Source: Hyphomicrobiales bacterium
GTDB lineage: Bacteria > Pseudomonadota > Alphaproteobacteria > Rhizobiales > Ancalomicrobiaceae
Assembly: GCA_021286855.1 (NCBI GenBank)
Contig: JAJTBO010000004.1
Coordinates: forward strand, 62,001-126,000
Direction: 5' to 3'
Length of the DNA stretch: 64,000 nucleotides
The notes under the pieces are model-generated. The model worked only from the letters and a program-made list of their open reading frames with translations, had not been told where the DNA came from and searched no databases. Positions 1 through 64,000 of this stretch are shown piece by piece (the stretch's first letter is position 1; every line of letters begins with the position of its first letter). The translations under genes were made by a program, and so were the position numbers.

Positions 1-3000
1 CACGGCGTGTAGACGTCGAGCACCGCCGGCGCGTCGGTGTAGTTGAGCATCGCCACGACGTTCTTCAGGAAGTGGCCCTGCAGCGCGGTCGAGGACTGGA
101 CGACGAAGACGTCCGGATGGAACGAGGCGATCAGGCCGAGCTCCTTGCGCTCCTCCTGCTTGCCGTCGTGCGCCTGACCGATTCGGGAGAGATCGGAATC
201 CTGCGCCGTGAAGCTCGCCGTCGAGGCTTGGCCGCCGGTGTTGGAATAGGCGCCGGAGTTCAGCACCACGACCTTGACCGGGGTCCGGCTGGCCAGCAAC
301 CGCGACAGCGCGCCGAAGCCGATGTCGTAGGTCGCGCCGTCGCCGCCCATCGAGACGACGGTCGGCATGCGAAGGAGTTCTTCGGGCGTGAACCGCGACC
401 AGTCGAGGGTGCGGAAATAGGCGTCGTGTTCGTCGGCGTCATAGGCGTCGTCGAGTTCGAGCCGGGCGATGCGGATCGCCTTGACCTCGTCGACATAGTC
501 CGCGCCGAGGCCCTCGAAAATGCCCTTGGCGAGCGGCGGGCTGTCCTGGAACAGGCTGTTCACCCACGGGTCGGTGTAGGGATTGAAGGGCAGGGTCGAG
601 GCGTAGACCGACGAACATCCGGTGGCGTTGGAGATCACGGTCGGCGCCGGGCCCTTGCCGCTCGGGCCGCTCTCCAGATGGTAGAGCCGCTTTTCGAGCA
701 TCGCGGCGACGCCGTCGATGCGGGCGACGCGTTCGGCCGCGTTCGGATCGCCGGCGAGCGCGGCGCGTTTGTCGGCGAGAGCGACGAGGAGATCCTCGAG
801 GTCGCGGATCTGATGGCGGTCGCGGGCCCGGTGCAGGGCGTGGTCGGCGGCGACCACCTGACGGATCGCGGTGACCTCGCCGCAGCCGCGACAGGCGCCG
901 TGGCCGCCGGTCATGGCGTAGTAGTTGGCGTGGTCGAGGATCAGCCGCTTGGTGTCGCCGCCCGGGTTGGTCGCTCCGTCGGTGAAGCGGGCCGGCGTGT
1001 TGGGCAGATGCGACAGGACGTCGAAGCGGATCTGGAGCGTGTCGAGGAGCGCGTCGTCCTGGTCGCGGGCGACGAGCGCGCCGGGACCGCAGACCTCGAC
1101 GCATTCGAGGCAGCCGGAGCACTTCCACGGATCGATCGTCGCCGAGAAGAGGCCGCCGGAGCCCGGTTTCGCCTTTTCGGCCGCGTCGAAGAACGGCCGG
1201 GTGCGGGCGACGGGGAAGGCGGCGAGCGCGGCGACGGTGCGTTTCACGGTGTCGCGCAGAACGGGTTCGTCCTCGCCGAGATCGGCGGCGGCGGTCGCGA
1301 AGAGATCGGCGAGCGCCGGCGATCCGTCGGCGGCGCGCAGCGCCTCTCGGACCGTGACGGCGAGGGCGGGAACCTCGGCGCGCAGGCTCGCCTGCTGCGT
1401 CTCGGTCGCCCCCGACCGGGCGATCGCGGTCAGGATCAGGTCGTGGATCTCGTGGACGGTGTTGGGGATCGCCGCGTCGGGGCAGACCAGCGCGCATTCG
1501 GCGCAGCCGGTGCAGAGGTCGGACATGAACTCCGGCACGGTGCGGCGGAACAGGCCCTTGTCCTTGAAGGCGGCGCTGCCGGCCGGCATGAACAGGCCCG
1601 TGCCCGGCAGGACCGGCGCTTCGGCGATCGTGCCCTCGCGGAACGGCGTGGCGACGACGTCGTCGTAATAGGCCTGATCGAGGAAGGCGGCTTCGCCGAC
1701 CGAGGTGGCGGCGTGTTCGAGCCCGGCGGAGAGCGCCACGGTCCGTCCGGCCGCCTTCGCCGGAGCGGCGTCGGCGTCGAGGAAGGCGGCGGCTTCATAG
1801 TCGACCTTGACGGTCGCGGAGAGGCCGTCGCGGATCACCGCCATGTTGCCCTCGACCACGGCCGCGCCCTTGGCCCCGAACTTCTTGGCGATGAGCTTGC
1901 GCGTCTTGTCGAGGATCGCGTCGGCCGAGGCGCCGCGGGTGACGTGGTCGAGATGGCCGCAGACCGCGCCGATGAAGGCGATGCCCATCATGCGGGTCTC
2001 GAGATCGGCGCGCGGGGCGTGGCGGTGGGCGACGGCGAAGGCGTCGATGACGAAGAAGTCCAGCTTCTTCTCACGGATCGTGCGGCGGGCCTGCGCCGGC
2101 AGGTTCCGCCAGGTCTCCAGCGGCGAGGCGGACGACTGCAGGATGAAGGTGCCGCCGGGGGCGAGGCCGCGCAGCGGATTGGCATGGGCGAACACCTTGT
2201 GGTCGGGCGAGACGACGATCTCGACCTCTTCGAGCTCGGCGTTGGTGATCTTCACCGGCTCGGGCGACAGGGTGATGTAGTAATTCGTCGGCGCGCCGGA
2301 CTTCTCGGAGCCGTATTTCGGCGCGGCCTTCGAATGCAGATCGAGGACGCCGGCGAGAATGTCGGTGAGGAGCTTGCCGGTGGCGATGGTGCCGTAGCCG
2401 CCGACCGAGTGGAAGCGAACGCGGAAGGCGCCCTCGGGCAGGAGCTTCGGATTCTCGCCGACCTCGAGCGCCATCGTCCGCGTCTCCGGATAGGCGGCGG
2501 CGAGCCGGGTCTGCAGCGCGGCGAGGCGCGGCGACGGGGTCTTGGAGAAGAAGGTCGAGCCGAGATAGACGAGCGGCGCGGCGTCCGACTTCTCCATCGC
2601 GTCGTAGGCGGCGACGAGATGGCGCGGCTGCAGGTCGTGCGCGCCGAGGCCGAAGATCGCGGTGGTGACGCGCGGCATGCGGTCGAGCTTCGCCGCGTCG
2701 GCGCGTTCGAGCCCGCGATAGAGCGCCTGGATGACGAGGCCGGTCAGAACGGTCTGATCGGAGCGCTCCAGCACGGTCACGGCCTTCTTGCCGGCGAGCG
2801 CGGCGACCAGCTCGTCCTCCGGGAAGGGCTGCAACAGCTTGATCGAGACGACGCCGACCTTGCGGCCCTGCCGACGCAGATGTTCGGCGACGGCTTCGGC
2901 GTCGTCGGTGACCGAGCCGAGGCCGACGAGGACGGTCTCGGCGTCGTCGCAGGCGAAGGTCTGGACCGGGGCGTAGGTCCGGCCGGTGAGCGCCGAATAT

Positions 3001-4031
3001 TCGGCCATCGCGCGGCGGACGAAGCGCGGCACGTCGGCGGCGAAATGGGTGCGATGGTCGACGCTGCCGGCCTGGAAGTCGGGCTGGTTCTGCACGCCGC
3101 CGGTGAGGCCGGGGTTGTGCGGATCGACAAGCGCCGGGACGCGCTGGCGGGCGCCCTTGGGATGGGCGTTCAGCCATTGACGACGCCAACGGCCGGCGAG
3201 GATCTCGGGCACGAGCGGCAGCGTCGCGGCAAGGCCCGCGCCGGCGTCGTCGGCCTCGATCGCCTCGGCGTTCCCGGCGAGATGGGCGCGCAGCGCCTTG
3301 ATCGCCTCGGCGTCGAAGTCGCCGCGATGGCGGTCGAGCCAGCGGCCGAGTTGGAAGACGCGGCCCTTGGCGCCGAACAGGATCTCCTGCGCCACCGTCG
3401 GCGCGGGGATATGGCCGGCAGGATCGCCGACGAACTCGCGGACGAGATCGTCTTCCGGCATCTGCGCCTCGCAGAGCATGTGGCTGGTGGCGAAGCCGTC
3501 CATGGCGTTGGCGACGGGGATCAACGAATCGGCCGCCACCCGGTAGGAGATGACGGCCAGATCGGCGGCTTCCTGAGGGTTCGATCCGAACAGGATCGTG
3601 TAACCCGCCCCGAGGAGGGCATAGACGTCGTCGTGGCCGGCCATCACGTTGAGCGAATGGCGGGAGACGACGCGGGCGGCGACGTGGAGGACGAAGCCGC
3701 CGACCTTTTTGCCGACCGTGACGTAGTGCGATTCGAGGCCGTAGAGGATGCCTTGGCTCGACGAGGCGTTGGAGACGTATTTGCCGCCGGTCAGCGCCGC
3801 GCCGAGCGCGCCGGACTGGGCCGAGTGTTCGCCTTCCGGCTCGAAGAAGAACGGGTGCTTGCCCCAGACATTGACGCCGCCGCTCGCCCGGAACGCCTCG
3901 AACAGCTCGGATATTTCCGTCGAAGGCGTGATCGGATAGCCGATGACGCCGCCGCAGACTTGGCTCATGACGTGGGCTACGGCGCCATTGCCGTGGATGA
4001 CGGTGGAAATGCCGGGATATTTGATGGTCAT
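1..4031 (-). CDS. nifJ: Pyruvate:ferredoxin (flavodoxin) oxidoreductase, large variant, 3' end outside window
   Basis: Oxidises pyruvate (or another 2-oxoacid) with CoA to acetyl-CoA and CO2, passing electrons to ferredoxin or flavodoxin in the cytoplasm. The start is the ATG at 4029-4031; 1,343 residues are visible and the frame is still open at base 1. Domain I opens with the typical YPITPS-type thiamine-fold segment. A gamma-type domain follows. Two 4Fe-4S motifs lie at C840/C843/C846/C850 and C971/C974/C977/C981. A CRGCGE motif near residue 1047 matches the proximal-cluster cysteines. The thiamine diphosphate motif GGDG is at residues 1229-1232 and is followed by NSGAYSNTGG. Canonical PFORs are about 1,170-1,230 residues with GDG near 960, so this is a longer form, including about 80 extra residues between the two ferredoxin clusters. 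The family is clear; the exact 2-oxoacid and physiological role (electron supply to nitrogenase, or fermentation) are inferred. Confidence 0.93.
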   Translation of the reverse strand, partial: MTIKYPGISTVIHGNGAVAHVMSQVCGGVIGYPITPSTEISELFEAFRASGGVNVWGKHPFFFEPEGEHSAQSGALGAALTGGKYVSNASSSQGILYGLESHYVTVGKKVGGFVLHVAARVVSRHSLNVMAGHDDVYALLGAGYTILFGSNPQEAADLAVISYRVAADSLIPVANAMDGFATSHMLCEAQMPEDDLVREFVGDPAGHIPAPTVAQEILFGAKGRVFQLGRWLDRHRGDFDAEAIKALRAHLAGNAEAIEADDAGAGLAATLPLVPEILAGRWRRQWLNAHPKGARQRVPALVDPHNPGLTGGVQNQPDFQAGSVDHRTHFAADVPRFVRRAMAEYSALTGRTYAPVQTFACDDAETVLVGLGSVTDDAEAVAEHLRRQGRKVGVVSIKLLQPFPEDELVAALAGKKAVTVLERSDQTVLTGLVIQALYRGLERADAAKLDRMPRVTTAIFGLGAHDLQPRHLVAAYDAMEKSDAAPLVYLGSTFFSKTPSPRLAALQTRLAAAYPETRTMALEVGENPKLLPEGAFRVRFHSVGGYGTIATGKLLTDILAGVLDLHSKAAPKYGSEKSGAPTNYYITLSPEPVKITNAELEEVEIVVSPDHKVFAHANPLRGLAPGGTFILQSSASPLETWRNLPAQARRTIREKKLDFFVIDAFAVAHRHAPRADLETRMMGIAFIGAVCGHLDHVTRGASADAILDKTRKLIAKKFGAKGAAVVEGNMAVIRDGLSATVKVDYEAAAFLDADAAPAKAAGRTVALSAGLEHAATSVGEAAFLDQAYYDDVVATPFREGTIAEAPVLPGTGLFMPAGSAAFKDKGLFRRTVPEFMSDLCTGCAECALVCPDAAIPNTVHEIHDLILTAIARSGATETQQASLRAEVPALAVTVREALRAADGSPALADLFATAAADLGEDEPVLRDTVKRTVAALAAFPVARTRPFFDAAEKAKPGSGGLFSATIDPWKCSGCLECVEVCGPGALVARDQDDALLDTLQIRFDVLSHLPNTPARFTDGATNPGGDTKRLILDHANYYAMTGGHGACRGCGEVTAIRQVVAADHALHRARDRHQIRDLEDLLVALADKRAALAGDPNAAERVARIDGVAAMLEKRLYHLESGPSGKGPAPTVISNATGCSSVYASTLPFNPYTDPWVNSLFQDSPPLAKGIFEGLGADYVDEVKAIRIARLELDDAYDADEHDAYFRTLDWSRFTPEELLRMPTVVSMGGDGATYDIGFGALSRLLASRTPVKVVVLNSGAYSNTGGQASTASFTAQDSDLSRIGQAHDGKQEERKELGLIASFHPDVFVVQSSTALQGHFLKNVVAMLNYTDAPAVLDVYTP

Positions 4032-4409
4032 GGGGCGCGTCCGTCGAACTCGTGGGAGGCTTCACCGACGCGCAGACCGCGCCGCATTCGCCACGGCGGC
4101 CTCACAATAGCCTCTTACGACCTAAGACATAATACGTTCGAACACGTCACTTACTCTACCTACGTCAATCACGGCCGCGTGATTTCGTATTCGATCGATC
4201 TTATTGCAGTGCAACAGGCGCGTGCGGCGCGAATTTCTGCTGTGCAATGCAGCAAACATTTCTGTATCCATTGAAGCCCAGGTCGTCATTCCTTTTGCGG
4301 CGAAGGACTGTTCGCCGCATCGGACGCGCCAAGACGATGATTTATTCGGTTCAGATTCTCGTCGCACCGGTCGATGCGGCGATCGGCGCGCGCGAGGGGG
4401 CGATGGCGC
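4032..4409. other. Intergenic region, probable PFOR promoter
   Basis: There is no convincing gene here. The stretch at 4110-4270 is clearly richer in A+T than its surroundings and lies upstream of the PFOR start. It contains the near-perfect palindrome TTGCAGTGCAA (4204-4214) and a second imperfect one, TGCTGTGCAATGCAGCA (4238-4254), sharing the TGCAA core. No FNR box (TTGAT-N4-ATCAA) was seen. These are operator candidates only. Confidence 0.4.
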
Positions 4410-5645
4410 TCAGGCCGCCGCCGCTTCCGGCCGCCGCGCGATCCGCGCCAGCACCAGCGCCGCGGCGAGCGCCGACAGCGACGCCATGATCGCGAGCCAC
4501 AACGCCGCGGTGACGCCGGCATGGTCGATCACCGTCGAGAAGATCGCCGGCGATGCGGCGAACACCAGATTCTGCGGCAGGCTCATCCGTCCCATCAGGC
4601 TGCCATAGGCGGTCGCGCCGAAGAGATGGAGCGGCAGGGTGACGCGCAGCACCGCGAGGATGCCGTTGGCGCCGCTCCACACCACGATGAAGATCCAGGC
4701 GCTGGTCAAGACGTCGAGCGGGGAGCCGAGCAGGGCCAACATCGGCGCCAGGACCGCGATGCACAGGCCGGTCATGGTGATCGGGTCGACCCGTCGTCCC
4801 ACGGCGAGCTCGAGCGAACGGGCGACGAGCGTCGCCGCGCCGCTGGCGGCGGCGATCCGCACGGCGGCGTCGTGACCGAGACCGAAGGATTCGAACATCG
4901 AGATGATGTGCAGCGGCAGGCCCCAGGAGGTGAAGCCCTGGGCTGTGAAGGCGACGACCATGGCGACGATCGCCGCCGTGCGACGACCGCGGCTCATGCG
5001 AACGCCGCCGCCGTCCACCGTCTTCGCCGGTTCGGTCGGTTCGGCGGGCGCTGCGACGATCGCCCGGTCGCTCCAACGCAGGCTCATCCAGACCTGCAAC
5101 GGCAGGACCAGAACCAACTCCAACAGACCATAGGCGGCGACCGCGCCCTTCCAGCCGAGTCGCGCCTCGAGCCAGGCCGTCGCCGGCCAGAACAGCGTCG
5201 GCGCGAAGCCGACCAGCAGGGCCAGAAGGCCGATCCCCATCCGCGCGCGGGCGCCGACGGTCCGGGTCAGGAAGGTGTTGACGGCCAAGGTCAGGCCGAA
5301 CCCCATCGCCACCCCGAACAGCGCCCAGGCGACCCACCAGGTCGTCACGCACGGCCACGCGGCGAAGAGGAGATGGCCGACGCCGATCGTCAGGGGGGCG
5401 ACCGGCAGGAAGGGAGCCGCGCCCCACCGGTCGAACAGCCGGCCGGCGGTCGGCGAGACCAGGCCGCCGATCGCCACCATGACGGTGACGCCGAGATAGA
5501 TCGTCGTCGCCGAGAAGCCGAGCTCGCGCCCGAGCGCGCCGGCGATCACCGACGGCAGGTAATAGGTGCTGCCCCAGCCGACGATCTGGCCGAGCGCCAG
5601 AGCAGGCAGGAGCACGACGTCGGAGGGAGGAGAGCGGCGCGGCAT
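4410..5645 (-). CDS. MFS transporter
   Basis: A 411-residue inner-membrane permease of the major facilitator superfamily. It has about 12 hydrophobic helices, a G-x-L-x-D-R-W-G type loop after helix 2 (LFDRWG, the MFS motif A region) and a cytoplasmic loop between helices 6 and 7 rich in Pro/Glu/Lys. The N-terminus (GQIVGWGSTYYLPSVI) resembles the MFS subgroup related to oxalate/formate-like and CynX-like permeases. The substrate cannot be deduced. I start at the ATG at 5643-5645, because the open frame upstream is low-complexity Arg/Pro-rich sequence typical of non-coding DNA. It is transcribed toward the PFOR gene but 378 nt away, so co-transcription is uncertain. Confidence 0.85.
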   Translation of the reverse strand: MPRRSPPSDVVLLPALALGQIVGWGSTYYLPSVIAGALGRELGFSATTIYLGVTVMVAIGGLVSPTAGRLFDRWGAAPFLPVAPLTIGVGHLLFAAWPCVTTWWVAWALFGVAMGFGLTLAVNTFLTRTVGARARMGIGLLALLVGFAPTLFWPATAWLEARLGWKGAVAAYGLLELVLVLPLQVWMSLRWSDRAIVAAPAEPTEPAKTVDGGGVRMSRGRRTAAIVAMVVAFTAQGFTSWGLPLHIISMFESFGLGHDAAVRIAAASGAATLVARSLELAVGRRVDPITMTGLCIAVLAPMLALLGSPLDVLTSAWIFIVVWSGANGILAVLRVTLPLHLFGATAYGSLMGRMSLPQNLVFAASPAIFSTVIDHAGVTAALWLAIMASLSALAAALVLARIARRPEAAAA

Positions 5646-6080
5646 GACGATCGAAGCATGAGAGCGAAGGATCGACGCTTCGCCCGGATTTGCGGTCGAA
5701 TCTGGGCGAAGGCTCCGTCGTTCGCGGCGGGGCAGACATGCCTTCGGCGCGACCCGACGTCGCGCCGAAGGCGGCGGCGACCGTCGCGACGCCCTCACAC
5801 GCCGAACCTCGCGCCGGCGTCGAGGTTGACCATGACCGAACCGGGCGAGACGATGGGGTGGATTCGTGCCTCGGCGGCGGGTTCGGAACCGTTCTGGAAG
5901 GGGAAACGGCGCGGTCTCGACAGGTGTCCGCGCAAAGTCATATGATGACTTGACGTGAGAGCCGCGACATCGACCCGGTCGTCGACGGGAGCGGACCTTC
6001 GGCCGGCGATTCCTTTTCCTCTCCCTTCCCTTCCCTTCCCTTCCCTTCCCTTCCCTTCCCTTCCGCGAGTGGAGACAACC
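5646..6080. other. Divergent intergenic region between MFS and ppc
   Basis: No gene is seen. It holds a perfect 13-bp inverted repeat (CCTTCGGCGCGAC at 5741-5753 with GTCGCGCCGAAGG at 5759-5771). It also holds the operator-like palindrome AAGTCATATGATGACTT (5935-5951), about 130 nt before ppc. The promoters of both flanking genes should lie here. The pentanucleotide tract at its right end is listed separately. Confidence 0.4.
6026..6064 (+). repeat. (TTCCC)n simple sequence repeat, 7.8 copies, in the ppc leader
   Basis: Seven perfect TTCCC units plus a partial eighth end 16 nt before the ppc start codon, immediately upstream of the ribosome-binding region (GTGGAGACA). The strand is pure polypyrimidine. 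Copy number of such tracts can change by slipped-strand mispairing, which would alter the spacing between promoter and start region. Confidence 0.9.
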
Positions 6081-8840
6081 ATGGCGCCTTCCAGCAACTC
6101 CACCGCGTCCGAGGCCGACAAGGATCGGCCGCTCTATGACGACATTCGGCTTCTCGGCCAGATTCTCGGCGACATCGTCCGCGAACAGGAGGGCGAGGCC
6201 GTCTTCGAGATCGTCGAGGTGATCCGACGACTTTCGGTCGCCTATCGGCGCGACGCCGACGTCGCGGCGGGGCGGGAGCTCGAAACCCTGCTCGAGCGGC
6301 TGAGCGTGCCGGAGGCGGTGTCGGTGATCCGCGCCTTCACCTATTTCTCGCATCTCGCCAATCTCGCCGAGGACCGCCACCATCTGCGCCGCCGCGCCGT
6401 CCACCACGCCCGCGGCGACCACCACGCCGGCAGCCTGGAGAAGGCCTTCGATCGGCTGCGCGACGCCGGGGTCGAGAGCCGGACGATCGTCCGCGCGCTC
6501 GAGACGGCCCGCGTCTCGCCGGTTCTGACCGCGCATCCGACCGAGGTGCAGCGTCACTCCATCCTCGAGGCGGAGCGGGCGATCGCGCAGCTCCTTCGCG
6601 AGCGGGACGATCTGGTTACGCCGCGCGACCGAACCGCCAACGAGACGGCGATCCGCGTCCATGTCACCCAGCTCTGGCAGACGCGGATCCTGCGCTTCGT
6701 CAAGCTCACCGTCGAAGACGAGATCGAGAACGCGCTCGGCTACTACCGTTCGACCTTCCTGAAGGAGATCCCGGCGCTCTACGCCGATCTCGAGGCCGAG
6801 CTCGACGGGCGTGTCGCGCCGTTCTTTCGGATGGGCAACTGGATCGGCGGCGATCGCGACGGCAATCCCAACGTGACGGCGAAGACGCTGGAGACGGCGG
6901 TGCGCCGGCACGCCGAAGTGGCGCTGCGCCATCATCTTTCGCAGATCCACGAACTCGGGCGCGACCTGTCGGTGTCGGCGATGCTGGTGGAACAGACGGC
7001 GGAGCTGAAGGCGCTCGCCGAAGCCTCGCCGGACGTGAGCGCGCAACGCCGCGACGAGCCCTATCGACGCGCCCTGATCGGCGTCTACGCCCGCGTCGCG
7101 GCGAGCCTGGCCAAACTCTGCGGGGCGCGCGGCGAGCGCGACGCGGTGGCGGCGGCGGCGCCTTACGCGGCGGCGAGCGAGCTCCTGCGGGACCTCAGGA
7201 TCGTCGAGGACTCGCTGACCCGCAACCACGGCGCGGCGCTCGCCCGGCTGCGGGTGGCGCCGGTGATCCGCGCCGTCGAAGTGTTCGGCTTCCATCTGGC
7301 GACGACCGATCTCAGGCAATCCTCCGATCAGCACGAACTGGTCGTCGCCGAACTCCTGGCGCAGGCGCGGGTCGAGAGCGACTATCGCTCGCTCGACGAG
7401 GCGGCGCGGCAGGCGCTGCTCCTCCGGCTCCTCGGCGAGCCGCGGCCGCTGCGCGTTCCGTCGGTCGCCTATTCGCAGCTGACGACCGACGAGCTGGCGG
7501 TGTTCGAGACGGCGCGGCGGATCCGCGAGGACTTCGGGGCGGAAGCGATCCGCCATTACATCATCAGCCACACCGAGACGGTCTCGGATCTCCTCGAAGT
7601 GCTCCTGCTGCAGAAGGAATGCGGCCTCGTCACCGGCCCGATCGCGGCGGGCGAGACGGCGAAGGTCGATCTGATCGTGACGCCGCTGTTCGAGACCATC
7701 GACGACCTGCGCGCCGCCGAACCGATCATGCGCGCCTTCTGGGACCTGCCCGGCGTCGAGGCGACGCTGCGCGCCTCGGGCGGCGAGCAGGACGTCATGC
7801 TCGGCTATTCCGACAGCAACAAGGACGGCGGCTATCTCACCTCGACCTGGGAGCTCTATCGCAGCTCGACGGCGCTGGCGCGGCTGTTCGAGGCGAAGCC
7901 CGGCGTCACCCTGCGCCTCTTCCACGGCCGCGGCGGCGCGGTCGGGCGCGGCGGCGGGCCGTCGTTCGAGGCGATCGTGGCGCAGCCGCCCGGCACCGTG
8001 AAGGGGCAGATCCGCCTGACCGAGCAGGGCGAAGTGATCAACGCCAAATACGCCAATCCTGAGATCGGCCGGCGCAACCTGGAGACGCTGATGTCGGCGG
8101 CCTTGGCGGCGACCTTCCTGCAACGCTCGGAAAAGGCCCCGCCGCGCTTCTTCGAGATCGCCGAGAAGCTGTCGGAGGCGAGCCGTCGCGCCTATCGGGC
8201 GCTGGTCTACGAGACGCCGGGCTTCACCGACTATTTCTTCGCCGCGACGCCGATCGCCGAGATCGCGCAGTTGAACATCGGCTCGCGCCCCGCCTCGCGC
8301 AAGGCGACGCGGGCGATCGAAGACCTGCGCGCCATCCCCTGGGGCTTCTCCTGGGGTCAGGCGCGCGTGACGCTGCCGGGCTGGTACGGCTTCGGTTCGG
8401 CGATCGAGGCGCTGGTGGCGAAGGAGGGCGAGGACGCCTGGCGGACGTTGCGCGAAATGTGGGCCGACTGGCCCTTCTTCCACACGCTGATCTCGAACAT
8501 GGACATGGTGTTGGCCAAGGCCGATCTCGCGGTGGCGCGCCGCTACGCCGACCTCGTGCCGGACCGCGACCTCGCCGAGCGCGTCTTCGCGACGATCGAG
8601 GCGGAGTGGCATCGGACGATCGCGGCGCTCGAGGCGATCACCGGCGCGACGTCGCGGCTCGCCGAGAACCCGACGCTGGCGCGGTCGATCGCCCATCGCT
8701 TCGCCTATATCGCGCCGCTGAACCACCTCCAGGTCGAGCTTCTGAAGCGTTGGCGCAAGGGACAGACGGAGGAGAAGACGCAGCGCGGCATCCTGATCTC
8801 GATCAACGGCATCGCGGCCGGCCTGCGCAACACCGGTTGA
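6081..8840 (+). CDS. ppc: Phosphoenolpyruvate carboxylase
   Basis: Carboxylates PEP with bicarbonate to oxaloacetate, replenishing the TCA cycle; cytoplasmic homotetramer in the family. The 919 residues are a normal length for the bacterial enzyme. Visible signatures are the catalytic-His region TAHPTE (H152), [15 protein letters not shown], the PEPC motif [11 protein letters not shown], the glycine-rich [12 protein letters not shown] loop, [10 protein letters not shown], and a conserved C-terminus ending NTG, whose carboxylate takes part in allosteric binding in this family. The start is the ATG at 6081 after GTGGAGAC. The open frame extends further upstream, but only through the TTCCC repeat and adjacent non-coding-like sequence. 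It is monocistronic by spacing. Confidence 0.97.
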
Positions 8841-8853
8841 CCGGCCGGCCGGA

Positions 8854-8925
8854 CGAGGCGGGGCGACTTTCCGCCTCGCCCACCGGGACAACTCGGCCTC
8901 CGCAGAAGACCGAGTTGTCTCGGTG
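8854..8925 (+). terminator. Tandem hairpins after ppc, probable terminator
   Basis: Two inverted repeats follow the ppc stop. CGAGGCGG (8854-8861) pairs with CCGCCTCG (8871-8878). A 16-nt arm at 8881-8896 pairs with 8910-8925 with one mismatch. There is no T-run, so the terminator role is inferred from position and strength. Confidence 0.55.
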
Positions 8926-9050
8926 GGCGATCGAGGGGCGGAAGGTCGTGTCGGCGCCACGGCGCGCCCTTCGGAAGCGCGACGAAATCCCTTCGAGGGG
9001 AGGTCGAGAGGAAGTGGCGGTGAGCGCAGTCGGCGGCGAACTGGTCTCGG

Positions 9051-9232
9051 AATTCCCTGCTTTCAGGGAATTTGCAGGGAACGCTTGTTGATTCTATCGC
9101 GTGAGGGCCGAATAGGCGATTCAAACCTCATTTTCTTCAAGGGGATAGAGAGGAAACTCTCTGTCGCCCGAACAGGGAATCTCCCCGGGTTTCAGGGACC
9201 GTGAAGTGCGACGATTACTCGGAGCAGGGAAG
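9051..9232 (+). repeat. Cluster of CAGGGAA repeats
   Basis: CAGGGAA occurs at 9064-9070, 9075-9081, 9174-9180 and 9226-9232, with CAGGGAC at 9194. The first copy forms a perfect 9-bp hairpin with AATTCCCTG at 9051-9059 (loop CTTT). No gene is present between ppc and the insertion sequence, so this is an intergenic repeat patch of unknown role. Confidence 0.6.
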
Positions 9233-9364
9233 GGGAGAAATCGGCCGACACGGTGTCGTCGACGGTGCCAAAGAAACGGTACCTCGGCTCGATGCCAGTG
9301 ATCCACCCCCATCGAAGTGGTCCATCCCGATGTATGTCTACGGACAGCGAGGAAGGACCATCCG

Positions 9365-9643
9365 ATGCCGAGAAAGCGTCATCAACCGGAAGAGATCATC
9401 GCCAAGCTGCGTCAGGTCGACGTACTGATCGGCCAGGGGAGCCCCGTCGTGGACGCGGTTCGGGCGATCGGCGTGACCACGCTCACCTACTATCGCTGGC
9501 GGCGTGAATTCGGCGGGCTGAAGTCTGATCAGGTCCGCAAGCTCAAGGACCTGGAGGCGGAGAACGTGCGGCTGCGGAAAGCCGTCGCCGATCTGACCCT
9601 CGATAAGCTCATCTTGGCGGAGGCAGCAAAGGGAAACTTCTGA
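9365..9643 (+). CDS. IS3-family transposase OrfA
   Basis: A 92-residue DNA-binding protein with an N-terminal helix-turn-helix (start MPRKRHQPEEII, containing TTLTYYRWRREFGG) and a C-terminal leucine-zipper helix (LKDLEAENVRLRKAVADL) used for multimerisation in IS3 elements. Near its end, GGGAAAC (9631-9637) lies in the 0-frame register G GGA AAC, a classical -1 slippery heptamer. It allows fusion to OrfB, which is open in that frame from 9607. OrfA alone ends at the TGA at 9641-9643. It acts as the terminal-inverted-repeat-binding part of the OrfAB transposase. Confidence 0.92.
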   Translation: MPRKRHQPEEIIAKLRQVDVLIGQGSPVVDAVRAIGVTTLTYYRWRREFGGLKSDQVRKLKDLEAENVRLRKAVADLTLDKLILAEAAKGNF

Positions 9644-9687
9644 GCCCCGCGCGTCGCCGTGCCTGCATCGATCACGTTCGATCGACG

Positions 9688-10545
9688 ATGAAGGTGTCCG
9701 AGCGGCGGGTCTGCCGCGTGCTCGGACAGCACCGTTCGACCCAGCGCCAAGTCCCACGCGGACGAGACGACGAAGACAGGCTGACCGTCGATGTCGTCGA
9801 ACTCGCTCGCCGATACGGGCGCTACGGCTACCGGAAGATCGCCGAACTTCTCCGTTCGACGGCCGGATGGGTGGTCAACGACAAGCGGGTCGAACGGATC
9901 TGGCGACGCGAGGGGCTGAAGGTTCCATCGAAGCAACCCAAACGTGGCCGGCTCTGGCTCGCCGACGGATCGTGCATCCGCCTCCGGGCCGAGCGGCCGA
10001 ACCACGTCTGGTCCTACGACTTCGTCGAAGACCGAACCCACGAGGGGCGAAAGTACCGCATGTTGAACGTCGTGGACGAGTTCACCCACGAGTGCCTGGC
10101 GATCCGCATCGCCCGACGGCTGAAGGCGGTCGATGTCGTCGACGTGCTGTCGGACCTGTTCATCCTTCGCGGCGTGCCGCAGCACGTTCGCTCGGACAAC
10201 GGGCCGGAGTTCATCGCCAAGATCGTCAGGGACTGGATCACCGCGGTCGGAGCGAAGACGGCCTACATCGCGCCGGGCAGCCCTTGGGAGAACGGCTTCG
10301 TCGAGAGCTTCAACGCACGGCTCCGTGACGAACTGCTCGACGGAGAGATCTTCTACTCCCTGGCCGAGGCGAAGATCGTCGTCGAGAGCTGGCGACGCCA
10401 CTACAACACCGAACGGCCCCACGGCTCGCTCGGCTACAAACCGCCTGCGCCCGAGGTCTTCATTCCAACGGCGCCAGGGCGGGCGCCTGCGCAACCCCGT
10501 CCAGCGTCGACGCCCGCCCTGGCGCCGAGGCCGACCCTGAACTAA
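9688..10545 (+). CDS. IS3-family transposase OrfB (DDE catalytic part)
   Basis: 285 residues from the first ATG; most likely made as part of an OrfAB fusion by -1 frameshifting at 9631-9637. It has the HTH-21-like N-terminal region followed by an rve integrase core: first Asp in WSYDFVEDRT, second Asp in VRSDNGPEFI, and Glu in WENGFVESFNARLRDELL, then the usual RRHYNTERPHGSLGYKPP tail. All catalytic residues are present, so the element looks competent. The C-terminus is an Ala/Pro-rich extension. Cytoplasmic; performs copy-out/paste-in transposition in this family. Confidence 0.93.
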   Translation: MKVSERRVCRVLGQHRSTQRQVPRGRDDEDRLTVDVVELARRYGRYGYRKIAELLRSTAGWVVNDKRVERIWRREGLKVPSKQPKRGRLWLADGSCIRLRAERPNHVWSYDFVEDRTHEGRKYRMLNVVDEFTHECLAIRIARRLKAVDVVDVLSDLFILRGVPQHVRSDNGPEFIAKIVRDWITAVGAKTAYIAPGSPWENGFVESFNARLRDELLDGEIFYSLAEAKIVVESWRRHYNTERPHGSLGYKPPAPEVFIPTAPGRAPAQPRPASTPALAPRPTLN

Positions 10546-10583
10546 CAATCAAACTGGACCACTCGGTGGGGGCTGATCATATC

Positions 10584-10668
10584 ACCATCGATAAGTACCT
10601 CTTATCGATGGTCAGCGAACCAAAGCCGGACCAAGTTCGTTGACGGGCCGGAACGGCGCGCGTAGAGT
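10584..10668 (+). promoter_or_regulatory. Palindrome and sigma70-type promoter of the toxin-antitoxin operon
   Basis: A perfect 12-bp inverted repeat (ACCATCGATAAG at 10584-10595, CTTATCGATGGT at 10601-10612, loop TACCT) starts 5 bases after the IS right end. It is followed by TTGACG (10640-10645), a 17-nt spacer and TAGAGT (10663-10668). The palindrome could be the autoregulatory operator bound by the antitoxin, or part of an IS-end or terminator structure. Confidence 0.6.
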
Positions 10669-10700
10669 CCCCCCGAAACCACCGACAGCTCGGAGGCGCC

Positions 10701-10946
10701 ATGACCATCACCGTCAAGATCGGCGAGGCCAAGACCCGCCTCTCCGAACTGCTCGCCCGGGTCGAGGCCGGCGAAGAAGTCGTCATCCAGCGCGGCAACG
10801 ACCCCATCGCTCGGATCACCACACTCGCACCCAAGCCCGACGTCACTGCGGCGATCGTCGACTTGCGGGCACTGCGCGCCAAGGCGCGACCCGTCACCAC
10901 CGAAGAGATCCTCGAGTGGCGCGACGAGAGCCGGAGATATCCGTGA
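10701..10946 (+). CDS. Phd/YefM-type (prevent-host-death) antitoxin
   Basis: An 81-residue antitoxin. The N-terminus (VKIGEAKTRLSELLARVEAGEEVVI) is the Phd/YefM dimerisation and DNA-binding fold, followed by PIARITTL. The C-terminal tail (EEILEWRDESRRYP) is the flexible part that would wrap the toxin. A strong ribosome-binding site (GGAGG) precedes the ATG. Its TGA overlaps the GTG of the next gene, so the pair is translationally coupled. Expected to neutralise the PIN toxin and repress its own promoter. Confidence 0.93.
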   Translation: MTITVKIGEAKTRLSELLARVEAGEEVVIQRGNDPIARITTLAPKPDVTAAIVDLRALRAKARPVTTEEILEWRDESRRYP

Positions 10947-11356
10947 GCTTCGTCGTCGACATTTCGCTCGCCGCCGCCTGGATCCTCCCCGACGAGGCGT
11001 CGCCCGAGGGGGATCTGCTGCTCGACGGTTTGCAGGGCTCGGGCGTCGCCACCGTTCCGTCGCTGTTCTGGTACGAGGCGCGCAGTCTTCTGACCACAGC
11101 GGAACGACGCGGGCGCATCGATCCCGGCGCGGCGGAGCTCCACATGGCCGTGGTTCGGCGTCTGCCGATCGTCGACAAGGGGATCGGCGACGACGGGCGG
11201 GTGCTCGATCTCGCCCGCAGCCGCAATCTGTCGGCCTACGACGCCACCTATCTGGCGCTCGCCCTCGCCGAACGGCTGCCGCTCGCCACCCTCGACCGTC
11301 GGCTCGCCGAGGCGGCCCGCGCCGAGGGCGTCACTATTCTGGGGCCGTTGGCATGA
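10943..11356 (+). CDS. VapC-type PIN-domain toxin ribonuclease
   Basis: A 137-residue PIN-domain protein that in this family cleaves RNA (tRNA or rRNA) when freed from antitoxin. The N-terminal acidic residue is in VVDISLAAAWILPDE, the second in LFWYEARSLL, and the later acidic cluster in SAYDATYLALA followed by LATLDRRLAEAA. The start is a GTG (10943-10945) overlapping the antitoxin stop; no ATG fits. Its own TGA overlaps the ATG of the recombinase gene, giving a three-gene coupled unit. Confidence 0.92.
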   Translation: MSFVVDISLAAAWILPDEASPEGDLLLDGLQGSGVATVPSLFWYEARSLLTTAERRGRIDPGAAELHMAVVRRLPIVDKGIGDDGRVLDLARSRNLSAYDATYLALALAERLPLATLDRRLAEAARAEGVTILGPLA

Positions 11357-12510
11357 GCGCCGACGCCCCGCTCGTCGACTTGGAGACGAAGCGGGCCCTC
11401 GCCCTCGATGCGCTCGCCGCCATCCTGCCTGCCGATCGCCGCGACCGGCTCGCCATCGTCCTCTCCGACGACGACGTTGCCACGCTGCGCCATCTGGCCA
11501 GACGTGGCATCGGCGACAACTCGCTGCGGGCGCTCGCCTCCGATCTCGCCTATCTCGAGGCCTGGTGCCGGGCGGCGGTCGGGGCGTCATTGCCGTGGCC
11601 CGCACCGGATAGCCTGGTGTTGAAGTTCGTCGCTCACCACCTGTGGGATCCGGTCGAGCGCGCCACCGATCCCGATCACGGCATGCCGGAGGATGTGGCG
11701 AGTCGGCTGCGTATCGACGGGGTCTTGCGTTCAGCCGGACCGCATGCGCCGCAGACGGTGCAGCGGCGGCTCGCCAGTTGGTCGACGCTGCATCGCTGGA
11801 AGGGGCTCGACGGGCCGTTCGGCTCTCCCTCTCTGAAGACCGCGATGCGGCTGGCGGTGCGCGCCGCCGACCGGCCGCGCCGGCGCAAGAGCCCGACGGC
11901 CGTCACCCGCGACGTTCTCGATGCGATGCTCGCGACCTGTTCGACGACGTCGCTCGTCGACCTGCGCGATGGGGCGATCCTGCTGATCGGCTTCGCCTCC
12001 GGCGGCCGTCGGCGCTCCGAGCTCGCCGACCTGCGCGTCGAGCGGCTGCGCGACGAGGAGCCGGTGCCCGCCGATCCGCACGATCCGACCTCCGAGCTGC
12101 TGCCGTGCATGACGATCCGGCTCGGTCGCACCAAGACGAGTTCGGCGGACGACGATCGGTTCGCGGTGATCGCCGGCCGGCCGGTCGAGGCGCTGAAGGC
12201 GTGGCTCGCGGTGGCACGGATCGAGGCCGGGCCGGTGTTCCGTGGCATCGACCGTTGGGGCAATCTCGACGGCAAGGCGCTTTCGGCCCAGACCATAAAC
12301 GCCATCGTCAAAAAGCGGGCGGGTCTCGCCGGGATCGAGCCGGGGAAGGTCTCGGCGCATGGACTGCGGTCCGGGTATCTGACCGAGGCCGCGCGGCAAG
12401 GGGTGTCGTTGCCCGAGGCGATGGCGCAGTCGCAGCATCGTTCGGTGCAGCAGGCGGCGCGGTACTACGATGAAGCCGGCCGGCGGAGCGGGAAGGCCGT
12501 TCGTCTGTGA
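11353..12510 (+). CDS. Tyrosine recombinase/integrase coupled to the toxin-antitoxin pair
   Basis: A 385-residue site-specific recombinase. The C-terminal catalytic domain shows the arginine in GGRRRSEL (around R219-R221), H336-G-L-R339, H362 in the QHRSV segment and the nucleophile Tyr at 371 or 372 (ARYYDEA). The N-terminal part is a SAM-like core-binding domain. The start ATG overlaps the toxin stop (ATGA). It is probably the mobility or resolution enzyme of a small mobile segment; its target site is not evident. Integrases translated from a toxin-antitoxin transcript are not a common arrangement. Confidence 0.9.
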   Translation: MSADAPLVDLETKRALALDALAAILPADRRDRLAIVLSDDDVATLRHLARRGIGDNSLRALASDLAYLEAWCRAAVGASLPWPAPDSLVLKFVAHHLWDPVERATDPDHGMPEDVASRLRIDGVLRSAGPHAPQTVQRRLASWSTLHRWKGLDGPFGSPSLKTAMRLAVRAADRPRRRKSPTAVTRDVLDAMLATCSTTSLVDLRDGAILLIGFASGGRRRSELADLRVERLRDEEPVPADPHDPTSELLPCMTIRLGRTKTSSADDDRFAVIAGRPVEALKAWLAVARIEAGPVFRGIDRWGNLDGKALSAQTINAIVKKRAGLAGIEPGKVSAHGLRSGYLTEAARQGVSLPEAMAQSQHRSVQQAARYYDEAGRRSGKAVRL

Positions 12511-12734
12511 GATGCAATCCGACGTTTTCACGGTCATTGGCCGATCGAGACCGACTCGGAAATACGGCCGTCCACACCGACCGGGGAGCTTCGACGCGAG
12601 ATGCCCCTCGCGCTCATTGCCGACCGCAGGACACCGAGGCTCTCCACCGAGGTCGGGCGTCACGTGACTGAACGCTCGCCATTTGCCGGGGATGCGTTTG
12701 AGAGGCATGGTGAACCGATCGATCGGGTCACCCG

Positions 12735-15311
12735 TCACCCCATTCCGTGCCGGCGGAACAGTCGACGTTTCGCGATCTCCACCACGCAGAGATAAGACGC
12801 GACCACTCCCGCGAGCGCGCCGATGACCGGCGCCGGCAATGGTGTGAAGCCGAGCCACGGTGCCAGCGGCGTCCACGGTAGGACGACGGCCGTGCCGAAG
12901 GCGGTCAGTGTCGATACCATCAGAAGCGGGTGCGGTCGATCGCGCCAGGGATGGGCGGTGCGAATGACGAAGATCACCAAGATCTGCGTCGCCATCGATT
13001 CGACGAACCATCCAGTGTGGAACGTCGCCTCGTCGACATGAAAGACCAGCGCGAGGAGCGCGAAGGTCGCAAAGTCGAACAGCGAACTGATCGGACCCAG
13101 CACGTACATGAAGGCGCGGACCACACCGAGATCCCATCGTCTGGGGCGGGCCATCATGGCTTCCGAGACGTTGTCGAGCGGGATCGCCGTCTCGGAGAGG
13201 TCGTAGAGCAGATTGTTGAGCAGAATCTGAATGGGCAACATCGGCAGAAACGGCAGGAACAGCACGCCGCCGGCCATCGAGAACATGTTGCCGAAGTTCG
13301 ACGACGTTCCCATCATCAGATACTTGAGGATGTTGGTGAAGGTCCGCCGCCCTTCGCGCACGCCCTCCGCCAGGACGCCGAGGTCCTTGCGCAGCAGAAT
13401 CATCGCGGCCGCTTCTTTGGCGACGTCGACGGCGGTGTCGACCGAGAAGCCGACGTCGGCGACGTGGAGCGACGGGGAATCGTTGATGCCGTCGCCGATA
13501 TAGCCGACGACATGGCCCCTCCGACGAAGCGCGGTGATGATGCGCGACTTCTGCGCAGGCGTGACGCGACAGAAAAGCGTGGTCGACTCGAGCCGTGCGG
13601 AGAGAGCCGTATCGGTCAAGCCTTCGATTTCCGGGCCGGTGAGCATCGACCCGACGGGGAGGCCGAGTGCCTCGACGACGTGACGGGTCACGCCTTCGTT
13701 GTCGCCGGTCACGATCTTGACCGCGACCCCGAGGCGGGCGAGCTCGGCGAGCGCCACGGCGGCTCCCGTCTTGGGGGGATCGAGGAAGGCGAGGAAGCCG
13801 GCGAAGACGAGCGCCGTCTCGTCGCCGATGTGGGCATGATCGAGGTGGGCCCCGACTTCACGCCAGGCGACGGCCAGAACGCGGAAACCTTCGCGGCCGA
13901 GGTCGGCGAAGGTTGCTTCGGCCCGGACCCGATCGGCAGCGTCGAGGGGGGCGACGACACCGGCCGCATCCTCGTGGCTGTCGGCGAGCGCCAGAACGTC
14001 TTCCGGCGCGCCCTTGACCACCAGATAGCGACGGCCGGCGGCCTCGACCAGGACCGAGACGCGGCGGCGTTCGAAGTCGAAGGGCACTTCGTCGATCTTA
14101 CGCCACTCCGTCGGGTCGATCGTCCCCTGCGCCAGGATCGCCTCGTCGAGCGGGCTCTTGATTCCGGTCTCGTGGGCGGCGTTGATTTCGGCCCAGCGCA
14201 GGACGCCGGAGCTGTCGGCGCCGTGGATGTCGACCTCGCGAACGAGCGCGATCTCGGCGTCCGTGAGCGTGCCGGTCTTGTCGGAACACAGAACGTCCAT
14301 CGACCCGAGGTCGTGGATGGCGCTGAGCCGTTTGACGATGACCCCGCGTTTCGACAACCGCATCGCGCCGTGGGCGAGTGTCACCGAGACGACCATCGGC
14401 AGAAGTTCCGGCGTCAACCCCACCGCGAGCGCCAGCGCGAAGAGGAAGCTCTCGAGCAGCGGCCGATGCATCGACAGATTGGCCGACAGCACGAACAGGA
14501 CCAGCAGCACCGTCAGCCGGACGATCATCATGCCGAAGTCGCGGATGCCGAGGGTGAAGGCCGTCGGTGGCGGTGCCTGCTGCAGGCTCTCGGCGACCTG
14601 CCCCATCTGCGCTCGACGCCCGGTGGCGAAGACGAGCGCCGTCGCTCGCCCCGAGACGATCGACGAGCCCATGAAGATCAGATTGCGCGGATAGACCGTC
14701 GGAGCGGCCGCGCTCGCGGCGAGGTCGATCTCCTTCTCCGCCGGGAAGGCCTCTCCGGTCAACAAGGCCTCGTCGACATAGACGTCGTGGCCGTCGATCA
14801 GGCGAGCGTCGGCGGGAACGAGATTGCCGGCGGAGAGCCGGATCACGTCGCCGGGGACGAGGTCGGCGGTGGGGATCTCGACGAAGGCGCCGTCCCTGAG
14901 GGTCTCGGCGGTCAGTGAGACCTCGGCGCGCAGGGCGTCGGCGGCATTCTCGGCGCGCTGCTCCTGTACGACGTCGAGCGTCATCGACAACCCGACGATG
15001 CCGGTGACGACGACGAAGCTCGCGACATCACCGGTGACGGCCGAGACGCCGGCGGCTGCCAGGAGAACGAGGACGAGCGGATTGCGGAAGCGGTCGCCGA
15101 TCGCGTGCAGGAGATGACGACGACGGGTCGTGTCGATGCGATTAGGCCCGTAGCGACGCGACCTGGCCGCCGCGTCGGTCGACCGGAGCCCGTCGGGCCC
15201 GCTGCCGACCATGGAGGCGACCTGCGAGATCTGAAAACCGGCGATTTCCGCGAGAGACGGCGCGCGCTCCTCATCCACGAGGACCGTCTTCGCGGCGAGC
15301 CATTTCGTCAT
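12735..15311 (-). CDS. mgtA: MgtA-type magnesium-translocating P-type ATPase
   Basis: An 858-residue inner-membrane P3B-type ATPase that imports Mg2+ in characterised relatives. The actuator motif LLTGEAFP and the phosphorylation motif SDKTGTLT (D344) are present, as is the hinge motif GDGINDSP. A C-terminal membrane block (MMGTSSNFGNMFSMAG, then LPMLPIQILLNNLLYDLSE) is diagnostic for MgtA/MgtB rather than other P-type pumps. The start is the ATG at 15309-15311. It lies 90 nt downstream of three small genes on the same strand and may be the last gene of that unit. No Mg-sensing leader could be recognised by eye. Confidence 0.93.
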   Translation of the reverse strand: MTKWLAAKTVLVDEERAPSLAEIAGFQISQVASMVGSGPDGLRSTDAAARSRRYGPNRIDTTRRRHLLHAIGDRFRNPLVLVLLAAAGVSAVTGDVASFVVVTGIVGLSMTLDVVQEQRAENAADALRAEVSLTAETLRDGAFVEIPTADLVPGDVIRLSAGNLVPADARLIDGHDVYVDEALLTGEAFPAEKEIDLAASAAAPTVYPRNLIFMGSSIVSGRATALVFATGRRAQMGQVAESLQQAPPPTAFTLGIRDFGMMIVRLTVLLVLFVLSANLSMHRPLLESFLFALALAVGLTPELLPMVVSVTLAHGAMRLSKRGVIVKRLSAIHDLGSMDVLCSDKTGTLTDAEIALVREVDIHGADSSGVLRWAEINAAHETGIKSPLDEAILAQGTIDPTEWRKIDEVPFDFERRRVSVLVEAAGRRYLVVKGAPEDVLALADSHEDAAGVVAPLDAADRVRAEATFADLGREGFRVLAVAWREVGAHLDHAHIGDETALVFAGFLAFLDPPKTGAAVALAELARLGVAVKIVTGDNEGVTRHVVEALGLPVGSMLTGPEIEGLTDTALSARLESTTLFCRVTPAQKSRIITALRRRGHVVGYIGDGINDSPSLHVADVGFSVDTAVDVAKEAAAMILLRKDLGVLAEGVREGRRTFTNILKYLMMGTSSNFGNMFSMAGGVLFLPFLPMLPIQILLNNLLYDLSETAIPLDNVSEAMMARPRRWDLGVVRAFMYVLGPISSLFDFATFALLALVFHVDEATFHTGWFVESMATQILVIFVIRTAHPWRDRPHPLLMVSTLTAFGTAVVLPWTPLAPWLGFTPLPAPVIGALAGVVASYLCVVEIAKRRLFRRHGMG

Positions 15312-15400
15312 GAATCAACGTCCTCGCGCCGGTGTCGGTTCGACGTCGTCGGTGTGACACGAACGGCGACGGCGCGCACGGTCCCAAATTGTGCCGATGC

Positions 15401-15487
15401 TCAAGGCATCCGGAGCAGAGCAGCGGCGATCACGACGAGGAAGAGTGCCACGGGCACCACGATGGGCGGAACGAACCATTTGGACAT
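15401..15487 (-). CDS. 28-residue single-helix membrane protein
   Basis: Encodes MSKWFVPPIV followed by a continuous hydrophobic helix (VPVALFLVVIAAALL) and a short end RMP. A near-ideal ribosome-binding site (GAGGTGA) lies 3-9 nt before the ATG and overlaps the stop of the preceding gene, strongly supporting translation. It lies between a 73-codon gene and the MgtA-type ATPase. Tiny single-span subunits accompany several P-type ATPases (KdpF, MgtR-like peptides), so a modulating role is possible, but there is no sequence identity that I recognise. Confidence 0.7.
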   Translation of the reverse strand: MSKWFVPPIVVPVALFLVVIAAALLRMP

Positions 15488-15496
15488 GACGTCACC

Positions 15497-15718
15497 TCAG
15501 TTGGCGAAGACCCGATCGCGTTCGGAGCGGCGTATCTCCGACAGGGATTCTTCCGAGACGGATCGTTCGCAGGATTCGCCGGCTCCCTTGATGCGGTAGG
15601 TGCGAGAAGCACTTTCGACCGGCATCACACGGATCACGGTGCAGCGTTGCAGTCGGTTCGAGGGGGGCTGAGCCCACACGACCTCCTGACCGACCAGAAA
15701 TTTCGGCTTCATCGTCAT
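15497..15718 (-). CDS. 73-residue protein, paralogue of 37657-37878
   Basis: A small soluble protein with a central block RCTVIRVMPVE followed by RTYRIKGAGESCERSVSEESL. The same block (RCTVIRVMPVE, RSYRVRDEAEAFDRAVEESAL) occurs in the 73-residue protein at 37657-37878, so the two are paralogues. The pattern (short beta-rich opening FLVGQEVVWAQPP, then strand, then acidic helix) suggests a small beta-barrel-like fold. Function unknown. Its ATG overlaps the stop of the upstream 155-codon gene (ATGA), and its stop overlaps the Shine-Dalgarno of the 28-codon gene. Confidence 0.78.
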   Translation of the reverse strand: MTMKPKFLVGQEVVWAQPPSNRLQRCTVIRVMPVESASRTYRIKGAGESCERSVSEESLSEIRRSERDRVFAN

Positions 15719-16182
15719 ATTCCTTCGTTTGTTGGATGATCACGTGGAGGAAGGGCCGCTACTTTCGGCCTCAGGCACGCTCGATTCGCATCCGAACGGG
15801 CGAGAACGGCCTCGAGCACCGCATGGGCGCATTCGCGCGCGGCGGCGGCGGCGAGTTCCAGAACGGCCGACGCATAGGCCTCGACGTCGTCGGCACGCGC
15901 GTTCAGATCGAGAAACCGCTCGTCCGTCTTCCAATCCGAGACGTTGGCCTCGGCCGACGGGCGACCGTGGTCGACCCAGGCTTCGACCTTGGCTCGGGCG
16001 GCGGTGACGCCCTTCAGGCTGACCGCGATGAGATCTCCCATCCGATCCATGCCGTCTTCGGCACGCTTTCGGTCGGTGTCCGTCAGGTCCAGCGGACCGG
16101 TCTGGATCTGTTCGATCGTTCTGTCGACTTCGTGCAAACGAAGTCGAATCTCGGCACATCTGAGTCGAAATTCATCGTCCAT
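15715..16182 (-). CDS. Hypothetical helical protein, 155 residues
   Basis: First gene of the unit leading to the MgtA-type ATPase. I start at the ATG at 16180-16182 (MDDEFRLRCAEIRLRLHEV), which has AAAGGAAA just upstream. A TTG five codons earlier is possible but would bury that site. The protein is predicted mostly helical, with heptad-like spacing (LRCAEIRLRLHEVDRTIEQI), and has no signal peptide or membrane span. No family recognised. Overlap with the next ATG indicates translational coupling. Confidence 0.72.
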   Translation of the reverse strand: MDDEFRLRCAEIRLRLHEVDRTIEQIQTGPLDLTDTDRKRAEDGMDRMGDLIAVSLKGVTAARAKVEAWVDHGRPSAEANVSDWKTDERFLDLNARADDVEAYASAVLELAAAAARECAHAVLEAVLARSDANRACLRPKVAALPPRDHPTNEGI

Positions 16183-16660
16183 TACATTTCCTTTCAATTG
16201 TAATTATTTACTTGATGTATCATCGGTATGATGTGAACATTTTTCAAATTCGATACATGATGAAATACTTGATAAAACAAAGCAAAAAGCGGGATTTTAG
16301 GCGAAAGTTCTCGAAATTCATACTTCGCATGATCTTTCGATATTGCTCTGCGGAGGCACTCGGCGCTCGCCCCGAGTCGACAGCCGCGATCGCGAGGTGG
16401 CGGCTCGCGGAGCGTCCGAGTGGCGATACGAATTTCCTCGTGGAACATTGTATGAATCGTATGTCTTTTTGGTGTCGTATCAAAATAAATATTGTCTCTA
16501 TTGCAATCATCGAACGCCGGGCGCATATTGCATACATCAGATGAACGTTTGAATTTGTAGTTCACAGCAATGATGCGGCGTTTAAAATCGAACCATCCAA
16601 GCGAGATTCATTTGTTGTTTTCTGAAATATGATTTTCAGAAAGATCGAGAGGAATTGAAA
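16183..16660. promoter_or_regulatory. A+T-rich divergent region with the cold-shock gene leader
   Basis: No gene is seen in 478 nt. The composition is far lower in G+C than the rest of the window, with many ATGAT/TGATG-type repeats at 16210-16270. Just before the cold-shock gene is a perfect 9-bp stem (TTTCTGAAA at 16619-16627 with TTTCAGAAA at 16634-16642) directly upstream of the GAGAGG ribosome-binding site. A long structured leader is typical of cold-shock genes, and the region must also carry the promoter of the leftward small-gene unit. Confidence 0.55.
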
Positions 16661-16873
16661 ATGTCCACGGGAACCGTGAAATGGTTCAACGCCCAGAAGG
16701 GCTTCGGCTTCATCCAACCCGATGACGGCGCGAAGGATGCCTTCGTGCACATCTCGGCGGTCGAACGCAGCGGCGTCGGCGATCTCTATCAGGGTCAGAA
16801 ACTCGGGTTCGAGTTGGTGACCGATCCTGCGACGGGCAAAGTCTCCGCCGATCGCCTCGCCATCCTGGCGTGA
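16661..16873 (+). CDS. cspA: Cold-shock protein (CspA family)
   Basis: A 70-residue single cold-shock domain, the usual CspA size. The N-terminus (MSTGTVKWFNAQKGFGFI) carries RNP1 (KGFGFI), RNP2 is in DAFVHISAVE, and LYQGQKLGFEL follows. It binds single-stranded nucleic acids and melts RNA structure in this family. ATG 16661 is chosen because GAGAGG lies about 10 nt upstream; a TTG at 16655 would add two residues. Which of the several csp paralogues typical of alphaproteobacteria this is cannot be said. Confidence 0.95.
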   Translation: MSTGTVKWFNAQKGFGFIQPDDGAKDAFVHISAVERSGVGDLYQGQKLGFELVTDPATGKVSADRLAILA

Positions 16874-16915
16874 ACGACCCGTTCCGGCGTCTGCACGCGG
16901 ACGCCGACCGGCTCT

Positions 16916-16940
16916 CCGAGGGCGGGAACCCCGCCCTCGG
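16916..16940 (+). terminator. Hairpin after the cold-shock gene
   Basis: CCGAGGGCGG (16916-16925) pairs perfectly with CCGCCCTCGG (16931-16940), loop GAACC. It lies between csp and the next small gene and has no T-run, so it may terminate or stabilise the csp transcript. Confidence 0.55.
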
Positions 16941-16979
16941 GACGCATCCGGGCGTCTCCGGCACACAGAGGAGGCCGTC

Positions 16980-17120
16980 ATGGCCAAAGGTCAGAAACGC
17001 GGCAATCGTGAAGTCCGAAAACCCAAGTCGGAGAGCCCCAAGGCGCCGCTCGTGACGTCCGCGGCGTCCGGTGTGGCCCAGGCTTTCGCGGTCGATACGG
17101 CGAAGAAGAAGAAGAAATGA
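16980..17120 (+). CDS. 46-residue basic protein (MAKGQ family)
   Basis: A very basic small protein: MAKGQKRGNREVRKPKSE, then an Ala-rich middle (VTSAASGVAQAFAV) and a poly-lysine end (AKKKKK). A strong ribosome-binding site (GAGGAGG) precedes the ATG. Short proteins beginning MAKGQ with Lys-rich tails are widespread hypothetical proteins in alphaproteobacteria. Its charge suggests nucleic-acid binding, but that is inference. The stop overlaps the ATG of the next gene (ATGA). Confidence 0.75.
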   Translation: MAKGQKRGNREVRKPKSESPKAPLVTSAASGVAQAFAVDTAKKKKK

Positions 17121-17386
17121 CGATGTCCGTCCGAACCACGGAAGCGCTGGTCAGTCTGACCCACCCATTCCGGACCTCGGCGCTCGACGAGATGCAGCCG
17201 GCCGGAACCTATCGAATCGTGACCGACGAGGAGGAGATCATTGGTCTCTCGTTCCTCGCCTTTCGCCGCACGGCAACGATGCTGCACATTCCGGCGATCG
17301 AGATCTCCGCCACCGCCCGACAGGTCGTGGCCATCGATCCCGGCGAATTGGATGCGATCCTCGAGGCGGATTCACGCCCCGCCTGA
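17117..17386 (+). CDS. Hypothetical protein, 89 residues
   Basis: Translationally coupled to the preceding basic protein (ATG at 17117 overlapping its TGA). The sequence reads as a small alpha/beta protein: RTSALDEMQPAGTYRIVTDEEEI with a basic FRRTATMLHIPAIE segment, ending in an acidic helix (PGELDAILEADSRPA). No signal peptide, membrane span or recognised motif. It is most like uncharacterised proteins found near cold-shock and stress genes. Confidence 0.68.
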   Translation: MTMSVRTTEALVSLTHPFRTSALDEMQPAGTYRIVTDEEEIIGLSFLAFRRTATMLHIPAIEISATARQVVAIDPGELDAILEADSRPA

Positions 17387-17413
17387 GAGGCGCTCCATCC
17401 CCGGAGGCCCCTC

Positions 17414-17722
17414 GTGCGTTACCTCGGAAGACTCCATGGTCATGGCATCGTGACACGAATGAATCGCGACGTCTGTCGTGCTTCCTACGACATCGACGGT
17501 TTTGCCGTCCGACCGCGTGGCATCACCGGCAGCGGCGAGATCCGTCTGCGGCCGGCCGATCTCGCGGCGGTGTTCGGACAGCGCGATGTCCATCTGCGCA
17601 CCGACGACGGGCGACTGCTCGCTCTGCGCTTTTCGGACAAGTCCCTGAGCGAAGGCAGCGTCGCCGCCCACGTCGACGTCGGGGGAGACCTGCCGACCGC
17701 GACCGAGGCTTGGCCGGGCTGA
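17414..17722 (+). CDS. Hypothetical beta-rich protein, 102 residues
   Basis: Starts with GTG at 17414, preceded by a strong GGAGG at 17402-17406; no ATG fits. The protein alternates short strands (GRLHGHGIV, RASYDIDGFAV, GEIRL, VHLRTDDGRLLALRF) and ends in AAHVDVGGDLP. It looks like a small beta-barrel or split-barrel fold without catalytic motifs that I know. It is the last gene before a strong bidirectional terminator and may belong to the same transcript as the two small genes upstream. Confidence 0.62.
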   Translation: MRYLGRLHGHGIVTRMNRDVCRASYDIDGFAVRPRGITGSGEIRLRPADLAAVFGQRDVHLRTDDGRLLALRFSDKSLSEGSVAAHVDVGGDLPTATEAWPG

Positions 17723-17756
17723 ACCCCGGCCGCACTTGCCTGCCAAACGAGCCATG

Positions 17757-17810
17757 AGGCGCGAAGGCGCGGCACCTCGAGCGTCGAGGTGCCGCGCCTT
17801 CGCGCCTTTT
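17757..17810. terminator. Strong bidirectional intrinsic terminator
   Basis: A perfect 23-bp stem: arm 17758-17780 (beginning GGCGCGAAGGCGC) and its reverse complement 17784-17806, with a 3-nt GCG loop, followed by TTTT at 17807-17810. It separates two convergent transcription units. Confidence 0.92.
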
Positions 17811-17834
17811 CGTGAATACCCCACGGCGAGCCGA

Positions 17835-20800
17835 TCAACCCATGCGGATCGTCAAATCGTGCCGGCCGGGGGTGAGTTCGACACGGACGATGCCGTCGAC
17901 AGGTGCGATTTCGGTGCCGTCGAGGGTCGCCTCGACGATCGTCGACGCGCTGCCGATCGGCTTCTCGACTCGGATGTCGATCCGCGACGAGCCGATCGCT
18001 ACCGTAGCGTCGAAGCCGGGCCAAACGGTCGGCAGACAGGGCGTGATCGCCAGGGTCTCGCCTTCGCGGCGGATGCCGAGGATGCCTTCGACGCCGGCGC
18101 GATACATCCAGGCAGCCGAACCGGTGTACCAGGTCCAACCGCCGCGTCCGATGTGCGGCGCCACCGAATAGACGTCGGCGGCGACGACATAAGGCTCGAC
18201 GGCGTAGCGAGCCGTCGCCTCGGGCGTCAGGGCGTGGGCGATCGGGTTGACCAGAGCGAAGAGGCGATGAGCGTGGTCGCCGTCGCCGCGGGCGGCGTGG
18301 GCGAGGATCGCCCACATGGCGGCGTGACTGTATTGACCGCCGTTCTCGCGCAAGCCCGGCGGATAGCCGCGGATGTAGCCGGGATCGCGCGTCGTCGCGT
18401 CGAAGGGTGGGGTGAAGAGCAGGGCTAGCCCCTCGGCCTCGCGTACCAAGTGGGATTCCAGCGACGCCATGGCGACGGCGGCGCGGCGCGGATCGGCGAC
18501 GCCGGACAGCGCCGCCCAGGACTGGGCGATGGAATCGATGCGGCATTCGTCGCTCACCGCCGAGCCGAGCCAGGTGCCGTCGTCATAAGTTGCGCGGCGA
18601 TACCAGGCGCCGTCCCAGGCCTCCGCCTCCATGTGGGCGCGCAGGGCCGCGGCGTGGTCGCGCCAACGCTCGGCGCGTGCCGGATCGCGGCGGTCCGCGA
18701 ACGGTGCGAACAGCGTCAGGGTGCGCAACAGAAACCAGCCGAGCCAGACGCTCTCGCCCCGGCCGCCTTCGCCGACACGGTTCATGCCGTCGTTCCAGTC
18801 GCCGGTGCCGATCAGCGGCAGACCGTGGGTGCCCGAGAGCGCGATCACCTGATCGAGGCCCAGGGCGCAGTGCTCGAAGAGCGTGGCGGTCTCGTCGGCG
18901 ATCATCGGTTGGAAGAAGGCGTCGTGGTCGCCCGGTTGCAGACGCGGACCGCTGAGGAAGGGGACGATCTCGTCGAGAACCGCCATGTCGCCGGAAGCGG
19001 CGACATAGGTGGCGACGGCGTAGCTGAGCCAGACCCGATCGTCGGAGATCCGCGTCCTCACTCCTATACCGGTGCCCGGCATCCACCAGTGTTGGACGTC
19101 GCCCTCGACGAACTGGCGGCCGGCGGCGCGCAACAGGTGCCGGCGGGTCTCGGCCGGCAGTGCGGTGGCGAGCGCCATGCCGTCCTGGAGCTGGTCGCGG
19201 AAGCCGTAGGCGCCGCTCGCCTGATAGAAGGCCGAGCGGGCCCAGATGCGGCAGGCGAGCGTCTGATAGAGCAGCCAGCCGTTGAGCATGACGTCCATCG
19301 CGCGGTCGGGCGTGGCGACCTGGACGGTGCCGAGCAGCGCCTGCCAATGGGCGCCGACCTCGGCGAAGGCGGCGTCGAGATCGACGCCGCGCCAACGGCC
19401 GATCAGACTGCGCGTCTCCTCGATGGTGCGGCACTCGCCGAGGAAGGCCACCACCTCGACCGTCGCGCCGGGCGCGAGGTCGACGGAGCATTGGAGCGCG
19501 GCGCAGGGGTCGAAGCCGGCGCCGGTGCGGCCGGAGAGCCGGGAGCGACCGAGGAGGGCAGCCGGCGCCGTGGCTGAGCCGTTGCGGCCGAGGAACTCGG
19601 TGCGGTCGGCAGTCCAGGCGGTCTGTCGACCGGCGAGATCGGCGAAGGCGACGCGGCCGGAGAAGCCGATGCTCCACGGATTGCGGGCGACGAGGGCGCC
19701 GGTCTCGGTGTCGATAGCCGTGGTGACGAAGGGGGCGGAGGCGCCGCGGCGGGTTCCCATCACCCATTCGGCATAGACGGTGACCGACAGCCGGCGCGGC
19801 TGCTCCGTCAGGTTGCGCAGGATGAGCCGTGAGATCTTGATCGGGTCGGCGGTGGGCACGAACTGCAGCAGATCGAGTGCGATGCCATGGGCGCGGTGCT
19901 CGAAGCGGCTGTAGCCGCGACCGTGGCGGGCGACGTAGGTGCCGCCGTCGCGGATCGGCTGGGCGGTCGGGCTCCACACGTCGCCGCTCGCCTCGTCGCG
20001 GACGTAGAAGGCCTCGCCGCAGGGATCGACGACCGGATCGTTGGACCACTGGGTGATCTGGTTCTCGCGACTGTTCTCGCCCCAGGTGTAGCCGCTTCCT
20101 TCGGTCGAGACCTGGAAGCCGAAGTCGGGATTGGCGACGACGTTGATCCAGGGGGCGGGCGTCGTGCGGTCGCCGTCGAGGACGGTGACGTATTCGCGGC
20201 CGTCGTCGGCGAACCCCCCGAGGCCGTTGAAGAACTCGAGTGCCGGCTCGCCCTGGGCAGAGGGCGGGACGGGCGACGACGTCGGGCGGGGCCGAAGGAC
20301 GGGAATCGGGGTCGGCGGAAGCGGCGGCGTCAGGCGAGCGAGCTGCTCGACGACCGGGCCGCGGTGGGCGATCAGGATCACCCGCGCGACGGATTCGATC
20401 AGGGCGCGCGCCTCGACGCTCATCATGTCGGCCCGCAACACGTGGACCGTCCCGCGTGCCGGTTCGCCGTCACGCCTCGGCCGCGATTGGCTGGAGCGTA
20501 CGGCGGTCTCGATCGCCGTCTGGAGGTCCTGAACGTAGGACGGGGCATGCTCGTTGATGATGACGAGGTCGACGGCGAGCCGCTTCATCCGCCAGTATTC
20601 ATGGGCGCGCAGCAGCTGCTGCACGGTGCCCATGTCCTCGCGGTCGTCGATGCGCAGGAGCACGATCGGGAAGTCGCCGGAGATCGCATGGGACCACAGG
20701 CCCGACTGCGGGCCGGCACCGCGGATGATCGCCTCCGAGGAGGCGCGGAAGCGCGGATCGGCATAGAGGATCGGCGCGGCGAGGCGCTGGAAGTCGGACG

Positions 20801-23800
20801 CTTCCGCCGGCGCGATGTCGAGATGGCGCAGCTGCACCTGGGCCTGGGTCCAGGCCAGCGTCTTGGCGCGATCGAAGGCGCTGCGGTCGTGATGGGTGTC
20901 GACGAGGGTGAGCAATTCGGCGCGCGACGACGCCACGACCGTCCAGAAGGCGACGCGGGTGGGCCGACCCGACGGGACGGTGACCCGAATCCGTAGCGCG
21001 AAGATCGGATCGAGCACGGTTCCGACCGTACCGGAGAGCGGCAGCCCGTCGACCAGGACGGCGGCGGCGGCGAGCGGCAGGCTGCGGCCGCGGAAGCGCG
21101 CGCGATCCGTCTCCCATTGTGGTTCGGCGATGGTCTCGCCCTCGACGACGGCGAAATGGGCCACCCACATCGGCGTCTCGTCGGGCGAACGCGGCCTTCG
21201 GGTCGCGACCAGGGCGCCGAATTCGGGCAGGTGCTCCGTCTCGACGAACATCTTGGCGAAGACCGGATGAGCCGCATCGGCGTCGGCGCCGGTCAACACC
21301 AGTTCGGCGTAGGAGGTGATCTCGATCTCGCGAGCCCGCCGGCCGGCGTTGGTCAGCGAGACGCGACGGACCTCGCCGTCGTCCTCGCCCGAGACCAGCA
21401 CGTCCAGGGTGGTGGTGAGCGAGCCGTCGCGATGGAGGTACTCGGCGTGATCCTCGCCGAAGATCACCTCGTCGCCTTCGGCATTGCCGGTCAGGGGTTG
21501 CGTCGTAGGCGACCAAAGGTGGCCGCTGCGGGTATCGCGCAGGAAGACGAAGGTGCCGCTGTCGTCGCGGGTGGCGTCTTCACTCCAGCGCGTCACCGCC
21601 AGATCGCGCCAACGACTGTAGCCGCCGCCGGTGGCGGTCAGCATCACCGCATAGCACCCGTTCGACATCAGATGGGTGATCGGTGCGCCGACGCCCGGCG
21701 AACGGATGTGGCGCACCGTCAGGCCGGAGGCGGCGCCGGCCCCGGCCGAGGCCTTCATCTCCTCGGCGCGCGGCCGAGCGACGGCGACGTCGCGCGGCAT
21801 GCGCTCCTGCAGAAGGAGTTCACAAGCCTGAATCATCGGTTCGCGATGAAACCGCGATCTCATCCGCCCGTCCTGCAGGGCATTGGCGATGGCGACGATG
21901 GTCATGCCCTGGTGATGGGCCATGTAGCTCCGGACCACCACCACGGACGTCTGGTCGGGCAACCGGCTCGGGGTGAAGTCGAGGGCCTCGTAGAAGCCGT
22001 AGCGGCCTTCGGCTCCGGTTTCGGCGAGCGCGTCGTAGTTCGCCCGCGCGCCGTGCGGGTCGATCATGGCGGCCAGTCCGGTGGCGTAGGGCGCGATCAC
22101 CAGGTTCTGCGACAGGCCGCGCTTCAGCCCGAGTCCGGGTACGCCGAAGTTCGAATATTGGTAGGTCAATTCGATGTCACGGGCGTTGTAGGCGGATTCC
22201 GAGATGCCCCACGGCACGCCCCGGGCTTGGCCGTAGGCCTCCTGGCGTTCGACCACCAGGCGATTGGTCTGATCGAGCAGGCTTCCGACCGGCGCCCGCA
22301 TCACCAAGGACGGCATCAGGTATTCGAACATCGACCCCGACCAGGAAATCAGCGCCGAGCCGGCGCCGAGCGGGGTGGCGGAGCGGCCGAGCCGGAACCA
22401 GTGGCGGGTCTCGACGTCGCCCTTGGCGACTGCGACCAAGCTGGCGAGCCGCGCCTCGGAGGCCAGCAGGTCGTAGCAGTTCGGATCGAGCGCGTCGTCG
22501 TCGACGGAGAAGCCGATCGACAGGAGCTTGCGTTCGGGATCGAGCAGGAAGCCGAAGTCCATCGCTGTCGCCATCGCCCGAGCGGTCGCGGCGAGCGCGG
22601 TCAGGCGGCCAGCCAGAAGGGGATGCGCGAAGTGATCGCGGCCGTGTTCGTCGATCGATCCGAGCAACGTCTCGGACCAGAACACCAGATCGGATCGGTC
22701 GCCGTCGACGCCGGCGGGCGCCAGATCGTGGGCGAGGTCGGCGAGCTTGGCGGCGAGCCGCGCCAGGGCGGGCAACAGCGTCTCGATTGCGCGGCCGCCG
22801 TTCAGTTCGCCGTCGATCTCTTCGATCAGGGTGGCGAGGGCGCGGTGCCGATCGCCGCGGACCGGAGACGGAAGAGCGGCGGCGCGGCGCACCTGGGCGA
22901 GGAGGTCGAGGAGCCCGTTGCGGATCTCCGGCGAGGCGACGCCGTCGAGCCATTCCTCGCAGGCGTTGGCGACGACGATCAGGTGTCCGGCGAGATTGCC
23001 GCTGTCGACGGAGGAGACGTAGGCCGGAGGCAGCACCCGCAGGTCGCGGATGTCGTACCAATTGTAGAAGTGGCCGTTGTGTCTGGGTAGACGCGCCATG
23101 GCGTCGAGCGCCGCCTCGAGCCGGTCGACGGTCTCGGTGGTGCCGGCCCAACCGAAGTCGCGGGCGGCGATGGCCGAGAGCAGGTAGAGCCCGAGATTGG
23201 TCGGCGAGGTGCGGTGCGCCACCACCGGCTCGGGATCCTCCTGGAAGTTGTCGGGCGGCAACATGTTGCCTTCCGGCGTCACGAAGGTCGTGAAGTAGCG
23301 CCAGGTGGCGAGGGCGATCAGGCGGAGATGCCGCAGGTCGTCGGGCGAGACGGCATGGCCGTGGTCGGCAGCCGGCGAACGACTGACCCACGCCGCCAGG
23401 GCCGGGGCCAGGCCCCAGGCCGCGGCGAAGGGGGCGACCAGCCACCAGGACGACGGTTCGAGCGCCACCGCCACGGCGGCGAGGCCGAGTCCTGAGGCGG
23501 TTCCGCCCGCCATCCGGCGCCAGGTGGCGGCGAGATCGAGGCGCGGGCCGGCATGGGACTGGGCCGAGGTGGTCCACTCGAGCAGGTGGCGGCGGGACCA
23601 ATAGAGACGGCCCAGGGTGCGCACGATGGCGTCGCCCATGCTCCACGCCCGGTCGGCCAGGAAGGCGAGGGACAGGAGGGTCTGAGCGCTCGCCAGTTCG
23701 AGGTCGGCGACGAGCGCCCGGACGTGATTGGCGAGGCGGATGCCGGTTCGGCGCGGCGCCAGGGCGAACAGGGTCGGCAGGAACGACACGATCATCACCC

Positions 23801-26348
23801 CGGCGACCACCGCGGCGGTGGCGCGCGCCGCGGCCGGGCCGGGCAGCAGCCACGATACGGCCAGCGTCGCCACCGTCATCGGTGCCAGAGCAGAGCGGCG
23901 AAGATTGTCGATCATCTTCCAGCGACCGACCATAGGGACGCCGAAGGGCGCGCGGGTCGTTCCGAAGATCCACGGCAGCAGCTGCCAGTCGCCTCGGGTC
24001 CAGCGGTGCATGCGCTTGGCGGCGACGTCGTGGCGCGACGGCGATTCCTCGACCACTTCGATGTCGGAGGCGAGCCCGGCGCGGGCGAAGACACCCTCGA
24101 AGAGATCGTGGCTGAGCATGGTGTCGTCGGGAACACGGTCGGCGAGCGCAGCCTCGAAGGCGTCGACGTCGTAGATGCCCTTGCCGGTGTAGGAGCCTTC
24201 GCCGAAAAGATCCTGGTAGACGTCGGAGACGGCGGCGGCATAGGGGTCCATTCCGCCGGGACCGGAGAAGACCCGCTGATAGAGCGAGCCCTCGTGGTCG
24301 ATCGGCAGTGACGGGGTGACGCGGGGTTGCAGTATGCCGTAGCCGTCGACGATGCGACGGGCGTCGGCATCGAAACGGGCGCGGTTGAGTGGATGGGCCA
24401 TCTTGCCGATCAGTCGGATCGCCGCGTCTCGCGGCAGCCGGGTGTCGGCGTCGAGGGTGATGACGAAGCGCACGTCGGAGGGGACCAGCGGCTCGCCGTC
24501 GGGGCGTGGCAGGTAGGTCGTGTCGGTGGCGCCGCGCAGCAGCCGGTTCAACTCGTGCAGCTTGCCGCGCTTGCGCTCCCAGCCCATCCAGACGCCTTCG
24601 GCCGCGTCGAAGACACGGCGGCGATGCAGCAGCAGGAAGCGTTCGCCGCCGGGCGCCGGGCCGTGGCGCAGATTGAGCGCGTCGATCGCGGCGCGGGCCG
24701 TCTCGACCAACGCCTCGTCGCCGTCGACCGTCTCGCTCGCGGCATCGAGGCCGTCGGTGAGCAGCGCGAAGGCGAGATCGCCGCCGGCGCCGGAGAGATG
24801 GTGGATCTCCAGTCGTCCGATCTGCTCGAGGATGTCGTCGGCGTCGGTCAGGAGTGTGGGGACCACGACCAGCGTGCGAAGCGACGTCGGCACACCGTCG
24901 GCGAGTTCGAGCCCAGGCAGAGCGACGGGGCCGAAGCTCCAGGTGACGGCGCGATCGACGAGGGCGGTCGCGACTTCGCTCGCCGGCACGAGGCCGACCA
25001 GACCGAGGGCGATCAGCCAGCCGGCGCCGAGCCCCGGTGCCGCCGCGTCGACCGCCCAGAGAGCCGAGGCCAGTAGGGCGAAGGTGACGATCGCCAGGGC
25101 GCCGACGTAACCGCCGATGCCGAGGGCGGCGTCCAGCCGGCCGATCCTGAGACGCAGTGGCGGTCTGAAGCGCAGAACCTGCTCCAACGCCCGGCGGCCT
25201 CCGGCGATCAGGTGATGGCCGGGGTCGCCACGACGTCCGGCTTCGATCGGATCGGAGGTGGTGGCAGCGGCGGTGCGGGCGGCGCGCAGCGCTTGCGTGA
25301 CCACCTCGAGCTCGCTGTGCGGCGACCGGCGCGCCAACTGCTCGACGGCGTTGCGGTAGAGATCGCGGGTGGCGAAGTCCATGTCGGCGAAGCCGCTCTC
25401 GGAGCGCAGGCGGTCGTCGACGAGGCTGACACTCTCGAACAGATCGGCCCAATCGATGTCGGAGATCCGCCTCATCGAGGTGATGACGTTGCGCACCGTG
25501 ACGTTGGCGGCGCCGTGGCTCTGTTGAACCCGCTGGACCACGTCGGCGCTCGAGGTGCCCTGTCGGCCGAGGCGCTCCTCGAGCCAGCCGAGCGCCGGCG
25601 TCACCCGCGGATCGAGGTCGCGTAGCCGCTTGGTCAATTGCCCGGCGAAGACGTCGGAGAGCGGCCCGGGCGACCGGGCCGAGATGTCGGCCTCCAGCGC
25701 CGAGCGGGTGTCGCCGGCGAGCGCCAGACGAACGGCGAGGGCATCGGCATCGGCGCGCTCGGCGAGCCCCGAACCAATCTGGTCCGTCAGCCGCCTCAGG
25801 TTCTCGACCAGTACGATGCGCAGGGTGATGGCCACCGCCCACAGCTCACCGATGGTCAGCGGCTGGACCTGTTGATAGGCGACGATGAAGCGGCGCAGCG
25901 TCTCGGGGTCGAAATGGCTGTCTGTGTGGGAAACGAAGGCCCAGGCGATGCCGAAGACGCGCGGATAGCCGGCGAAGGGGCCATCGGCCAGTTTGGGCAA
26001 CTGACGATAATAGCCGGGCGGCAGGTCGTCGCGGATCTCGCGGATCTGCTCTTCGACGATGTGGTAGTTGTCGAGCAGCCATTCTGCCGCCGGGACGACG
26101 TCGCGCCCCTTCTCGAGTTCGGCCGCGCTGGTGCGATAAGCGGCGAGCAATACGGCGGCGTTGTCGTCGAGACGAGATCGCAACGGCGGCACCCGCGCCG
26201 GCCTGTCGGTGATCGACTGGGCGGCGGCGAGGCTCGCCGCGTGTTGTTCCAGTCGCTCGATACCGAAGATCTCGTCACGTATCGGGAAGGTCTGGTCCCA
26301 TGGGGGAGAGGCCGCGCGGCGGGAGAGGGATAGGCCGAAGATCGTCAT
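17835..26348 (-). CDS. ndvB: Cyclic beta-1,2-glucan synthase
   Basis: A 2,837-residue inner-membrane enzyme, matching the roughly 2,830-2,870 of ChvB/NdvB. It makes cyclic beta-1,2-glucan from UDP-glucose for the periplasm (osmoadaptation and host interaction in rhizobia, Agrobacterium and Brucella). The glycosyltransferase domain holds DADTRLPRD near residue 636 and later RMHRWTRGDWQLL (QxxRW-like). Several membrane helices flank it. The C-terminal two-thirds contains repeated GH94-type phosphorylase-like modules, including GTGDWNDGMNRVG near residue 2513, which trim and define ring size. I use the ATG at 26346-26348 (MTIFGLSLSRRAASPPWDQ); an ATG five codons upstream is equally possible. The much longer open frame upstream is non-coding overlap with the lipoprotein gene. 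Confidence 0.96.
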   Translation of the reverse strand: MTIFGLSLSRRAASPPWDQTFPIRDEIFGIERLEQHAASLAAAQSITDRPARVPPLRSRLDDNAAVLLAAYRTSAAELEKGRDVVPAAEWLLDNYHIVEEQIREIRDDLPPGYYRQLPKLADGPFAGYPRVFGIAWAFVSHTDSHFDPETLRRFIVAYQQVQPLTIGELWAVAITLRIVLVENLRRLTDQIGSGLAERADADALAVRLALAGDTRSALEADISARSPGPLSDVFAGQLTKRLRDLDPRVTPALGWLEERLGRQGTSSADVVQRVQQSHGAANVTVRNVITSMRRISDIDWADLFESVSLVDDRLRSESGFADMDFATRDLYRNAVEQLARRSPHSELEVVTQALRAARTAAATTSDPIEAGRRGDPGHHLIAGGRRALEQVLRFRPPLRLRIGRLDAALGIGGYVGALAIVTFALLASALWAVDAAAPGLGAGWLIALGLVGLVPASEVATALVDRAVTWSFGPVALPGLELADGVPTSLRTLVVVPTLLTDADDILEQIGRLEIHHLSGAGGDLAFALLTDGLDAASETVDGDEALVETARAAIDALNLRHGPAPGGERFLLLHRRRVFDAAEGVWMGWERKRGKLHELNRLLRGATDTTYLPRPDGEPLVPSDVRFVITLDADTRLPRDAAIRLIGKMAHPLNRARFDADARRIVDGYGILQPRVTPSLPIDHEGSLYQRVFSGPGGMDPYAAAVSDVYQDLFGEGSYTGKGIYDVDAFEAALADRVPDDTMLSHDLFEGVFARAGLASDIEVVEESPSRHDVAAKRMHRWTRGDWQLLPWIFGTTRAPFGVPMVGRWKMIDNLRRSALAPMTVATLAVSWLLPGPAAARATAAVVAGVMIVSFLPTLFALAPRRTGIRLANHVRALVADLELASAQTLLSLAFLADRAWSMGDAIVRTLGRLYWSRRHLLEWTTSAQSHAGPRLDLAATWRRMAGGTASGLGLAAVAVALEPSSWWLVAPFAAAWGLAPALAAWVSRSPAADHGHAVSPDDLRHLRLIALATWRYFTTFVTPEGNMLPPDNFQEDPEPVVAHRTSPTNLGLYLLSAIAARDFGWAGTTETVDRLEAALDAMARLPRHNGHFYNWYDIRDLRVLPPAYVSSVDSGNLAGHLIVVANACEEWLDGVASPEIRNGLLDLLAQVRRAAALPSPVRGDRHRALATLIEEIDGELNGGRAIETLLPALARLAAKLADLAHDLAPAGVDGDRSDLVFWSETLLGSIDEHGRDHFAHPLLAGRLTALAATARAMATAMDFGFLLDPERKLLSIGFSVDDDALDPNCYDLLASEARLASLVAVAKGDVETRHWFRLGRSATPLGAGSALISWSGSMFEYLMPSLVMRAPVGSLLDQTNRLVVERQEAYGQARGVPWGISESAYNARDIELTYQYSNFGVPGLGLKRGLSQNLVIAPYATGLAAMIDPHGARANYDALAETGAEGRYGFYEALDFTPSRLPDQTSVVVVRSYMAHHQGMTIVAIANALQDGRMRSRFHREPMIQACELLLQERMPRDVAVARPRAEEMKASAGAGAASGLTVRHIRSPGVGAPITHLMSNGCYAVMLTATGGGYSRWRDLAVTRWSEDATRDDSGTFVFLRDTRSGHLWSPTTQPLTGNAEGDEVIFGEDHAEYLHRDGSLTTTLDVLVSGEDDGEVRRVSLTNAGRRAREIEITSYAELVLTGADADAAHPVFAKMFVETEHLPEFGALVATRRPRSPDETPMWVAHFAVVEGETIAEPQWETDRARFRGRSLPLAAAAVLVDGLPLSGTVGTVLDPIFALRIRVTVPSGRPTRVAFWTVVASSRAELLTLVDTHHDRSAFDRAKTLAWTQAQVQLRHLDIAPAEASDFQRLAAPILYADPRFRASSEAIIRGAGPQSGLWSHAISGDFPIVLLRIDDREDMGTVQQLLRAHEYWRMKRLAVDLVIINEHAPSYVQDLQTAIETAVRSSQSRPRRDGEPARGTVHVLRADMMSVEARALIESVARVILIAHRGPVVEQLARLTPPLPPTPIPVLRPRPTSSPVPPSAQGEPALEFFNGLGGFADDGREYVTVLDGDRTTPAPWINVVANPDFGFQVSTEGSGYTWGENSRENQITQWSNDPVVDPCGEAFYVRDEASGDVWSPTAQPIRDGGTYVARHGRGYSRFEHRAHGIALDLLQFVPTADPIKISRLILRNLTEQPRRLSVTVYAEWVMGTRRGASAPFVTTAIDTETGALVARNPWSIGFSGRVAFADLAGRQTAWTADRTEFLGRNGSATAPAALLGRSRLSGRTGAGFDPCAALQCSVDLAPGATVEVVAFLGECRTIEETRSLIGRWRGVDLDAAFAEVGAHWQALLGTVQVATPDRAMDVMLNGWLLYQTLACRIWARSAFYQASGAYGFRDQLQDGMALATALPAETRRHLLRAAGRQFVEGDVQHWWMPGTGIGVRTRISDDRVWLSYAVATYVAASGDMAVLDEIVPFLSGPRLQPGDHDAFFQPMIADETATLFEHCALGLDQVIALSGTHGLPLIGTGDWNDGMNRVGEGGRGESVWLGWFLLRTLTLFAPFADRRDPARAERWRDHAAALRAHMEAEAWDGAWYRRATYDDGTWLGSAVSDECRIDSIAQSWAALSGVADPRRAAVAMASLESHLVREAEGLALLFTPPFDATTRDPGYIRGYPPGLRENGGQYSHAAMWAILAHAARGDGDHAHRLFALVNPIAHALTPEATARYAVEPYVVAADVYSVAPHIGRGGWTWYTGSAAWMYRAGVEGILGIRREGETLAITPCLPTVWPGFDATVAIGSSRIDIRVEKPIGSASTIVEATLDGTEIAPVDGIVRVELTPGRHDLTIRMG

Positions 26349-26508
26349 CGAAGGGATCGCCATGGGCGCATGCGCCGTTCTTCGGGCGCAGGCGTGTTTA
26401 CCTGCGCCGTGAACGTGGGGTGGCAGGGCCACCGGCACGTCGGTGCGCCGCCGAGCGAAGGAGGCTCGGCGGCGAAGGCTCGGTCGCGCTCGGGGGAGGC
26501 CGTCGCGA

Positions 26509-26784
26509 TCAGCGATAGCGGCAGACGCGACGTTCGAGCGTGTTGCTGTAGTAGCAATACCGGCTGCCGCGGCGCGGTCGGGTGGCGTCCGCCACCACCG
26601 CGCCGACCGCCGCGCCGGCGACACCGCCGACGACTGCGCCGCCGACGCTGTTGGACGCGGCGCCGCCGATGATGGCACCGCCGATGCCGCCGATGCCGGC
26701 GCCTTCGGCCATGCGGGTGTCACGGGCATTGGCACAGGCGCCGAGAGACAGGGCGGCGACGGCGAGGACGATGAAGGTTCTCAT
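26509..26784 (-). CDS. Glycine-zipper lipoprotein
   Basis: A 91-residue small envelope protein. The signal sequence (MRTFIVLAVAALSLGAC) ends in a lipobox, so Cys17 should be lipidated. The middle is a glycine zipper (GAGIGGIGGAIIGGAAS then GGAVVGGVAGAAVGAVVA), typical of the 17-kDa antigen/OmpA-associated glycine-zipper families, followed by a basic Cys-containing tail (RYCYYSNTLERRVCRYR). A GAGGTAG ribosome-binding site precedes the ATG. Probably outer-membrane associated; role unknown, often stress related. Confidence 0.88.
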   Translation of the reverse strand: MRTFIVLAVAALSLGACANARDTRMAEGAGIGGIGGAIIGGAASNSVGGAVVGGVAGAAVGAVVADATRPRRGSRYCYYSNTLERRVCRYR

Positions 26785-26874
26785 GGGTTCTACCTCGATC
26801 AGGGGGACGGTCGGCGCATCGGAAGCGCGACGGGGAGGGGAGTCGCCCGGGAGTCCGGGCGGCTCGTGGAAAGA

Positions 26875-27630
26875 TCACCGACCTGCCGGCGGCATCGGAA
26901 GCTGGCCATCGCCTTGCGGCGCCTGCCGTTGCTGCATCTGCGGTCGCTGGAGGCGATCGGTGCGGCCGACGTTGCGCGGCGGATCGGAACGCATGACGCC
27001 CTGCGGTGCCCGAACCTTCGGCGGTTCGACGATCCGGTCCTGAGATTTCACAACTGGCTCCCCAGGTTTCACCGCGTCGATCCGCATGGTGCGGGGAACA
27101 GGGGAGCCGACGTTCGGCGGCATCGGCTCGGGGCCGCCGACCCGCGGCGGGGTGTTGCCGTAGCGCGGCGGCATCTGACCGGGACGGCCGATCCGCGGCG
27201 GATTGGCGAGATGCGGCGGCATCGGTCCGTGACGGCGCCACCAGCGCCGTTCGTTGTACCAGGGACGCTCGGCGTAGTGGCTGCCCCAGTAGTCGGCCAT
27301 GCCGAAGGACAGGATGGCCAGGCCGAGCGCCGCTCCGCCGTCCGACAGATAGACGCGGCGACCGTCGCGCAGGAAGCCGATGCGGCGACCGGGGAACCAG
27401 CCGCGTTCGCCGTCGACCGCCACGTCGCACCAGGTGTAGCGACGGAGGCAGCCGATGACGTCGAGTTCGGTGCCGGCGGAGACCCGCATGACGGCGGGGT
27501 AGTCGGAACCTGCGCCGGCGCGCAGCGTTCCCGACGAGCGGGCGAAGCCGTCGGCGGCGAGTGCGGCCGACGGCAGGGTCAGGAGGGCGAGACCCATGGT
27601 CAGGCCGCGGAGGATGGAGCGCGTGTTCAT
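26875..27630 (-). CDS. Secreted SH3-domain protein
   Basis: 251 residues from the ATG at 27628-27630. The start is chosen because it begins a clear signal peptide (MNTRSILRGLTMGLALLTL, cleavage after ALA); the open frame upstream is not coding-like. Residues about 30-90 form a bacterial SH3 domain (LRAGAGSDYPAVMRVSAGTELDVIG, then the WCDVAVDGERGWFPG segment). The C-terminal half is Pro/Arg-rich and repetitive (PPRIGRPGQMPPRYG, PPRVGGPEPMPPNVG). A periplasmic or cell-wall-binding role is inferred. Its distance from the lipoprotein gene (90 nt, same strand) allows co-transcription. Confidence 0.86.
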   Translation of the reverse strand: MNTRSILRGLTMGLALLTLPSAALAADGFARSSGTLRAGAGSDYPAVMRVSAGTELDVIGCLRRYTWCDVAVDGERGWFPGRRIGFLRDGRRVYLSDGGAALGLAILSFGMADYWGSHYAERPWYNERRWWRRHGPMPPHLANPPRIGRPGQMPPRYGNTPPRVGGPEPMPPNVGSPVPRTMRIDAVKPGEPVVKSQDRIVEPPKVRAPQGVMRSDPPRNVGRTDRLQRPQMQQRQAPQGDGQLPMPPAGR

Positions 27631-27749
27631 GGTGTTCCCACTTTCTCCTGGGCGGCCGCCACGATGGCGGGAACCGGTAGGTCCGAGAGCTGTCTCGGCC
27701 GTCTCACCGGCGCGGGACGAGGTCACCGCGCCGCGACTTCGGGCCGGGC

Positions 27750-28229
27750 TCAGGCACGGGGAATGTGCGACTCGACCAGCCAGAGCTGTTGGTCAATGCC
27801 GCGGGAGATCTCGGTGAACAGGTCGGCGGTGGCGACGTCGCCGAAGACCGTCGACGAGCCGATCGCCTCGCGGGACGACTGGCCGAAGGCGGCGAGCGAG
27901 CCGGCGACGGCGAAGAGGTGTTCGGGCTCGTCGGCGATGCCGAGGTAGTAGGGCACCAGGAACGAGCGTTCCGCCGCCACCTGGACGGTGCCGTGAGCGG
28001 TTCCGCCCAGACCGGCCGCACGTTCGGCGAGGAGATCGGACCAGGCCCCGACCTCCGCCGCGACGTCGTCGAAGAGCTTGTGGACCGCGATGAAGCTCGG
28101 ACCACGGACGTTCCAATGGGCCTGCTTGACCTGCGCCTGCAGGTCGATCGACGCCGCCAGATGCGTGTTGAGTAGTTCGATCGATTGCGCGCGAATGTTT
28201 TCGGAGAGCGTGTTGTGGGTCGGTTTCAT
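27750..28229 (-). CDS. dps: Dps-family DNA-protection ferritin
   Basis: A 159-residue ferritin-like protein that in this family forms a dodecamer, oxidises and stores iron and shields DNA during starvation or peroxide stress. The ferroxidase ligands are visible in KQAHWNVRGPSF (His) and DDVAAEVGAWSDLLAERAAGLGG (Asp/Glu). It ends LWLVESHIPRA like other rhizobial Dps proteins. GGAG precedes the ATG at 28227-28229. The neighbours are envelope and stress genes, consistent with general-stress control. Confidence 0.95.
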   Translation of the reverse strand: MKPTHNTLSENIRAQSIELLNTHLAASIDLQAQVKQAHWNVRGPSFIAVHKLFDDVAAEVGAWSDLLAERAAGLGGTAHGTVQVAAERSFLVPYYLGIADEPEHLFAVAGSLAAFGQSSREAIGSSTVFGDVATADLFTEISRGIDQQLWLVESHIPRA

Positions 28230-28878
28230 CGTGAAACTCCAGTGCTCGATGGTGCCGAAGGTCGTCCCCGTCGCCGAATACGATCCATCGGACCGAGCGC
28301 TGCGAGGCGGTTGCCTTCCGTAAGTCGTCGAGAGGAATGGTATCGAGGGGGAGCGAAAGGACGGCAGGCTCGGAAACTACTCAATCCGGATGGAGGTCGA
28401 CTTTCCGGACCCGCGATCATTTCTCTCGGGACCTGCGGACCGGGACGGCGTCGCAGCGGGGGAGGGACGCGCTCGTCGGCCCGACCGGCGGCTGTGGTCC
28501 GATCCGCGGCGCGGCGGTGGCACGCTACTACGACGTCGGGGCCGGTGAGGTCGTCGCACGGGGGGATAGGGCGACGGCAACCTCGGCGGCCGTCTCGAGG
28601 GAGTGCCGGGTTTGCAGGTCGCCGCCGTCGCCCGAGGTCGGGGACGAGGGGGGCGGATCTCACCATTTCCATCAGAGCGATCGGCAGCGACCCGAGCCGA
28701 CCCTGCGACGGTGACACGTCGGAGTGGAGGGTCGGAATCTACTCATCGCGAAATCGAGGTCCGGGAAAGCACGCGCAGGACCGGTTCTCGCCGATCTCTC
28801 CGACGGATCGGGTAAAGGCGTGATAGAATTCCCGGTGGTTCATCCTCGTGGGCGGATCGGCTGGAGAACGAGAGTCGC
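28230..28878. other. Long divergent intergenic region with two copies of a 13-base motif
   Basis: No gene could be supported in 649 nt; the open frames here look like random GC-rich sequence. It holds the leftward promoter of dps and the rightward promoter of the CheB/CheR fusion. The recurrent motif TCGGAAACTACTC is at 28370-28382 and TCGGAATCTACTC at 28732-28744 (135 nt before the fusion gene). A possible -10 TAGAAT lies at 28822-28827. Confidence 0.45.
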
Positions 28879-31800
28879 ATGTCGAACGACCGACCGGTTC
28901 CCCCCTCGGATCCCGTGACGCCGTCGGCCGACCCGCGCGAAGGCCTCACCGTCGTCGGCATCGGCGCCTCGGCGGGAGGCTTGGAGGCCTGTCGGCGGTT
29001 GCTCGCCTCGCTGCCCGCCGGTCACGGCATGGCCCTGGTGCTGGTGCAGCATCTCGACCCCACTCACGAAAGCCTGATGGCGGATCTCCTCGCCGGCCAT
29101 ACGTCGATGACGGTGGCGCAGGCGAGCGACGGCGAAAGGCTTCGCCCCGATCACCTCCATCTCATCCCGCCCGGCGCCTATCTCGCGGTCGAAGACGGGG
29201 TGCTGCGCGTGACCCGCCCGCAGGCCCGCCATGGCGCGCGGCTGCCCTTCGACTACTTTCTCGTGTCGCTGGCGCGGTCCTGTGGGCCGCGCGCCGTCGC
29301 GGTGGTGCTGTCGGGCTCGGGCGCCGACGGCAGCGGCGGCCTACCGGCGGTCGAGGCCGCCGGCGGCTTCGTCGTCGTCCAGGATCCGGACGAGGCCGGC
29401 TTCGACGGCATGCCGCGCAGCGCCATCGCCACCGGCACCGTCGACGCGGTGCTGCCGGTCGACGAGATCGGCCCAGCCCTGGTCGGGCATCTTCGGGGCG
29501 TTCGAGATCCGGCATCGGTGGATCCGGATCTCGCGACTTCGACGGATCGACTGGCCGAGATCGTCGACCTGTTGCGCGCCCACACGCCGCACGACTTCCG
29601 CCTCTACAAGCCGGGCACGCTCCGGCGGCGGATCGAGAGGCGGGTGGCGGCGGTGGGAGCCGCCGATGCCGCAGCCTACCTCGAACGACTGCGCGGCGAT
29701 CCGCACGAATTGGAGATTCTCGCCGCCGATCTCCTGATCAACGTCACCGGCTTCTTCCGCGACGCCGACGTCTTCGACCACCTCGCGACGACGATCGTGC
29801 CGGATCTGGTGCGAGATCGCTCGCCCGATCGGCCCATCCGCATCTGGGTCCCCGGCTGCAGCACCGGCGAGGAGGCCTATTCGCTGGCGATGGTGTTCCT
29901 CGAGGCGATCGCCGCCTCGAAGCGCAGCCTCAAGCTCCAGGTCTTCGCCTCGGACGTCGATGCCGACGCGGTGGCGACGGCGCGCGAGGGGCTCTATCCG
30001 ACGACCATCGAGGCCGACGTCTCGGCGGAGCGGCTCGCCCGCTTCTTCGTGAAGGAGGAGCACGGCTGGCGGGTCACGCCGGACCTGCGTGGCGTCGTGG
30101 TCTTCACCGTCCAGGACCTCCTCACCGATCCGCCGTTCTCCCGCCTCGATCTCGTCTCCTGCCGCAACCTGTTGATCTATCTCGGCAGCGAGGCGCAGGA
30201 GAAGGTCCTGGCGCTGTTCCACTTCGCCCTGCGCGAGGGGGGGCTGCTGCTGCTCGGCAATTCGGAGACCGCCGGCGACGTCGACGGCCGCTTCGAAGCT
30301 CTCTCCAAGCCCGGACGTCTCTTCCGCCGCATCGGGCCCGGCCGGGCCGGCGACTTCGGTCCGGTCTCGGGAGGCGACGGCACCACCACGGAGTTCCGCC
30401 GCCAGCCGGGTCGAACGCCGAAGCGCCAGGCGAGCCTCGCCGAGCTGTGCCGCCGTCTGGTGATCGAGGATTTCGCCCCCGCGGCGGTGTTGATCGATCG
30501 CAAATACGAATGCCTCTACACGCTCGGGCCGATCGACCGCCATCTCCGGGTGGCGCCGGGAGCGCCCAGCCACGACCTCCTCACCCAGGTGCCGGAAGCC
30601 CTGCGGATCAAGTTGCGCTCGGCGATCCAACGCGCCGTCCAGGACGATGTCCGTGTGGTCGTCGACGGCGGACGGATCGCCCGCGACGGCATCGAGGTGC
30701 CCTTCTCCATCGACGTCCGCCCGGTCCACGAGCCGGGCGAGGAGCCGATGTTCCTCGTCTGCTTCGTCGAAGAGCGGCCGCAGAGCCCGCGCGGCGATCT
30801 GCCCGTCGACGACGACGACGATCCGCGCATCGTCGAACTCGAGCGTGAACTCGACGTCACCCGGCGCGAACTCCAGGGCGCGATCCGCAGCCTGGAGGTC
30901 TCCGTCGAAGAGCAGAAGGTGGTCAACGAGGAGGCGCTCTCCGCCAACGAGGAGTTCCAGTCGACCAACGAGGAACTCCTGACCTCGAAGGAGGAGTTGC
31001 AGTCGCTCAACGAGGAACTGACCGCGCTCAACGGACAGCTCCAGGAGACGCTGGAGCGCCACCGCACCACCTCGAACGATCTGCAGAACGTTCTCTATTC
31101 GACCGACGTGGCGACGCTGTTCCTCGACACCGATCTCAACATCCGCTTCTTCACTCCGGCGACCCGGTCACTGTTCAGCATCATCTCGAGCGACGTCGGC
31201 CGGCCGCTCGCCGATCTGCGCTTCCTCGCCGCCGACGCGGCGTTGCTCGACGACGCGAAGGCGGTGATGCGCAGCTCGACGCCGGTCGAACGCGAGATCG
31301 AGGCGCCCGGCGGCCAGTGGTTCATTCGCCGCGTCCTGCCCTATCGCACCCTCGACGACGGCATGGCGGGGGTGGTGATCACCTTCGTCGACGTCACCGA
31401 ACGGCGCCGCATCTCCGAGGCGCTCGACGCCGCCAAGCGAGAGGCCGAGCGCGCCAGCCTCGCCAAGTCGCGCTTCCTCGCCGCCGCCAACCACGATCTG
31501 CGCCAGCCGTTGCAGACGCTCTGCCTCTTGCAGGGTCTGTTGGCCGGCGCGGTGGAGAGCGACAAGGCGAAGCGGCTGGTGGCGCGCTTCGAGGACGCTC
31601 TCGGCGCCATGACCGGCATGCTCGACACGCTGCTCGACATGAACCAGATCGAGGCGGGGACGGTCCAGGTCGAGCTCGCCGACGTGCCGATCGGCGAGGT
31701 CTTCGAGCGCATGGCCGGCGAGTTCTCCTATGCGGCGGAGAGTAAGGGCCTCGAGCTCGGGGTGTGTCCGACCACTCAGGTGGCGCGCACCGATCGACGC

Positions 31801-33228
31801 CTGCTCGAACAGATGATCCGCAATCTCCTCGCCAATGCGCTGAAATACACGCCGCACGGCAAGATCGTGCTCGGCTGCCGGCGGCACGGCGCCACCCTGC
31901 GCATCGAGGTGTGGGACACCGGCATCGGCATCGCCGCGAAGGATCTCCAATCGATCTTCGAGGAATACCACCAGATCGACAACGCCGCCCGCGATCGCAG
32001 CCTGGGCCTCGGTCTCGGCCTGTCGATCGTCCAACGCCTCGCCGATCTCCTCGGCCATCGGGTCCGCGTCGAGTCGCGTCCGGGGCAAGGGTCGATGTTC
32101 TCGATCGAGGTGCCACGGCTGGTCGCCCCCCGCCGGCCGGCGCCGACGATCCCCGCCGCCGACACAACGCCCGCCCCGACACCGGTCGGCGCGCGCCGCA
32201 ACGGGTCGATCCTGGTGGTCGAGGACGAGCCGGACGTGCGCGATCTCCTGGAACTGGTTCTGGAGCGCGAGGGCCATCTGGTGGTCGCGGCGGCCGACGG
32301 CGTCGCCGCGGTGAGGTTGGTGGCGGAGGGGACGCTGCGTCCCGATCTGGTGCTCGCCGACTTCAATCTGCCCGGCGGTCTCGACGGGCTCGGGGTCGTG
32401 GCGCGGCTGCGCGAGGAGAGCCGCCGGCCGCTGCCGGCGATCATCCTGACCGGCGACATCTCGCCCGACACGCTGCGCGACATCGTCGACCAGGACTGCC
32501 TGCATCTCGACAAACCGTTGAAGGCCGAGGCCCTGATCGCCGCCGTCGACAGTCTGCTCGCCGCGCCGGCGCAACGGCCCGTCACGAAGCCGCGGCCCGA
32601 TACGGCCGCGCCGCCGCCGGCCACACCGATGACGCAGGTCTGGCTGGTCGACGACGATGCCCACTTCCGATCGGAGATCGGCGCGCTGCTGGCGGCGGAA
32701 GGCTTGACGGTCGCCGCCTACGACAGCGGCGAGGCCTTTCTCGCGGCCTACCGCCCGGGTGGCGAGGCCTGCCTATTGATCGACGCCGCGCTGCCGGGGA
32801 TGAGCGGGCTCGATCTGCTGCACCGGCTCGCCGCCGAGGGGCACGCCCTGCCGTCGATCATGATCACCGGCCACGGCGACGTGGCCATGGCGGTCGAGGC
32901 GATGAAGGCGGGGGCGGTCGACTTTCTGGCGAAGCCGGTCGGCCGTGACGACCTGATGGCCTGCGTGCGGCGAGCGCTCTCCAACGCTCGCGACGACGAG
33001 CGCGAGGCCGCCACGCGCGAGGAGGCGGTGCAGCGGCTCGCCGGTCTGACACCGCGCCAGATCGAGATCATGGAAAGAGTCCTCGCCGGCCATCCGAGCA
33101 AGAACATCGCCACCGATCTCGGCATAAGCCAGCGCACCGTCGAGAACCATCGCGCCGCGATCATGAAGAAGACGGGCGTGAAGTCGCTGCCGGCGCTGGC
33201 ACGCCTGGTCGCCGCCGCCGCCGGTTGA
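28879..33228 (+). CDS. CheB-CheR-PAS-histidine kinase-REC-REC-LuxR fusion protein
   Basis: 1,449 residues combining, in order, these parts. A CheB methylesterase (GASAGG Ser31, QHLDP His58, GSGADGSGG) is followed by a CheR-type SAM methyltransferase (PGCSTGEEAYSLAMVF near residue 327, SCRNLLIYL). A long coiled coil is rich in ANEEFQSTNEELLTSKEELQ. Then come a PAS domain (LFLDTDLNIRFFTPA) and a kinase with H872 in NHDLRQPLQ and the G1/G2 boxes DTGIGIA and GLGLGLS. Receiver 1 has D1161 and receiver 2 has D1302. A LuxR/FixJ-type helix-turn-helix ends the chain (TPRQIEIMERVLAG, KNIATDLGISQRTVENHRAA). CheB/CheR hybrid kinases are known in alphaproteobacteria. Ending in a complete FixJ-like response regulator is unusual: the protein could sense, relay and bind DNA itself. 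No membrane span is visible, so it is cytoplasmic. The signal and targets are unknown. Confidence 0.92.
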   Translation: MSNDRPVPPSDPVTPSADPREGLTVVGIGASAGGLEACRRLLASLPAGHGMALVLVQHLDPTHESLMADLLAGHTSMTVAQASDGERLRPDHLHLIPPGAYLAVEDGVLRVTRPQARHGARLPFDYFLVSLARSCGPRAVAVVLSGSGADGSGGLPAVEAAGGFVVVQDPDEAGFDGMPRSAIATGTVDAVLPVDEIGPALVGHLRGVRDPASVDPDLATSTDRLAEIVDLLRAHTPHDFRLYKPGTLRRRIERRVAAVGAADAAAYLERLRGDPHELEILAADLLINVTGFFRDADVFDHLATTIVPDLVRDRSPDRPIRIWVPGCSTGEEAYSLAMVFLEAIAASKRSLKLQVFASDVDADAVATAREGLYPTTIEADVSAERLARFFVKEEHGWRVTPDLRGVVVFTVQDLLTDPPFSRLDLVSCRNLLIYLGSEAQEKVLALFHFALREGGLLLLGNSETAGDVDGRFEALSKPGRLFRRIGPGRAGDFGPVSGGDGTTTEFRRQPGRTPKRQASLAELCRRLVIEDFAPAAVLIDRKYECLYTLGPIDRHLRVAPGAPSHDLLTQVPEALRIKLRSAIQRAVQDDVRVVVDGGRIARDGIEVPFSIDVRPVHEPGEEPMFLVCFVEERPQSPRGDLPVDDDDDPRIVELERELDVTRRELQGAIRSLEVSVEEQKVVNEEALSANEEFQSTNEELLTSKEELQSLNEELTALNGQLQETLERHRTTSNDLQNVLYSTDVATLFLDTDLNIRFFTPATRSLFSIISSDVGRPLADLRFLAADAALLDDAKAVMRSSTPVEREIEAPGGQWFIRRVLPYRTLDDGMAGVVITFVDVTERRRISEALDAAKREAERASLAKSRFLAAANHDLRQPLQTLCLLQGLLAGAVESDKAKRLVARFEDALGAMTGMLDTLLDMNQIEAGTVQVELADVPIGEVFERMAGEFSYAAESKGLELGVCPTTQVARTDRRLLEQMIRNLLANALKYTPHGKIVLGCRRHGATLRIEVWDTGIGIAAKDLQSIFEEYHQIDNAARDRSLGLGLGLSIVQRLADLLGHRVRVESRPGQGSMFSIEVPRLVAPRRPAPTIPAADTTPAPTPVGARRNGSILVVEDEPDVRDLLELVLEREGHLVVAAADGVAAVRLVAEGTLRPDLVLADFNLPGGLDGLGVVARLREESRRPLPAIILTGDISPDTLRDIVDQDCLHLDKPLKAEALIAAVDSLLAAPAQRPVTKPRPDTAAPPPATPMTQVWLVDDDAHFRSEIGALLAAEGLTVAAYDSGEAFLAAYRPGGEACLLIDAALPGMSGLDLLHRLAAEGHALPSIMITGHGDVAMAVEAMKAGAVDFLAKPVGRDDLMACVRRALSNARDDEREAATREEAVQRLAGLTPRQIEIMERVLAGHPSKNIATDLGISQRTVENHRAAIMKKTGVKSLPALARLVAAAAG

Positions 33229-33313
33229 CCGGCGCTCCGTCGCGCTTCGCCCCGACCGAGATTCCGGAGTCCATCCTCGGCGCTGCCCGCCGCCCCTCGG
33301 CCGAGGTGCCGGC

Positions 33314-33688
33314 TCAGTCGATGACGTCGACGATCCGGCGAGTGGTGAGATCGACGAGGACGGGATGCCCGTCGACGATGGCGTAGCTGAACGCACGGAC
33401 GCCGAATTCGGCGGGAACCTCATGATAGGTCACGCCCCGCGCGGGCAGAACCGCGCCGATGACCACCGCTCGACCGTAGGTGTAGGAGGTGTGGTGCCTG
33501 CGAACGACGTATCGGCGAAAGCGCGGGCGTTGGCCGGGGGCGAAGAGCCCGGCGAAAATTCTGTCCGCCGGAACGACGCCGGTGGCGAGAGCCGCGTCCT
33601 CGACGCCCCCGCCGACGCCCTGGGCTCCCGCGGCGATCGTCGACGTCAACGTCGCTGCCAAGGCGGCGGCGATCATCGTCTTCTTCAT
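33314..33688 (-). CDS. Secreted DUF1236-like protein
   Basis: 124 residues. A signal peptide (MKKTMIAAALAATLTSTIAAGAQ) is followed by a low-complexity stretch. The C-terminal half contains GAVLPARGVTYHEVPAEFG, then YAIVDGHPVLVD with TTRRIVDVID, the pattern of DUF1236/RcnB-like periplasmic proteins of Rhizobiales. GGGAG precedes the ATG. A copy of the recurrent 13-mer points at this gene from 275 nt upstream. Function unknown; probably envelope stress. Confidence 0.82.
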   Translation of the reverse strand: MKKTMIAAALAATLTSTIAAGAQGVGGGVEDAALATGVVPADRIFAGLFAPGQRPRFRRYVVRRHHTSYTYGRAVVIGAVLPARGVTYHEVPAEFGVRAFSYAIVDGHPVLVDLTTRRIVDVID

Positions 33689-34150
33689 GTGGAACTCCCA
33701 TCGCCGTTTCCGAGACTTCGCCGAAGCGCTCGAGCGTGGCGTCGCTCGATCGTATTCGTCCTGTTCGGGTCCGTTGTTCGAGTTGGTCGGATCCGGAAGG
33801 GTGCAATTCCGGCGGCCGGAGATCGCGCGAGTTCTCTGTGCGGAGAATGGATCCGAAGAGAATTGCGGCGAAAGAATCGGAAACTACGCGGCTCGATGGC
33901 GAAGATCCCGTTGGCGCTCCGATGATGCGGGCTCGAGTTCGGCGTGGAAGTCGGGGGACCTCGAGTAGATTCCGAGGCTGCCTCCCCACGGGTGTCCTGC
34001 CTAGGCTCCGTCTCGGTCCCACTCGACGACCATGTCGGCGAATTCCGTCGGCCCGCCGCGCTCTGCCGGAGGTGACGAAGGCGCCGGTTCCCCCTGCTTC
34101 GTGCGGTCCGACGATCGGACGAAGGCGCACTCCGACAAGGAGCCCCGATA
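33689..34150. other. Divergent intergenic region with facing 13-base motifs
   Basis: No gene is supported in 462 nt. TCGGAAACTACGC lies at 33877-33889 on the + strand, toward the His-rich gene. TCGGAATCTACTC lies at 33963-33975 on the - strand, toward the DUF1236 gene. The two copies therefore point across each other to opposite genes, as expected for overlapping divergent regulatory regions. Confidence 0.45.
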
Positions 34151-34384
34151 TTGGCCCTCCCTCCCAAACATCTCGCCACGGAACACCACCACCAGGCGGC
34201 GTCTCATCATCATGCCGCCGCGCACCATCATCATCAGGCTGCGTATTTCTACGAGCAGGGGGATCACGACGCGGCCGAAAGCCACGCCGCCGCGGCCCTC
34301 GAGCAAAGCGAGCTCGCGCAGCGACAATCCACCACCGCACATGCGCGGTCCCGTGGCGGATCGCTGCAGTCGTCCGAACATTGA
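34151..34384 (+). CDS. Histidine-rich small protein
   Basis: 77 residues beginning ALPPKHLATEHHHQAASHHHAAAHHHHQAAYF (quoted in part: TEHHHQAASHHHAAAHHHH), then a helical AAESHAAAALEQSELAQRQS segment. It starts with TTG at 34151, supported by AAGGAG eight bases upstream; no ATG is available. The histidine clusters suggest metal (Ni, Zn, Cu) binding. Very similar short proteins are common unannotated companions of stress genes in Rhizobiales. It precedes csbD by 59 nt on the same strand. Confidence 0.72.
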   Translation: MALPPKHLATEHHHQAASHHHAAAHHHHQAAYFYEQGDHDAAESHAAAALEQSELAQRQSTTAHARSRGGSLQSSEH

Positions 34385-34443
34385 CGGCGATCGGACGCCG
34401 CGCATCCGGCGCGAAGCACGCCGCGACACTCCAGGAGACAGTG

Positions 34444-34614
34444 ATGAACAAGGATCGTATCGCCGGTTCGGCCAAACAGACCGTCGGCAGCATCAAGGAA
34501 ATGGCCGGCAAGGCCCTCGGCGACCCCGAGATGGTCGCCGATGGCAAGGCCGAACAGGTCGAAGGCAAGGTTCAGAGCGCCGTCGGTGGTCTGAAGGACG
34601 CCTTGAAGCCGTGA
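34444..34614 (+). CDS. CsbD-family stress protein
   Basis: 56 residues: MNKDRIAGSAKQTVGSIKEM, then AGKALGDPEMVADGKAEQVEGK and GLKDALKP. This is the complete CsbD repeat pattern (a small four-helix, highly charged protein induced by the general stress response). Lys/Glu-rich, soluble, no catalytic residues. AGGAGACAG precedes the ATG. Its exact biochemical role is unknown in all organisms. Confidence 0.94.
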   Translation: MNKDRIAGSAKQTVGSIKEMAGKALGDPEMVADGKAEQVEGKVQSAVGGLKDALKP

Positions 34615-34909
34615 GTTCGGGACGAGACGGAGGCGGCGTTCACGCCGTTCTCCGATTCCCGCACGGATTGCGAACGCATGAGGGACTCCTCATGCAACGC
34701 GCTCCAGCCTCTTCGGCCGGTCACGCCGTCGTCGGCGCGTCGCGGCTTGCGCCGGCGCACTCGAAGTCTGGGATCGGACGTCGTTCCTCTGCGTCGTCGT
34801 CGAGGGATCGCCGGAGAACCTGCCCGATCACGCCTACGCCGATCGAACCGTCCCGACGTGCCGGCCACAGTCCCTGCTGCCGGTGCGTCGATGGTCGAGG
34901 AGACACCCC
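34615..34909. other. Intergenic region between csbD and DUF3309 gene
   Basis: 295 nt without a supportable gene. A short hairpin-prone stretch (GGCGGCGTTCACGCCGTTC around 34632) follows csbD and may end its transcript. No other structure was seen. Confidence 0.35.
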
Positions 34910-35068
34910 ATGAGTATCGGCACCATTCTGCTGATCGTCCTCATCCTCTTCCTGGTCGGCGCACTGCCGAACTGGCCGCACTCTTCCCGTTGGGGCTACG
35001 GCCCCAGCGGCGCCGTCGGCGTGATCCTGATCATCGTCGTCGTCCTGCTCCTCCTCGGCCGGATCTGA
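34910..35068 (+). CDS. DUF3309 small membrane protein
   Basis: 52 residues: MSIGTILLIVLILFLVGALP, the signature PNWPHSSRWGYGPSG, and a second hydrophobic helix (VGVILIIVVVLLLLGRI). Both the double-helix topology and the WPHSRxWGYxPSG linker identify DUF3309. Inner-membrane, function unknown, usually part of stress regulons. GAGGAG lies eight bases before the ATG, which decides the start over an upstream in-frame codon. Confidence 0.93.
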   Translation: MSIGTILLIVLILFLVGALPNWPHSSRWGYGPSGAVGVILIIVVVLLLLGRI

Positions 35069-35330
35069 TCCGATGGCCAGCCGCCCCGTGCCGGCTGCGG
35101 CCGGTTCAGGGTGCGCGCTCTGCGACGCCGGTTGTGCCGGCCGGCGCACACGACAGGCCGTTCGCCGGTGATCGAGGTGTCGAAACCGCCCGTCGGCGGG
35201 GTCGGCTCCACGTCGACGCCCACGCCTCGGCCCATCCCGACGGAGAAATCCGCGGGCAGGTGGCGAAGGCCGGATGGGTGCGACCGTCGCGCCGCCGCCG
35301 GTTCCCGAGCCGCGGACGGAACATTGAACA

Positions 35331-35350
35331 GGCGCCCCGATCGGGGCGCC
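35331..35350. promoter_or_regulatory. Perfect 20-bp palindrome before the DUF3096 gene
   Basis: GGCGCCCCGATCGGGGCGCC is fully self-complementary and touches the ribosome-binding site GAAGGAG (35351-35357) of the next gene. It may fold as an RNA hairpin shielding translation or act as a DNA operator. The rest of the 295-nt gap (35069-35363) shows no gene. Confidence 0.55.
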
Positions 35351-35363
35351 GAAGGAGCGGACC

Positions 35364-35507
35364 ATGACCCTCGGAATCGCCCAAGTCCAGCCGATCGTCG
35401 CCCTGATCGCCGGCGTCCTCATCCTCGTGATGCCACGGCTGTTGAACTACATCGTCGCCGTCTTCCTGATCGTCTCCGGACTGCTCGGCCTCGGCCTGAT
35501 CCGCTGA
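35364..35507 (+). CDS. DUF3096 small membrane protein
   Basis: 47 residues: MTLGIAQVQPIVALIAGVLI, then LVMPRLLNYIVAVFLIVSG and LLGLGLIR. The QPIxALIAGxLIL-PRLLNYIVA pattern is DUF3096, a two-helix inner-membrane protein of unknown function. GAAGGAG precedes the ATG and a terminator-like hairpin follows, so it is probably monocistronic. Confidence 0.93.
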   Translation: MTLGIAQVQPIVALIAGVLILVMPRLLNYIVAVFLIVSGLLGLGLIR

Positions 35508-35531
35508 GGCCTTCCTCGCCTTCGCCGAAGC

Positions 35532-35565
35532 GGCCGCTCCCGGGAACAAGTCCTCGGGAGCGGCC
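35532..35565 (+). terminator. Hairpin after the DUF3096 gene
   Basis: GGCCGCTCCCG (35532-35542) pairs perfectly with CGGGAGCGGCC (35555-35565) around a 12-nt loop. It lies 24 nt after the stop; no strong T-run follows. Confidence 0.65.
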
Positions 35566-35658
35566 CGGTTCACGTGGTCTCCCTCGCCGGTGGGTCATCG
35601 GGCGATCCGGCGATCCGGCGCCGCTTCGGAGGCCGTTCGCGGCGCGAGCCCGTCGGGA

Positions 35659-36096
35659 TCACCTGCCGCGCCCGGCACCGATGACCATCGGCTTCAGGAT
35701 CTGGAAGCCGCGTGGAAAGGGCAGCGACGCGACGCCGGAGGCGACCATCTGGGTGACGATCTCCAGGCTGCGGCGCAGATCGGCGAAGCTGTAGGGTTTG
35801 GAGAGGCAGGCGTCGCCGGGGGCGCCGTTTTGCAGCAATTGGCGCGTGTTGCCGGTGGCATAGAGCACGCCGACCCGTCCCAGCGAGGTCAATCGGCCGG
35901 GGATCTCGGTGCCGAGACCGCCGTCGGCGAGGCGGACGTCGAGGACCAGGAGGTCGGGGTGGTGTTCGAACGCGAGCGCCACGGCTTCGTCGACCGCACG
36001 AGCGACGCCGCAGACCCCGTAGCCACAACCGACCAGGAAGTCCTTCGTCATCTCCGCGATCATCGGGTCGTCTTCGACGATCAACACCTCGAGCAT
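35659..36096 (-). CDS. Single-domain response regulator
   Basis: 145 residues with one CheY-like receiver domain: the acidic pair in VLIVEDDPMIAE, phospho-acceptor Asp in DLLVLDVRLADGG, Thr/Ala switch region in VLYATGN, and Lys in CLSKPYSFADL. A short C-terminal tail (FQILKPMVIGAGRGR) carries no output domain. GAGAAGG precedes the ATG at 36094-36096. Small receivers of this type act as phosphorelay intermediates in alphaproteobacterial stress signalling. A link to the large hybrid kinase at 28.9-33.2 kb is possible but unproven. Confidence 0.92.
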   Translation of the reverse strand: MLEVLIVEDDPMIAEMTKDFLVGCGYGVCGVARAVDEAVALAFEHHPDLLVLDVRLADGGLGTEIPGRLTSLGRVGVLYATGNTRQLLQNGAPGDACLSKPYSFADLRRSLEIVTQMVASGVASLPFPRGFQILKPMVIGAGRGR

Positions 36097-36239
36097 CGTC
36101 GTACCTTCTCTGTTGCCGTGATGCCGCCCCACCGTGTCGACGCCAGCTACGCACGCCGCCATTGCCGACCGCGACCACCGGAATAAACCCATGCCGTACG
36201 CCCGCCGGCGTGGCGACGACGCCCGGGCTGGCCTCCGGC

Positions 36240-37103
36240 TCATCCGGTGACGGAGACGTCCACGCTCATGCCGAGGACGTCGCCCGACGCTCCATGGAAG
36301 CTGCCCGCCACCGGGACGGCCTGGCGGATGTCGCGGACGACCGCGACCGGGATCAAGTCGGCGCCGCCGACGCTGCGGTTGGTCGGATCGAAGGTGATCC
36401 AACCGGCGCCGGGAACATAGACCTCGGCCCAGGCATGGGTCGAGCCGCCGCCGGCCGAGCCGATGGCCTCGTGGCTCGGATCGTGGAGATAGCCCGAGAC
36501 GATCCGTGCTCCGAAGCCGAGGGTGCGGACGGCTTCGGCGAGGAGCACCGCGAAGTCGCGGCAGGAGCCCCAGCCGCGGTCGAGCGTCTCGGTCGGCGAC
36601 TGTGTCCCCTCGTCGTCGCGCGACTGGTAGGAGATTCCGGTGGAGACGCCGGCGGCGATGTCCTTGAGCAGCGAGAGCGTGTCGGTCGACGGCCCGCGCA
36701 CGAAGGCCTGCACCCAGGCGCAGAGCCGCCCGGCCGGATCGGCGAACTGCGGGGTCGACAGAGTGCCGAGATCGGCCCATTCGCCGTCGTCATAGCGGAA
36801 GGGGAAGCGGATCGCCGAAGCTGCGATGGTGAAGACCGGCCAAGCGGCGGCGTCGAGACCGAGCCTCACGCGACTGTCGATCACCAGTGTCTCGGTCCTC
36901 GACGTGAATGTAGCGGTGGCGACGGCATTGCCGAAGACGTCGTGGGCCCAGGTCAGCGACGCCGGCGGCGTCGTCAGCAGATCCATCGAGGTCAACCGCA
37001 ACTCCCGGCTCTCGCGCGGCCGCAACAGCAGGCGATGGGGCCAGAGTTCGACCGGGCGTCGATAGCGGTAGGTGGTGACGTGGCGGATTTCGAGGTCGAT
37101 CAT
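36240..37103 (-). CDS. Transglutaminase-like cysteine protease-fold protein
   Basis: 287 residues. The N-terminal region (IRHVTTYRYRRPVELWPHRLLLRPRE) is the bacterial transglutaminase-like N domain. The catalytic core shows Cys in DRGWGSCRDFAVLLAEAVRTLG, His in GGSTHAWAEVYVPG and Asp in WITFDPTNRS, so the triad is complete. No signal peptide, so it is cytoplasmic. These proteins are thought to act as peptidases or amidases, but substrates are unknown. A reverse copy of the recurrent 13-mer lies 173 nt upstream. Confidence 0.93.
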   Translation of the reverse strand: MIDLEIRHVTTYRYRRPVELWPHRLLLRPRESRELRLTSMDLLTTPPASLTWAHDVFGNAVATATFTSRTETLVIDSRVRLGLDAAAWPVFTIAASAIRFPFRYDDGEWADLGTLSTPQFADPAGRLCAWVQAFVRGPSTDTLSLLKDIAAGVSTGISYQSRDDEGTQSPTETLDRGWGSCRDFAVLLAEAVRTLGFGARIVSGYLHDPSHEAIGSAGGGSTHAWAEVYVPGAGWITFDPTNRSVGGADLIPVAVVRDIRQAVPVAGSFHGASGDVLGMSVDVSVTG

Positions 37104-37429
37104 GGGGGACTCGCCGATGGTCCTTGTCGAGGAGGCGCGGCCGATCGGGTCGAGACGGGAGCATCCATTCCCTACGAAAGCCGCGGGATCACCATCGCCG
37201 ATGGAGCGGCCTCATCGACAGCTTCGGAAACTACTCCGCAGGCTCGGGCGGCGAGCCGAGCGGGACGAGCCGCTCGAGTAGTTTCCGAGCCTGCCGACGG
37301 TCGGCCTCGGCAGTCATGGTCGGCGAAGAGAAGTTCGATCCGCCCGCGCCGCTCCCCTACTGGACCGACGCCTCTCGAGAGGTCGCCCTCGGTGCGTTCA
37401 CGGGCAAGGGGTGGGGGAAGGTTTCGTCG
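37104..37429. other. Divergent intergenic region with inverted pair of the 13-base motif
   Basis: 326 nt without a supported gene. TCGGAAACTACTC (37224-37236, + strand) and its reverse complement (37276-37288) form an inverted pair separated by 39 nt of GC-rich sequence. Each copy reads away from its partner's gene start in the manner of divergent promoters or operators. A cruciform or RNA hairpin is also possible. Confidence 0.5.
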
Positions 37430-37576
37430 ATGACCCGTAATCTCGTCTATGTCGTCGCCGTCGTGCTCGCCGTCACTTCGACCGTCTTCGGTTATCAGCT
37501 CTGGCGCGAACGCCAGAGGAGCGAAGGCGTCGAGATCCGCGTCGACGATCACGGCATCTCCATCGAGAAGCGTTGA
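37430..37576 (+). CDS. Small membrane-anchored protein, 48 residues
   Basis: MTRNLVYVVAVVLAVTSTVF is a single N-terminal transmembrane helix, followed by GYQLWRERQRSEGVEIRVDD and HGISIEKR, a short hydrophilic tail likely folded as a beta hairpin. GGGGGAAGG lies upstream of the ATG. The helix plus GIEI-x-V-x-x-xGISIE tail recurs in hypothetical proteins of Rhizobiales. Topology N-in/C-out or the reverse cannot be settled; function unknown. Confidence 0.8.
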   Translation: MTRNLVYVVAVVLAVTSTVFGYQLWRERQRSEGVEIRVDDHGISIEKR

Positions 37577-37656
37577 GCCGCCATTGCCGACGCGATCGTC
37601 CGTCGCGCCGTTCCGCCGCCGGCGGATGACCAGGCCGAACCGAAAGCAACACCAAC

Positions 37657-37878
37657 ATGACCCACGATCTCGCCTTCACGGTCGGAGACGTCGTCTCCTG
37701 TACCGACCGCCCCGACGGTCCCTCGCATCGCTGCACGGTGATCCGGGTGATGCCGGTCGAGCACGCGATCCGCAGCTATCGAGTCCGCGACGAAGCGGAA
37801 GCCTTCGACCGCGCCGTCGAGGAATCGGCGCTCACCCTGCTGCCGCGGTCGGCCGTCGAAGGCGTTTTCGACCTCTGA
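37657..37878 (+). CDS. 73-residue protein, paralogue of 15497-15718
   Basis: Shares the RCTVIRVMPVE core and the following RSYRVRDEAEAFDRAVEES helix with the protein at 15497-15718. The lengths are identical and both genes sit next to small single-helix membrane-protein genes. The N-terminus differs (FTVGDVVSCTDRPDGPSH). Soluble and without known motifs. It follows the 48-codon membrane gene by 80 nt on the same strand and may be co-transcribed. Confidence 0.8.
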   Translation: MTHDLAFTVGDVVSCTDRPDGPSHRCTVIRVMPVEHAIRSYRVRDEAEAFDRAVEESALTLLPRSAVEGVFDL

Positions 37879-37947
37879 CGGTCGCTTGCGACTTCGCCGA
37901 GCGATGCCTCGGTTCGCCCTGCGCGCCCCGGCGCCCGCGGATGCACC

Positions 37948-39347
37948 TCACACCATGTCCTCGGGTCTGACCCAGGCGTCGAACTCCTCCGGCCCGACGT
38001 GACCGGAGGCGATCGCCGCCTCGCGCAGGGTGAGCCCCTCGCGGTGCGCCGTCTTGGCGATCTCGGCGGCGCGGTCGTAGCCGATGTGGGGGGCGAGCGC
38101 CGTCACCAGCATCAAGGAGCGCGCGACCAATTCGGCGATGCGGGCGCGGCTCGGCTCGATCCCCCGCACGCAATGGCGCTCGAAACTCCGCAGGCCGTCG
38201 CTCATCAGGCGTAGGCTCTGCATCACCGCGTCGATGATCACCGGCTTGTAGACGTTGAGCTCGAAATTGCCCGAGGCGCCGGCCATCGTGACGGTGACGT
38301 CGTTGCCGAAGATCCGGACACAGGCCTGGATCAGCGCCTCGCACTGGGTCGGATTGACCTTGCCCGGCATGATCGAGCTGCCCGGCTCGTTCTCGGGGAT
38401 GGTGATCTCGCCGAGCCCACTGCGTGGCCCCGAGGCGAGCCAACGCACGTCGTTGGCGATCTTCATCGCCGCCGCCGCCAACCCTTTCAGCGCGCCGTGG
38501 GCGTGGACGATGGCGTCGTGGGCGGCGAGCGCTTCGAACTTGTTGGGGGCCGAGACGAAGCCGAGCCCGGTCGACCGGTCGAGTTCGGCGGCGACGCGGG
38601 CGCCGAAGTCGGGCGGGGTGTTGAGGCCGGTGCCGACCGCGGTGCCACCGATCGCCAGTTCGCGCAGATGTGGCAGCGTGTCGACGAGATGGGCCTCGGC
38701 GTGATCGAGCTGGGCGACCCAGCCGGAGATCTCCTGGCCGAGGGTCAGGGGGGTGGCATCCTGGAGATGGGTACGGCCGATCTTGACGACGTCGGCGAAT
38801 GCGCGCGCCTTGTCGGCGAGGGTGGCGCGCAGCGTGCGCAGCGCCGGCAGTAGATCCTCTGTCAGCGCTCGCGTCGCGGCGACGTTCATGGCGGTGGGGA
38901 AGACGTCGTTGGAGGACTGACCGCGATTGACGTCGTCGTTGGGGTGGACCAGCCGCGCGACGCCGATCTCGCCGCCCATCAGCTGCGAGGCGCGGTTGGC
39001 CAGCACCTCGTTCATGTTCATGTTGGTCTGGGTGCCCGAGCCGGTCTGCCACACCACCAGCGGGAACTCGTCGTCGTGGCGCCCCGCCAGCACCTCGTCG
39101 GCGGCCGCGACGATCGCCGCCGCCTTGCCGGCGTCGAGGAGGCCGAGAGCGCCGTTGACGGTCGCCGCGGCACGCTTGACCAGAGCGAGGGCCCGGATCA
39201 ATTCCCGCGGCATGCGCTCGTCGGAGATGGCGAAATGCTTCAGCGAGCGCTGGGTCTGCGCTCCCCACAGGCGGTCGGCGGTACGGCGATGTCGCCGAAG
39301 CCGTCGCGTTCGATCCGGGTGGGTCGGGTCGGCGTCGGGTCGGTCAT
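37948..39347 (-). CDS. fumC: Class II fumarate hydratase with an apparent 1-nt frameshift near the N-terminus
   Basis: Hydrates fumarate to malate in the TCA cycle; a cytoplasmic, iron-independent homotetramer in the family. The main frame shows [19 protein letters not shown], the [10 protein letters not shown] box and the signature [16 protein letters not shown] with the catalytic Ser loop. The natural start appears to be the ATG at 39345-39347 ([23 protein letters not shown]). That frame then runs into a stop, while the expected continuation ([23 protein letters not shown]) is in the next frame. The sequence CCGCCGACCGC at about 39274-39284 is one G short of what joins the two. As given, the intact open frame starts only at the ATG at 39213 (421 residues), lacking roughly 43 residues with the [12 protein letters not shown] segment. 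Either a true mutation or a sequencing error. Confidence 0.85.
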
Positions 39348-39418
39348 CTGATCCTCACGGGGCGCGAATGGGGCTCCGACGGGTCGCATCGCCGGACTCC
39401 GGGGCGCGCGGCGCTCCC

Positions 39419-42136
39419 TCAACCGGCGGCGAGGGTGCGCAACACGAAGGGAAGAATACCGCCGTTCTCGAAATAGGTGACCTCGTCGAGCGTATCGATG
39501 CGGACGAGTACCTCGACCGAGCGGCGGAAGCCGTCGGGCCGGGTGATCTCCAGCGTCAGGGTCTGGCGCGGGCGAAGCCCCGCCGCGAGGCCGCCGATCG
39601 ACACCGTCTCCGCCCCGGTCAGCCCCAGCGACTGCCAGCTGTCGCCCTCCAGGAATTGCAAGGGCAGCACGCCCATGCCGACCAGATTGGAGCGGTGGAT
39701 GCGCTCGTAGGAGCGGGCGACGACGGCGCGCACCCCGAGGAGCCGCGTCCCCTTGGCCGCCCAGTCGCGCGACGAGCCGTTGCCGTATTCGCTCCCCGCG
39801 AAGACCACCAGCGGTACCTTCTCCGCCGAATATCGCATCGCCGCGTCGTAGATCGAGGCGCGCTCGCCGGAGGGGTGAATGACCGTCCAGCCGCCTTCGA
39901 CCACCTCGCCCGCCTCGTCGCGCACCATGAAGTTCTTGATGCGGATGTTGGCGAAGGTGCCGCGCACCATCACCTCGTGATTGCCGCGCCTCGTGCCGTA
40001 CTGGTTGAAGTCCTTCACCGCGACGCCGTGTTCCGAGAGATAGCGACCGGCCGGCGAGGCCGGCTTGATCGAGCCGGCGGGTGAGATGTGATCGGTGGTG
40101 ATCTTGTCGCCGAAGAGGGCGAGGATGCGGGCCCCGACGACGTCGACGACCGGCGTCGGCGTCGCCGTCATCCCCTCGAAATAGGGCGGGTTGCGCACAT
40201 AGGTCGAGGCGTCGTCCCAGGCATAGGTCTCGCCGCCTTCGCTCGCCACCGCCTCCCAGCGCGCGTCGCCGGCGAAGACCTGGGCGTATTTCTCCTCGAA
40301 CAGCGCCGCGGTGACATGGGCGTCGGTGATCGCCTTGATCTCGGCCGCCGACGGCCAGATGTCGGCGAGGAACACCGGCCGCTCGTCGGCGCCGTGGCCG
40401 AGCGGTTCGCGGGTCATGTCGATGCGGGTGGTGCCGGCCAGCGCATGGGCGACCACCAGCGGCGGCGAGGCCAGCCAGTTGGCCTGGACGTCGGGCGAGA
40501 TCCGGCCCTCGAAGTTGCGGTTGCCGGAGAGCACCGCCGCCGCGACGATGCCGTGTTCGGCGATGGTCTTGGAGATCTCCGGCGCCAGCGGCCCGGAATT
40601 GCCGATGCAGGTGGTGCAGCCGAAGCCGACGAGATCGAAGCCGAGCGCGTCGAGATCGGCCTGGAGCCCGGAGGCGGCGAGATAGGCGGCGACCACCTGG
40701 CTGCCCGGCGCCAGCGAGGTCTTCACCCACGGCTTCGGCCGGAGCCCCAGGGCGCGCGCCTTGCGGGCCAGCAGCCCGGCGGCGATCAAGACCGAGGGGT
40801 TGGAGGTGTTGGTGCAGGAGGTGATGGCGGCGATCACCACGTCGCCGTGGCCGAGATCGAAGTCGCGACCTGGAACCGGCCAGCGCTCACCGGCCGCGTC
40901 CGGCACCTTGTAGTCGGCGGCGAGGGCGGCGGCGAACACCGATCCGACGTCGCCGAGCGCCACCCGCTGCTCCGGCCGCTTCGGCCCGGCGAGCGAGGGG
41001 ACGACCGAGCCGAGATCGAGCTCGAGTGTCTCGGTGAAGACCGGATCGGGGGTCGAGGCGTCACGGAAGAGGCCCTGAGCCTTGGTGTAGGCCTCGACCA
41101 GGGCGACCCGCTCGGGCGATCGGCCCGACAGCCGCAGGTAGGAGAGGGTTTCGGCGTCGACGGGAAAGAAGCCGCAGGTGGCGCCGTATTCCGGCGCCAT
41201 GTTGGCGATGGTGGCGCGATCGGCGAGCGTCAGCGCGTCGAGGCCGGTGCCGAAGAACTCGACGAATTTGCCGACGACGCCATGGCGGCGCAGCATCTGG
41301 GTGACGGTCAGCACCAGATCGGTGGCGGTGACGCCTTCGGTGAGCCGGCCGGTCAGTCGGAACCCGACCACCTGGGGGATCAGCATCGACAGCGGCTGGC
41401 CGAGCATCGCCGCTTCCGCCTCGATGCCGCCGACGCCCCAGCCGAGAACGCCGAGCGCGTTCACCATGGTGGTGTGGCTGTCGGTGCCGACGCAGGTGTC
41501 GGGATAGGCGAGCGTGGTGCCGTCCGCGAGCGCGCGCGTCCAAACCGTCTGGGCGAGGTATTCGAGATTGACCTGATGGCAGATGCCGGTGCCGGGCGGC
41601 ACGACGCGGAAGCCGGAGAGCGCGCCGCGGCCCCATTTGAGGAAGGTGTAGCGCTCGCGATTCTGCTCGTATTCGCGCGCCACGTTGAGCGCCAGGGCGG
41701 CGGGGGAGCCGAAGTGATCGACCACCACAGAGTGGTCGATGACGAGGTCGACCGGCACCAGCGGATTGATCTGCGACGCCCGCCCACCGAGCGCCACCAT
41801 GGCGTCGCGCATCGCCGCGAGGTCGACGACGGCGGGCACGCCGGTGAAGTCCTGCATCAGCACGCGGGCCGGGCGGAAGGCGATCTCGCGTTCGTCGCGG
41901 CCCAGCGTCGTCGGCCAGGCGGCGAGCGCTCGGATGTCGTCGGCCGTGACGGAGCGGCCGTCTTCGTGGCGCAACAGGTTCTCGAGCAGCACCCTGAGCG
42001 AGAACGGCAAGCGCGCGATGCCGACGAGCCCGTGGCGCGCCGCGGTGGCGAGGCAGAAGATCGAATGGGAAGTCTCACCGGTTGTGAGGGTGTCTCGGCC
42101 ACCGAAGCTCCGATGGGGGGTGGGTGTCGGGTCCAT
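39419..42136 (-). CDS. acnA: Aconitate hydratase A
   Basis: 905 residues, the AcnA/IRP1-like length; isomerises citrate to isocitrate with a 4Fe-4S cluster. Cluster cysteines are in [10 protein letters not shown] and [12 protein letters not shown], and a conserved substrate-binding segment reads [18 protein letters not shown]. The N-terminus follows the family ([10 protein letters not shown], then the [18 protein letters not shown] segment). GAGAGGAC precedes the ATG at 42134-42136. It sits upstream of fumC on the same strand with a 71-nt gap, so the two TCA genes may share a transcript. Confidence 0.96.
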
Positions 42137-42590
42137 GGCGTCCTCTCGAGCGAAGGGCTGAGCGCCCGGTCGGGTGGGTCGCGATCCCTCGGGCGTCGTC
42201 TACCGGCATTCGCGATCCCGAAACGTCGAGGTGATCTGATCCTCATCTAGGTCAGAACCGGCCTTCGACCACCCGGAGTTCGCGATCGCGTCCCGTCGCG
42301 CCGACGCGTTTCGTCGGTGCCTTCGTGCAGATCGGAGGGTTCCGGCGTTCCGTGGAGAGGATAGACGCGCTCGGGGTCTTGCGAAGATTCGGAAACTACC
42401 CACCTCCGCGGGTCGTGCGGGAGAACCGAGAGCGGGCGTTCGCCGCCCGCTCCACCGTGAGTCGTCCCGAGCCGGTTTGTCCGAGGCATGGCCTGCTGCA
42501 GGTTCCGCGGACACCGCCTTAGGCGAATTCGGCCATCCGTTCGAACTCTGCCGGGCCGACGTAGTCGACTGGAGAATACATAATTCCCAG
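42137..42590. other. Intergenic region, left edge of the accessory island
   Basis: 454 nt with no supported gene. It carries the acnA promoter and one copy of the recurrent motif (TCGGAAACTACCC, 42389-42401, + strand), which here does not face a nearby gene. The last 60 bases before the recombinase stop are A+T-richer (GAATACATAATTCCCAGTTA). No repeat of the tRNA-Ser 3' end was found by eye. Confidence 0.4.
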
Positions 42591-43484
42591 TTATCCGAGC
42601 TTCAACCTCGCGAGGGTGTTGGCCTTGGAGACGGCCTGTTTCAGGCGTTCGTCGCTGACGTGGGTGTAGATTTCCGTGGTCGAGATCGATCGGTGGCCGA
42701 GCAGACGCTGGACGAAGCGGATGTCGATGCCGGCTTCGAGGAGGCTCGTCGCAGCTGAGTGGCGCAGCATGTGCGGTGTGATCCGCCGCGAGAGGCCAGC
42801 CGCTTCCGCCACGCGCCGAAGACCCCGTCGGATCCTGTCGGTCGCCGCCGTTCCGCCTGCGGAGCCGAACAGTCGCGTCGTCGCGGGCGCACGCTGGAGG
42901 CCGCGGTCGCGTATATGGGCGCGCAACTCGGAGACCACCTCGGTCGAGATTAGGTAGACCTGCCGCTCCCGATCCCCCTTGCCACGGATGCGCAGCGTCC
43001 GGCGATCGAGGTCGATGTCACCGAGGCGCAGCGCGCAGAGCTCGGCGACCCGCATGCCGGTGGTGAAGAGGAGCAGGATCGCCAGCGCGATCTTCGGCGG
43101 GGCCTCGCGGCGGGTACGGAACAACGCCCGGAGCTCGGCCGCCGTCAGGCAACGTGGTAGCCGTTTCGGCAGGCGGACGCGGACCTCGGCGGTTCGGAAC
43201 GGCGACGCCTCGATCAACCCCTGCCGTTCGGCCCATCCGAAGAGAGCCCTGAGACAGGCGAGCCGACGTTTGACGGTGGCGGGCGCGAGATCGCGCGGAC
43301 CGGCGAGCCACTCGGCGTAGGCCGTGAGGCCGGACGGGGTCGCCGGCGTCTCGCGGGCCGGCTCGGCGAGATAACGCCTCAACTCGCCGAGATCCTGGGC
43401 ATAGGCCTTCAGCGTGTTGTCGGAGAGATCGCGGCCGGTACGGCAGTGACGGAGGAAGGCGGAAGAGGCGGCGACGAGATCCAT
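42591..43484 (-). CDS. XerC/XerD-like tyrosine recombinase
   Basis: 297 residues, the standard XerC/D length. The N-terminal core-binding domain (FLRHCRTGRDLSDNTLKAYAQDL) is followed by the catalytic domain: Arg in TTGMRVAELCALRLGDID, Lys in IRGKGDRERQV, HMLRHSAATSLLEAG, HRSISTTEIYTHV with the nucleophile Tyr. All active residues are present. I start at the ATG at 43482-43484 because AGGAG lies upstream; the longer frame is not conserved-looking. As the outermost gene of the 42.6-63.7 kb island it is a plausible integrase, although chromosomal XerC/D cannot be excluded from sequence alone. Confidence 0.92.
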   Translation of the reverse strand: MDLVAASSAFLRHCRTGRDLSDNTLKAYAQDLGELRRYLAEPARETPATPSGLTAYAEWLAGPRDLAPATVKRRLACLRALFGWAERQGLIEASPFRTAEVRVRLPKRLPRCLTAAELRALFRTRREAPPKIALAILLLFTTGMRVAELCALRLGDIDLDRRTLRIRGKGDRERQVYLISTEVVSELRAHIRDRGLQRAPATTRLFGSAGGTAATDRIRRGLRRVAEAAGLSRRITPHMLRHSAATSLLEAGIDIRFVQRLLGHRSISTTEIYTHVSDERLKQAVSKANTLARLKLG

Positions 43485-43997
43485 GGGGGCTCCTGTGACG
43501 TCGGTTCGTGGCGGCGAGCGCGGCCTGTCGGGCCGTCGGACGCCGAGTATCACGAGCGTGCTTCGTCCGTCGCCGAGGCATGCAGAAATGCATGCCTGTT
43601 GAGCAGGATCGCCGTTCGAGGTCTCTAAACTCGAATATTGCAACCGGGTTCACCGAGCTGGATTGAGAATAGATTCTCTCTCCGTCAACGAAATTGCCGA
43701 AGTCACGGATTTCCGTGCTTTTCAAAAGTCAATAGAAGTACGGTTCCGCGGGTTCTGTTGTGCGGGTCGTTCCGTCTGACAATTGTCGATGTATTGCTTT
43801 AATGACATTCGAGTGCTTATCCATGTTGCACGGCGATGGCCACATCGTGTGGCGACATCACCCGTGAGCCTCCATTCGGAGCGTCCTTCTCGACCGAACG
43901 ACGCCGAGACGATCTGCAGCTTCCGACGACGTTCTCTGCGAGGGCGTTTTCGGGGACGGCATCGGTTTGCCCGGAGGCCGGCAAAAGGAGAAAGCGC
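43485..43997. other. Intergenic region with hairpins between recombinase and methyltransferase
   Basis: 513 nt, locally A+T-rich (43620-43830), with no supported gene. Palindromes: AGGCATGCA-GAAA-TGCATGCCT (43576-43597, perfect 9-bp stem with a GAAA loop, 92 nt before the recombinase start), CACGGATTTCCGTG (43705-43718) and GACAATTGTC (43778-43787). The first is the best operator candidate for the recombinase. Confidence 0.5.
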
Positions 43998-45449
43998 ATG
44001 ACCATACCAGTCCGCCGCCGGCAGAGGCCGGTGCCGCCACCCGCACCCACCGAGGCGCCGACGCCGTCGGAGGCAGATCTCTTCGCGTCGCTCGATCTCA
44101 GCATCACCCGGCGGGTGGTCGCACATCTGAAGCCTTCGCCACGCAACGCTCGGATCCACAGCGAGGCGCAGATCCACAAGCTGATGAGGAGCTTCGGTCG
44201 CTTCGGCTTCGTCAACCCGCTCCTGATCGATGAGAACGGCGAGGTGATCGTCGGTCACGGACGGCTCGAAGCGGCGAAACGGTTGGGCATGAAGCATGTC
44301 CCGACCATCGTGCTCTCCCACATGAGCGAGGCGGAAAAGCGCGCCTATCGGATCGCCGACAACTATCTCGCAGAGCAGGCCGGCTGGGACGAGGAGCTCA
44401 GGCAGATCGAAACTGCCGAACTCGTCGTCCTCGACTACGGACTGGTCGAGGACATCGGCTTCGAGACTGCCGAGATCGAGATCATCCTGGACGGGCCGCC
44501 GGAAAAGAAGCCGAAGGCCGATCCGGCGGACACGTTGCCGGACGCGGCAGCCGGGCCGGCCGTGACCCGGCCCGGCGACCTCTGGACCCTCGGCAACCAT
44601 CGCATCGTCTGTGGCAATGCGCTCGAACGCGCTGTCCATGTTCGGCTCGTCGGTTGCAACCGGGTGCACATCGTCTTCACCGACCCGCCGTTCAACGTGA
44701 AGGTCGACGGTCACGTCGGTGGGCTCGGGCGGGTCAAGCATCGCGAGTTCGCGATGGCGTCGGGTGAGATGAGCCGGGCCGAGTTCGTCGCCTTCCTGAG
44801 CACGGTGTTCGAGCGGATGGCCGAGGTCGTCGTCGACGGAGCCATCCTCTTCACCTGCATCGACTGGGCTCACCTCGGCGAAATGCTCGAGGCCGGGTAC
44901 TCCGTCTTCGACGAGCTGAAGAACATCGTCGTCTGGGCGAAGACCAACGGCGGCATGGGTTCTCTCTACCGGTCGCAGCACGAGTTGATCCCGGTCTGGA
45001 AGAAGGGCAAGGCCCCGCACGTCAACAACATCGAGCTCGGCGCCCACGGGCGCTACCGGACCAACGTCTGGACCTACGCGGGGGCGAACGCCTTCCGTCG
45101 CGGTCGGATGGAGGACCTTGCGTCACATCCGACGGTGAAGCCCTGCGCCCTGGTGATGGACGCGCTCAAGGACTGCTCGAAGCCCGGCAATCTCGTCCTC
45201 GATCCGTTCGGCGGCAGCGGCACCACGCTGATCGCCGCCGAGAAGACCCGCCGCCACGCCCGCCTGATCGAGCTCGACCCGGCTTACGTCGACCTGACGA
45301 TCCGCCGTTGGGAGAAGCTCACCGGGCGTGCCGCCGTCCATGCCGAGACCGGCCTGACCTTCGCCGAGACCGCCGCCGAGCGCGCGACCTCGGCGTCCCC
45401 TTCCATCGACACCACCACCGAGACCAGGGAGGCCTCCCATGGCGAATGA
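43998..45449 (+). CDS. ParB-domain DNA methyltransferase (N6-adenine/N4-cytosine type)
   Basis: 483 residues. Residues about 35-150 are a ParB/Srx-like domain (LKPSPRNARIHSEAQIHKL, NPLLIDENGEVIVGHGRLEAAK). The rest is a beta-class amino-methyltransferase with motif IV DPPF near residue 230 and motif I DPFGGSGTT near 400, in that order. The ParB-methylase fusion is typical of prophage and gene-transfer-like modules, where it modifies element or host DNA. There is no partner restriction enzyme nearby. AAGGAG precedes the ATG at 43998. Its end overlaps the DUF5681 gene by 11 nt, indicating an operon with the terminase. Confidence 0.94.
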   Translation: MTIPVRRRQRPVPPPAPTEAPTPSEADLFASLDLSITRRVVAHLKPSPRNARIHSEAQIHKLMRSFGRFGFVNPLLIDENGEVIVGHGRLEAAKRLGMKHVPTIVLSHMSEAEKRAYRIADNYLAEQAGWDEELRQIETAELVVLDYGLVEDIGFETAEIEIILDGPPEKKPKADPADTLPDAAAGPAVTRPGDLWTLGNHRIVCGNALERAVHVRLVGCNRVHIVFTDPPFNVKVDGHVGGLGRVKHREFAMASGEMSRAEFVAFLSTVFERMAEVVVDGAILFTCIDWAHLGEMLEAGYSVFDELKNIVVWAKTNGGMGSLYRSQHELIPVWKKGKAPHVNNIELGAHGRYRTNVWTYAGANAFRRGRMEDLASHPTVKPCALVMDALKDCSKPGNLVLDPFGGSGTTLIAAEKTRRHARLIELDPAYVDLTIRRWEKLTGRAAVHAETGLTFAETAAERATSASPSIDTTTETREASHGE

Positions 45450-45903
45450 CGACCGCGACGACGACGACGACTACGAAGTCGGTTACCGCAAACCACCCGA
45501 GCACACCCGCTTCAAGCCCGGCCGGTCCGGCAATCCGAAGGGGCGGCCGAAGAAGCCGCCCCGGTCCGCAGAGACCTTCGAGGAGACGTTCGCGCGCGTC
45601 TCGCAGCGAACGGTGAGCGTCATGAAGGGTGACCGCCGGATCGAGATCCCCAAGATCGAGGCGATCATCGAGCAGATGTGTGCCGCCGCAGCGCGCGGGA
45701 ACGTCGGGGCGCAGAAGGAAGTGGTGCGGCTCGCGATGCAGTGCGCCGCCGCCATCGCCGCGAGCCGTCGGGAGACCCGATCCGACGACCAGACCGAAAC
45801 CGACCACGCGATCATCGAACGTCACTTCCGGCGGCGCTCGGGCGTGCCCCATGACAGTGAAGATGACGACGACGGCAATGGTGGTGGCGGGGAGGACGCA
45901 TGA
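45439..45903 (+). CDS. DUF5681 protein, terminase companion
   Basis: 154 residues. The diagnostic DUF5681 motif RFKPGRSGNPKGRPKKPP lies near residue 25, after an acidic start (MANDDRDDDDDYEVG). Helices follow (IEAIIEQMCAAAARGNVGAQ) and the tail is very acidic. DUF5681 proteins nearly always precede a large terminase and may serve as a small-subunit-like DNA-recognition factor, which is inference. It is coupled to both neighbours by overlapping start and stop codons. Confidence 0.9.
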   Translation: MANDDRDDDDDYEVGYRKPPEHTRFKPGRSGNPKGRPKKPPRSAETFEETFARVSQRTVSVMKGDRRIEIPKIEAIIEQMCAAAARGNVGAQKEVVRLAMQCAAAIAASRRETRSDDQTETDHAIIERHFRRRSGVPHDSEDDDDGNGGGGEDA

Positions 45904-47345
45904 TGACCGTGACGACCGATCCTCGCCGCCTCCTGCAGGCGATCCTGCGAACCGACCTCACCGCCTTCGTCGAGCGCTGCTTTGCCGAACTCGAACCGGC
46001 CACGGAGTATCGGGAGAACTGGCACATCTGCGCGATCACCCACCAACTCGAACGGGTGGCGCGCGGTGAGTGTCGGCGTCTCATCGTCAACGTGCCGCCG
46101 CGCTCGATGAAGTCGATCACCGTCTCGATCGGCTTCACCGCCTGGATGATGGGCAGGTTCCCGCACCTGCGCATCATGGCGATCTCCTATGCCGCCGAAC
46201 TCGCCCAGAAGCTCGGCGCCGACACGCGTATGGTCCTCGAGAGCCCTTGGTTCTCGAGGATCTTCCCTGCCTTCCGGATCGCGCGGGCGACTCGGGAGGA
46301 AATCGCCACCACCGAGAAGGGGTATCGGCTCGCCGGCTCGATCGGCGGCCCGATCCTCGGCCGCGGCGCCGACCTCATCGTCATCGACGATCCGATCAAG
46401 GGGCTGCTCGCGGCGCTGTCGCAGGCGGAACGACGGCGGGTCGCCGAATTCTACGACAACACCCTCTACGGCCGCCTCAACGACAAGACCAAGGGCGCGA
46501 TCGTCATCGTCATGCAGCGCCTGCACGAAGACGATCTCGTCGGCCATGTCCTCGGCAAGGAGGACTGGGAGGTGGTGTCCCTGCCGGCGATCGCGGAAGA
46601 GGATGCGACCTATCGACTGGGTTTCGGCCCTCGAGAGGTGCATCACCGACGGGCCGGCGATCTCCTCCACCCCGACCGCGAACCGGCCGAGGTGTTGGAG
46701 GGCCTCAGACGGACGCTCGGGACGCTGAACTTCTCGGCCCAGTACCAGCAGTCGCCGATCCCGGCCGAGGGCAACATCATCCGCCGGGAGTGGATCCGCC
46801 GCTACGACGAGCGACCGGCCGCTTTCGAACGAACCATCTGTTCGTGGGACACGGCGTCGACCACCGAGGAGACCTCGGACTGGTCGGTCGGTACCGTCTG
46901 GGGTGCGAACGGCGAGACCTTCTGGCTCCTCGACGTGGTCCGCGGGCGATGGCAGGTGCCGGATCTGCGCCGGCGGATCGTCGACCTCCATCGCGCCCAT
47001 GGTGCCGACACCACGGTGATCGAGGAGACCGATCTCGGCCGGGCCATCGCCCAGGACCTGCATCGGACGGGGGCCCTCCACCCGATCCTCCGCACACCGC
47101 GCTTCGACAAGACCGCGCGGCTCCTCGCCCAGTCGGCGCGGTTCGAAGCGGGCCAAGTGCTCCTGCCGCTGTCCGCCCCTTGGCTCGGCGACTACCTCGC
47201 CGAACTCCTCGCCTTCCCGGCCGGCAAGCACGACGATCAGGTCGACAGCACCAGTCAGGCGCTCCACCACCTCACCGCCGTCTCGCCCAAGGTTCGCGAG
47301 CGGCCGCAGGGCCGAGAGCGGCCGCCGGGGCGACCGCGGCGATGA
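45900..47345 (+). CDS. terL: Phage-type terminase large subunit
   Basis: 481 residues of the TIGR01630-like terminase family: packaging ATPase plus nuclease. A Walker-A variant is in VNVPPRSMKSITVS and Walker B in ADLIVIDDPIKG. The RNase H-like nuclease has Asp residues in ICSWDTASTTEETSDWS, VIEETDLGRAIAQDL and AGKHDDQVDSTSQAL. The length and motifs look intact. No portal, capsid, protease or tail genes are present anywhere in the island, so this terminase is orphaned or serves a satellite-like element. The start codon overlaps the DUF5681 stop. Confidence 0.92.
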   Translation: MMTVTTDPRRLLQAILRTDLTAFVERCFAELEPATEYRENWHICAITHQLERVARGECRRLIVNVPPRSMKSITVSIGFTAWMMGRFPHLRIMAISYAAELAQKLGADTRMVLESPWFSRIFPAFRIARATREEIATTEKGYRLAGSIGGPILGRGADLIVIDDPIKGLLAALSQAERRRVAEFYDNTLYGRLNDKTKGAIVIVMQRLHEDDLVGHVLGKEDWEVVSLPAIAEEDATYRLGFGPREVHHRRAGDLLHPDREPAEVLEGLRRTLGTLNFSAQYQQSPIPAEGNIIRREWIRRYDERPAAFERTICSWDTASTTEETSDWSVGTVWGANGETFWLLDVVRGRWQVPDLRRRIVDLHRAHGADTTVIEETDLGRAIAQDLHRTGALHPILRTPRFDKTARLLAQSARFEAGQVLLPLSAPWLGDYLAELLAFPAGKHDDQVDSTSQALHHLTAVSPKVRERPQGRERPPGRPRR

Positions 47346-47372
47346 TCCACGGCGGGGAGGGACGTGCGGAGA

Positions 47373-47397
47373 GCGGTGGGGTCGATCACCCCACCGC
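47373..47397. terminator. Bidirectional terminator between convergent genes
   Basis: GCGGTGGGGT (47373-47382) pairs perfectly with ACCCCACCGC (47388-47397), loop CGATC. The flanking GGAG/CTCC can extend the stem. It lies between terL and the leftward membrane-protein gene. Confidence 0.8.
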
Positions 47398-47438
47398 CCT
47401 CCGCCTTTGCCGAACACGTCGAGACCGAAGACGATCGC

Positions 47439-48026
47439 TCACGCCTCTTCGCGCGCCCTCTGGTGATCCTCCGCCTCCTGCCGGTTCGCAAACATGCGGA
47501 TCCTTCCGTCCCGACATCCGAGGGCGAAAGTGCCGTCTTTCATGCGGTAGAGCGGGAAGCCGTTCAGCTCCGATGCCTCGGCGACGTTCCGCATGTTCGG
47601 GGTGGGGAAGTGTGGGATCGTCCGGTCGCGCTCGGCGATCGCGATCACCTTGTCGACGGCGGCCTGCAGGTAGGCGCGGTCGTTCAGCGGCAGGTACTTC
47701 TCGGCGAGCATCCGCTCGTACCTCTCGCCATGGCGCCGGACCGTCTCGGCGGCGGCCGCGACTTCGGGGTCGAGCTCGATCAGCGAAGCCCAGCGGGCGA
47801 GGTCGACTCCACCGGTCGATGCGGCGATGTCGTTCAGCGACTTCACCAGTTCGGCGTGGCGTGCGTCCGTGCTCGACAGGAAGATCAGGACGAAGAGGGC
47901 GAAGCCCTGGGTGAGGAAGCCGAGGAGGAACCACGAGAAGAAGCTGCGCCCCTTGGCGGAGGCGACCGCGCCGCCGACGACACCGAGGATGAGATCGGCC
48001 AGCAGAACCACGACGAAGACTTCCAT
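47439..48026 (-). CDS. Hypothetical membrane protein, 195 residues
   Basis: Starts at the ATG at 48024-48026 behind GAGGAGAGC. The N-terminus is hydrophobic, with two closely spaced helices (EVFVVVLLADLILGVVGGAV, then FFSWFLLGFLTQGFALFVLIFL). A cytoplasmic helical region follows (TDARHAELVKSLNDIAAS) and a C-terminal beta-like segment (GFPLYRMKDGTFALGCRDG, RIRMFANRQEAEDHQRA). The two-helix start resembles small superinfection-immunity-like or YtpI/GlsB-type membrane domains, but I do not recognise the family. It is divergent from the XRE regulator and could be under its control. Confidence 0.78.
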   Translation of the reverse strand: MEVFVVVLLADLILGVVGGAVASAKGRSFFSWFLLGFLTQGFALFVLIFLSSTDARHAELVKSLNDIAASTGGVDLARWASLIELDPEVAAAAETVRRHGERYERMLAEKYLPLNDRAYLQAAVDKVIAIAERDRTIPHFPTPNMRNVAEASELNGFPLYRMKDGTFALGCRDGRIRMFANRQEAEDHQRAREEA

Positions 48027-48103
48027 GATGCTCTCCTCGCGCCCCTTGCGGATCGGGCCGCGGGGCCTGTGGCGTCCCGGAGGAGGGGTCTCCACCGGGT
48101 CGT

Positions 48104-48193
48104 CTGTCGACGATCGGTGACGGCATTGGTGTCGAGCGTCCGCGCGCAGTCAAGCCGAATGTCACTGATCGTCGATAGACGGATCGTCGACAG
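48104..48193. promoter_or_regulatory. Repeated GATCGTCGA sites, candidate XRE operator
   Basis: GATCGTCGA occurs at 48167-48175 and 48182-48190 as direct repeats 15 nt apart; the second extends to GATCGTCGACAG. The exact reverse complement CTGTCGACGATC is at 48104-48115. All lie in the 185-nt divergent gap immediately upstream of the XRE gene, the expected place for autoregulatory sites. Confidence 0.6.
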
Positions 48194-48211
48194 CGGGACG
48201 ACCCTCCGGCC

Positions 48212-48415
48212 ATGGACGTTCGTGAACGCCTCGGCCGGAACCTCAGACGGCTGCGCCAGGAGAGGGGCTGGTCGCAGGAGGATCTGGCGCACGAGTCGGG
48301 TCTGCACCGCACCTACGTCAGCGACCTCGAGCGCGTCGCCCGCAACCCCACCATCACCGTCGTCGACCGCCTCGCCCGGACCTTCGGCGTCCCCGTCGGA
48401 CAGTTGCTCGACTGA
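48212..48415 (+). CDS. XRE-family transcriptional regulator
   Basis: 67 residues, essentially one Cro/C1-type helix-turn-helix: RERLGRNLRRLRQERGWSQ, DLAHESGLHRTYVSDLERVARNPTI, then VDRLARTFGVPVGQLLD. The size and sequence resemble restriction-modification controller (C) proteins. Placed between the terminase block and the defence cargo and next to repeated operator-like sites, it is a good candidate for controlling one or both. The start is the ATG at 48212; the ribosome-binding site is weak. Confidence 0.93.
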   Translation: MDVRERLGRNLRRLRQERGWSQEDLAHESGLHRTYVSDLERVARNPTITVVDRLARTFGVPVGQLLD

Positions 48416-48575
48416 CGGAAAATCGGCATGGCGCGTGCTCGGCCGAGCGGCATCGGATCGGTGCGCGTGCCCGACGGCCACCATCGGCCTGATTTTCTTC
48501 CCCGGCCGCCGATCGACTGGACTTCCGCGCTCGACGGAGCGTCGGTGAGCACCGGCTCGAACACGGCGAGGGGAC

Positions 48576-48878
48576 ATGATGGGACGGACGAAGACGGAAC
48601 GAGACGGCACGCGCGGAAGAAGACCCGTATCCGACGATCTCCGAAAGGCGGTCCTCACGGTCTCCGTCGATGCCATGCGCTGGCGACTTCGAGAGGCGGC
48701 GACCCGGATCGACGAGGCCCACGAAGCGCTCTTTCGTCACGATCCCGACCGTGCGCACGAGCGGCTCCTCGACCTCGAACCCCTCGTGTTCGAGGTCGAG
48801 AGGGTGCTCTCCGGCGTCTTCGTCGTCGTGAAAGATGCTCGCTGGGCCGATCCGGCCGGCGATCCGGAGGTGGGCTGA
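48576..48878 (+). CDS. Hypothetical helical protein, 100 residues
   Basis: GAGGGGAC lies before tandem ATGs (48576, 48579). The sequence is mostly helical: DDLRKAVLTVSVDAMRWRLRE, EAHEALFRHDPDRAHERLLDL, EPLVFEVERVLSGVFVV, without signal peptide, membrane span or known motif. It is the last gene before the Shango-like operon, 300 nt upstream of it, on the same strand as the XRE gene. Possibly a small accessory of the cargo; function unknown. Confidence 0.65.
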   Translation: MMGRTKTERDGTRGRRPVSDDLRKAVLTVSVDAMRWRLREAATRIDEAHEALFRHDPDRAHERLLDLEPLVFEVERVLSGVFVVVKDARWADPAGDPEVG

Positions 48879-49178
48879 CGACGCCGATCTCGCCGGGGTG
48901 GGCGCCTGCGTATCGACCGCCTACGTCGCCGCGTGTCGTCGAACCCTCTGGCTCCGCTGCTCCGCTCAAACGGGAGCGACATCGCTCTTCGCAGAGGCTC
49001 GGCGGCGACGGCTTCGCGTTGATAGCGGCCACTCTGGCCACCGACGACATCGCGCAGCAAGGATACGTTTGGCACCTAAATTGAGTGTCCGTGAAATCGG
49101 TGCCGGCCAATCGGCCCGACTTGGCGTCTGCGTGAAGCCGTGTACTATTCCGGCGTGTAACGGAATGGTGCGCCCGTG
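48879..49178 (+). promoter_or_regulatory. Upstream region of the TerB/ATPase/helicase operon with a candidate promoter
   Basis: 300 nt without a supported gene. A plausible sigma70 promoter is TTGGCG (49121-49126), a 16-nt spacer and TACTAT (49143-49148), 30 nt before the operon's first ATG. The region is less G+C-rich near 49050-49090. A regulator could act here, but no copy of the GATCGTCGA site is visible. Confidence 0.5.
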
Positions 49179-52100
49179 ATGCGAGGCGGAGTTGGACCGG
49201 CGCTGGTCATCGCCATATCGATCTGGTGCTTCGGCGAGCAGTCGGCAGCAGCGGAACGGCTTCCCCAGGTCGGTGAGGTTCAGCGGGCGCTCGCCGAACG
49301 TGGCTATGATGTCGGCGGGATCGACGGCAGGTGGGGCAAAAAGTCCGAACGCGCGCTACAGGCCTTCCAGTCGGCGAACGGTCTGCCGCCTACAGGAATC
49401 CTGGACGCCGTCACGGTGCGTAAGCTCGTGCCGAAGCGGGCTGACCTGCGTGCGGAGATGGCGCGGAAGCCGGAGGATCGCAAAGAGTCGGTGCTCGGCC
49501 GATCGACCGCGGAAATGGTCACGCTCTACCGATTGGCACGAACCGGGATCGGGTCGTGCCGGCCCGGTCGCTTCGATTTGAGTAAGATCCAGGAAGGGGT
49601 GCGCGCGATATTCGGCGAACGCTCCGCCGAACTCGACCGGATCGTCGAAGGCGCCGCGGACCACGAAGTCACCGGCCTACTTTTCCTCGATGACGGTTTC
49701 CGTGCGCGCATATGCGACGATTGGGTGGCGACGGCCCGGTCGAGCGGGTTCGTTTCGGACCCGCCGCCGGTCGCCGCTCTCTCATCGCCGCCTCCGCCCG
49801 AGCCCAAGGTTGCACACCGAGCGATCACCTCGGTCGAACCTGCCGAACCTCGGTCGTCGGTGGCGCCTCCACCTGAATCCTCGCCGATCGGTTCCGATTC
49901 CTCGGCGGCGCGGGGCGGCTCCAGCGCTGCATCGGCATGGGTGGCTTTCGGGACCTTGTCATCTCTCGCGGCATTCATCTTGTGGCGCCGTGCGCGTCGC
50001 TCATCGGCGACACCCACCGCGCTCGCCGCTTCGACCGCTGCCGCAGTGGGCGAGGGCGGGCTGCCCCTGTCGTCTTCTCGGGGGATGGAATCATCGCCAA
50101 CTTCTTCCTCGGATCTGTCCACGCGGGTTGCGACCCACAATCTCGCGGTCGTGGAGGCGATCCGGGAACGGTCGTCGCGGGCCTCGCCGTCTCCGGTCGT
50201 AGCTCGACCCATCCCCGCCCTCGAGCGGGTACCGTCGGACATCATCGCTACACCAAATGCTTCCATGCATTCGGAGCCGACGCTCTCGGAGCGACTGGCC
50301 GCCCTCGATCGAGCGAACGTGAAGGCGATCCGGATGCGGGGTGAGGAAGCCGACACAGCGCGGATCCCTGCCGAGCCGCTTCGCCCGGTCGAACCCATCT
50401 TGCCGATCGAACCCGAGCCGCCCGCCTGCGCCACACCGCCGGGCGATGCCCTTCCCGAAGGATCATCGATCTCGGATCATGTCGCCACGCGCAATCTCGC
50501 GGCCGTCGAGATGGCACGAGCGCGGGTTCCGACGACCGACACGAAGGTGTTCTCCCCCACACCGACGATACCGCGATCTGCTCCGGACCCGATCTCACCG
50601 ATCACGGAGCCGTCTGCGTCGACCCCGGCTTGGTACACTGGGATGGCTCCTCGCGTTCAGAGCGACTGGGTTCCTCGCGGCACGGCGGTGACCGTCGCCG
50701 GGCTGACCATTCCGGGCGGTCTGATCTGGGTCGGCGGTTCGCTGCCCTGTCGCAACGATCGCTCCAGGAACGAGAACTGCCTGATCGACCCGAAGCTGAC
50801 GGTCGCCTCGAAGCGCGACCTGTCCGGCCAATACATGCCCTATTGGCCATCGTATTCGGAGATCCATCCGTCGTCGCGGCGTGCCTATCTCGACTGGCTC
50901 GCGGGTCCAAGGGACGATCCCTCTGTCTACATCGGCTATGTCTTCCTCTACTTCTACGGCCTCGAGCGACGGCTGATGCTCGACGAGGCGGCGGATGACC
51001 AAGACGTGATCCGGAGCGAGATCGAGCGCCTCCTGACGATCTACGGCGACAACCATTCCTTCCGGCGCTACGCCTCCGATCTGCTTTCGGCCGAAACCGT
51101 CCGCCGTCGCGGCGTCGATGTGGAACCGGTCTTCGATCCTGACATCGCCGGCTACGAAGTCCCTCTCGACGTCAAGATCGCGCTGGGGACGCGGGTACGC
51201 GACGGTCGCCCGATCGAGCCGGACCTGCTCCTCGCCTTCGTCCGAACGCACCCGGAGACCCGCCTGCGCACCCCCGCGCGGCGGGCTGCGGCGGAATTGT
51301 GCGACCTCTTCGTCGCAGAAGTCGAGAAGCGGTTCCCGAAGGGCGTGAAAGTCGGTGGAGCTTCGCGCATTCGCAAGCTGTCGGTGACCTACAAGGCAGC
51401 GAGCGGGACGTTCGAGGTGGACCTGCTGCCGAAGAGCCTCGGTCTTCCCGACATCACCGGTCTCGCCGAACCGGTCGGAGCGGCACGGGCAATTCTCGAC
51501 GAATGCACCGCCCGTCTCGACGCCTACAGTCGCGACCTGGGGAAGTCGCCCGGCCTCACGCCCTCACTGGCGATCTTCGGCAAGTTGCCGCCGGAAATCC
51601 GGCTCGACCGCGTCGCTAAGCTTCCGGGCGACCCGCTCGGCACCCTGCGGGCTCTCGCCGAGGCCGGAGAGCCGATCACGGTCCGCGATCTCGGAGAGCG
51701 TATCGGACTTCCCGGACTCGGTGCGATCGACAAGGGGCGGCTCAGGGAGTGGTCGAAGCTGCTCGCCGGGCTCGGCTACGGTCTCACCTGCGATCCGGCT
51801 TGTACACTGCGTGCCGCGAAGGCCGAGACGCCGGCCGTCGTCTTCCCGCTCTCCGCTCCTTCGGAGGCGCCACTGGCGCCGAGCGAAGGGTATCGACACG
51901 CCCAGATCACGGTTGCGCTCGCGATGACGGTGGCGCTCGCCGACGGCGTCGTTGAACCGTCCGAGCAACGCGCACTCGCCGAACTCATAGACCGGTCCGG
52001 CGGCCTCGCCACAGACGAGCGCCGTCGTCTGACGGCCGAGATGCGCGTCCAGGCAGCCGATCCGCACTCGTTGTCCGAGCTCAAGGCGCGCCTGAAGACG

Positions 52101-52739
52101 CCACCTGTGGAGATCCGGGCGAGGCTCGCCGACGAGATCGTGACGGTCACCGGCGCCGACGGCGTCGTCGATCCGCGGGAAGTCGCGCTACTCGAGAAGC
52201 TCTTCCGCCAAATCGACATCGACGAACGTACCCTTTACGCCCGCCTTCACGGAGGTGTCGCGAGCGGCGGAAGTCGTGCTGCCGAGGGAAATGCCCCGAC
52301 GCCGATCTCCGTCCTTGCTCCGCAACCACCGGCGTCCGCATCGACGACGACGGCGATCGATTTCGGCCGGCTCGCAGCCATTCGGCACGAGACCGCTGGG
52401 ATTACGTCGGTCCTGTCCGAGATCTTCGCCGAAGACGAACCCGTGGAGATCCCGCCGATCGTCGAGCCCGATGCCGAGCCACCCGACGACGAAGGCGGTC
52501 TCGACGGGCTCGATCGCCGGCATCGCTCTCTCGTCGTCGAGATCGTGGAACGGGCCGAATGGGCGAAGGACGACTTCGATCGTCTCGTCCGCAGCGTAGG
52601 TCTCATGCCCGGAGCGGCGATCGAGACCCTCAACGACTGGGCCTGGGAACGCTTCGACGAGTGCCTGCTCGAAGGCGACGACCCGATCATCGCCAATGCC
52701 CATCTCCTTCCCCGAGACCTTCTGCGAGTGACCGCATGA
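49179..52739 (+). CDS. sngA: TerB-family protein of a Shango-like defence system, with signal peptide, peptidoglycan-binding domain and membrane anchor
   Basis: 1,186 residues from the ATG at 49179. Residues 1-25 look like a signal peptide (VIAISIWCFGEQSAAA). A PG_binding_1 domain spans about 31-84 (EVQRALAERGYDVGGIDGRW, ALQAFQSANGLPPTG). One membrane helix lies at about 250-269, followed by RRARR, so the C-terminal part is cytoplasmic. A Pro/Ser-rich linker has three copies of an S-x-x-VATxNLAxVE repeat (314, 370, 432). Then come a TerB_N-like domain (about 485-650; VTVAGLTIPGGLIWVG, YMPYWPSYSEIHPSSRRAYL), a TerB domain (about 907-1030; TVALADGVVEPSEQRAL) and a TerB_C-like end. In Shango the TerB protein acts with an ATPase and helicase against phage; its chemistry is unknown. 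The N-terminal envelope part is unexpected. The stop overlaps the next ATG. Confidence 0.85.
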   Translation: MRGGVGPALVIAISIWCFGEQSAAAERLPQVGEVQRALAERGYDVGGIDGRWGKKSERALQAFQSANGLPPTGILDAVTVRKLVPKRADLRAEMARKPEDRKESVLGRSTAEMVTLYRLARTGIGSCRPGRFDLSKIQEGVRAIFGERSAELDRIVEGAADHEVTGLLFLDDGFRARICDDWVATARSSGFVSDPPPVAALSSPPPPEPKVAHRAITSVEPAEPRSSVAPPPESSPIGSDSSAARGGSSAASAWVAFGTLSSLAAFILWRRARRSSATPTALAASTAAAVGEGGLPLSSSRGMESSPTSSSDLSTRVATHNLAVVEAIRERSSRASPSPVVARPIPALERVPSDIIATPNASMHSEPTLSERLAALDRANVKAIRMRGEEADTARIPAEPLRPVEPILPIEPEPPACATPPGDALPEGSSISDHVATRNLAAVEMARARVPTTDTKVFSPTPTIPRSAPDPISPITEPSASTPAWYTGMAPRVQSDWVPRGTAVTVAGLTIPGGLIWVGGSLPCRNDRSRNENCLIDPKLTVASKRDLSGQYMPYWPSYSEIHPSSRRAYLDWLAGPRDDPSVYIGYVFLYFYGLERRLMLDEAADDQDVIRSEIERLLTIYGDNHSFRRYASDLLSAETVRRRGVDVEPVFDPDIAGYEVPLDVKIALGTRVRDGRPIEPDLLLAFVRTHPETRLRTPARRAAAELCDLFVAEVEKRFPKGVKVGGASRIRKLSVTYKAASGTFEVDLLPKSLGLPDITGLAEPVGAARAILDECTARLDAYSRDLGKSPGLTPSLAIFGKLPPEIRLDRVAKLPGDPLGTLRALAEAGEPITVRDLGERIGLPGLGAIDKGRLREWSKLLAGLGYGLTCDPACTLRAAKAETPAVVFPLSAPSEAPLAPSEGYRHAQITVALAMTVALADGVVEPSEQRALAELIDRSGGLATDERRRLTAEMRVQAADPHSLSELKARLKTPPVEIRARLADEIVTVTGADGVVDPREVALLEKLFRQIDIDERTLYARLHGGVASGGSRAAEGNAPTPISVLAPQPPASASTTTAIDFGRLAAIRHETAGITSVLSEIFAEDEPVEIPPIVEPDAEPPDDEGGLDGLDRRHRSLVVEIVERAEWAKDDFDRLVRSVGLMPGAAIETLNDWAWERFDECLLEGDDPIIANAHLLPRDLLRVTA

Positions 52740-54052
52740 CCCCGAAGCCGACGATCAAGCCGCGTGACCGCGACACCATCCTCAACGCCCTGCGAGCCGG
52801 CGTCGTTCCGCGCCTCGGCCTGCAACACATCCAGGTCGGCCGCGGACGCGAGGTCGACGCGCTGGTCAAGGACATCGATCGGATCGCCGATGGCGGCGCC
52901 GGCATCCGCTTCGTCATCGGCGAATACGGGGCGGGCAAGACCTTCTTCCTCTTCCTCGTGCGCCAGATCGCTCTGCAGAAGAAGCTGGTCGTCGCCCAGG
53001 CCGATCTCGGGCCGGACCGCCGCATCCATGCGACCGGCGGGCAGGCGCGCAGCCTCTATGCCGAACTCGCTCACAGTCTGGCGACGCGGACGACGCCGGA
53101 CGGCGGTGCCCTGAAGAACATCCTCGAGAGCTTCGTCCAGAAGGCGACGGATCGGGCGAAGGCGACGGGCAAGACCGTCGAAGCGGCGATCCGCGAGAGC
53201 CTCGGCGACATCCGCGACATGGTCGCCGGCTACGACTTCGCCACGGTGATCGCCGCCTATGCCCAAGGCTGGGAAGAAGGGAACGACGAAGTTCAGGCGG
53301 CGGCGCTGCGTTGGCTGCGCGGCGAATACACCACCAAGACCGAGGCACGCGCCGACCTCGGCGTGCGCACCATCATCGACGACGCGGCGTTCTACGACGG
53401 CCTGCGGCTTCTCGCTCGCTTCGTCCGGCTCGCCGGCTTCGGCGGCCTCGTCGTCTGCCTCGACGAACTGGTCAATCTCTACAAGTTGCAGAACGCCCAG
53501 GCGCGCAAGCAGAATTACGAGCAGATCCTGCGCATTCTCAACGACGTCCTCCAGGGGACGACCGAGGGGCTCGGCTTCGTCCTCGGCGGCACGCCCGAGT
53601 TCCTCTACGACACGCGCCGCGGCCTCTATTCCTACGAGGCGCTCCAGTCGCGCCTCGCCACCAACAGCTTCGCCGTCGACGGTCTCGCCGATTTTTCCGG
53701 CCCGGTGATCCGGCTCGCCAACCTCACGCCGGAGGAGCTCTACCACCTGCTCGAGCGGCTGCGCGACGTTTTCGCCGCCGGCGATCCGGCGCGCCATCTC
53801 GTCCCCGACGAGGCACTGCACGCCTTCATGACCCATTGCGAGAAGCGGATCGGCGAAGCCTATTTCCGCACGCCGCGCAACACGGTGAAGGCCTTCGTCG
53901 ATCTCCTGTCGATCCTGGAACAGAACCCCGGCGCCGACTGGCGCGAACGGCTCGGCATGGTCGGTATCGTCATCGATCGCGGCGCCGAGGTCGAGACGCT
54001 GCTGCCCGAACAGGACGAGCCCGACGACGAACTCACCGACCTGAAGCTCTGA
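52736..54052 (+). CDS. sngB: P-loop ATPase of the Shango-like system (BrxD-like)
   Basis: 438 residues of the DUF2791/BREX-BrxD-like ATP-binding family. The Walker A is GEYGAGKTFF (K68) and Walker B is VVCLDELVNL (D243, E244). Other family features are VGRGREVDALVKDIDRIADG and LGGTPEFLYDTRRGLYSYEAL. Cytoplasmic AAA-like ATPase. In the Shango gene set the ATPase lies between the TerB protein and the helicase, as here. BrxD proteins of type 2 BREX are the closest alternative, but no BREX core gene is present. ATG 52736 overlaps the upstream TGA and only 4 nt separate it from the helicase gene, so the three genes form one operon. Confidence 0.9.
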   Translation: MTPKPTIKPRDRDTILNALRAGVVPRLGLQHIQVGRGREVDALVKDIDRIADGGAGIRFVIGEYGAGKTFFLFLVRQIALQKKLVVAQADLGPDRRIHATGGQARSLYAELAHSLATRTTPDGGALKNILESFVQKATDRAKATGKTVEAAIRESLGDIRDMVAGYDFATVIAAYAQGWEEGNDEVQAAALRWLRGEYTTKTEARADLGVRTIIDDAAFYDGLRLLARFVRLAGFGGLVVCLDELVNLYKLQNAQARKQNYEQILRILNDVLQGTTEGLGFVLGGTPEFLYDTRRGLYSYEALQSRLATNSFAVDGLADFSGPVIRLANLTPEELYHLLERLRDVFAAGDPARHLVPDEALHAFMTHCEKRIGEAYFRTPRNTVKAFVDLLSILEQNPGADWRERLGMVGIVIDRGAEVETLLPEQDEPDDELTDLKL

Positions 54053-54056
54053 CGCG

Positions 54057-56315
54057 ATGTCGAACCTCGACCGCCTCGCCGAGCCGGTGCGCCGTTGGAT
54101 CTGGCAACAGCAATGGACGAAGCTGCGCGACGTCCAGGAGAAGGCGATCCCGGCTGTTCTCGCCGGCGGCGACGTCGTCGTCTCGGCCAAGACGGCGGCC
54201 GGCAAGACCGAAGCCGCGATCCTGCCGCTGCTGACCCGGGTGCTGGGCAGAGAAGAGCGCGAGGCGGCCGGCTTCGCCATCCTCTGGGTGAGCCCGCTCA
54301 AGGCGCTGATCAACGATCAGTTCAGCCGCATGGAGGCCCTCTGCGAGACCTGCTCGGTGCCGCTCCATCGCTGGCACGGCGACGTCTCGGCCTCGGCGAA
54401 GAAGCGGGCGCGCGAGCGTCCATCGGGCGTCGTGCTGATCACCCCGGAATCGCTCGAGGCGACGCTGGTTCGGCGTGGGCGCGAGGCGGGGCGGCTGTTC
54501 GGCGATCTCGACGCAATCGTAGTCGACGAACTCCACGCCTTCATCGGCAGCGAGCGCGGCATGCAGTTGCAGTCGATCCTGACCCGGATCGAAGTGGCGG
54601 CCGGCCGCGAGCGGATCGATCGCATCGGCCTCTCCGCCACACTCGGCGACATGTGGCTCGCCGCCGAGGCACTTCGGCCCGGCGGTGGCGATCGGGTGAC
54701 GCTGGTCGACGGGCTCGACCCCGGCAACGGCGTGCGGCTCCAGATCCGTGGCTACGAGATCGCGCGGTCACGGCCCCTTCCCGAAGACGGGAAGGCCGGC
54801 CCGACGAACGACGAAGCCGAAGAGGCGAAGGACTCTTCGACGCCGACCGAGACCGAGGCGCCGCTCGTCCCGAAACCGGTCGCCGACGACCTCTTCCGCC
54901 TGCTCCGAGGCAGGTCCAATCTGCTCTTCGCCGGGTCGCGTGATCGGGTCGAGGTCTATGCCGACACGCTCAGGGCGATGTGCGAGGATCAGCGGCTGCC
55001 GAACGAGTTCTTCCCCCATCACGGCAATCTCTCGAAGGCCGAGCGGGAAGACGTCGAGACACGCCTGCGCGACGATCCACGGCCGACGACGGCGGTCGCC
55101 ACCACGACGCTCGAACTCGGTATCGACATCGGCGACGTCGACGGCGTCGCCCAGATCGGTCCAGGATCGTCCGTCGCCTCGATGCGGCAGCGCCTCGGCC
55201 GTTCCGGTCGCCGTGCCGGCAAGCCGTCGGTGCTGCGCATCTTCGCCGTCGAGGACGCGATCGGTCCAGGCGGTAGTCCGGTCGACCGCCTCCATCTCGA
55301 TCTCGTCCAATCGATCGCCATGGTCGAGTGCCTGAAGGACGGCTGGTGCGAACCGCCGTCGATCGGCGGCCTCCATCTCTCGACGCTGATCCACCAGATC
55401 CTCGCCGTGATCTGCCAGACCGGCGGCATCCGCCCGACGACCGCCTGGCGGCTGCTCTGCGAGCGCGGGCCGTTCCGCACCGTCGATCGCGCTCTCTTCG
55501 TCGAGCTTCTCCGAGGGATCGCCGCGCCGGACGTGCGCCTCGTCGAGCAGTCGCCGGAGGGCCTGCTGATGATCGGCGAGGAAGGCGAGCACGTCACCGC
55601 GACGCACGACTTCTACGCCGTCTTCGCCACCCCGGAGGAATATCGCATCGTCCACGGCTCGCGGACTCTCGGCACCAAGCCGATGGACCAGACCATCGCA
55701 CCGGGGCAGACGATGATCTTCGCCGGCCGTCGCTGGCGCATCGTCGAGGTCGACGATCGGGCGCGGGTGGTCACGGTGAAGCCGGCGAAGAAGGCGCTGC
55801 CGCCGGCCTTCGGCGGCGATTGGGCCGGCGCCCACGACCGCATCGTCGAGACGATGCGCGCCGTCCTCGCCGGCGAGGAGACCTACGCCTATCTCGACGC
55901 CACCGCCGAGAAGCTCCTCGCCGATGCGCGGGAGGCATGGCGGGACCTTGCCCTCGCCACCACGCCGATCCTTTCATCGGGGCGGGGTGTCGTGCTCTTT
56001 CCTTGGGTCGGCACACGCAAGCTCGAGACCCTCGCCCTGGCGCTGATGGCGCGCGACTTCGTCGCCTCGGTCGACGGTCACGTCATCGAGGTCGACGACG
56101 CTCACCCGAAAGCGGTCGCCGAAGTTCTCGCCGAGATGGCCGCGTCGCCGCCGCCCGATCCACAGCCGATCGTCGATCGGGTGGCGAAGCCGGTCCGCGC
56201 CAAGTTCGACGGGTTCCTACCGAAGGGGTTGATGGACCTCGTCACCGCCATCGAGCGGCTGGACGTGGCGTCGGTGCCGGAGGTCGCGGCACGGTTGGTC
56301 GGCTCTCGAGACTGA
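54057..56315 (+). CDS. sngC: Lhr-like DEAD/DEAH helicase of the Shango-like system
   Basis: 752 residues, superfamily 2. The Q-region is QEKAIPAVLAGGDVVVSAKT and motif I is AAGKT (K50). Motif Ia reads WVSPLKALINDQFSR, motif II is DELH (157-160), and motif III is GLSATLGD. The second RecA domain has TTLELGIDIGDVD and motif VI in MRQRLGRSGRRAGKPS. The C-terminal winged-helix and beta regions follow the Lhr pattern, as in BrxHI of type 2 BREX. It presumably unwinds or translocates on invading or damaged DNA with the ATPase and TerB partner. Intact length and motifs. Confidence 0.92.
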   Translation: MSNLDRLAEPVRRWIWQQQWTKLRDVQEKAIPAVLAGGDVVVSAKTAAGKTEAAILPLLTRVLGREEREAAGFAILWVSPLKALINDQFSRMEALCETCSVPLHRWHGDVSASAKKRARERPSGVVLITPESLEATLVRRGREAGRLFGDLDAIVVDELHAFIGSERGMQLQSILTRIEVAAGRERIDRIGLSATLGDMWLAAEALRPGGGDRVTLVDGLDPGNGVRLQIRGYEIARSRPLPEDGKAGPTNDEAEEAKDSSTPTETEAPLVPKPVADDLFRLLRGRSNLLFAGSRDRVEVYADTLRAMCEDQRLPNEFFPHHGNLSKAEREDVETRLRDDPRPTTAVATTTLELGIDIGDVDGVAQIGPGSSVASMRQRLGRSGRRAGKPSVLRIFAVEDAIGPGGSPVDRLHLDLVQSIAMVECLKDGWCEPPSIGGLHLSTLIHQILAVICQTGGIRPTTAWRLLCERGPFRTVDRALFVELLRGIAAPDVRLVEQSPEGLLMIGEEGEHVTATHDFYAVFATPEEYRIVHGSRTLGTKPMDQTIAPGQTMIFAGRRWRIVEVDDRARVVTVKPAKKALPPAFGGDWAGAHDRIVETMRAVLAGEETYAYLDATAEKLLADAREAWRDLALATTPILSSGRGVVLFPWVGTRKLETLALALMARDFVASVDGHVIEVDDAHPKAVAEVLAEMAASPPPDPQPIVDRVAKPVRAKFDGFLPKGLMDLVTAIERLDVASVPEVAARLVGSRD

Positions 56316-56438
56316 CGCCGCCGTCCGTCCTCGCCGACCTTCGGCTGTGGGCAACGCGAGACACGGCTCGGCGAACGAGTGGCGCGACGCTTCACATTTC
56401 GTATTCTGCGTGTGGTCGGGGTCCGGCAGACGGATGAG

Positions 56439-59400
56439 ATGCCGCTCAGGGAGTACGAGGGAGCCGTGATCTACGTTCCGCGCAAACTCTGGTACCAAAA
56501 GCCCGGAGACGACGATCGGACCATCGTCGCCGAAGACGAGCTGCCGGGCCGGTCGAAGGCGATCGTCGTCCTCGCCGAACCCGGAATGGGCAAGACCGCG
56601 CTTCTCGCCAGACTGGCGAAGGTCGGGGGCACGGTCTCCTGCACGGCACGGAAGCTGATCAACACCCACGACCCCGCCAAGCTGGTCGGCAACGCCACGA
56701 AGCTCGTCATCGACGCTCTCGACGAAGTCGCCGCCAACCTCGAGGGCGCCGCCGTCGATCGCGTGGTTCAGAAACTGGACGCGGTCGGGAACCCGCCCTT
56801 CATTTTGTCCTGTCGCGTCGCCGACTGGCAGGCGGCGACCTCGGCGCAGACCATCAAGGAGATGTACGGGGAAGACCCCCTCATCGTGCATCTGCTGCCG
56901 CTCGAGCGAGACGACCAGATCGCCATCCTCGCCGACGAGGTGGGGGTAGCGCGCTCCGAGGAACTCCTCGCCCATTTCGAGGCCTTCGATCTCGACCTGC
57001 TCGGCAATCCCCAGACCCTGCTGATGATCGCGCGTTTGTCCGCCGAGGAAGCGCTGCCGACGACGAAGGGCGATCTCTTCGAGAAGGCTGTCGACCGACT
57101 GTGGTGCGAGCATCGAGAGGGCCGAGGCGCGACCGAACTCGACCGGGAAACGGCCCTCGACGCTGCGGGTGCCGCCTTCGCCACTCTGATCCTCACCGGC
57201 AGTTCGGCGATCGTCCGCCATGGTGCCGCGCATGTCGGCGAGGGAGAACTCGCCTTCGCCGAAGTCGACCGGCTCGCCGGCGGCAACCTCGCCCGCATCC
57301 TCGGCTCCCGCCTCTTCGAAGGTGGTCAGGACAGCTTCACCTATTGGCACAGGCGGATCGGTGAATTCCTCGGTGCCCGCTGGCTGGCGAAACGCGCCGA
57401 CACCCCGGTGAAGCGACGGCGGCTCCTCCACCTGTTCCAGTCCCGCGGCTTGGTGCCGGCGAGCCTGCGCGGCCTCCACGCCTGGCTTGCCCGCGATCCC
57501 AAATTGGCCCGTGCGGTCATCGCCACCGACCCGATGGGCATCGTCGAATACGGCGATGCCGATGCGCTGACGCCGGAGCAGGCGCGGCAGTTGTTCGACG
57601 CCTTGCGTCGGCACGCTTCGGAGAACCCCGACTTCTGGCGCTGGGAGGGCTTTCGCGCCCGTGCGCTCGTATCCACGGCCTTGCACGACGAGATCGAAGC
57701 CGTCCTGCGAGACCGGAGCACGCCGTTCGATCTGCGCGCCCTGATCGCCGAGCAATTCGTCGATGCGACGCCGACCGCTCGCCATCGCGACACGCTGCGA
57801 GAGCGGTTACTCGACCGCGACGAGGTCTTCGCCATCCGCCATCTCGCCGCCCAAGCGCTGACGACGCTCACCGACGAGGACTGGCCGACCCTCCTCGAGG
57901 AACTGCGGCAGCAGGGAACGGAGTCGTCGACACGGCTCGCCTTCGAATGGATCCAGCGTAATGGATTCGATGGGCTGTCCGACGTCCGAGTGGTCGAAAC
58001 ACTGCTCGCCTACGATGGGCTGACGCTCGCAGCAGTACCCGAGGAGGAGGGTCGTCGTGGGACCGCGCGGTACCTGCGTTTTGCTGAGAAAGTTCCGACC
58101 GAACGGCTGGACGGGCTGATCGAAACGCTGACGGCCTATACCGAGCTGCTTCTCCCCGAGCATCCCGATCTCGAGGCTTACGACCTGATCGGGTGCGCTC
58201 ACGACCTCATTCGCCGCCGACTCGAACTCGGGCCGGTTGAAGCTCTGCGCCTGTGGGCATGGCTCACCCCCTATCGAAATGGGCGCTCGTACCTGCCCGA
58301 CCACGAGAAGGCGATCACCGAGTGGATTCGGGATCACGACGACGTACGGCGCGCGATCCAACGACATGTGCTCCTCAACGAGCCCAACGAAGGTCGGTGG
58401 TTGAACCTCTCTCGACTGACCCGTGCCTCGCCCGGGTTGGACTTGAGCGAAAGCGACGTGGTCGCCTTACTCGGAACACTCGATCCCACCAACGCCGCCG
58501 ATCTTCGTTGGCGCGAGCTTTTGCAACTCATCCCAAACGATGAAAACCGTGGGCGCGCGGCTCGAGCGGCGGCGGCGCCTTTCGCGGCGCATGATCCGGC
58601 GCTCGAAGCATGGCTCGTTGCTCTGGCCGTCCCGAAGGTGCCGGAATGGAAGGCGGAAAGCGATGCCCATGAGGTCAAGCGCCGCGAGGAACTGGAGGCG
58701 AGATTCGCAGATCAGCGAAAGGAATTTCTGGAAGGCATCGATCGACTCCGAGCCGGCGAACACCGCTTCGTTCGAGGTCCCGCTCTCGCCTATCTGAAAC
58801 TGCTTCACGACATCGGCCAGAAGTGTCCGGCTCACGAGCGTGTCGCCGAATGGCTCGGAGAAGAGCTCGCCGAGGCGGCACGACAGGGCTTCGAAGCCCA
58901 CCTGATGAAACCGCTGTCGCGATCGGACCTTAGACGTTTGGCCGTTCATTTCGGCTGCGAGCGTCGATGGCGAGGCGGACGCCGGCTCGAAAACACGTCG
59001 TATATCGTTGTGGCCGGATTGGCCGAGCGTGTCCGGTTACGCGACGATCCGTTCTCAGACCTCGATGATCGTGTGCTGTCACTCGGGCTGTTCGCCGTTT
59101 GGAGCTACTCGCTGGAGGTGTTCGCCGAGTTGCCCGGATTGGGCGCGCGCATCGAAGCTGAATTGCGACGGCGAGGGGTCCTGGAACAGGCGATCCGCCT
59201 CTTCTTCGGCGCTCAGTTCAAACAGCATCGAACCCATGTGTCGCATCTCTACGGGCTCATGCGCTCGGAAGTCGATGGCTCTCTGGTCAACGAGTTGGCT
59301 CTCATGTGGCTGAGGGAATGCGCCGATCTCCACCATGAGTCCGAAGAGGAGTTGATCGATCGCGCTCTGCGGTCGACACACCGCCTCGACTTTATCGAAA

Positions 59401-60437
59401 TCGGTACCGCGCGACGCGCGCTCGCATTGACGGACGAGCGCCGGCGGAACTGGGACGCGGTTCAGGTCATCGTCGATTTCGCGGCGGCGAGAGACCGTCT
59501 GCTTGGCACCGTCGATCCCGATCTGCTCTGGCATCTGCGGGATCGGAGCGGCGGGGATCGCCACTCGGACCGTGCGCCGATCGAACTGACTGCCGAACAG
59601 CTCCAATGGATCATCGAGACGTTCCGTGGTCTCTGGCCCGTCGTGGGCCATCCCTTGAGCGGATATGGCGACACCAACCCCTGGGACGCCACCGACTACC
59701 TCAATGGCCTCATCGCTCGCCTCGGCGAGGACACCTCCGACAAGGCGACCCGGGCGCTCGAAGCGTTGCGGGACACGCCGACGGACGGCTACACAGATCG
59801 CATCAAGGCCGTGCTCGCCGAGCAGCGCGCCAAGCGCGTCGAACAGATCTACGTCCCGCCGAAGGTCGCCGAGATCGGGGCGATCGTCGATGCCGGTCCG
59901 CCGACGACGGCGAGCGACCTGCAGGCCGTGATGCTGGAGACTCTGGCGATCGCTCAGAAGCAGTTGAAGGGCGACGACGTCGATTGGTATCGCGGCTTCT
60001 ACCGCGAAGATGGGCGGCACAAGGACGAAGAACCGTGTCGCGACGAACTGATCAAGATGCTGCGGGCGATCGACGGCACGCTCGAATACATCCCCGAACT
60101 GCATGTCGCCGACGACAAGCGGGTCGACATCGTCGCGCGTGTCGACCGTCAGCCGATCCTGCCGATCGAGATCAAGGGAACGTGGCACGACAAGCTGTGG
60201 ACGGCTGCCGACGATCAGTTGAACCACCAATATGTCGAAGATTGGCGCGCCGAGCGCGGCATCTACCTCGTCCTATGGTTCGGCGGGGGAACGCCCATTA
60301 CGAAGCCGCCAACGGGGATCGCGACGCCGACGGCGCCTGAGGACCTGCGTCGGGCTCTGGTCGCGACGAGTCGCGCGGCAAGGGACGGCCTCGTCGCCGT
60401 GGTCGTCCTCGATCTCACACGGCCGACGGCGTCGTGA
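56439..60437 (+). CDS. NACHT-type STAND NTPase with C-terminal PD-(D/E)xK nuclease
   Basis: 1,332 residues from the ATG at 56439; a GTG at 56379 would add 20 residues with a less natural sequence. The NTPase starts almost at the N-terminus: Walker A AEPGMGKTALLARL (K52) and Walker B LVIDALDEVAAN (D92, D95, E96), the NACHT signature. About 1,000 residues of helical, HEAT/ARM-like repeats follow, a likely sensor. The C-terminus has HVADDKRVDIVARVDRQPI (D1230) and PIEIKGTW (E1244, K1246), a PD-(D/E)xK nuclease core, then LVLWFGG. Sensor-NTPase-nuclease proteins of this kind are anti-phage triggers (compare Avs), but there the effector is usually N-terminal. It starts 123 nt behind the helicase gene on the same strand, so it is a cargo partner or a separate defence gene. 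Confidence 0.87.
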   Translation: MPLREYEGAVIYVPRKLWYQKPGDDDRTIVAEDELPGRSKAIVVLAEPGMGKTALLARLAKVGGTVSCTARKLINTHDPAKLVGNATKLVIDALDEVAANLEGAAVDRVVQKLDAVGNPPFILSCRVADWQAATSAQTIKEMYGEDPLIVHLLPLERDDQIAILADEVGVARSEELLAHFEAFDLDLLGNPQTLLMIARLSAEEALPTTKGDLFEKAVDRLWCEHREGRGATELDRETALDAAGAAFATLILTGSSAIVRHGAAHVGEGELAFAEVDRLAGGNLARILGSRLFEGGQDSFTYWHRRIGEFLGARWLAKRADTPVKRRRLLHLFQSRGLVPASLRGLHAWLARDPKLARAVIATDPMGIVEYGDADALTPEQARQLFDALRRHASENPDFWRWEGFRARALVSTALHDEIEAVLRDRSTPFDLRALIAEQFVDATPTARHRDTLRERLLDRDEVFAIRHLAAQALTTLTDEDWPTLLEELRQQGTESSTRLAFEWIQRNGFDGLSDVRVVETLLAYDGLTLAAVPEEEGRRGTARYLRFAEKVPTERLDGLIETLTAYTELLLPEHPDLEAYDLIGCAHDLIRRRLELGPVEALRLWAWLTPYRNGRSYLPDHEKAITEWIRDHDDVRRAIQRHVLLNEPNEGRWLNLSRLTRASPGLDLSESDVVALLGTLDPTNAADLRWRELLQLIPNDENRGRAARAAAAPFAAHDPALEAWLVALAVPKVPEWKAESDAHEVKRREELEARFADQRKEFLEGIDRLRAGEHRFVRGPALAYLKLLHDIGQKCPAHERVAEWLGEELAEAARQGFEAHLMKPLSRSDLRRLAVHFGCERRWRGGRRLENTSYIVVAGLAERVRLRDDPFSDLDDRVLSLGLFAVWSYSLEVFAELPGLGARIEAELRRRGVLEQAIRLFFGAQFKQHRTHVSHLYGLMRSEVDGSLVNELALMWLRECADLHHESEEELIDRALRSTHRLDFIEIGTARRALALTDERRRNWDAVQVIVDFAAARDRLLGTVDPDLLWHLRDRSGGDRHSDRAPIELTAEQLQWIIETFRGLWPVVGHPLSGYGDTNPWDATDYLNGLIARLGEDTSDKATRALEALRDTPTDGYTDRIKAVLAEQRAKRVEQIYVPPKVAEIGAIVDAGPPTTASDLQAVMLETLAIAQKQLKGDDVDWYRGFYREDGRHKDEEPCRDELIKMLRAIDGTLEYIPELHVADDKRVDIVARVDRQPILPIEIKGTWHDKLWTAADDQLNHQYVEDWRAERGIYLVLWFGGGTPITKPPTGIATPTAPEDLRRALVATSRAARDGLVAVVVLDLTRPTAS

Positions 60438-60590
60438 CCGTCTCCGGGGCTTCTCTCGTCACGCGGCCGCAGGCTGTTCTTTCGACTGGACTTCCGCCGG
60501 CAGTAGAGCGGTAGTGCATTGCGGCTGCGGGGAAACGAGCCGCGGGGCGGCCTCGGAACCATCTCGGTCCGGGGCTCGGGGTGGTGCGAA

Positions 60591-60609
60591 GCGACGCATC
60601 CTGCGTCGC
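60591..60609 (+). promoter_or_regulatory. Hairpin before the DUF3489 gene
   Basis: GCGACGCA (60591-60598) pairs perfectly with TGCGTCGC (60602-60609), loop TCC, ending 18 nt before the ATG. It could be an operator, or the end of the preceding transcript. Confidence 0.45.
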
Positions 60610-60627
60610 GCGAACCCGAGGCCCCAC

Positions 60628-60978
60628 ATGCCCCGCCAGACCCGCTCCATCAACCCCAACCCCGAAGTCGAACCGACTGTGGTCATCGCCGAGATCGATG
60701 GCGTCGGCGCACCGGCCGAATCTCAGCGCGAGCCGACGCCCGTACTCGCGCAACCAGTCGCGTCGCCTCAGCCACCCGCCGGCAAGCTCGGCCAGATCTA
60801 CCGTCTGATCGCCGCCGTCGGCGGCGCGACCGTCGACGACCTCGTCGCCGCCACCGGTTGGCAGCCGCACACCATCCGCGCCGCCTTCAGCCGCCTGCGC
60901 CGGCGCGGCTTGCCCGTCGTCCTCGCCACCGATGCCGAAGGTCGCAAGGCCTATCGGCTCGACGTCCGGGAGGGCTGA
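60628..60978 (+). CDS. DUF3489 winged-helix protein
   Basis: 116 residues. The N-terminal half is Pro/Glu-rich and probably disordered. The C-terminal half is the DUF3489 domain (GKLGQIYRLIAAVGGATVDDL, then ATGWQPHTIRAAFSRLRRRG with VVLATDAEGRKAYRL), a small winged helix. DUF3489 genes nearly always precede DUF2924 and a recombinase in alphaproteobacterial mobile islands, as here, so a regulatory or DNA-binding role in recombination is likely. The stop lies 3 nt before the next ATG. Confidence 0.92.
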   Translation: MPRQTRSINPNPEVEPTVVIAEIDGVGAPAESQREPTPVLAQPVASPQPPAGKLGQIYRLIAAVGGATVDDLVAATGWQPHTIRAAFSRLRRRGLPVVLATDAEGRKAYRLDVREG

Positions 60979-60981
60979 GTC

Positions 60982-61599
60982 ATGTTGCTGGACGTCACCA
61001 CGGCCTTCGATCGGCAGCTCCCGTCCGAGGCGACCGATCGCTCTCGCTCGGTCGAGGTCAACTCGACCCGCCGGTCGCGGTCCACCGACCTGCGGGCCGA
61101 ACTGCCCGCCCGGCTCGCCGCCCTCGGCACGATGGAGCGCGACGACCTCGTCAGCGAATGGCGACGACTGTTCCGGGTGCCCCCGCCCGACCGCATCCGG
61201 CGCGAACTCCTCGAACTCGCCATCGCCTGGAAGCTCCAGGAGAAGGCCCTCGGCGGGCTGAAGAAGGCGGTGGCCACCGAACTGCGCGGCCTCGCCGAGG
61301 CGCTCGCCACCACCGGCGACATCCGCCGGGTGAAGACCCCGAAGCTCAAGCCGGGCGCCCGCCTGGTCCGCGAATGGGGTGGCGCCACCCACGAGGTTAC
61401 GGTCGTCGACGGCGGATATCTCTGGAACGGCGAGGTTCGGAAGTCGCTCTCGGCGATCGCCGAGGAGATCACCGGCGCTCACTGGTCGGGGCCGCGCTTC
61501 TTCGGCCTCACCACGAGGGCGAAGCCGGCTGCGGGAGGCTCGGTCGGCGATGTTTCGGCGACTGAGGACACTGACGACGAGGAGGACGGCGATGCGTAA
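60982..61599 (+). CDS. DUF2924 protein
   Basis: 205 residues. The family pattern is visible: LPARLAALGTMERDDLVSEW, RRLFRVPPPDRIRRELLELA, LKPGARLVREWGGATHEVTV, GYLWNGEVRKSLSAIAEEIT and the hallmark ITGAHWSGPRFFGL. Function unknown, but it is a standing companion of large serine recombinases. Its last 8 bases overlap the recombinase start, showing translational coupling. The acidic tail (EDTDDEEDGDA) is the variable part of the family. Confidence 0.93.
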   Translation: MLLDVTTAFDRQLPSEATDRSRSVEVNSTRRSRSTDLRAELPARLAALGTMERDDLVSEWRRLFRVPPPDRIRRELLELAIAWKLQEKALGGLKKAVATELRGLAEALATTGDIRRVKTPKLKPGARLVREWGGATHEVTVVDGGYLWNGEVRKSLSAIAEEITGAHWSGPRFFGLTTRAKPAAGGSVGDVSATEDTDDEEDGDA

Positions 61600-63400
61600 G
61601 CCGACCAAGCCGCCGAACGCGGCATCGACGGCGAAGGCCTCTGTCGTCCGCTGCGCCGTCTACACCCGCAAGTCCTCGGAAGAGGGTCTCGAGCAGAGCT
61701 TCAACTCGCTCGACGCCCAGCGCGAGGCCTGCGAGGCCTATGTCGCCAGCCAGAAGTCGGAAGGGTGGGTAGTTCTGCCGCAGATGTACGACGACGGCGG
61801 CATCTCCGGCGGCACCATGGATCGGCCGGCACTTCAGCGCCTCCTCGCCGACATCGAGGCCGGGCTGATCGACACGGTCGTCGTCTACAAGGTCGATCGC
61901 CTCACCCGGTCCCTCGGCGACTTCGCCAAGATCGTCGAGGTGTTCGACGCGGCCTCCGTCTCCTTCGTGTCGGTGACGCAGTCGTTCAACACCACCACTT
62001 CGATGGGGCGGCTGACGCTCAACATGCTGCTCTCCTTCGCCCAGTTCGAGCGAGAGGTCACGGGCGAGCGCATCCGCGACAAGATCGCCGCCTCGAAGGC
62101 GAAAGGCATGTGGATGGGTGGCCGTCCGCCGCTCGGCTACGAGGTCCGCGACCGCAAGCTCGAGATCGTCGAGGCGGAGGCCGAGACGGTTCGGCACATC
62201 TTCACCCGCTACGCCGAACTCGGCTCGGTCCTCGATCTGTGGGACGAACTGGCCGCGGCCGGCATCAGCGCCAAGCGCCACGTTTCGGTCGCCGGCAACG
62301 TCACAGGCGGGGGAACGCTCGGCCGAGGGGCTCTCTATCACCTGCTCCAGAACCGGCTCTATCGCGGTGAGATCGACCACAAGGGCACGATCCATCCCGG
62401 TGAGCACGAGGCGATCGTCGGTCAAGATCTCTGGAACCGGGTGCAGGCAGTTCTCGCCGAAAATCGCATCGAGCGGGCCGTTCGCTCCGACGCCGCCTCG
62501 CCCAGTCTGCTCGCCGGCCTCGTCCGGGACGAAGACGGCATCCCGTTGACGCCGACCCACGCCAACAAGAAAGGCCGACGCTACCGCTACTACGTCAGCC
62601 ACGATCTGATCGCCGGGCGGAAGTCACCGGCGGCAGCGGAAAGCGCAGAGCAGCCGCGTCGCCGGACCTCGGCCCGCCGGATCCCGGCGACCGATCTGGA
62701 GAACATCGTCGAAGGCCGCCTCACCGAATTCCTCAGCGACGCGTCGGTGATCGACGCTGTCGTCGCACCCCGGGCGCGGGACATCGACGAGCGGCAGCGG
62801 TTGGTCGCGCGGGCTGGTGAACTCGCCGGGGCTTGGACGACCCTCGCCCCGGCCGAGAAGGTCGCGATCATTCATCGGTTGGTGAAGGCGATCGCGGTGA
62901 CCATGGAGACCGTCGACATCACCATCGGCGCCGACGCCGTTCTCGCCTTGGCTCGCTGTCGGGCCGACCGCATCGCCATGCCCGATCGCAAGTCCGGGCG
63001 CCGAGCGCTCGACGAAGCGGAGGGCGAGACCCTCACGCTCACCGTCCCGGCGATGCTGAAGCGGGTGGGGATGGAAATGCGGCATCTGGTCGAAGCACCT
63101 CGGGATCGCGACGCCCGCAAGCCCGACCGCAGTCTGCTACGGCTCCTCGCACGCGCCCACCGCTTCCGCGACCTGATCCTGCGCGGAGACGGCCAGTCGA
63201 TCGCCGAACTCGCCGACGAGACCGGCGTCACCCGACCCTACTTCTCGCGCATCGTCCGGCTCGGCTTCCTGGCTCCCGACATCACCACGGCGATCCTCGA
63301 CGGGCGCCAGCCGATCGACCTTTCGGCCAAACAGCTGTCGATCACCACCGACCTGGCGAAGGACTGGTCGGAGCAGCGACGCGAACTCGGGTTCGGGTGA
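61592..63400 (+). CDS. Large serine recombinase
   Basis: 602 residues. The resolvase catalytic domain begins at about residue 20: CAVYTRKSSEEGLEQSFNSL with the nucleophile Ser, then YKVDRLTRSLGDFAKIVEVF and FEREVTGERIRDKIAASKAKG. A recombinase domain (GYEVRDRKLEIVEAEAETVR) and a zinc-ribbon-like/coiled region follow. The C-terminal segment contains a helix-turn-helix (SIAELADETGVTRPYFSRIV). GAGGAGGA precedes the ATG. Such enzymes integrate and excise islands between short att sites without needing a tRNA. It is the best candidate for mobilising the 43.9-63.4 kb block. Confidence 0.94.
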   Translation: MRKPTKPPNAASTAKASVVRCAVYTRKSSEEGLEQSFNSLDAQREACEAYVASQKSEGWVVLPQMYDDGGISGGTMDRPALQRLLADIEAGLIDTVVVYKVDRLTRSLGDFAKIVEVFDAASVSFVSVTQSFNTTTSMGRLTLNMLLSFAQFEREVTGERIRDKIAASKAKGMWMGGRPPLGYEVRDRKLEIVEAEAETVRHIFTRYAELGSVLDLWDELAAAGISAKRHVSVAGNVTGGGTLGRGALYHLLQNRLYRGEIDHKGTIHPGEHEAIVGQDLWNRVQAVLAENRIERAVRSDAASPSLLAGLVRDEDGIPLTPTHANKKGRRYRYYVSHDLIAGRKSPAAAESAEQPRRRTSARRIPATDLENIVEGRLTEFLSDASVIDAVVAPRARDIDERQRLVARAGELAGAWTTLAPAEKVAIIHRLVKAIAVTMETVDITIGADAVLALARCRADRIAMPDRKSGRRALDEAEGETLTLTVPAMLKRVGMEMRHLVEAPRDRDARKPDRSLLRLLARAHRFRDLILRGDGQSIAELADETGVTRPYFSRIVRLGFLAPDITTAILDGRQPIDLSAKQLSITTDLAKDWSEQRRELGFG

Positions 63401-63435
63401 TCCGCGCTCCGACGCCACTCGATCATCGAAACACC

Positions 63436-63460
63436 AACCCCGCCGACTCGGGCGGGGTTT
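63436..63460 (+). terminator. Intrinsic terminator after the recombinase
   Basis: AACCCCGCC (63436-63444) pairs perfectly with GGCGGGGTT (63451-63459), loop GACTCG, running into TTT and CTCGTT. It lies 35 nt downstream of the recombinase stop. Confidence 0.88.
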
Positions 63461-63722
63461 CTCGTTCCGCTGGCCGACCCCGAAGGGGGCGCAGCATCAG
63501 AATCCGCTGCGTGCAGCGAAAACCTCGGCAGGAACTGACATTTGCAAAGGGTACCACCAAACCGGCCTCGAGAGATATTCGGGCAGGCCGGGCGACGATT
63601 CCGGTACCGAATGGGTCTCGTGGTCCCGCGGCCCGATGGTGGGGGCGACAAGCCTCTGAAGGCTCGGGACTATTTGCTGGTCCTGCCACAAAATGAAATT
63701 CATCAATAAAATCAATATGTTA
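63461..63722. other. Island-tRNA junction
   Basis: 262 nt between the terminator and the 3' end of tRNA-Ser, without a gene. The last 80 bases (63640-63722) become A+T-rich (ATGAAATTCATCAATAAAATC). The palindrome ATGAAATTCAT (63693-63703) lies here. This is where an attachment-site remnant would be expected; none was found by eye. Confidence 0.4.
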
Positions 63723-63812
<90 letters not shown>

Positions 63813-64000
63813 GCGTGAGAGCTCCGGTCGACGAGCGACCGTCCCTATACACAGCCCCTTTCCACGACACAAGGGCTTCGGGGAAAAAGTCCGCCTCCGA
63901 TCGCGCCTCTCCACAAGCGCGCTCGATCGCCTCCTGCGCTCCGACGGAGCGCCGACGAAGGGCCGCCCCGTCGCCCCATCGGCGCGCCGCGACGGATGCG

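Follow-up and report, generated by a model that had tools for sequence, protein, structure and literature searches.

The gene at 28879..33228 (+) of the window (the whole 64,000-nucleotide stretch of DNA analysed) probably encodes a methylation-tuned cytoplasmic hybrid histidine kinase that is itself a transcription factor and directly controls a local stress regulon. The evidence is sequence-based, and consists of the domain architecture, the conserved active sites, glutamate heptads that decay together with CheR, and the location of a DNA box as well as its co-occurrence with the gene. From it we infer the methylation, phosphotransfer, and DNA binding, together with the signal and the sense in which the targets are regulated. 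In the proposed mechanism, the substrate of both enzymes would be a helix of the chain itself, whose Glu-Glu heptads CheR would methylate and CheB demethylate, either in cis or across to the partner protomer. Methylation of this helix would set the working point of the kinase, as MCP methylation sets that of CheA. The kinase would autophosphorylate at H872 and pass the phosphate both to a first receiver (REC1, D1161), acting as a modulator or sink, and to a second one (REC2, D1302). Once phosphorylated, REC2 would allow a FixJ-type helix-turn-helix to bind the box TGAGTAGWTTCCGAnnCT, both in the promoter of the gene itself and in promoters of nearby stress genes, dps and DUF1236 among them.

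The gene is a single ORF from ATG to stop, without internal stops, and its product of 1449 aa shows the order CheB-CheR-PAS'-helix-PAS-HisKA-HATPase-REC-REC-GerE, bearing out the original prediction of a complete chain in one polypeptide. The CheB methylesterase domain (aa 26-201; 28954..29481, +; Pfam PF01339, 2.6e-53; Foldseek 1chd and 3sft) carries no REC domain of its own. It is followed by a SAM-dependent methyltransferase (aa 225-476; 29551..30306, +; PF03705 and PF01739; Foldseek 5ftw and 1bc5), composed of CheR_N (aa 225-275) and CheR (aa 288-476, 9.3e-49). The next region, PAS' (aa 514-631; 30418..30771, +), receives no Pfam call and is predicted to adopt an alpha/beta fold, with pLDDT values mostly of 77-95 in the AlphaFold2 model. 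Since double-PAS proteins are among the Foldseek matches of the predicted structure, we infer that it is a PAS-like domain. A PAS_10 domain (aa 735-840; 31081..31398, +; PF13596, 1.6e-24) precedes a NahK/ErcS-like kinase core (aa 862-1080; 31462..32118, +), in which Pfam places HisKA, with H872, at aa 862-927 and HATPase_c at aa 972-1080. The CheB, CheR, and kinase domains share one frame and score above the Pfam cut-offs, except for HisKA, which lies slightly below its own (26.4 against 26.9 bits).

The C-terminal part holds two Pfam Response_reg stretches, REC1 (32203..32556, +) and REC2 (32638..32967, +), the best match in the chain falling at aa 1254-1363, and ends in a GerE/LuxR-type helix-turn-helix of the FixJ kind (aa 1390-1443; 33046..33207, +; PF00196, 9.2e-16). 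REC2 and the helix-turn-helix together match full-length FixJ (PDB 5XSO) at 4.9e-41 over 196 residues, which supports the predicted FixJ/NarL-type DNA-binding output; D1302 is present in 34/34 orthologues. The score against the FixJ equivalog PRK09390 of NCBIfam is 231.8 bits, below the cut-off of 255, and, judged by sequence, this output half is FixJ-like, not FixJ itself. A Pfam search of the chain returned no HPt domain between the two receivers, so a classical intrachain Asp-His-Asp relay, as originally envisaged, is not indicated; it is more likely that the kinase phosphorylates REC2 directly and that REC1 acts as a modulator.

The active sites are conserved in a set of 35 orthologue rows. 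The Ser-His-Asp catalytic residues of CheB (S31, H58, and D150) are retained in 35/35, 35/35, and 34/35, and the same set conserves the SAM motif GCSTGEE of CheR, H872, N986, and the G1 and G2 boxes of the kinase, as well as D1161 (35/35). The CheB catalytic residues and kinase motifs are thus intact, as had been proposed. S31 and H58 are also invariant in a wider set of 99 diverse CheB-CheR-PAS proteins.

Between PAS' and PAS, AlphaFold2 (model m3c3b3700c4e0) predicts one continuous helix of 92 residues (aa 650-741; 30826..31101, +). This helix, which the original prediction did not mention, bears six Glu-Glu pairs with an exact 7-residue spacing (30907..31017, +), at positions 677/678, 684/685, 691/692, 698/699, 705/706, and 712/713, which are the proposed methyl-accepting sites. 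Its position, flanked by the sensor PAS domains and N-terminal to the kinase, is one from which methylation would set the working point of the latter. The last four pairs are invariant in 35 orthologues. Among distinct CheR-bearing chains, 118/119 hold 4-8 in-register pairs, and the mean over all 119 is 6.2, against 1.7 after composition shuffling. In CheR-bearing coils, conservation amounts to 97% at the Glu positions, compared with 56% for other coil positions.

The pairs decay in seven homologues without CheR, and CheR-less or degenerate copies retain only 0-3 in register. Five genes (L046, L047, L051, L196, and L216) were left out of this CheR-less set, being frame-split genes with CheR in the adjoining frame. 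Within the family CheR was lost five times, and the tree requires a separate change for each loss, at least three of these being forced by well-supported branches. In two cases (L015 and L122) the coil was lost together with the CheR and CheB enzymes, so that only the coil-keeping copies (Pinisolibacter, L120, L124, L228, and L206) inform on the glutamates. In the CheR-less copy of the sister species Pinisolibacter aquiterrae, where H58 of CheB is replaced by Q, the pattern is reversed: 6/10 Glu positions are kept, against 40/48 (83%) of the other coil positions. The invariance of the pairs and their decay upon CheR loss suggest that the helix is a built-in methyl-accepting substrate, offering CheB and CheR a plausible target in the same chain.

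The heptads could instead serve for docking or form an acidic signaling coil, and the lack of a regulatory REC for the control of demethylation by CheB counts against methylation tuning. The CheB and CheR domains might modify chemoreceptors or other proteins, linking chemotaxis adaptation to transcription, with the Glu-Glu helix serving as a mere structural or docking coil. Cross-action on MCPs is possible, since the genome also encodes 24 of them and only one separate CheR, and a docking role in CheR recruitment predicts the same joint loss of glutamates and CheR. However, E691, E692, E712, and E713 are as invariant as the CheB and CheR catalytic residues in the 99 proteins, and where CheR is lost the glutamates decay but the remainder of the helix persists; we therefore hold this explanation to be unlikely, roughly a one-in-five matter.

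Less probable still is that the methylation module is vestigial or a scaffold, and that the working system is a one-chain two-component system of the PAS-kinase-REC-REC-HTH type. Several lineages without CheR and CheB do keep the kinase, both receivers, and the helix-turn-helix, and the DNA box persists in two genomes losing these enzymes (G001 and G101). Nevertheless, the CheB and CheR catalytic residues are all conserved in most members at 50-61% identity, a conservation that a vestige would not show.

The proposed output rests on the box TGAGTAGWTTCCGAnnCT, found by comparing orthologous upstream regions. In the 3.88-Mb genome it has 7 sites, all within 14 kb of the fusion gene (control: 0), and 28/33 orthologous loci contain 89 distinct sites (reversed control: 0), at a median of 88 bp before a gene start. 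Its core, GTAGTTTCC, matches 9/10 bases of GTAGTTTCCC, the FixJ consensus selected in vitro, as cited in PMC4999443. This gives strong support to the earlier expectation that the targets carry a short motif, here placed near stress genes; repeated 13-mers sought within the window alone were only low-complexity or coding-type repeats.

Two of the predicted operators, GAGTAGTTTCCGAGCCT (28366..28382, -) and GAGTAGATTCCGACCCT (28728..28744, -), lie 137 bp upstream of a divergent Dps/ferritin-like gene (27750..28229, -; Pfam Ferritin, 7.7e-16) and 135 bp upstream of the fusion gene itself, the latter implying autoregulation. The Dps/ferritin-like gene likewise adjoins the fusion gene in several orthologous loci. 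Stand-alone receivers do so in several genomes, and the original idea of a chain acting without diffusible partners finds no support in that form. A third operator (33873..33889, -) is found 185 bp upstream of a DUF1236 gene (33314..33688, -; Pfam), and a fourth (33963..33979, +) between this gene and one for a CsbD-like stress protein (34444..34614, +; Pfam CsbD, 1.8e-17). The latter is a recurrent neighbour, as is the gene for a small DUF3309 membrane protein (34883..35068, +; Pfam, 8.4e-23). The operator at 37220..37236 (-), 117 bp upstream of a transglutaminase-like gene (36240..37103, -; Pfam), has a divergent partner at 37276..37292 (+), and the last one (42385..42401, -) precedes by 249 bp an aconitase gene (39419..42136, -; Pfam), the weakest of the predicted targets. 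Clustering of these GC-rich neighbourhoods used a codon-position filter against antisense shadow ORFs. EcfG-type general stress promoters (GGAAC-N15-18-GTT) were considered as the link and rejected, because there is only one palindromic place (27505-27531) and one at 52809.

Another FixJ-like regulator might bind the box, or the box might be a promoter element rather than the site of the fusion protein. The genome does encode other FixJ-like regulators, and co-occurrence is no proof of which protein binds. Against this, the box tracks the fusion gene: it occurs in 6/8 gene-bearing and 0/53 gene-less genomes of a set of 61 (p = 5e-7), and in 7/12 and 3/277 of a set of 289 (p = 3e-9). A degenerate form is present in 9/12 and 8/277, respectively. 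Gene-bearing G003 and G018 lack the exact form, and G095 and G330 lack both. Given that in its own genome the box occurs only around the fusion gene, this alternative appears improbable, and binding by the fusion protein is preferred.

The architecture is not a singleton: at least 30 other loci in diverse Alphaproteobacteria encode it whole in a single frame, at 50-61% identity. The family, present in about 4% of the sampled alphaproteobacterial species, is, on sequence grounds, old, conserved, and uncommon, and the architecture alone not unique. The suspected missed stop near 32600-32640, and with it an assembly artefact joining two genes, can be dismissed with near certainty, as orthologues in independent assemblies, isolates included, read through the same junction in one frame.

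Several known systems resemble parts of this chain. Hybrids annotated as 'chemotaxis protein CheB' (e.g., in Rhizobium, Methylocystis, and Caballeronia plasmids) share CheB, CheR, the Glu-Glu helix, PAS, and often the kinase, but many have other C-termini, whereas this sublineage ends in REC and a FixJ-type REC-HTH. The REC2-HTH part can be aligned with almost the whole of FixJ, and the box core is nearly identical; in contrast to FixJ, the helix-turn-helix is joined to its kinase, the box continues as TTCCGAnnCT, and the predicted targets are stress genes rather than fixK or nifA. The kinase-REC1 region matches NF041832 (NahK/ErcS) below the cut-off (333.2 against 400 bits), and differs from such kinases in its N-terminus and the added REC2-HTH. 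As in MCPs, Glu-Glu pairs spaced by 7 residues lie on a long helix with proposed CheR and CheB action; unlike in MCPs, the Pfam search found no MCPsignal domain (PF00015), and enzymes, substrate, kinase, and output are in one chain. In Pseudomonas putida cfcABCDE, a sensor kinase gene clusters with non-chemotaxis CheB and CheR genes, although these are separate and the output is c-di-GMP signaling (PMC4951495). A search of the literature available without subscription yielded no paper describing a methyl-accepting helix for CheB-CheR hybrids, nor a described substrate for the CheB-CheR-PAS chains of many bacteria; RC1_3878 from R. centenum is merely named as such a hybrid.

It is about an even bet that CheB-CheR-PAS hybrids in general form a class of signaling proteins that methylate themselves on a built-in methyl-accepting helix, and that in this sublineage a single polypeptide covers the whole path from adaptation to the direct regulation, via a FixJ-type box, of a local stress regulon. 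CheR and CheB are the adaptation enzymes of chemoreceptor arrays. If the chain's own helix is their substrate, receptor-style methylation memory would reach soluble kinases and direct gene control. The defined operator and the handful of target genes would offer an immediate readout for such a methylation-adapted gene switch, and Pinisolibacter aquiterrae, in which the glutamates were lost along with CheR and the catalytic His of CheB, a ready-made natural control.

The gene at 28879-33228 (+) is one open frame of 1449 aa with 0 internal stops, exactly as in the original prediction. Pfam places CheB at aa 26-201, CheR_N at 225-275, CheR at 288-476, PAS_10 at 735-840, HisKA at 862-927, HATPase_c at 972-1080 and GerE at 1390-1443, with two receivers between HATPase_c and GerE. 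The kinase and first receiver (REC1) resemble hybrid kinases of the NahK/ErcS type, and the second receiver (REC2) with the helix-turn-helix (HTH) resembles FixJ, both scoring under the NCBI membership cut-off; the alignment with the FixJ structure 5XSO spans 196 residues. A Pfam search of the chain returned no HPt domain, so the term "relay", used in that prediction, is inapt and avoided here.

An artefactual fusion is ruled out by at least 30 loci, 50-61% identical, that hold all domains in a single frame. These came from scanned contigs (one genome per species) and a separate search of relatives, and belong to Rhodoblastus, Bosea, Phyllobacterium, Acidiphilium, Oleispirillum, Siculibacillus and many Acetobacteraceae, Rhodospirillales and Sphingomonadales. 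Gene presence in the genome samples was set by E-value thresholds of 1e-100 and 1e-150; of 289 alphaproteobacterial genomes sampled evenly, 12 carry the PAS-kinase-REC-REC-HTH part at E<=1e-150, mostly with the full-length frame. The possibility that the architecture is common in databases is therefore only partly borne out, because it is conserved yet limited to a few per cent of species. Related CheB-CheR-PAS chains, common on plasmids, are annotated there just as "chemotaxis protein CheB". Four fusion genes (L196, L216, L046, L047) are split by a frame change within or after CheR, reflecting either sequencing error or young pseudogenes.

Between CheR and the PAS domain, a PAS-like domain (aa 514-631) is followed by one 92-residue predicted helix (aa 650-741), which bears Glu-Glu pairs at 677/678, 684/685, 691/692, 698/699, 705/706 and 712/713, spaced exactly 7 residues apart. 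Across 35 orthologues, the four pairs from 691/692 onward do not vary. Among 99 CheB-CheR-PAS proteins (identity to the window protein is 33-64% for the others), E691, E692, E712 and E713 belong to a short list of invariant positions that also holds CheB S31 and H58 and the CheR catalytic positions. Generic coiled coils conserve their hydrophobic core, not surface glutamates, and in MCPs such as Tsr and Tar methylation takes place at helical Glu/Gln-Glu pairs set 7 residues apart. The helix is thus proposed, from sequence comparison, to be methyl-accepting.

CheR lies in the same frame in 119 of 131 distinct PAS_10-bearing chains (this count and the 99-row alignment are de-duplicated; a 112-row coil comparison includes some loci twice). 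In-register pairs number 4-8 in 118 of these 119 and 3 in the other, with a mean of 6.2 versus 1.7 after residue shuffling. Seven chains have a lost or degenerate CheR, and hold 2, 3, 1, 2, 0, 0 and 0 pairs. None of the seven keeps an intact CheB in frame: it is absent in four, without H58 in Pinisolibacter aquiterrae, altered in the nucleophile loop in L228 (GASADG) and barely recognisable in L206. The family tree holds five of these CheR losses, each a separate event, and its well-supported branches force at least three of the events. Two of the seven chains, L015 and L122, are uninformative on the glutamates themselves because the coil was deleted together with the enzymes. Within one genus, L117 (genome G324) keeps the full protein, and L120/L231 (G101), from another species, no longer has CheB or CheR_N; its CheR is degenerate (SCRHLLEY) and zero Glu-Glu pairs remain. 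The sharpest case is Pinisolibacter aquiterrae, of the same genus as the window (L053/L014/L238), with a 1117-aa-frame version. Here CheR is absent as one clean internal stretch, CheB has lost H58 (VRQL vs VQHL, the catalytic His becoming Gln) and the helix lacks one heptad, in register. Its Glu-Glu pairs have decayed, the glutamates being unchanged at 6 of 10 positions versus 40 of 48 other helix positions, and the chain from PAS to HTH is 75-90% identical, with kinase, receivers and HTH intact.

When the regions upstream of orthologues were searched for dyads, AGTA-N2-TTCC and its neighbours turned up ahead of 11 of 31 fusion genes, as well as ahead of dps and csbD genes; shuffled sequences gave about 0. 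The extended box, TGAGTAGWTTCCGAnnCT, probably the 13-base motif of the original prediction, occurs at 89 distinct sites spread over 28 of 33 loci, a median of 88 bp before a gene start; the reversed pattern has 0 sites in these 33 loci. Eight places in the window match at <=2 mismatches (0.79 expected), and the degenerate form occurs at only seven sites in the whole 3.88-Mb genome, all around the fusion gene (contig C23, 90366-104401; window 28366-42401). The exact box is present in 6 of 8 relatives with the gene versus 0 of 53 without it (p 5e-7) and, in the class sample, in 7 of 12 versus 3 of 277 (p 3e-9), the three stray boxes equalling the rate of the reversed control; the degenerate box gives 9 of 12 versus 8 of 277 (p 1.4e-10). 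Nine of ten core bases equal those of the FixJ consensus selected in vitro, GTAGTTTCCC, quoted in PMC4999443; this fits the FixJ-type HTH. On one contig each, G321 (C83:15730-16392) and G126 (C1:3885807-3903782) carry two boxes with no fusion gene found at threshold, possibly marking a distant or broken copy.

Predicted operators precede the fusion gene itself (135 bp) and genes for a dps-like ferritin (137 bp), a DUF1236 protein (185 bp), a transglutaminase-like protein (117 bp) and aconitase (249 bp, the weakest). In other genomes the fusion gene again adjoins dps, csbD, DUF3309 and YflT-type stress genes, and the predicted regulon resembles a local island of stress-protection genes. Also nearby is a CheY-like receiver gene (about 35767-36090, -); such stand-alone receivers adjoin the fusion gene in L028, L032, L038, L039, L052, L055 and L011, and could be its partners. 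A small protein of about 70 aa with no Pfam match recurs next to it, often with a box upstream (L026 7001-7225; L021 6750-6950; L011 6077-6316; L027 12392-12619). The very large protein at 17835-26735 (-), 2966 aa counting from its first start codon and apparently a cyclic glucan synthase, is likewise a neighbour in L023, L030, L044 and L238. A 5-base tandem repeat (GGAAG) lies at 6022-6064.

For methylation, phosphotransfer and DNA binding we infer the following scheme. The PAS domains would sense a cytoplasmic signal, and the chain's own CheR and CheB would set how far the helix preceding the kinase is methylated. Phosphate would pass from H872 to D1161 (REC1) and D1302 (REC2), and phosphorylated REC2 would switch on DNA binding and autoregulation. 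The box is retained in G001 and G101, whose fusion copies lost CheR, which suggests that methylation would tune the switch and be dispensable for DNA targeting.
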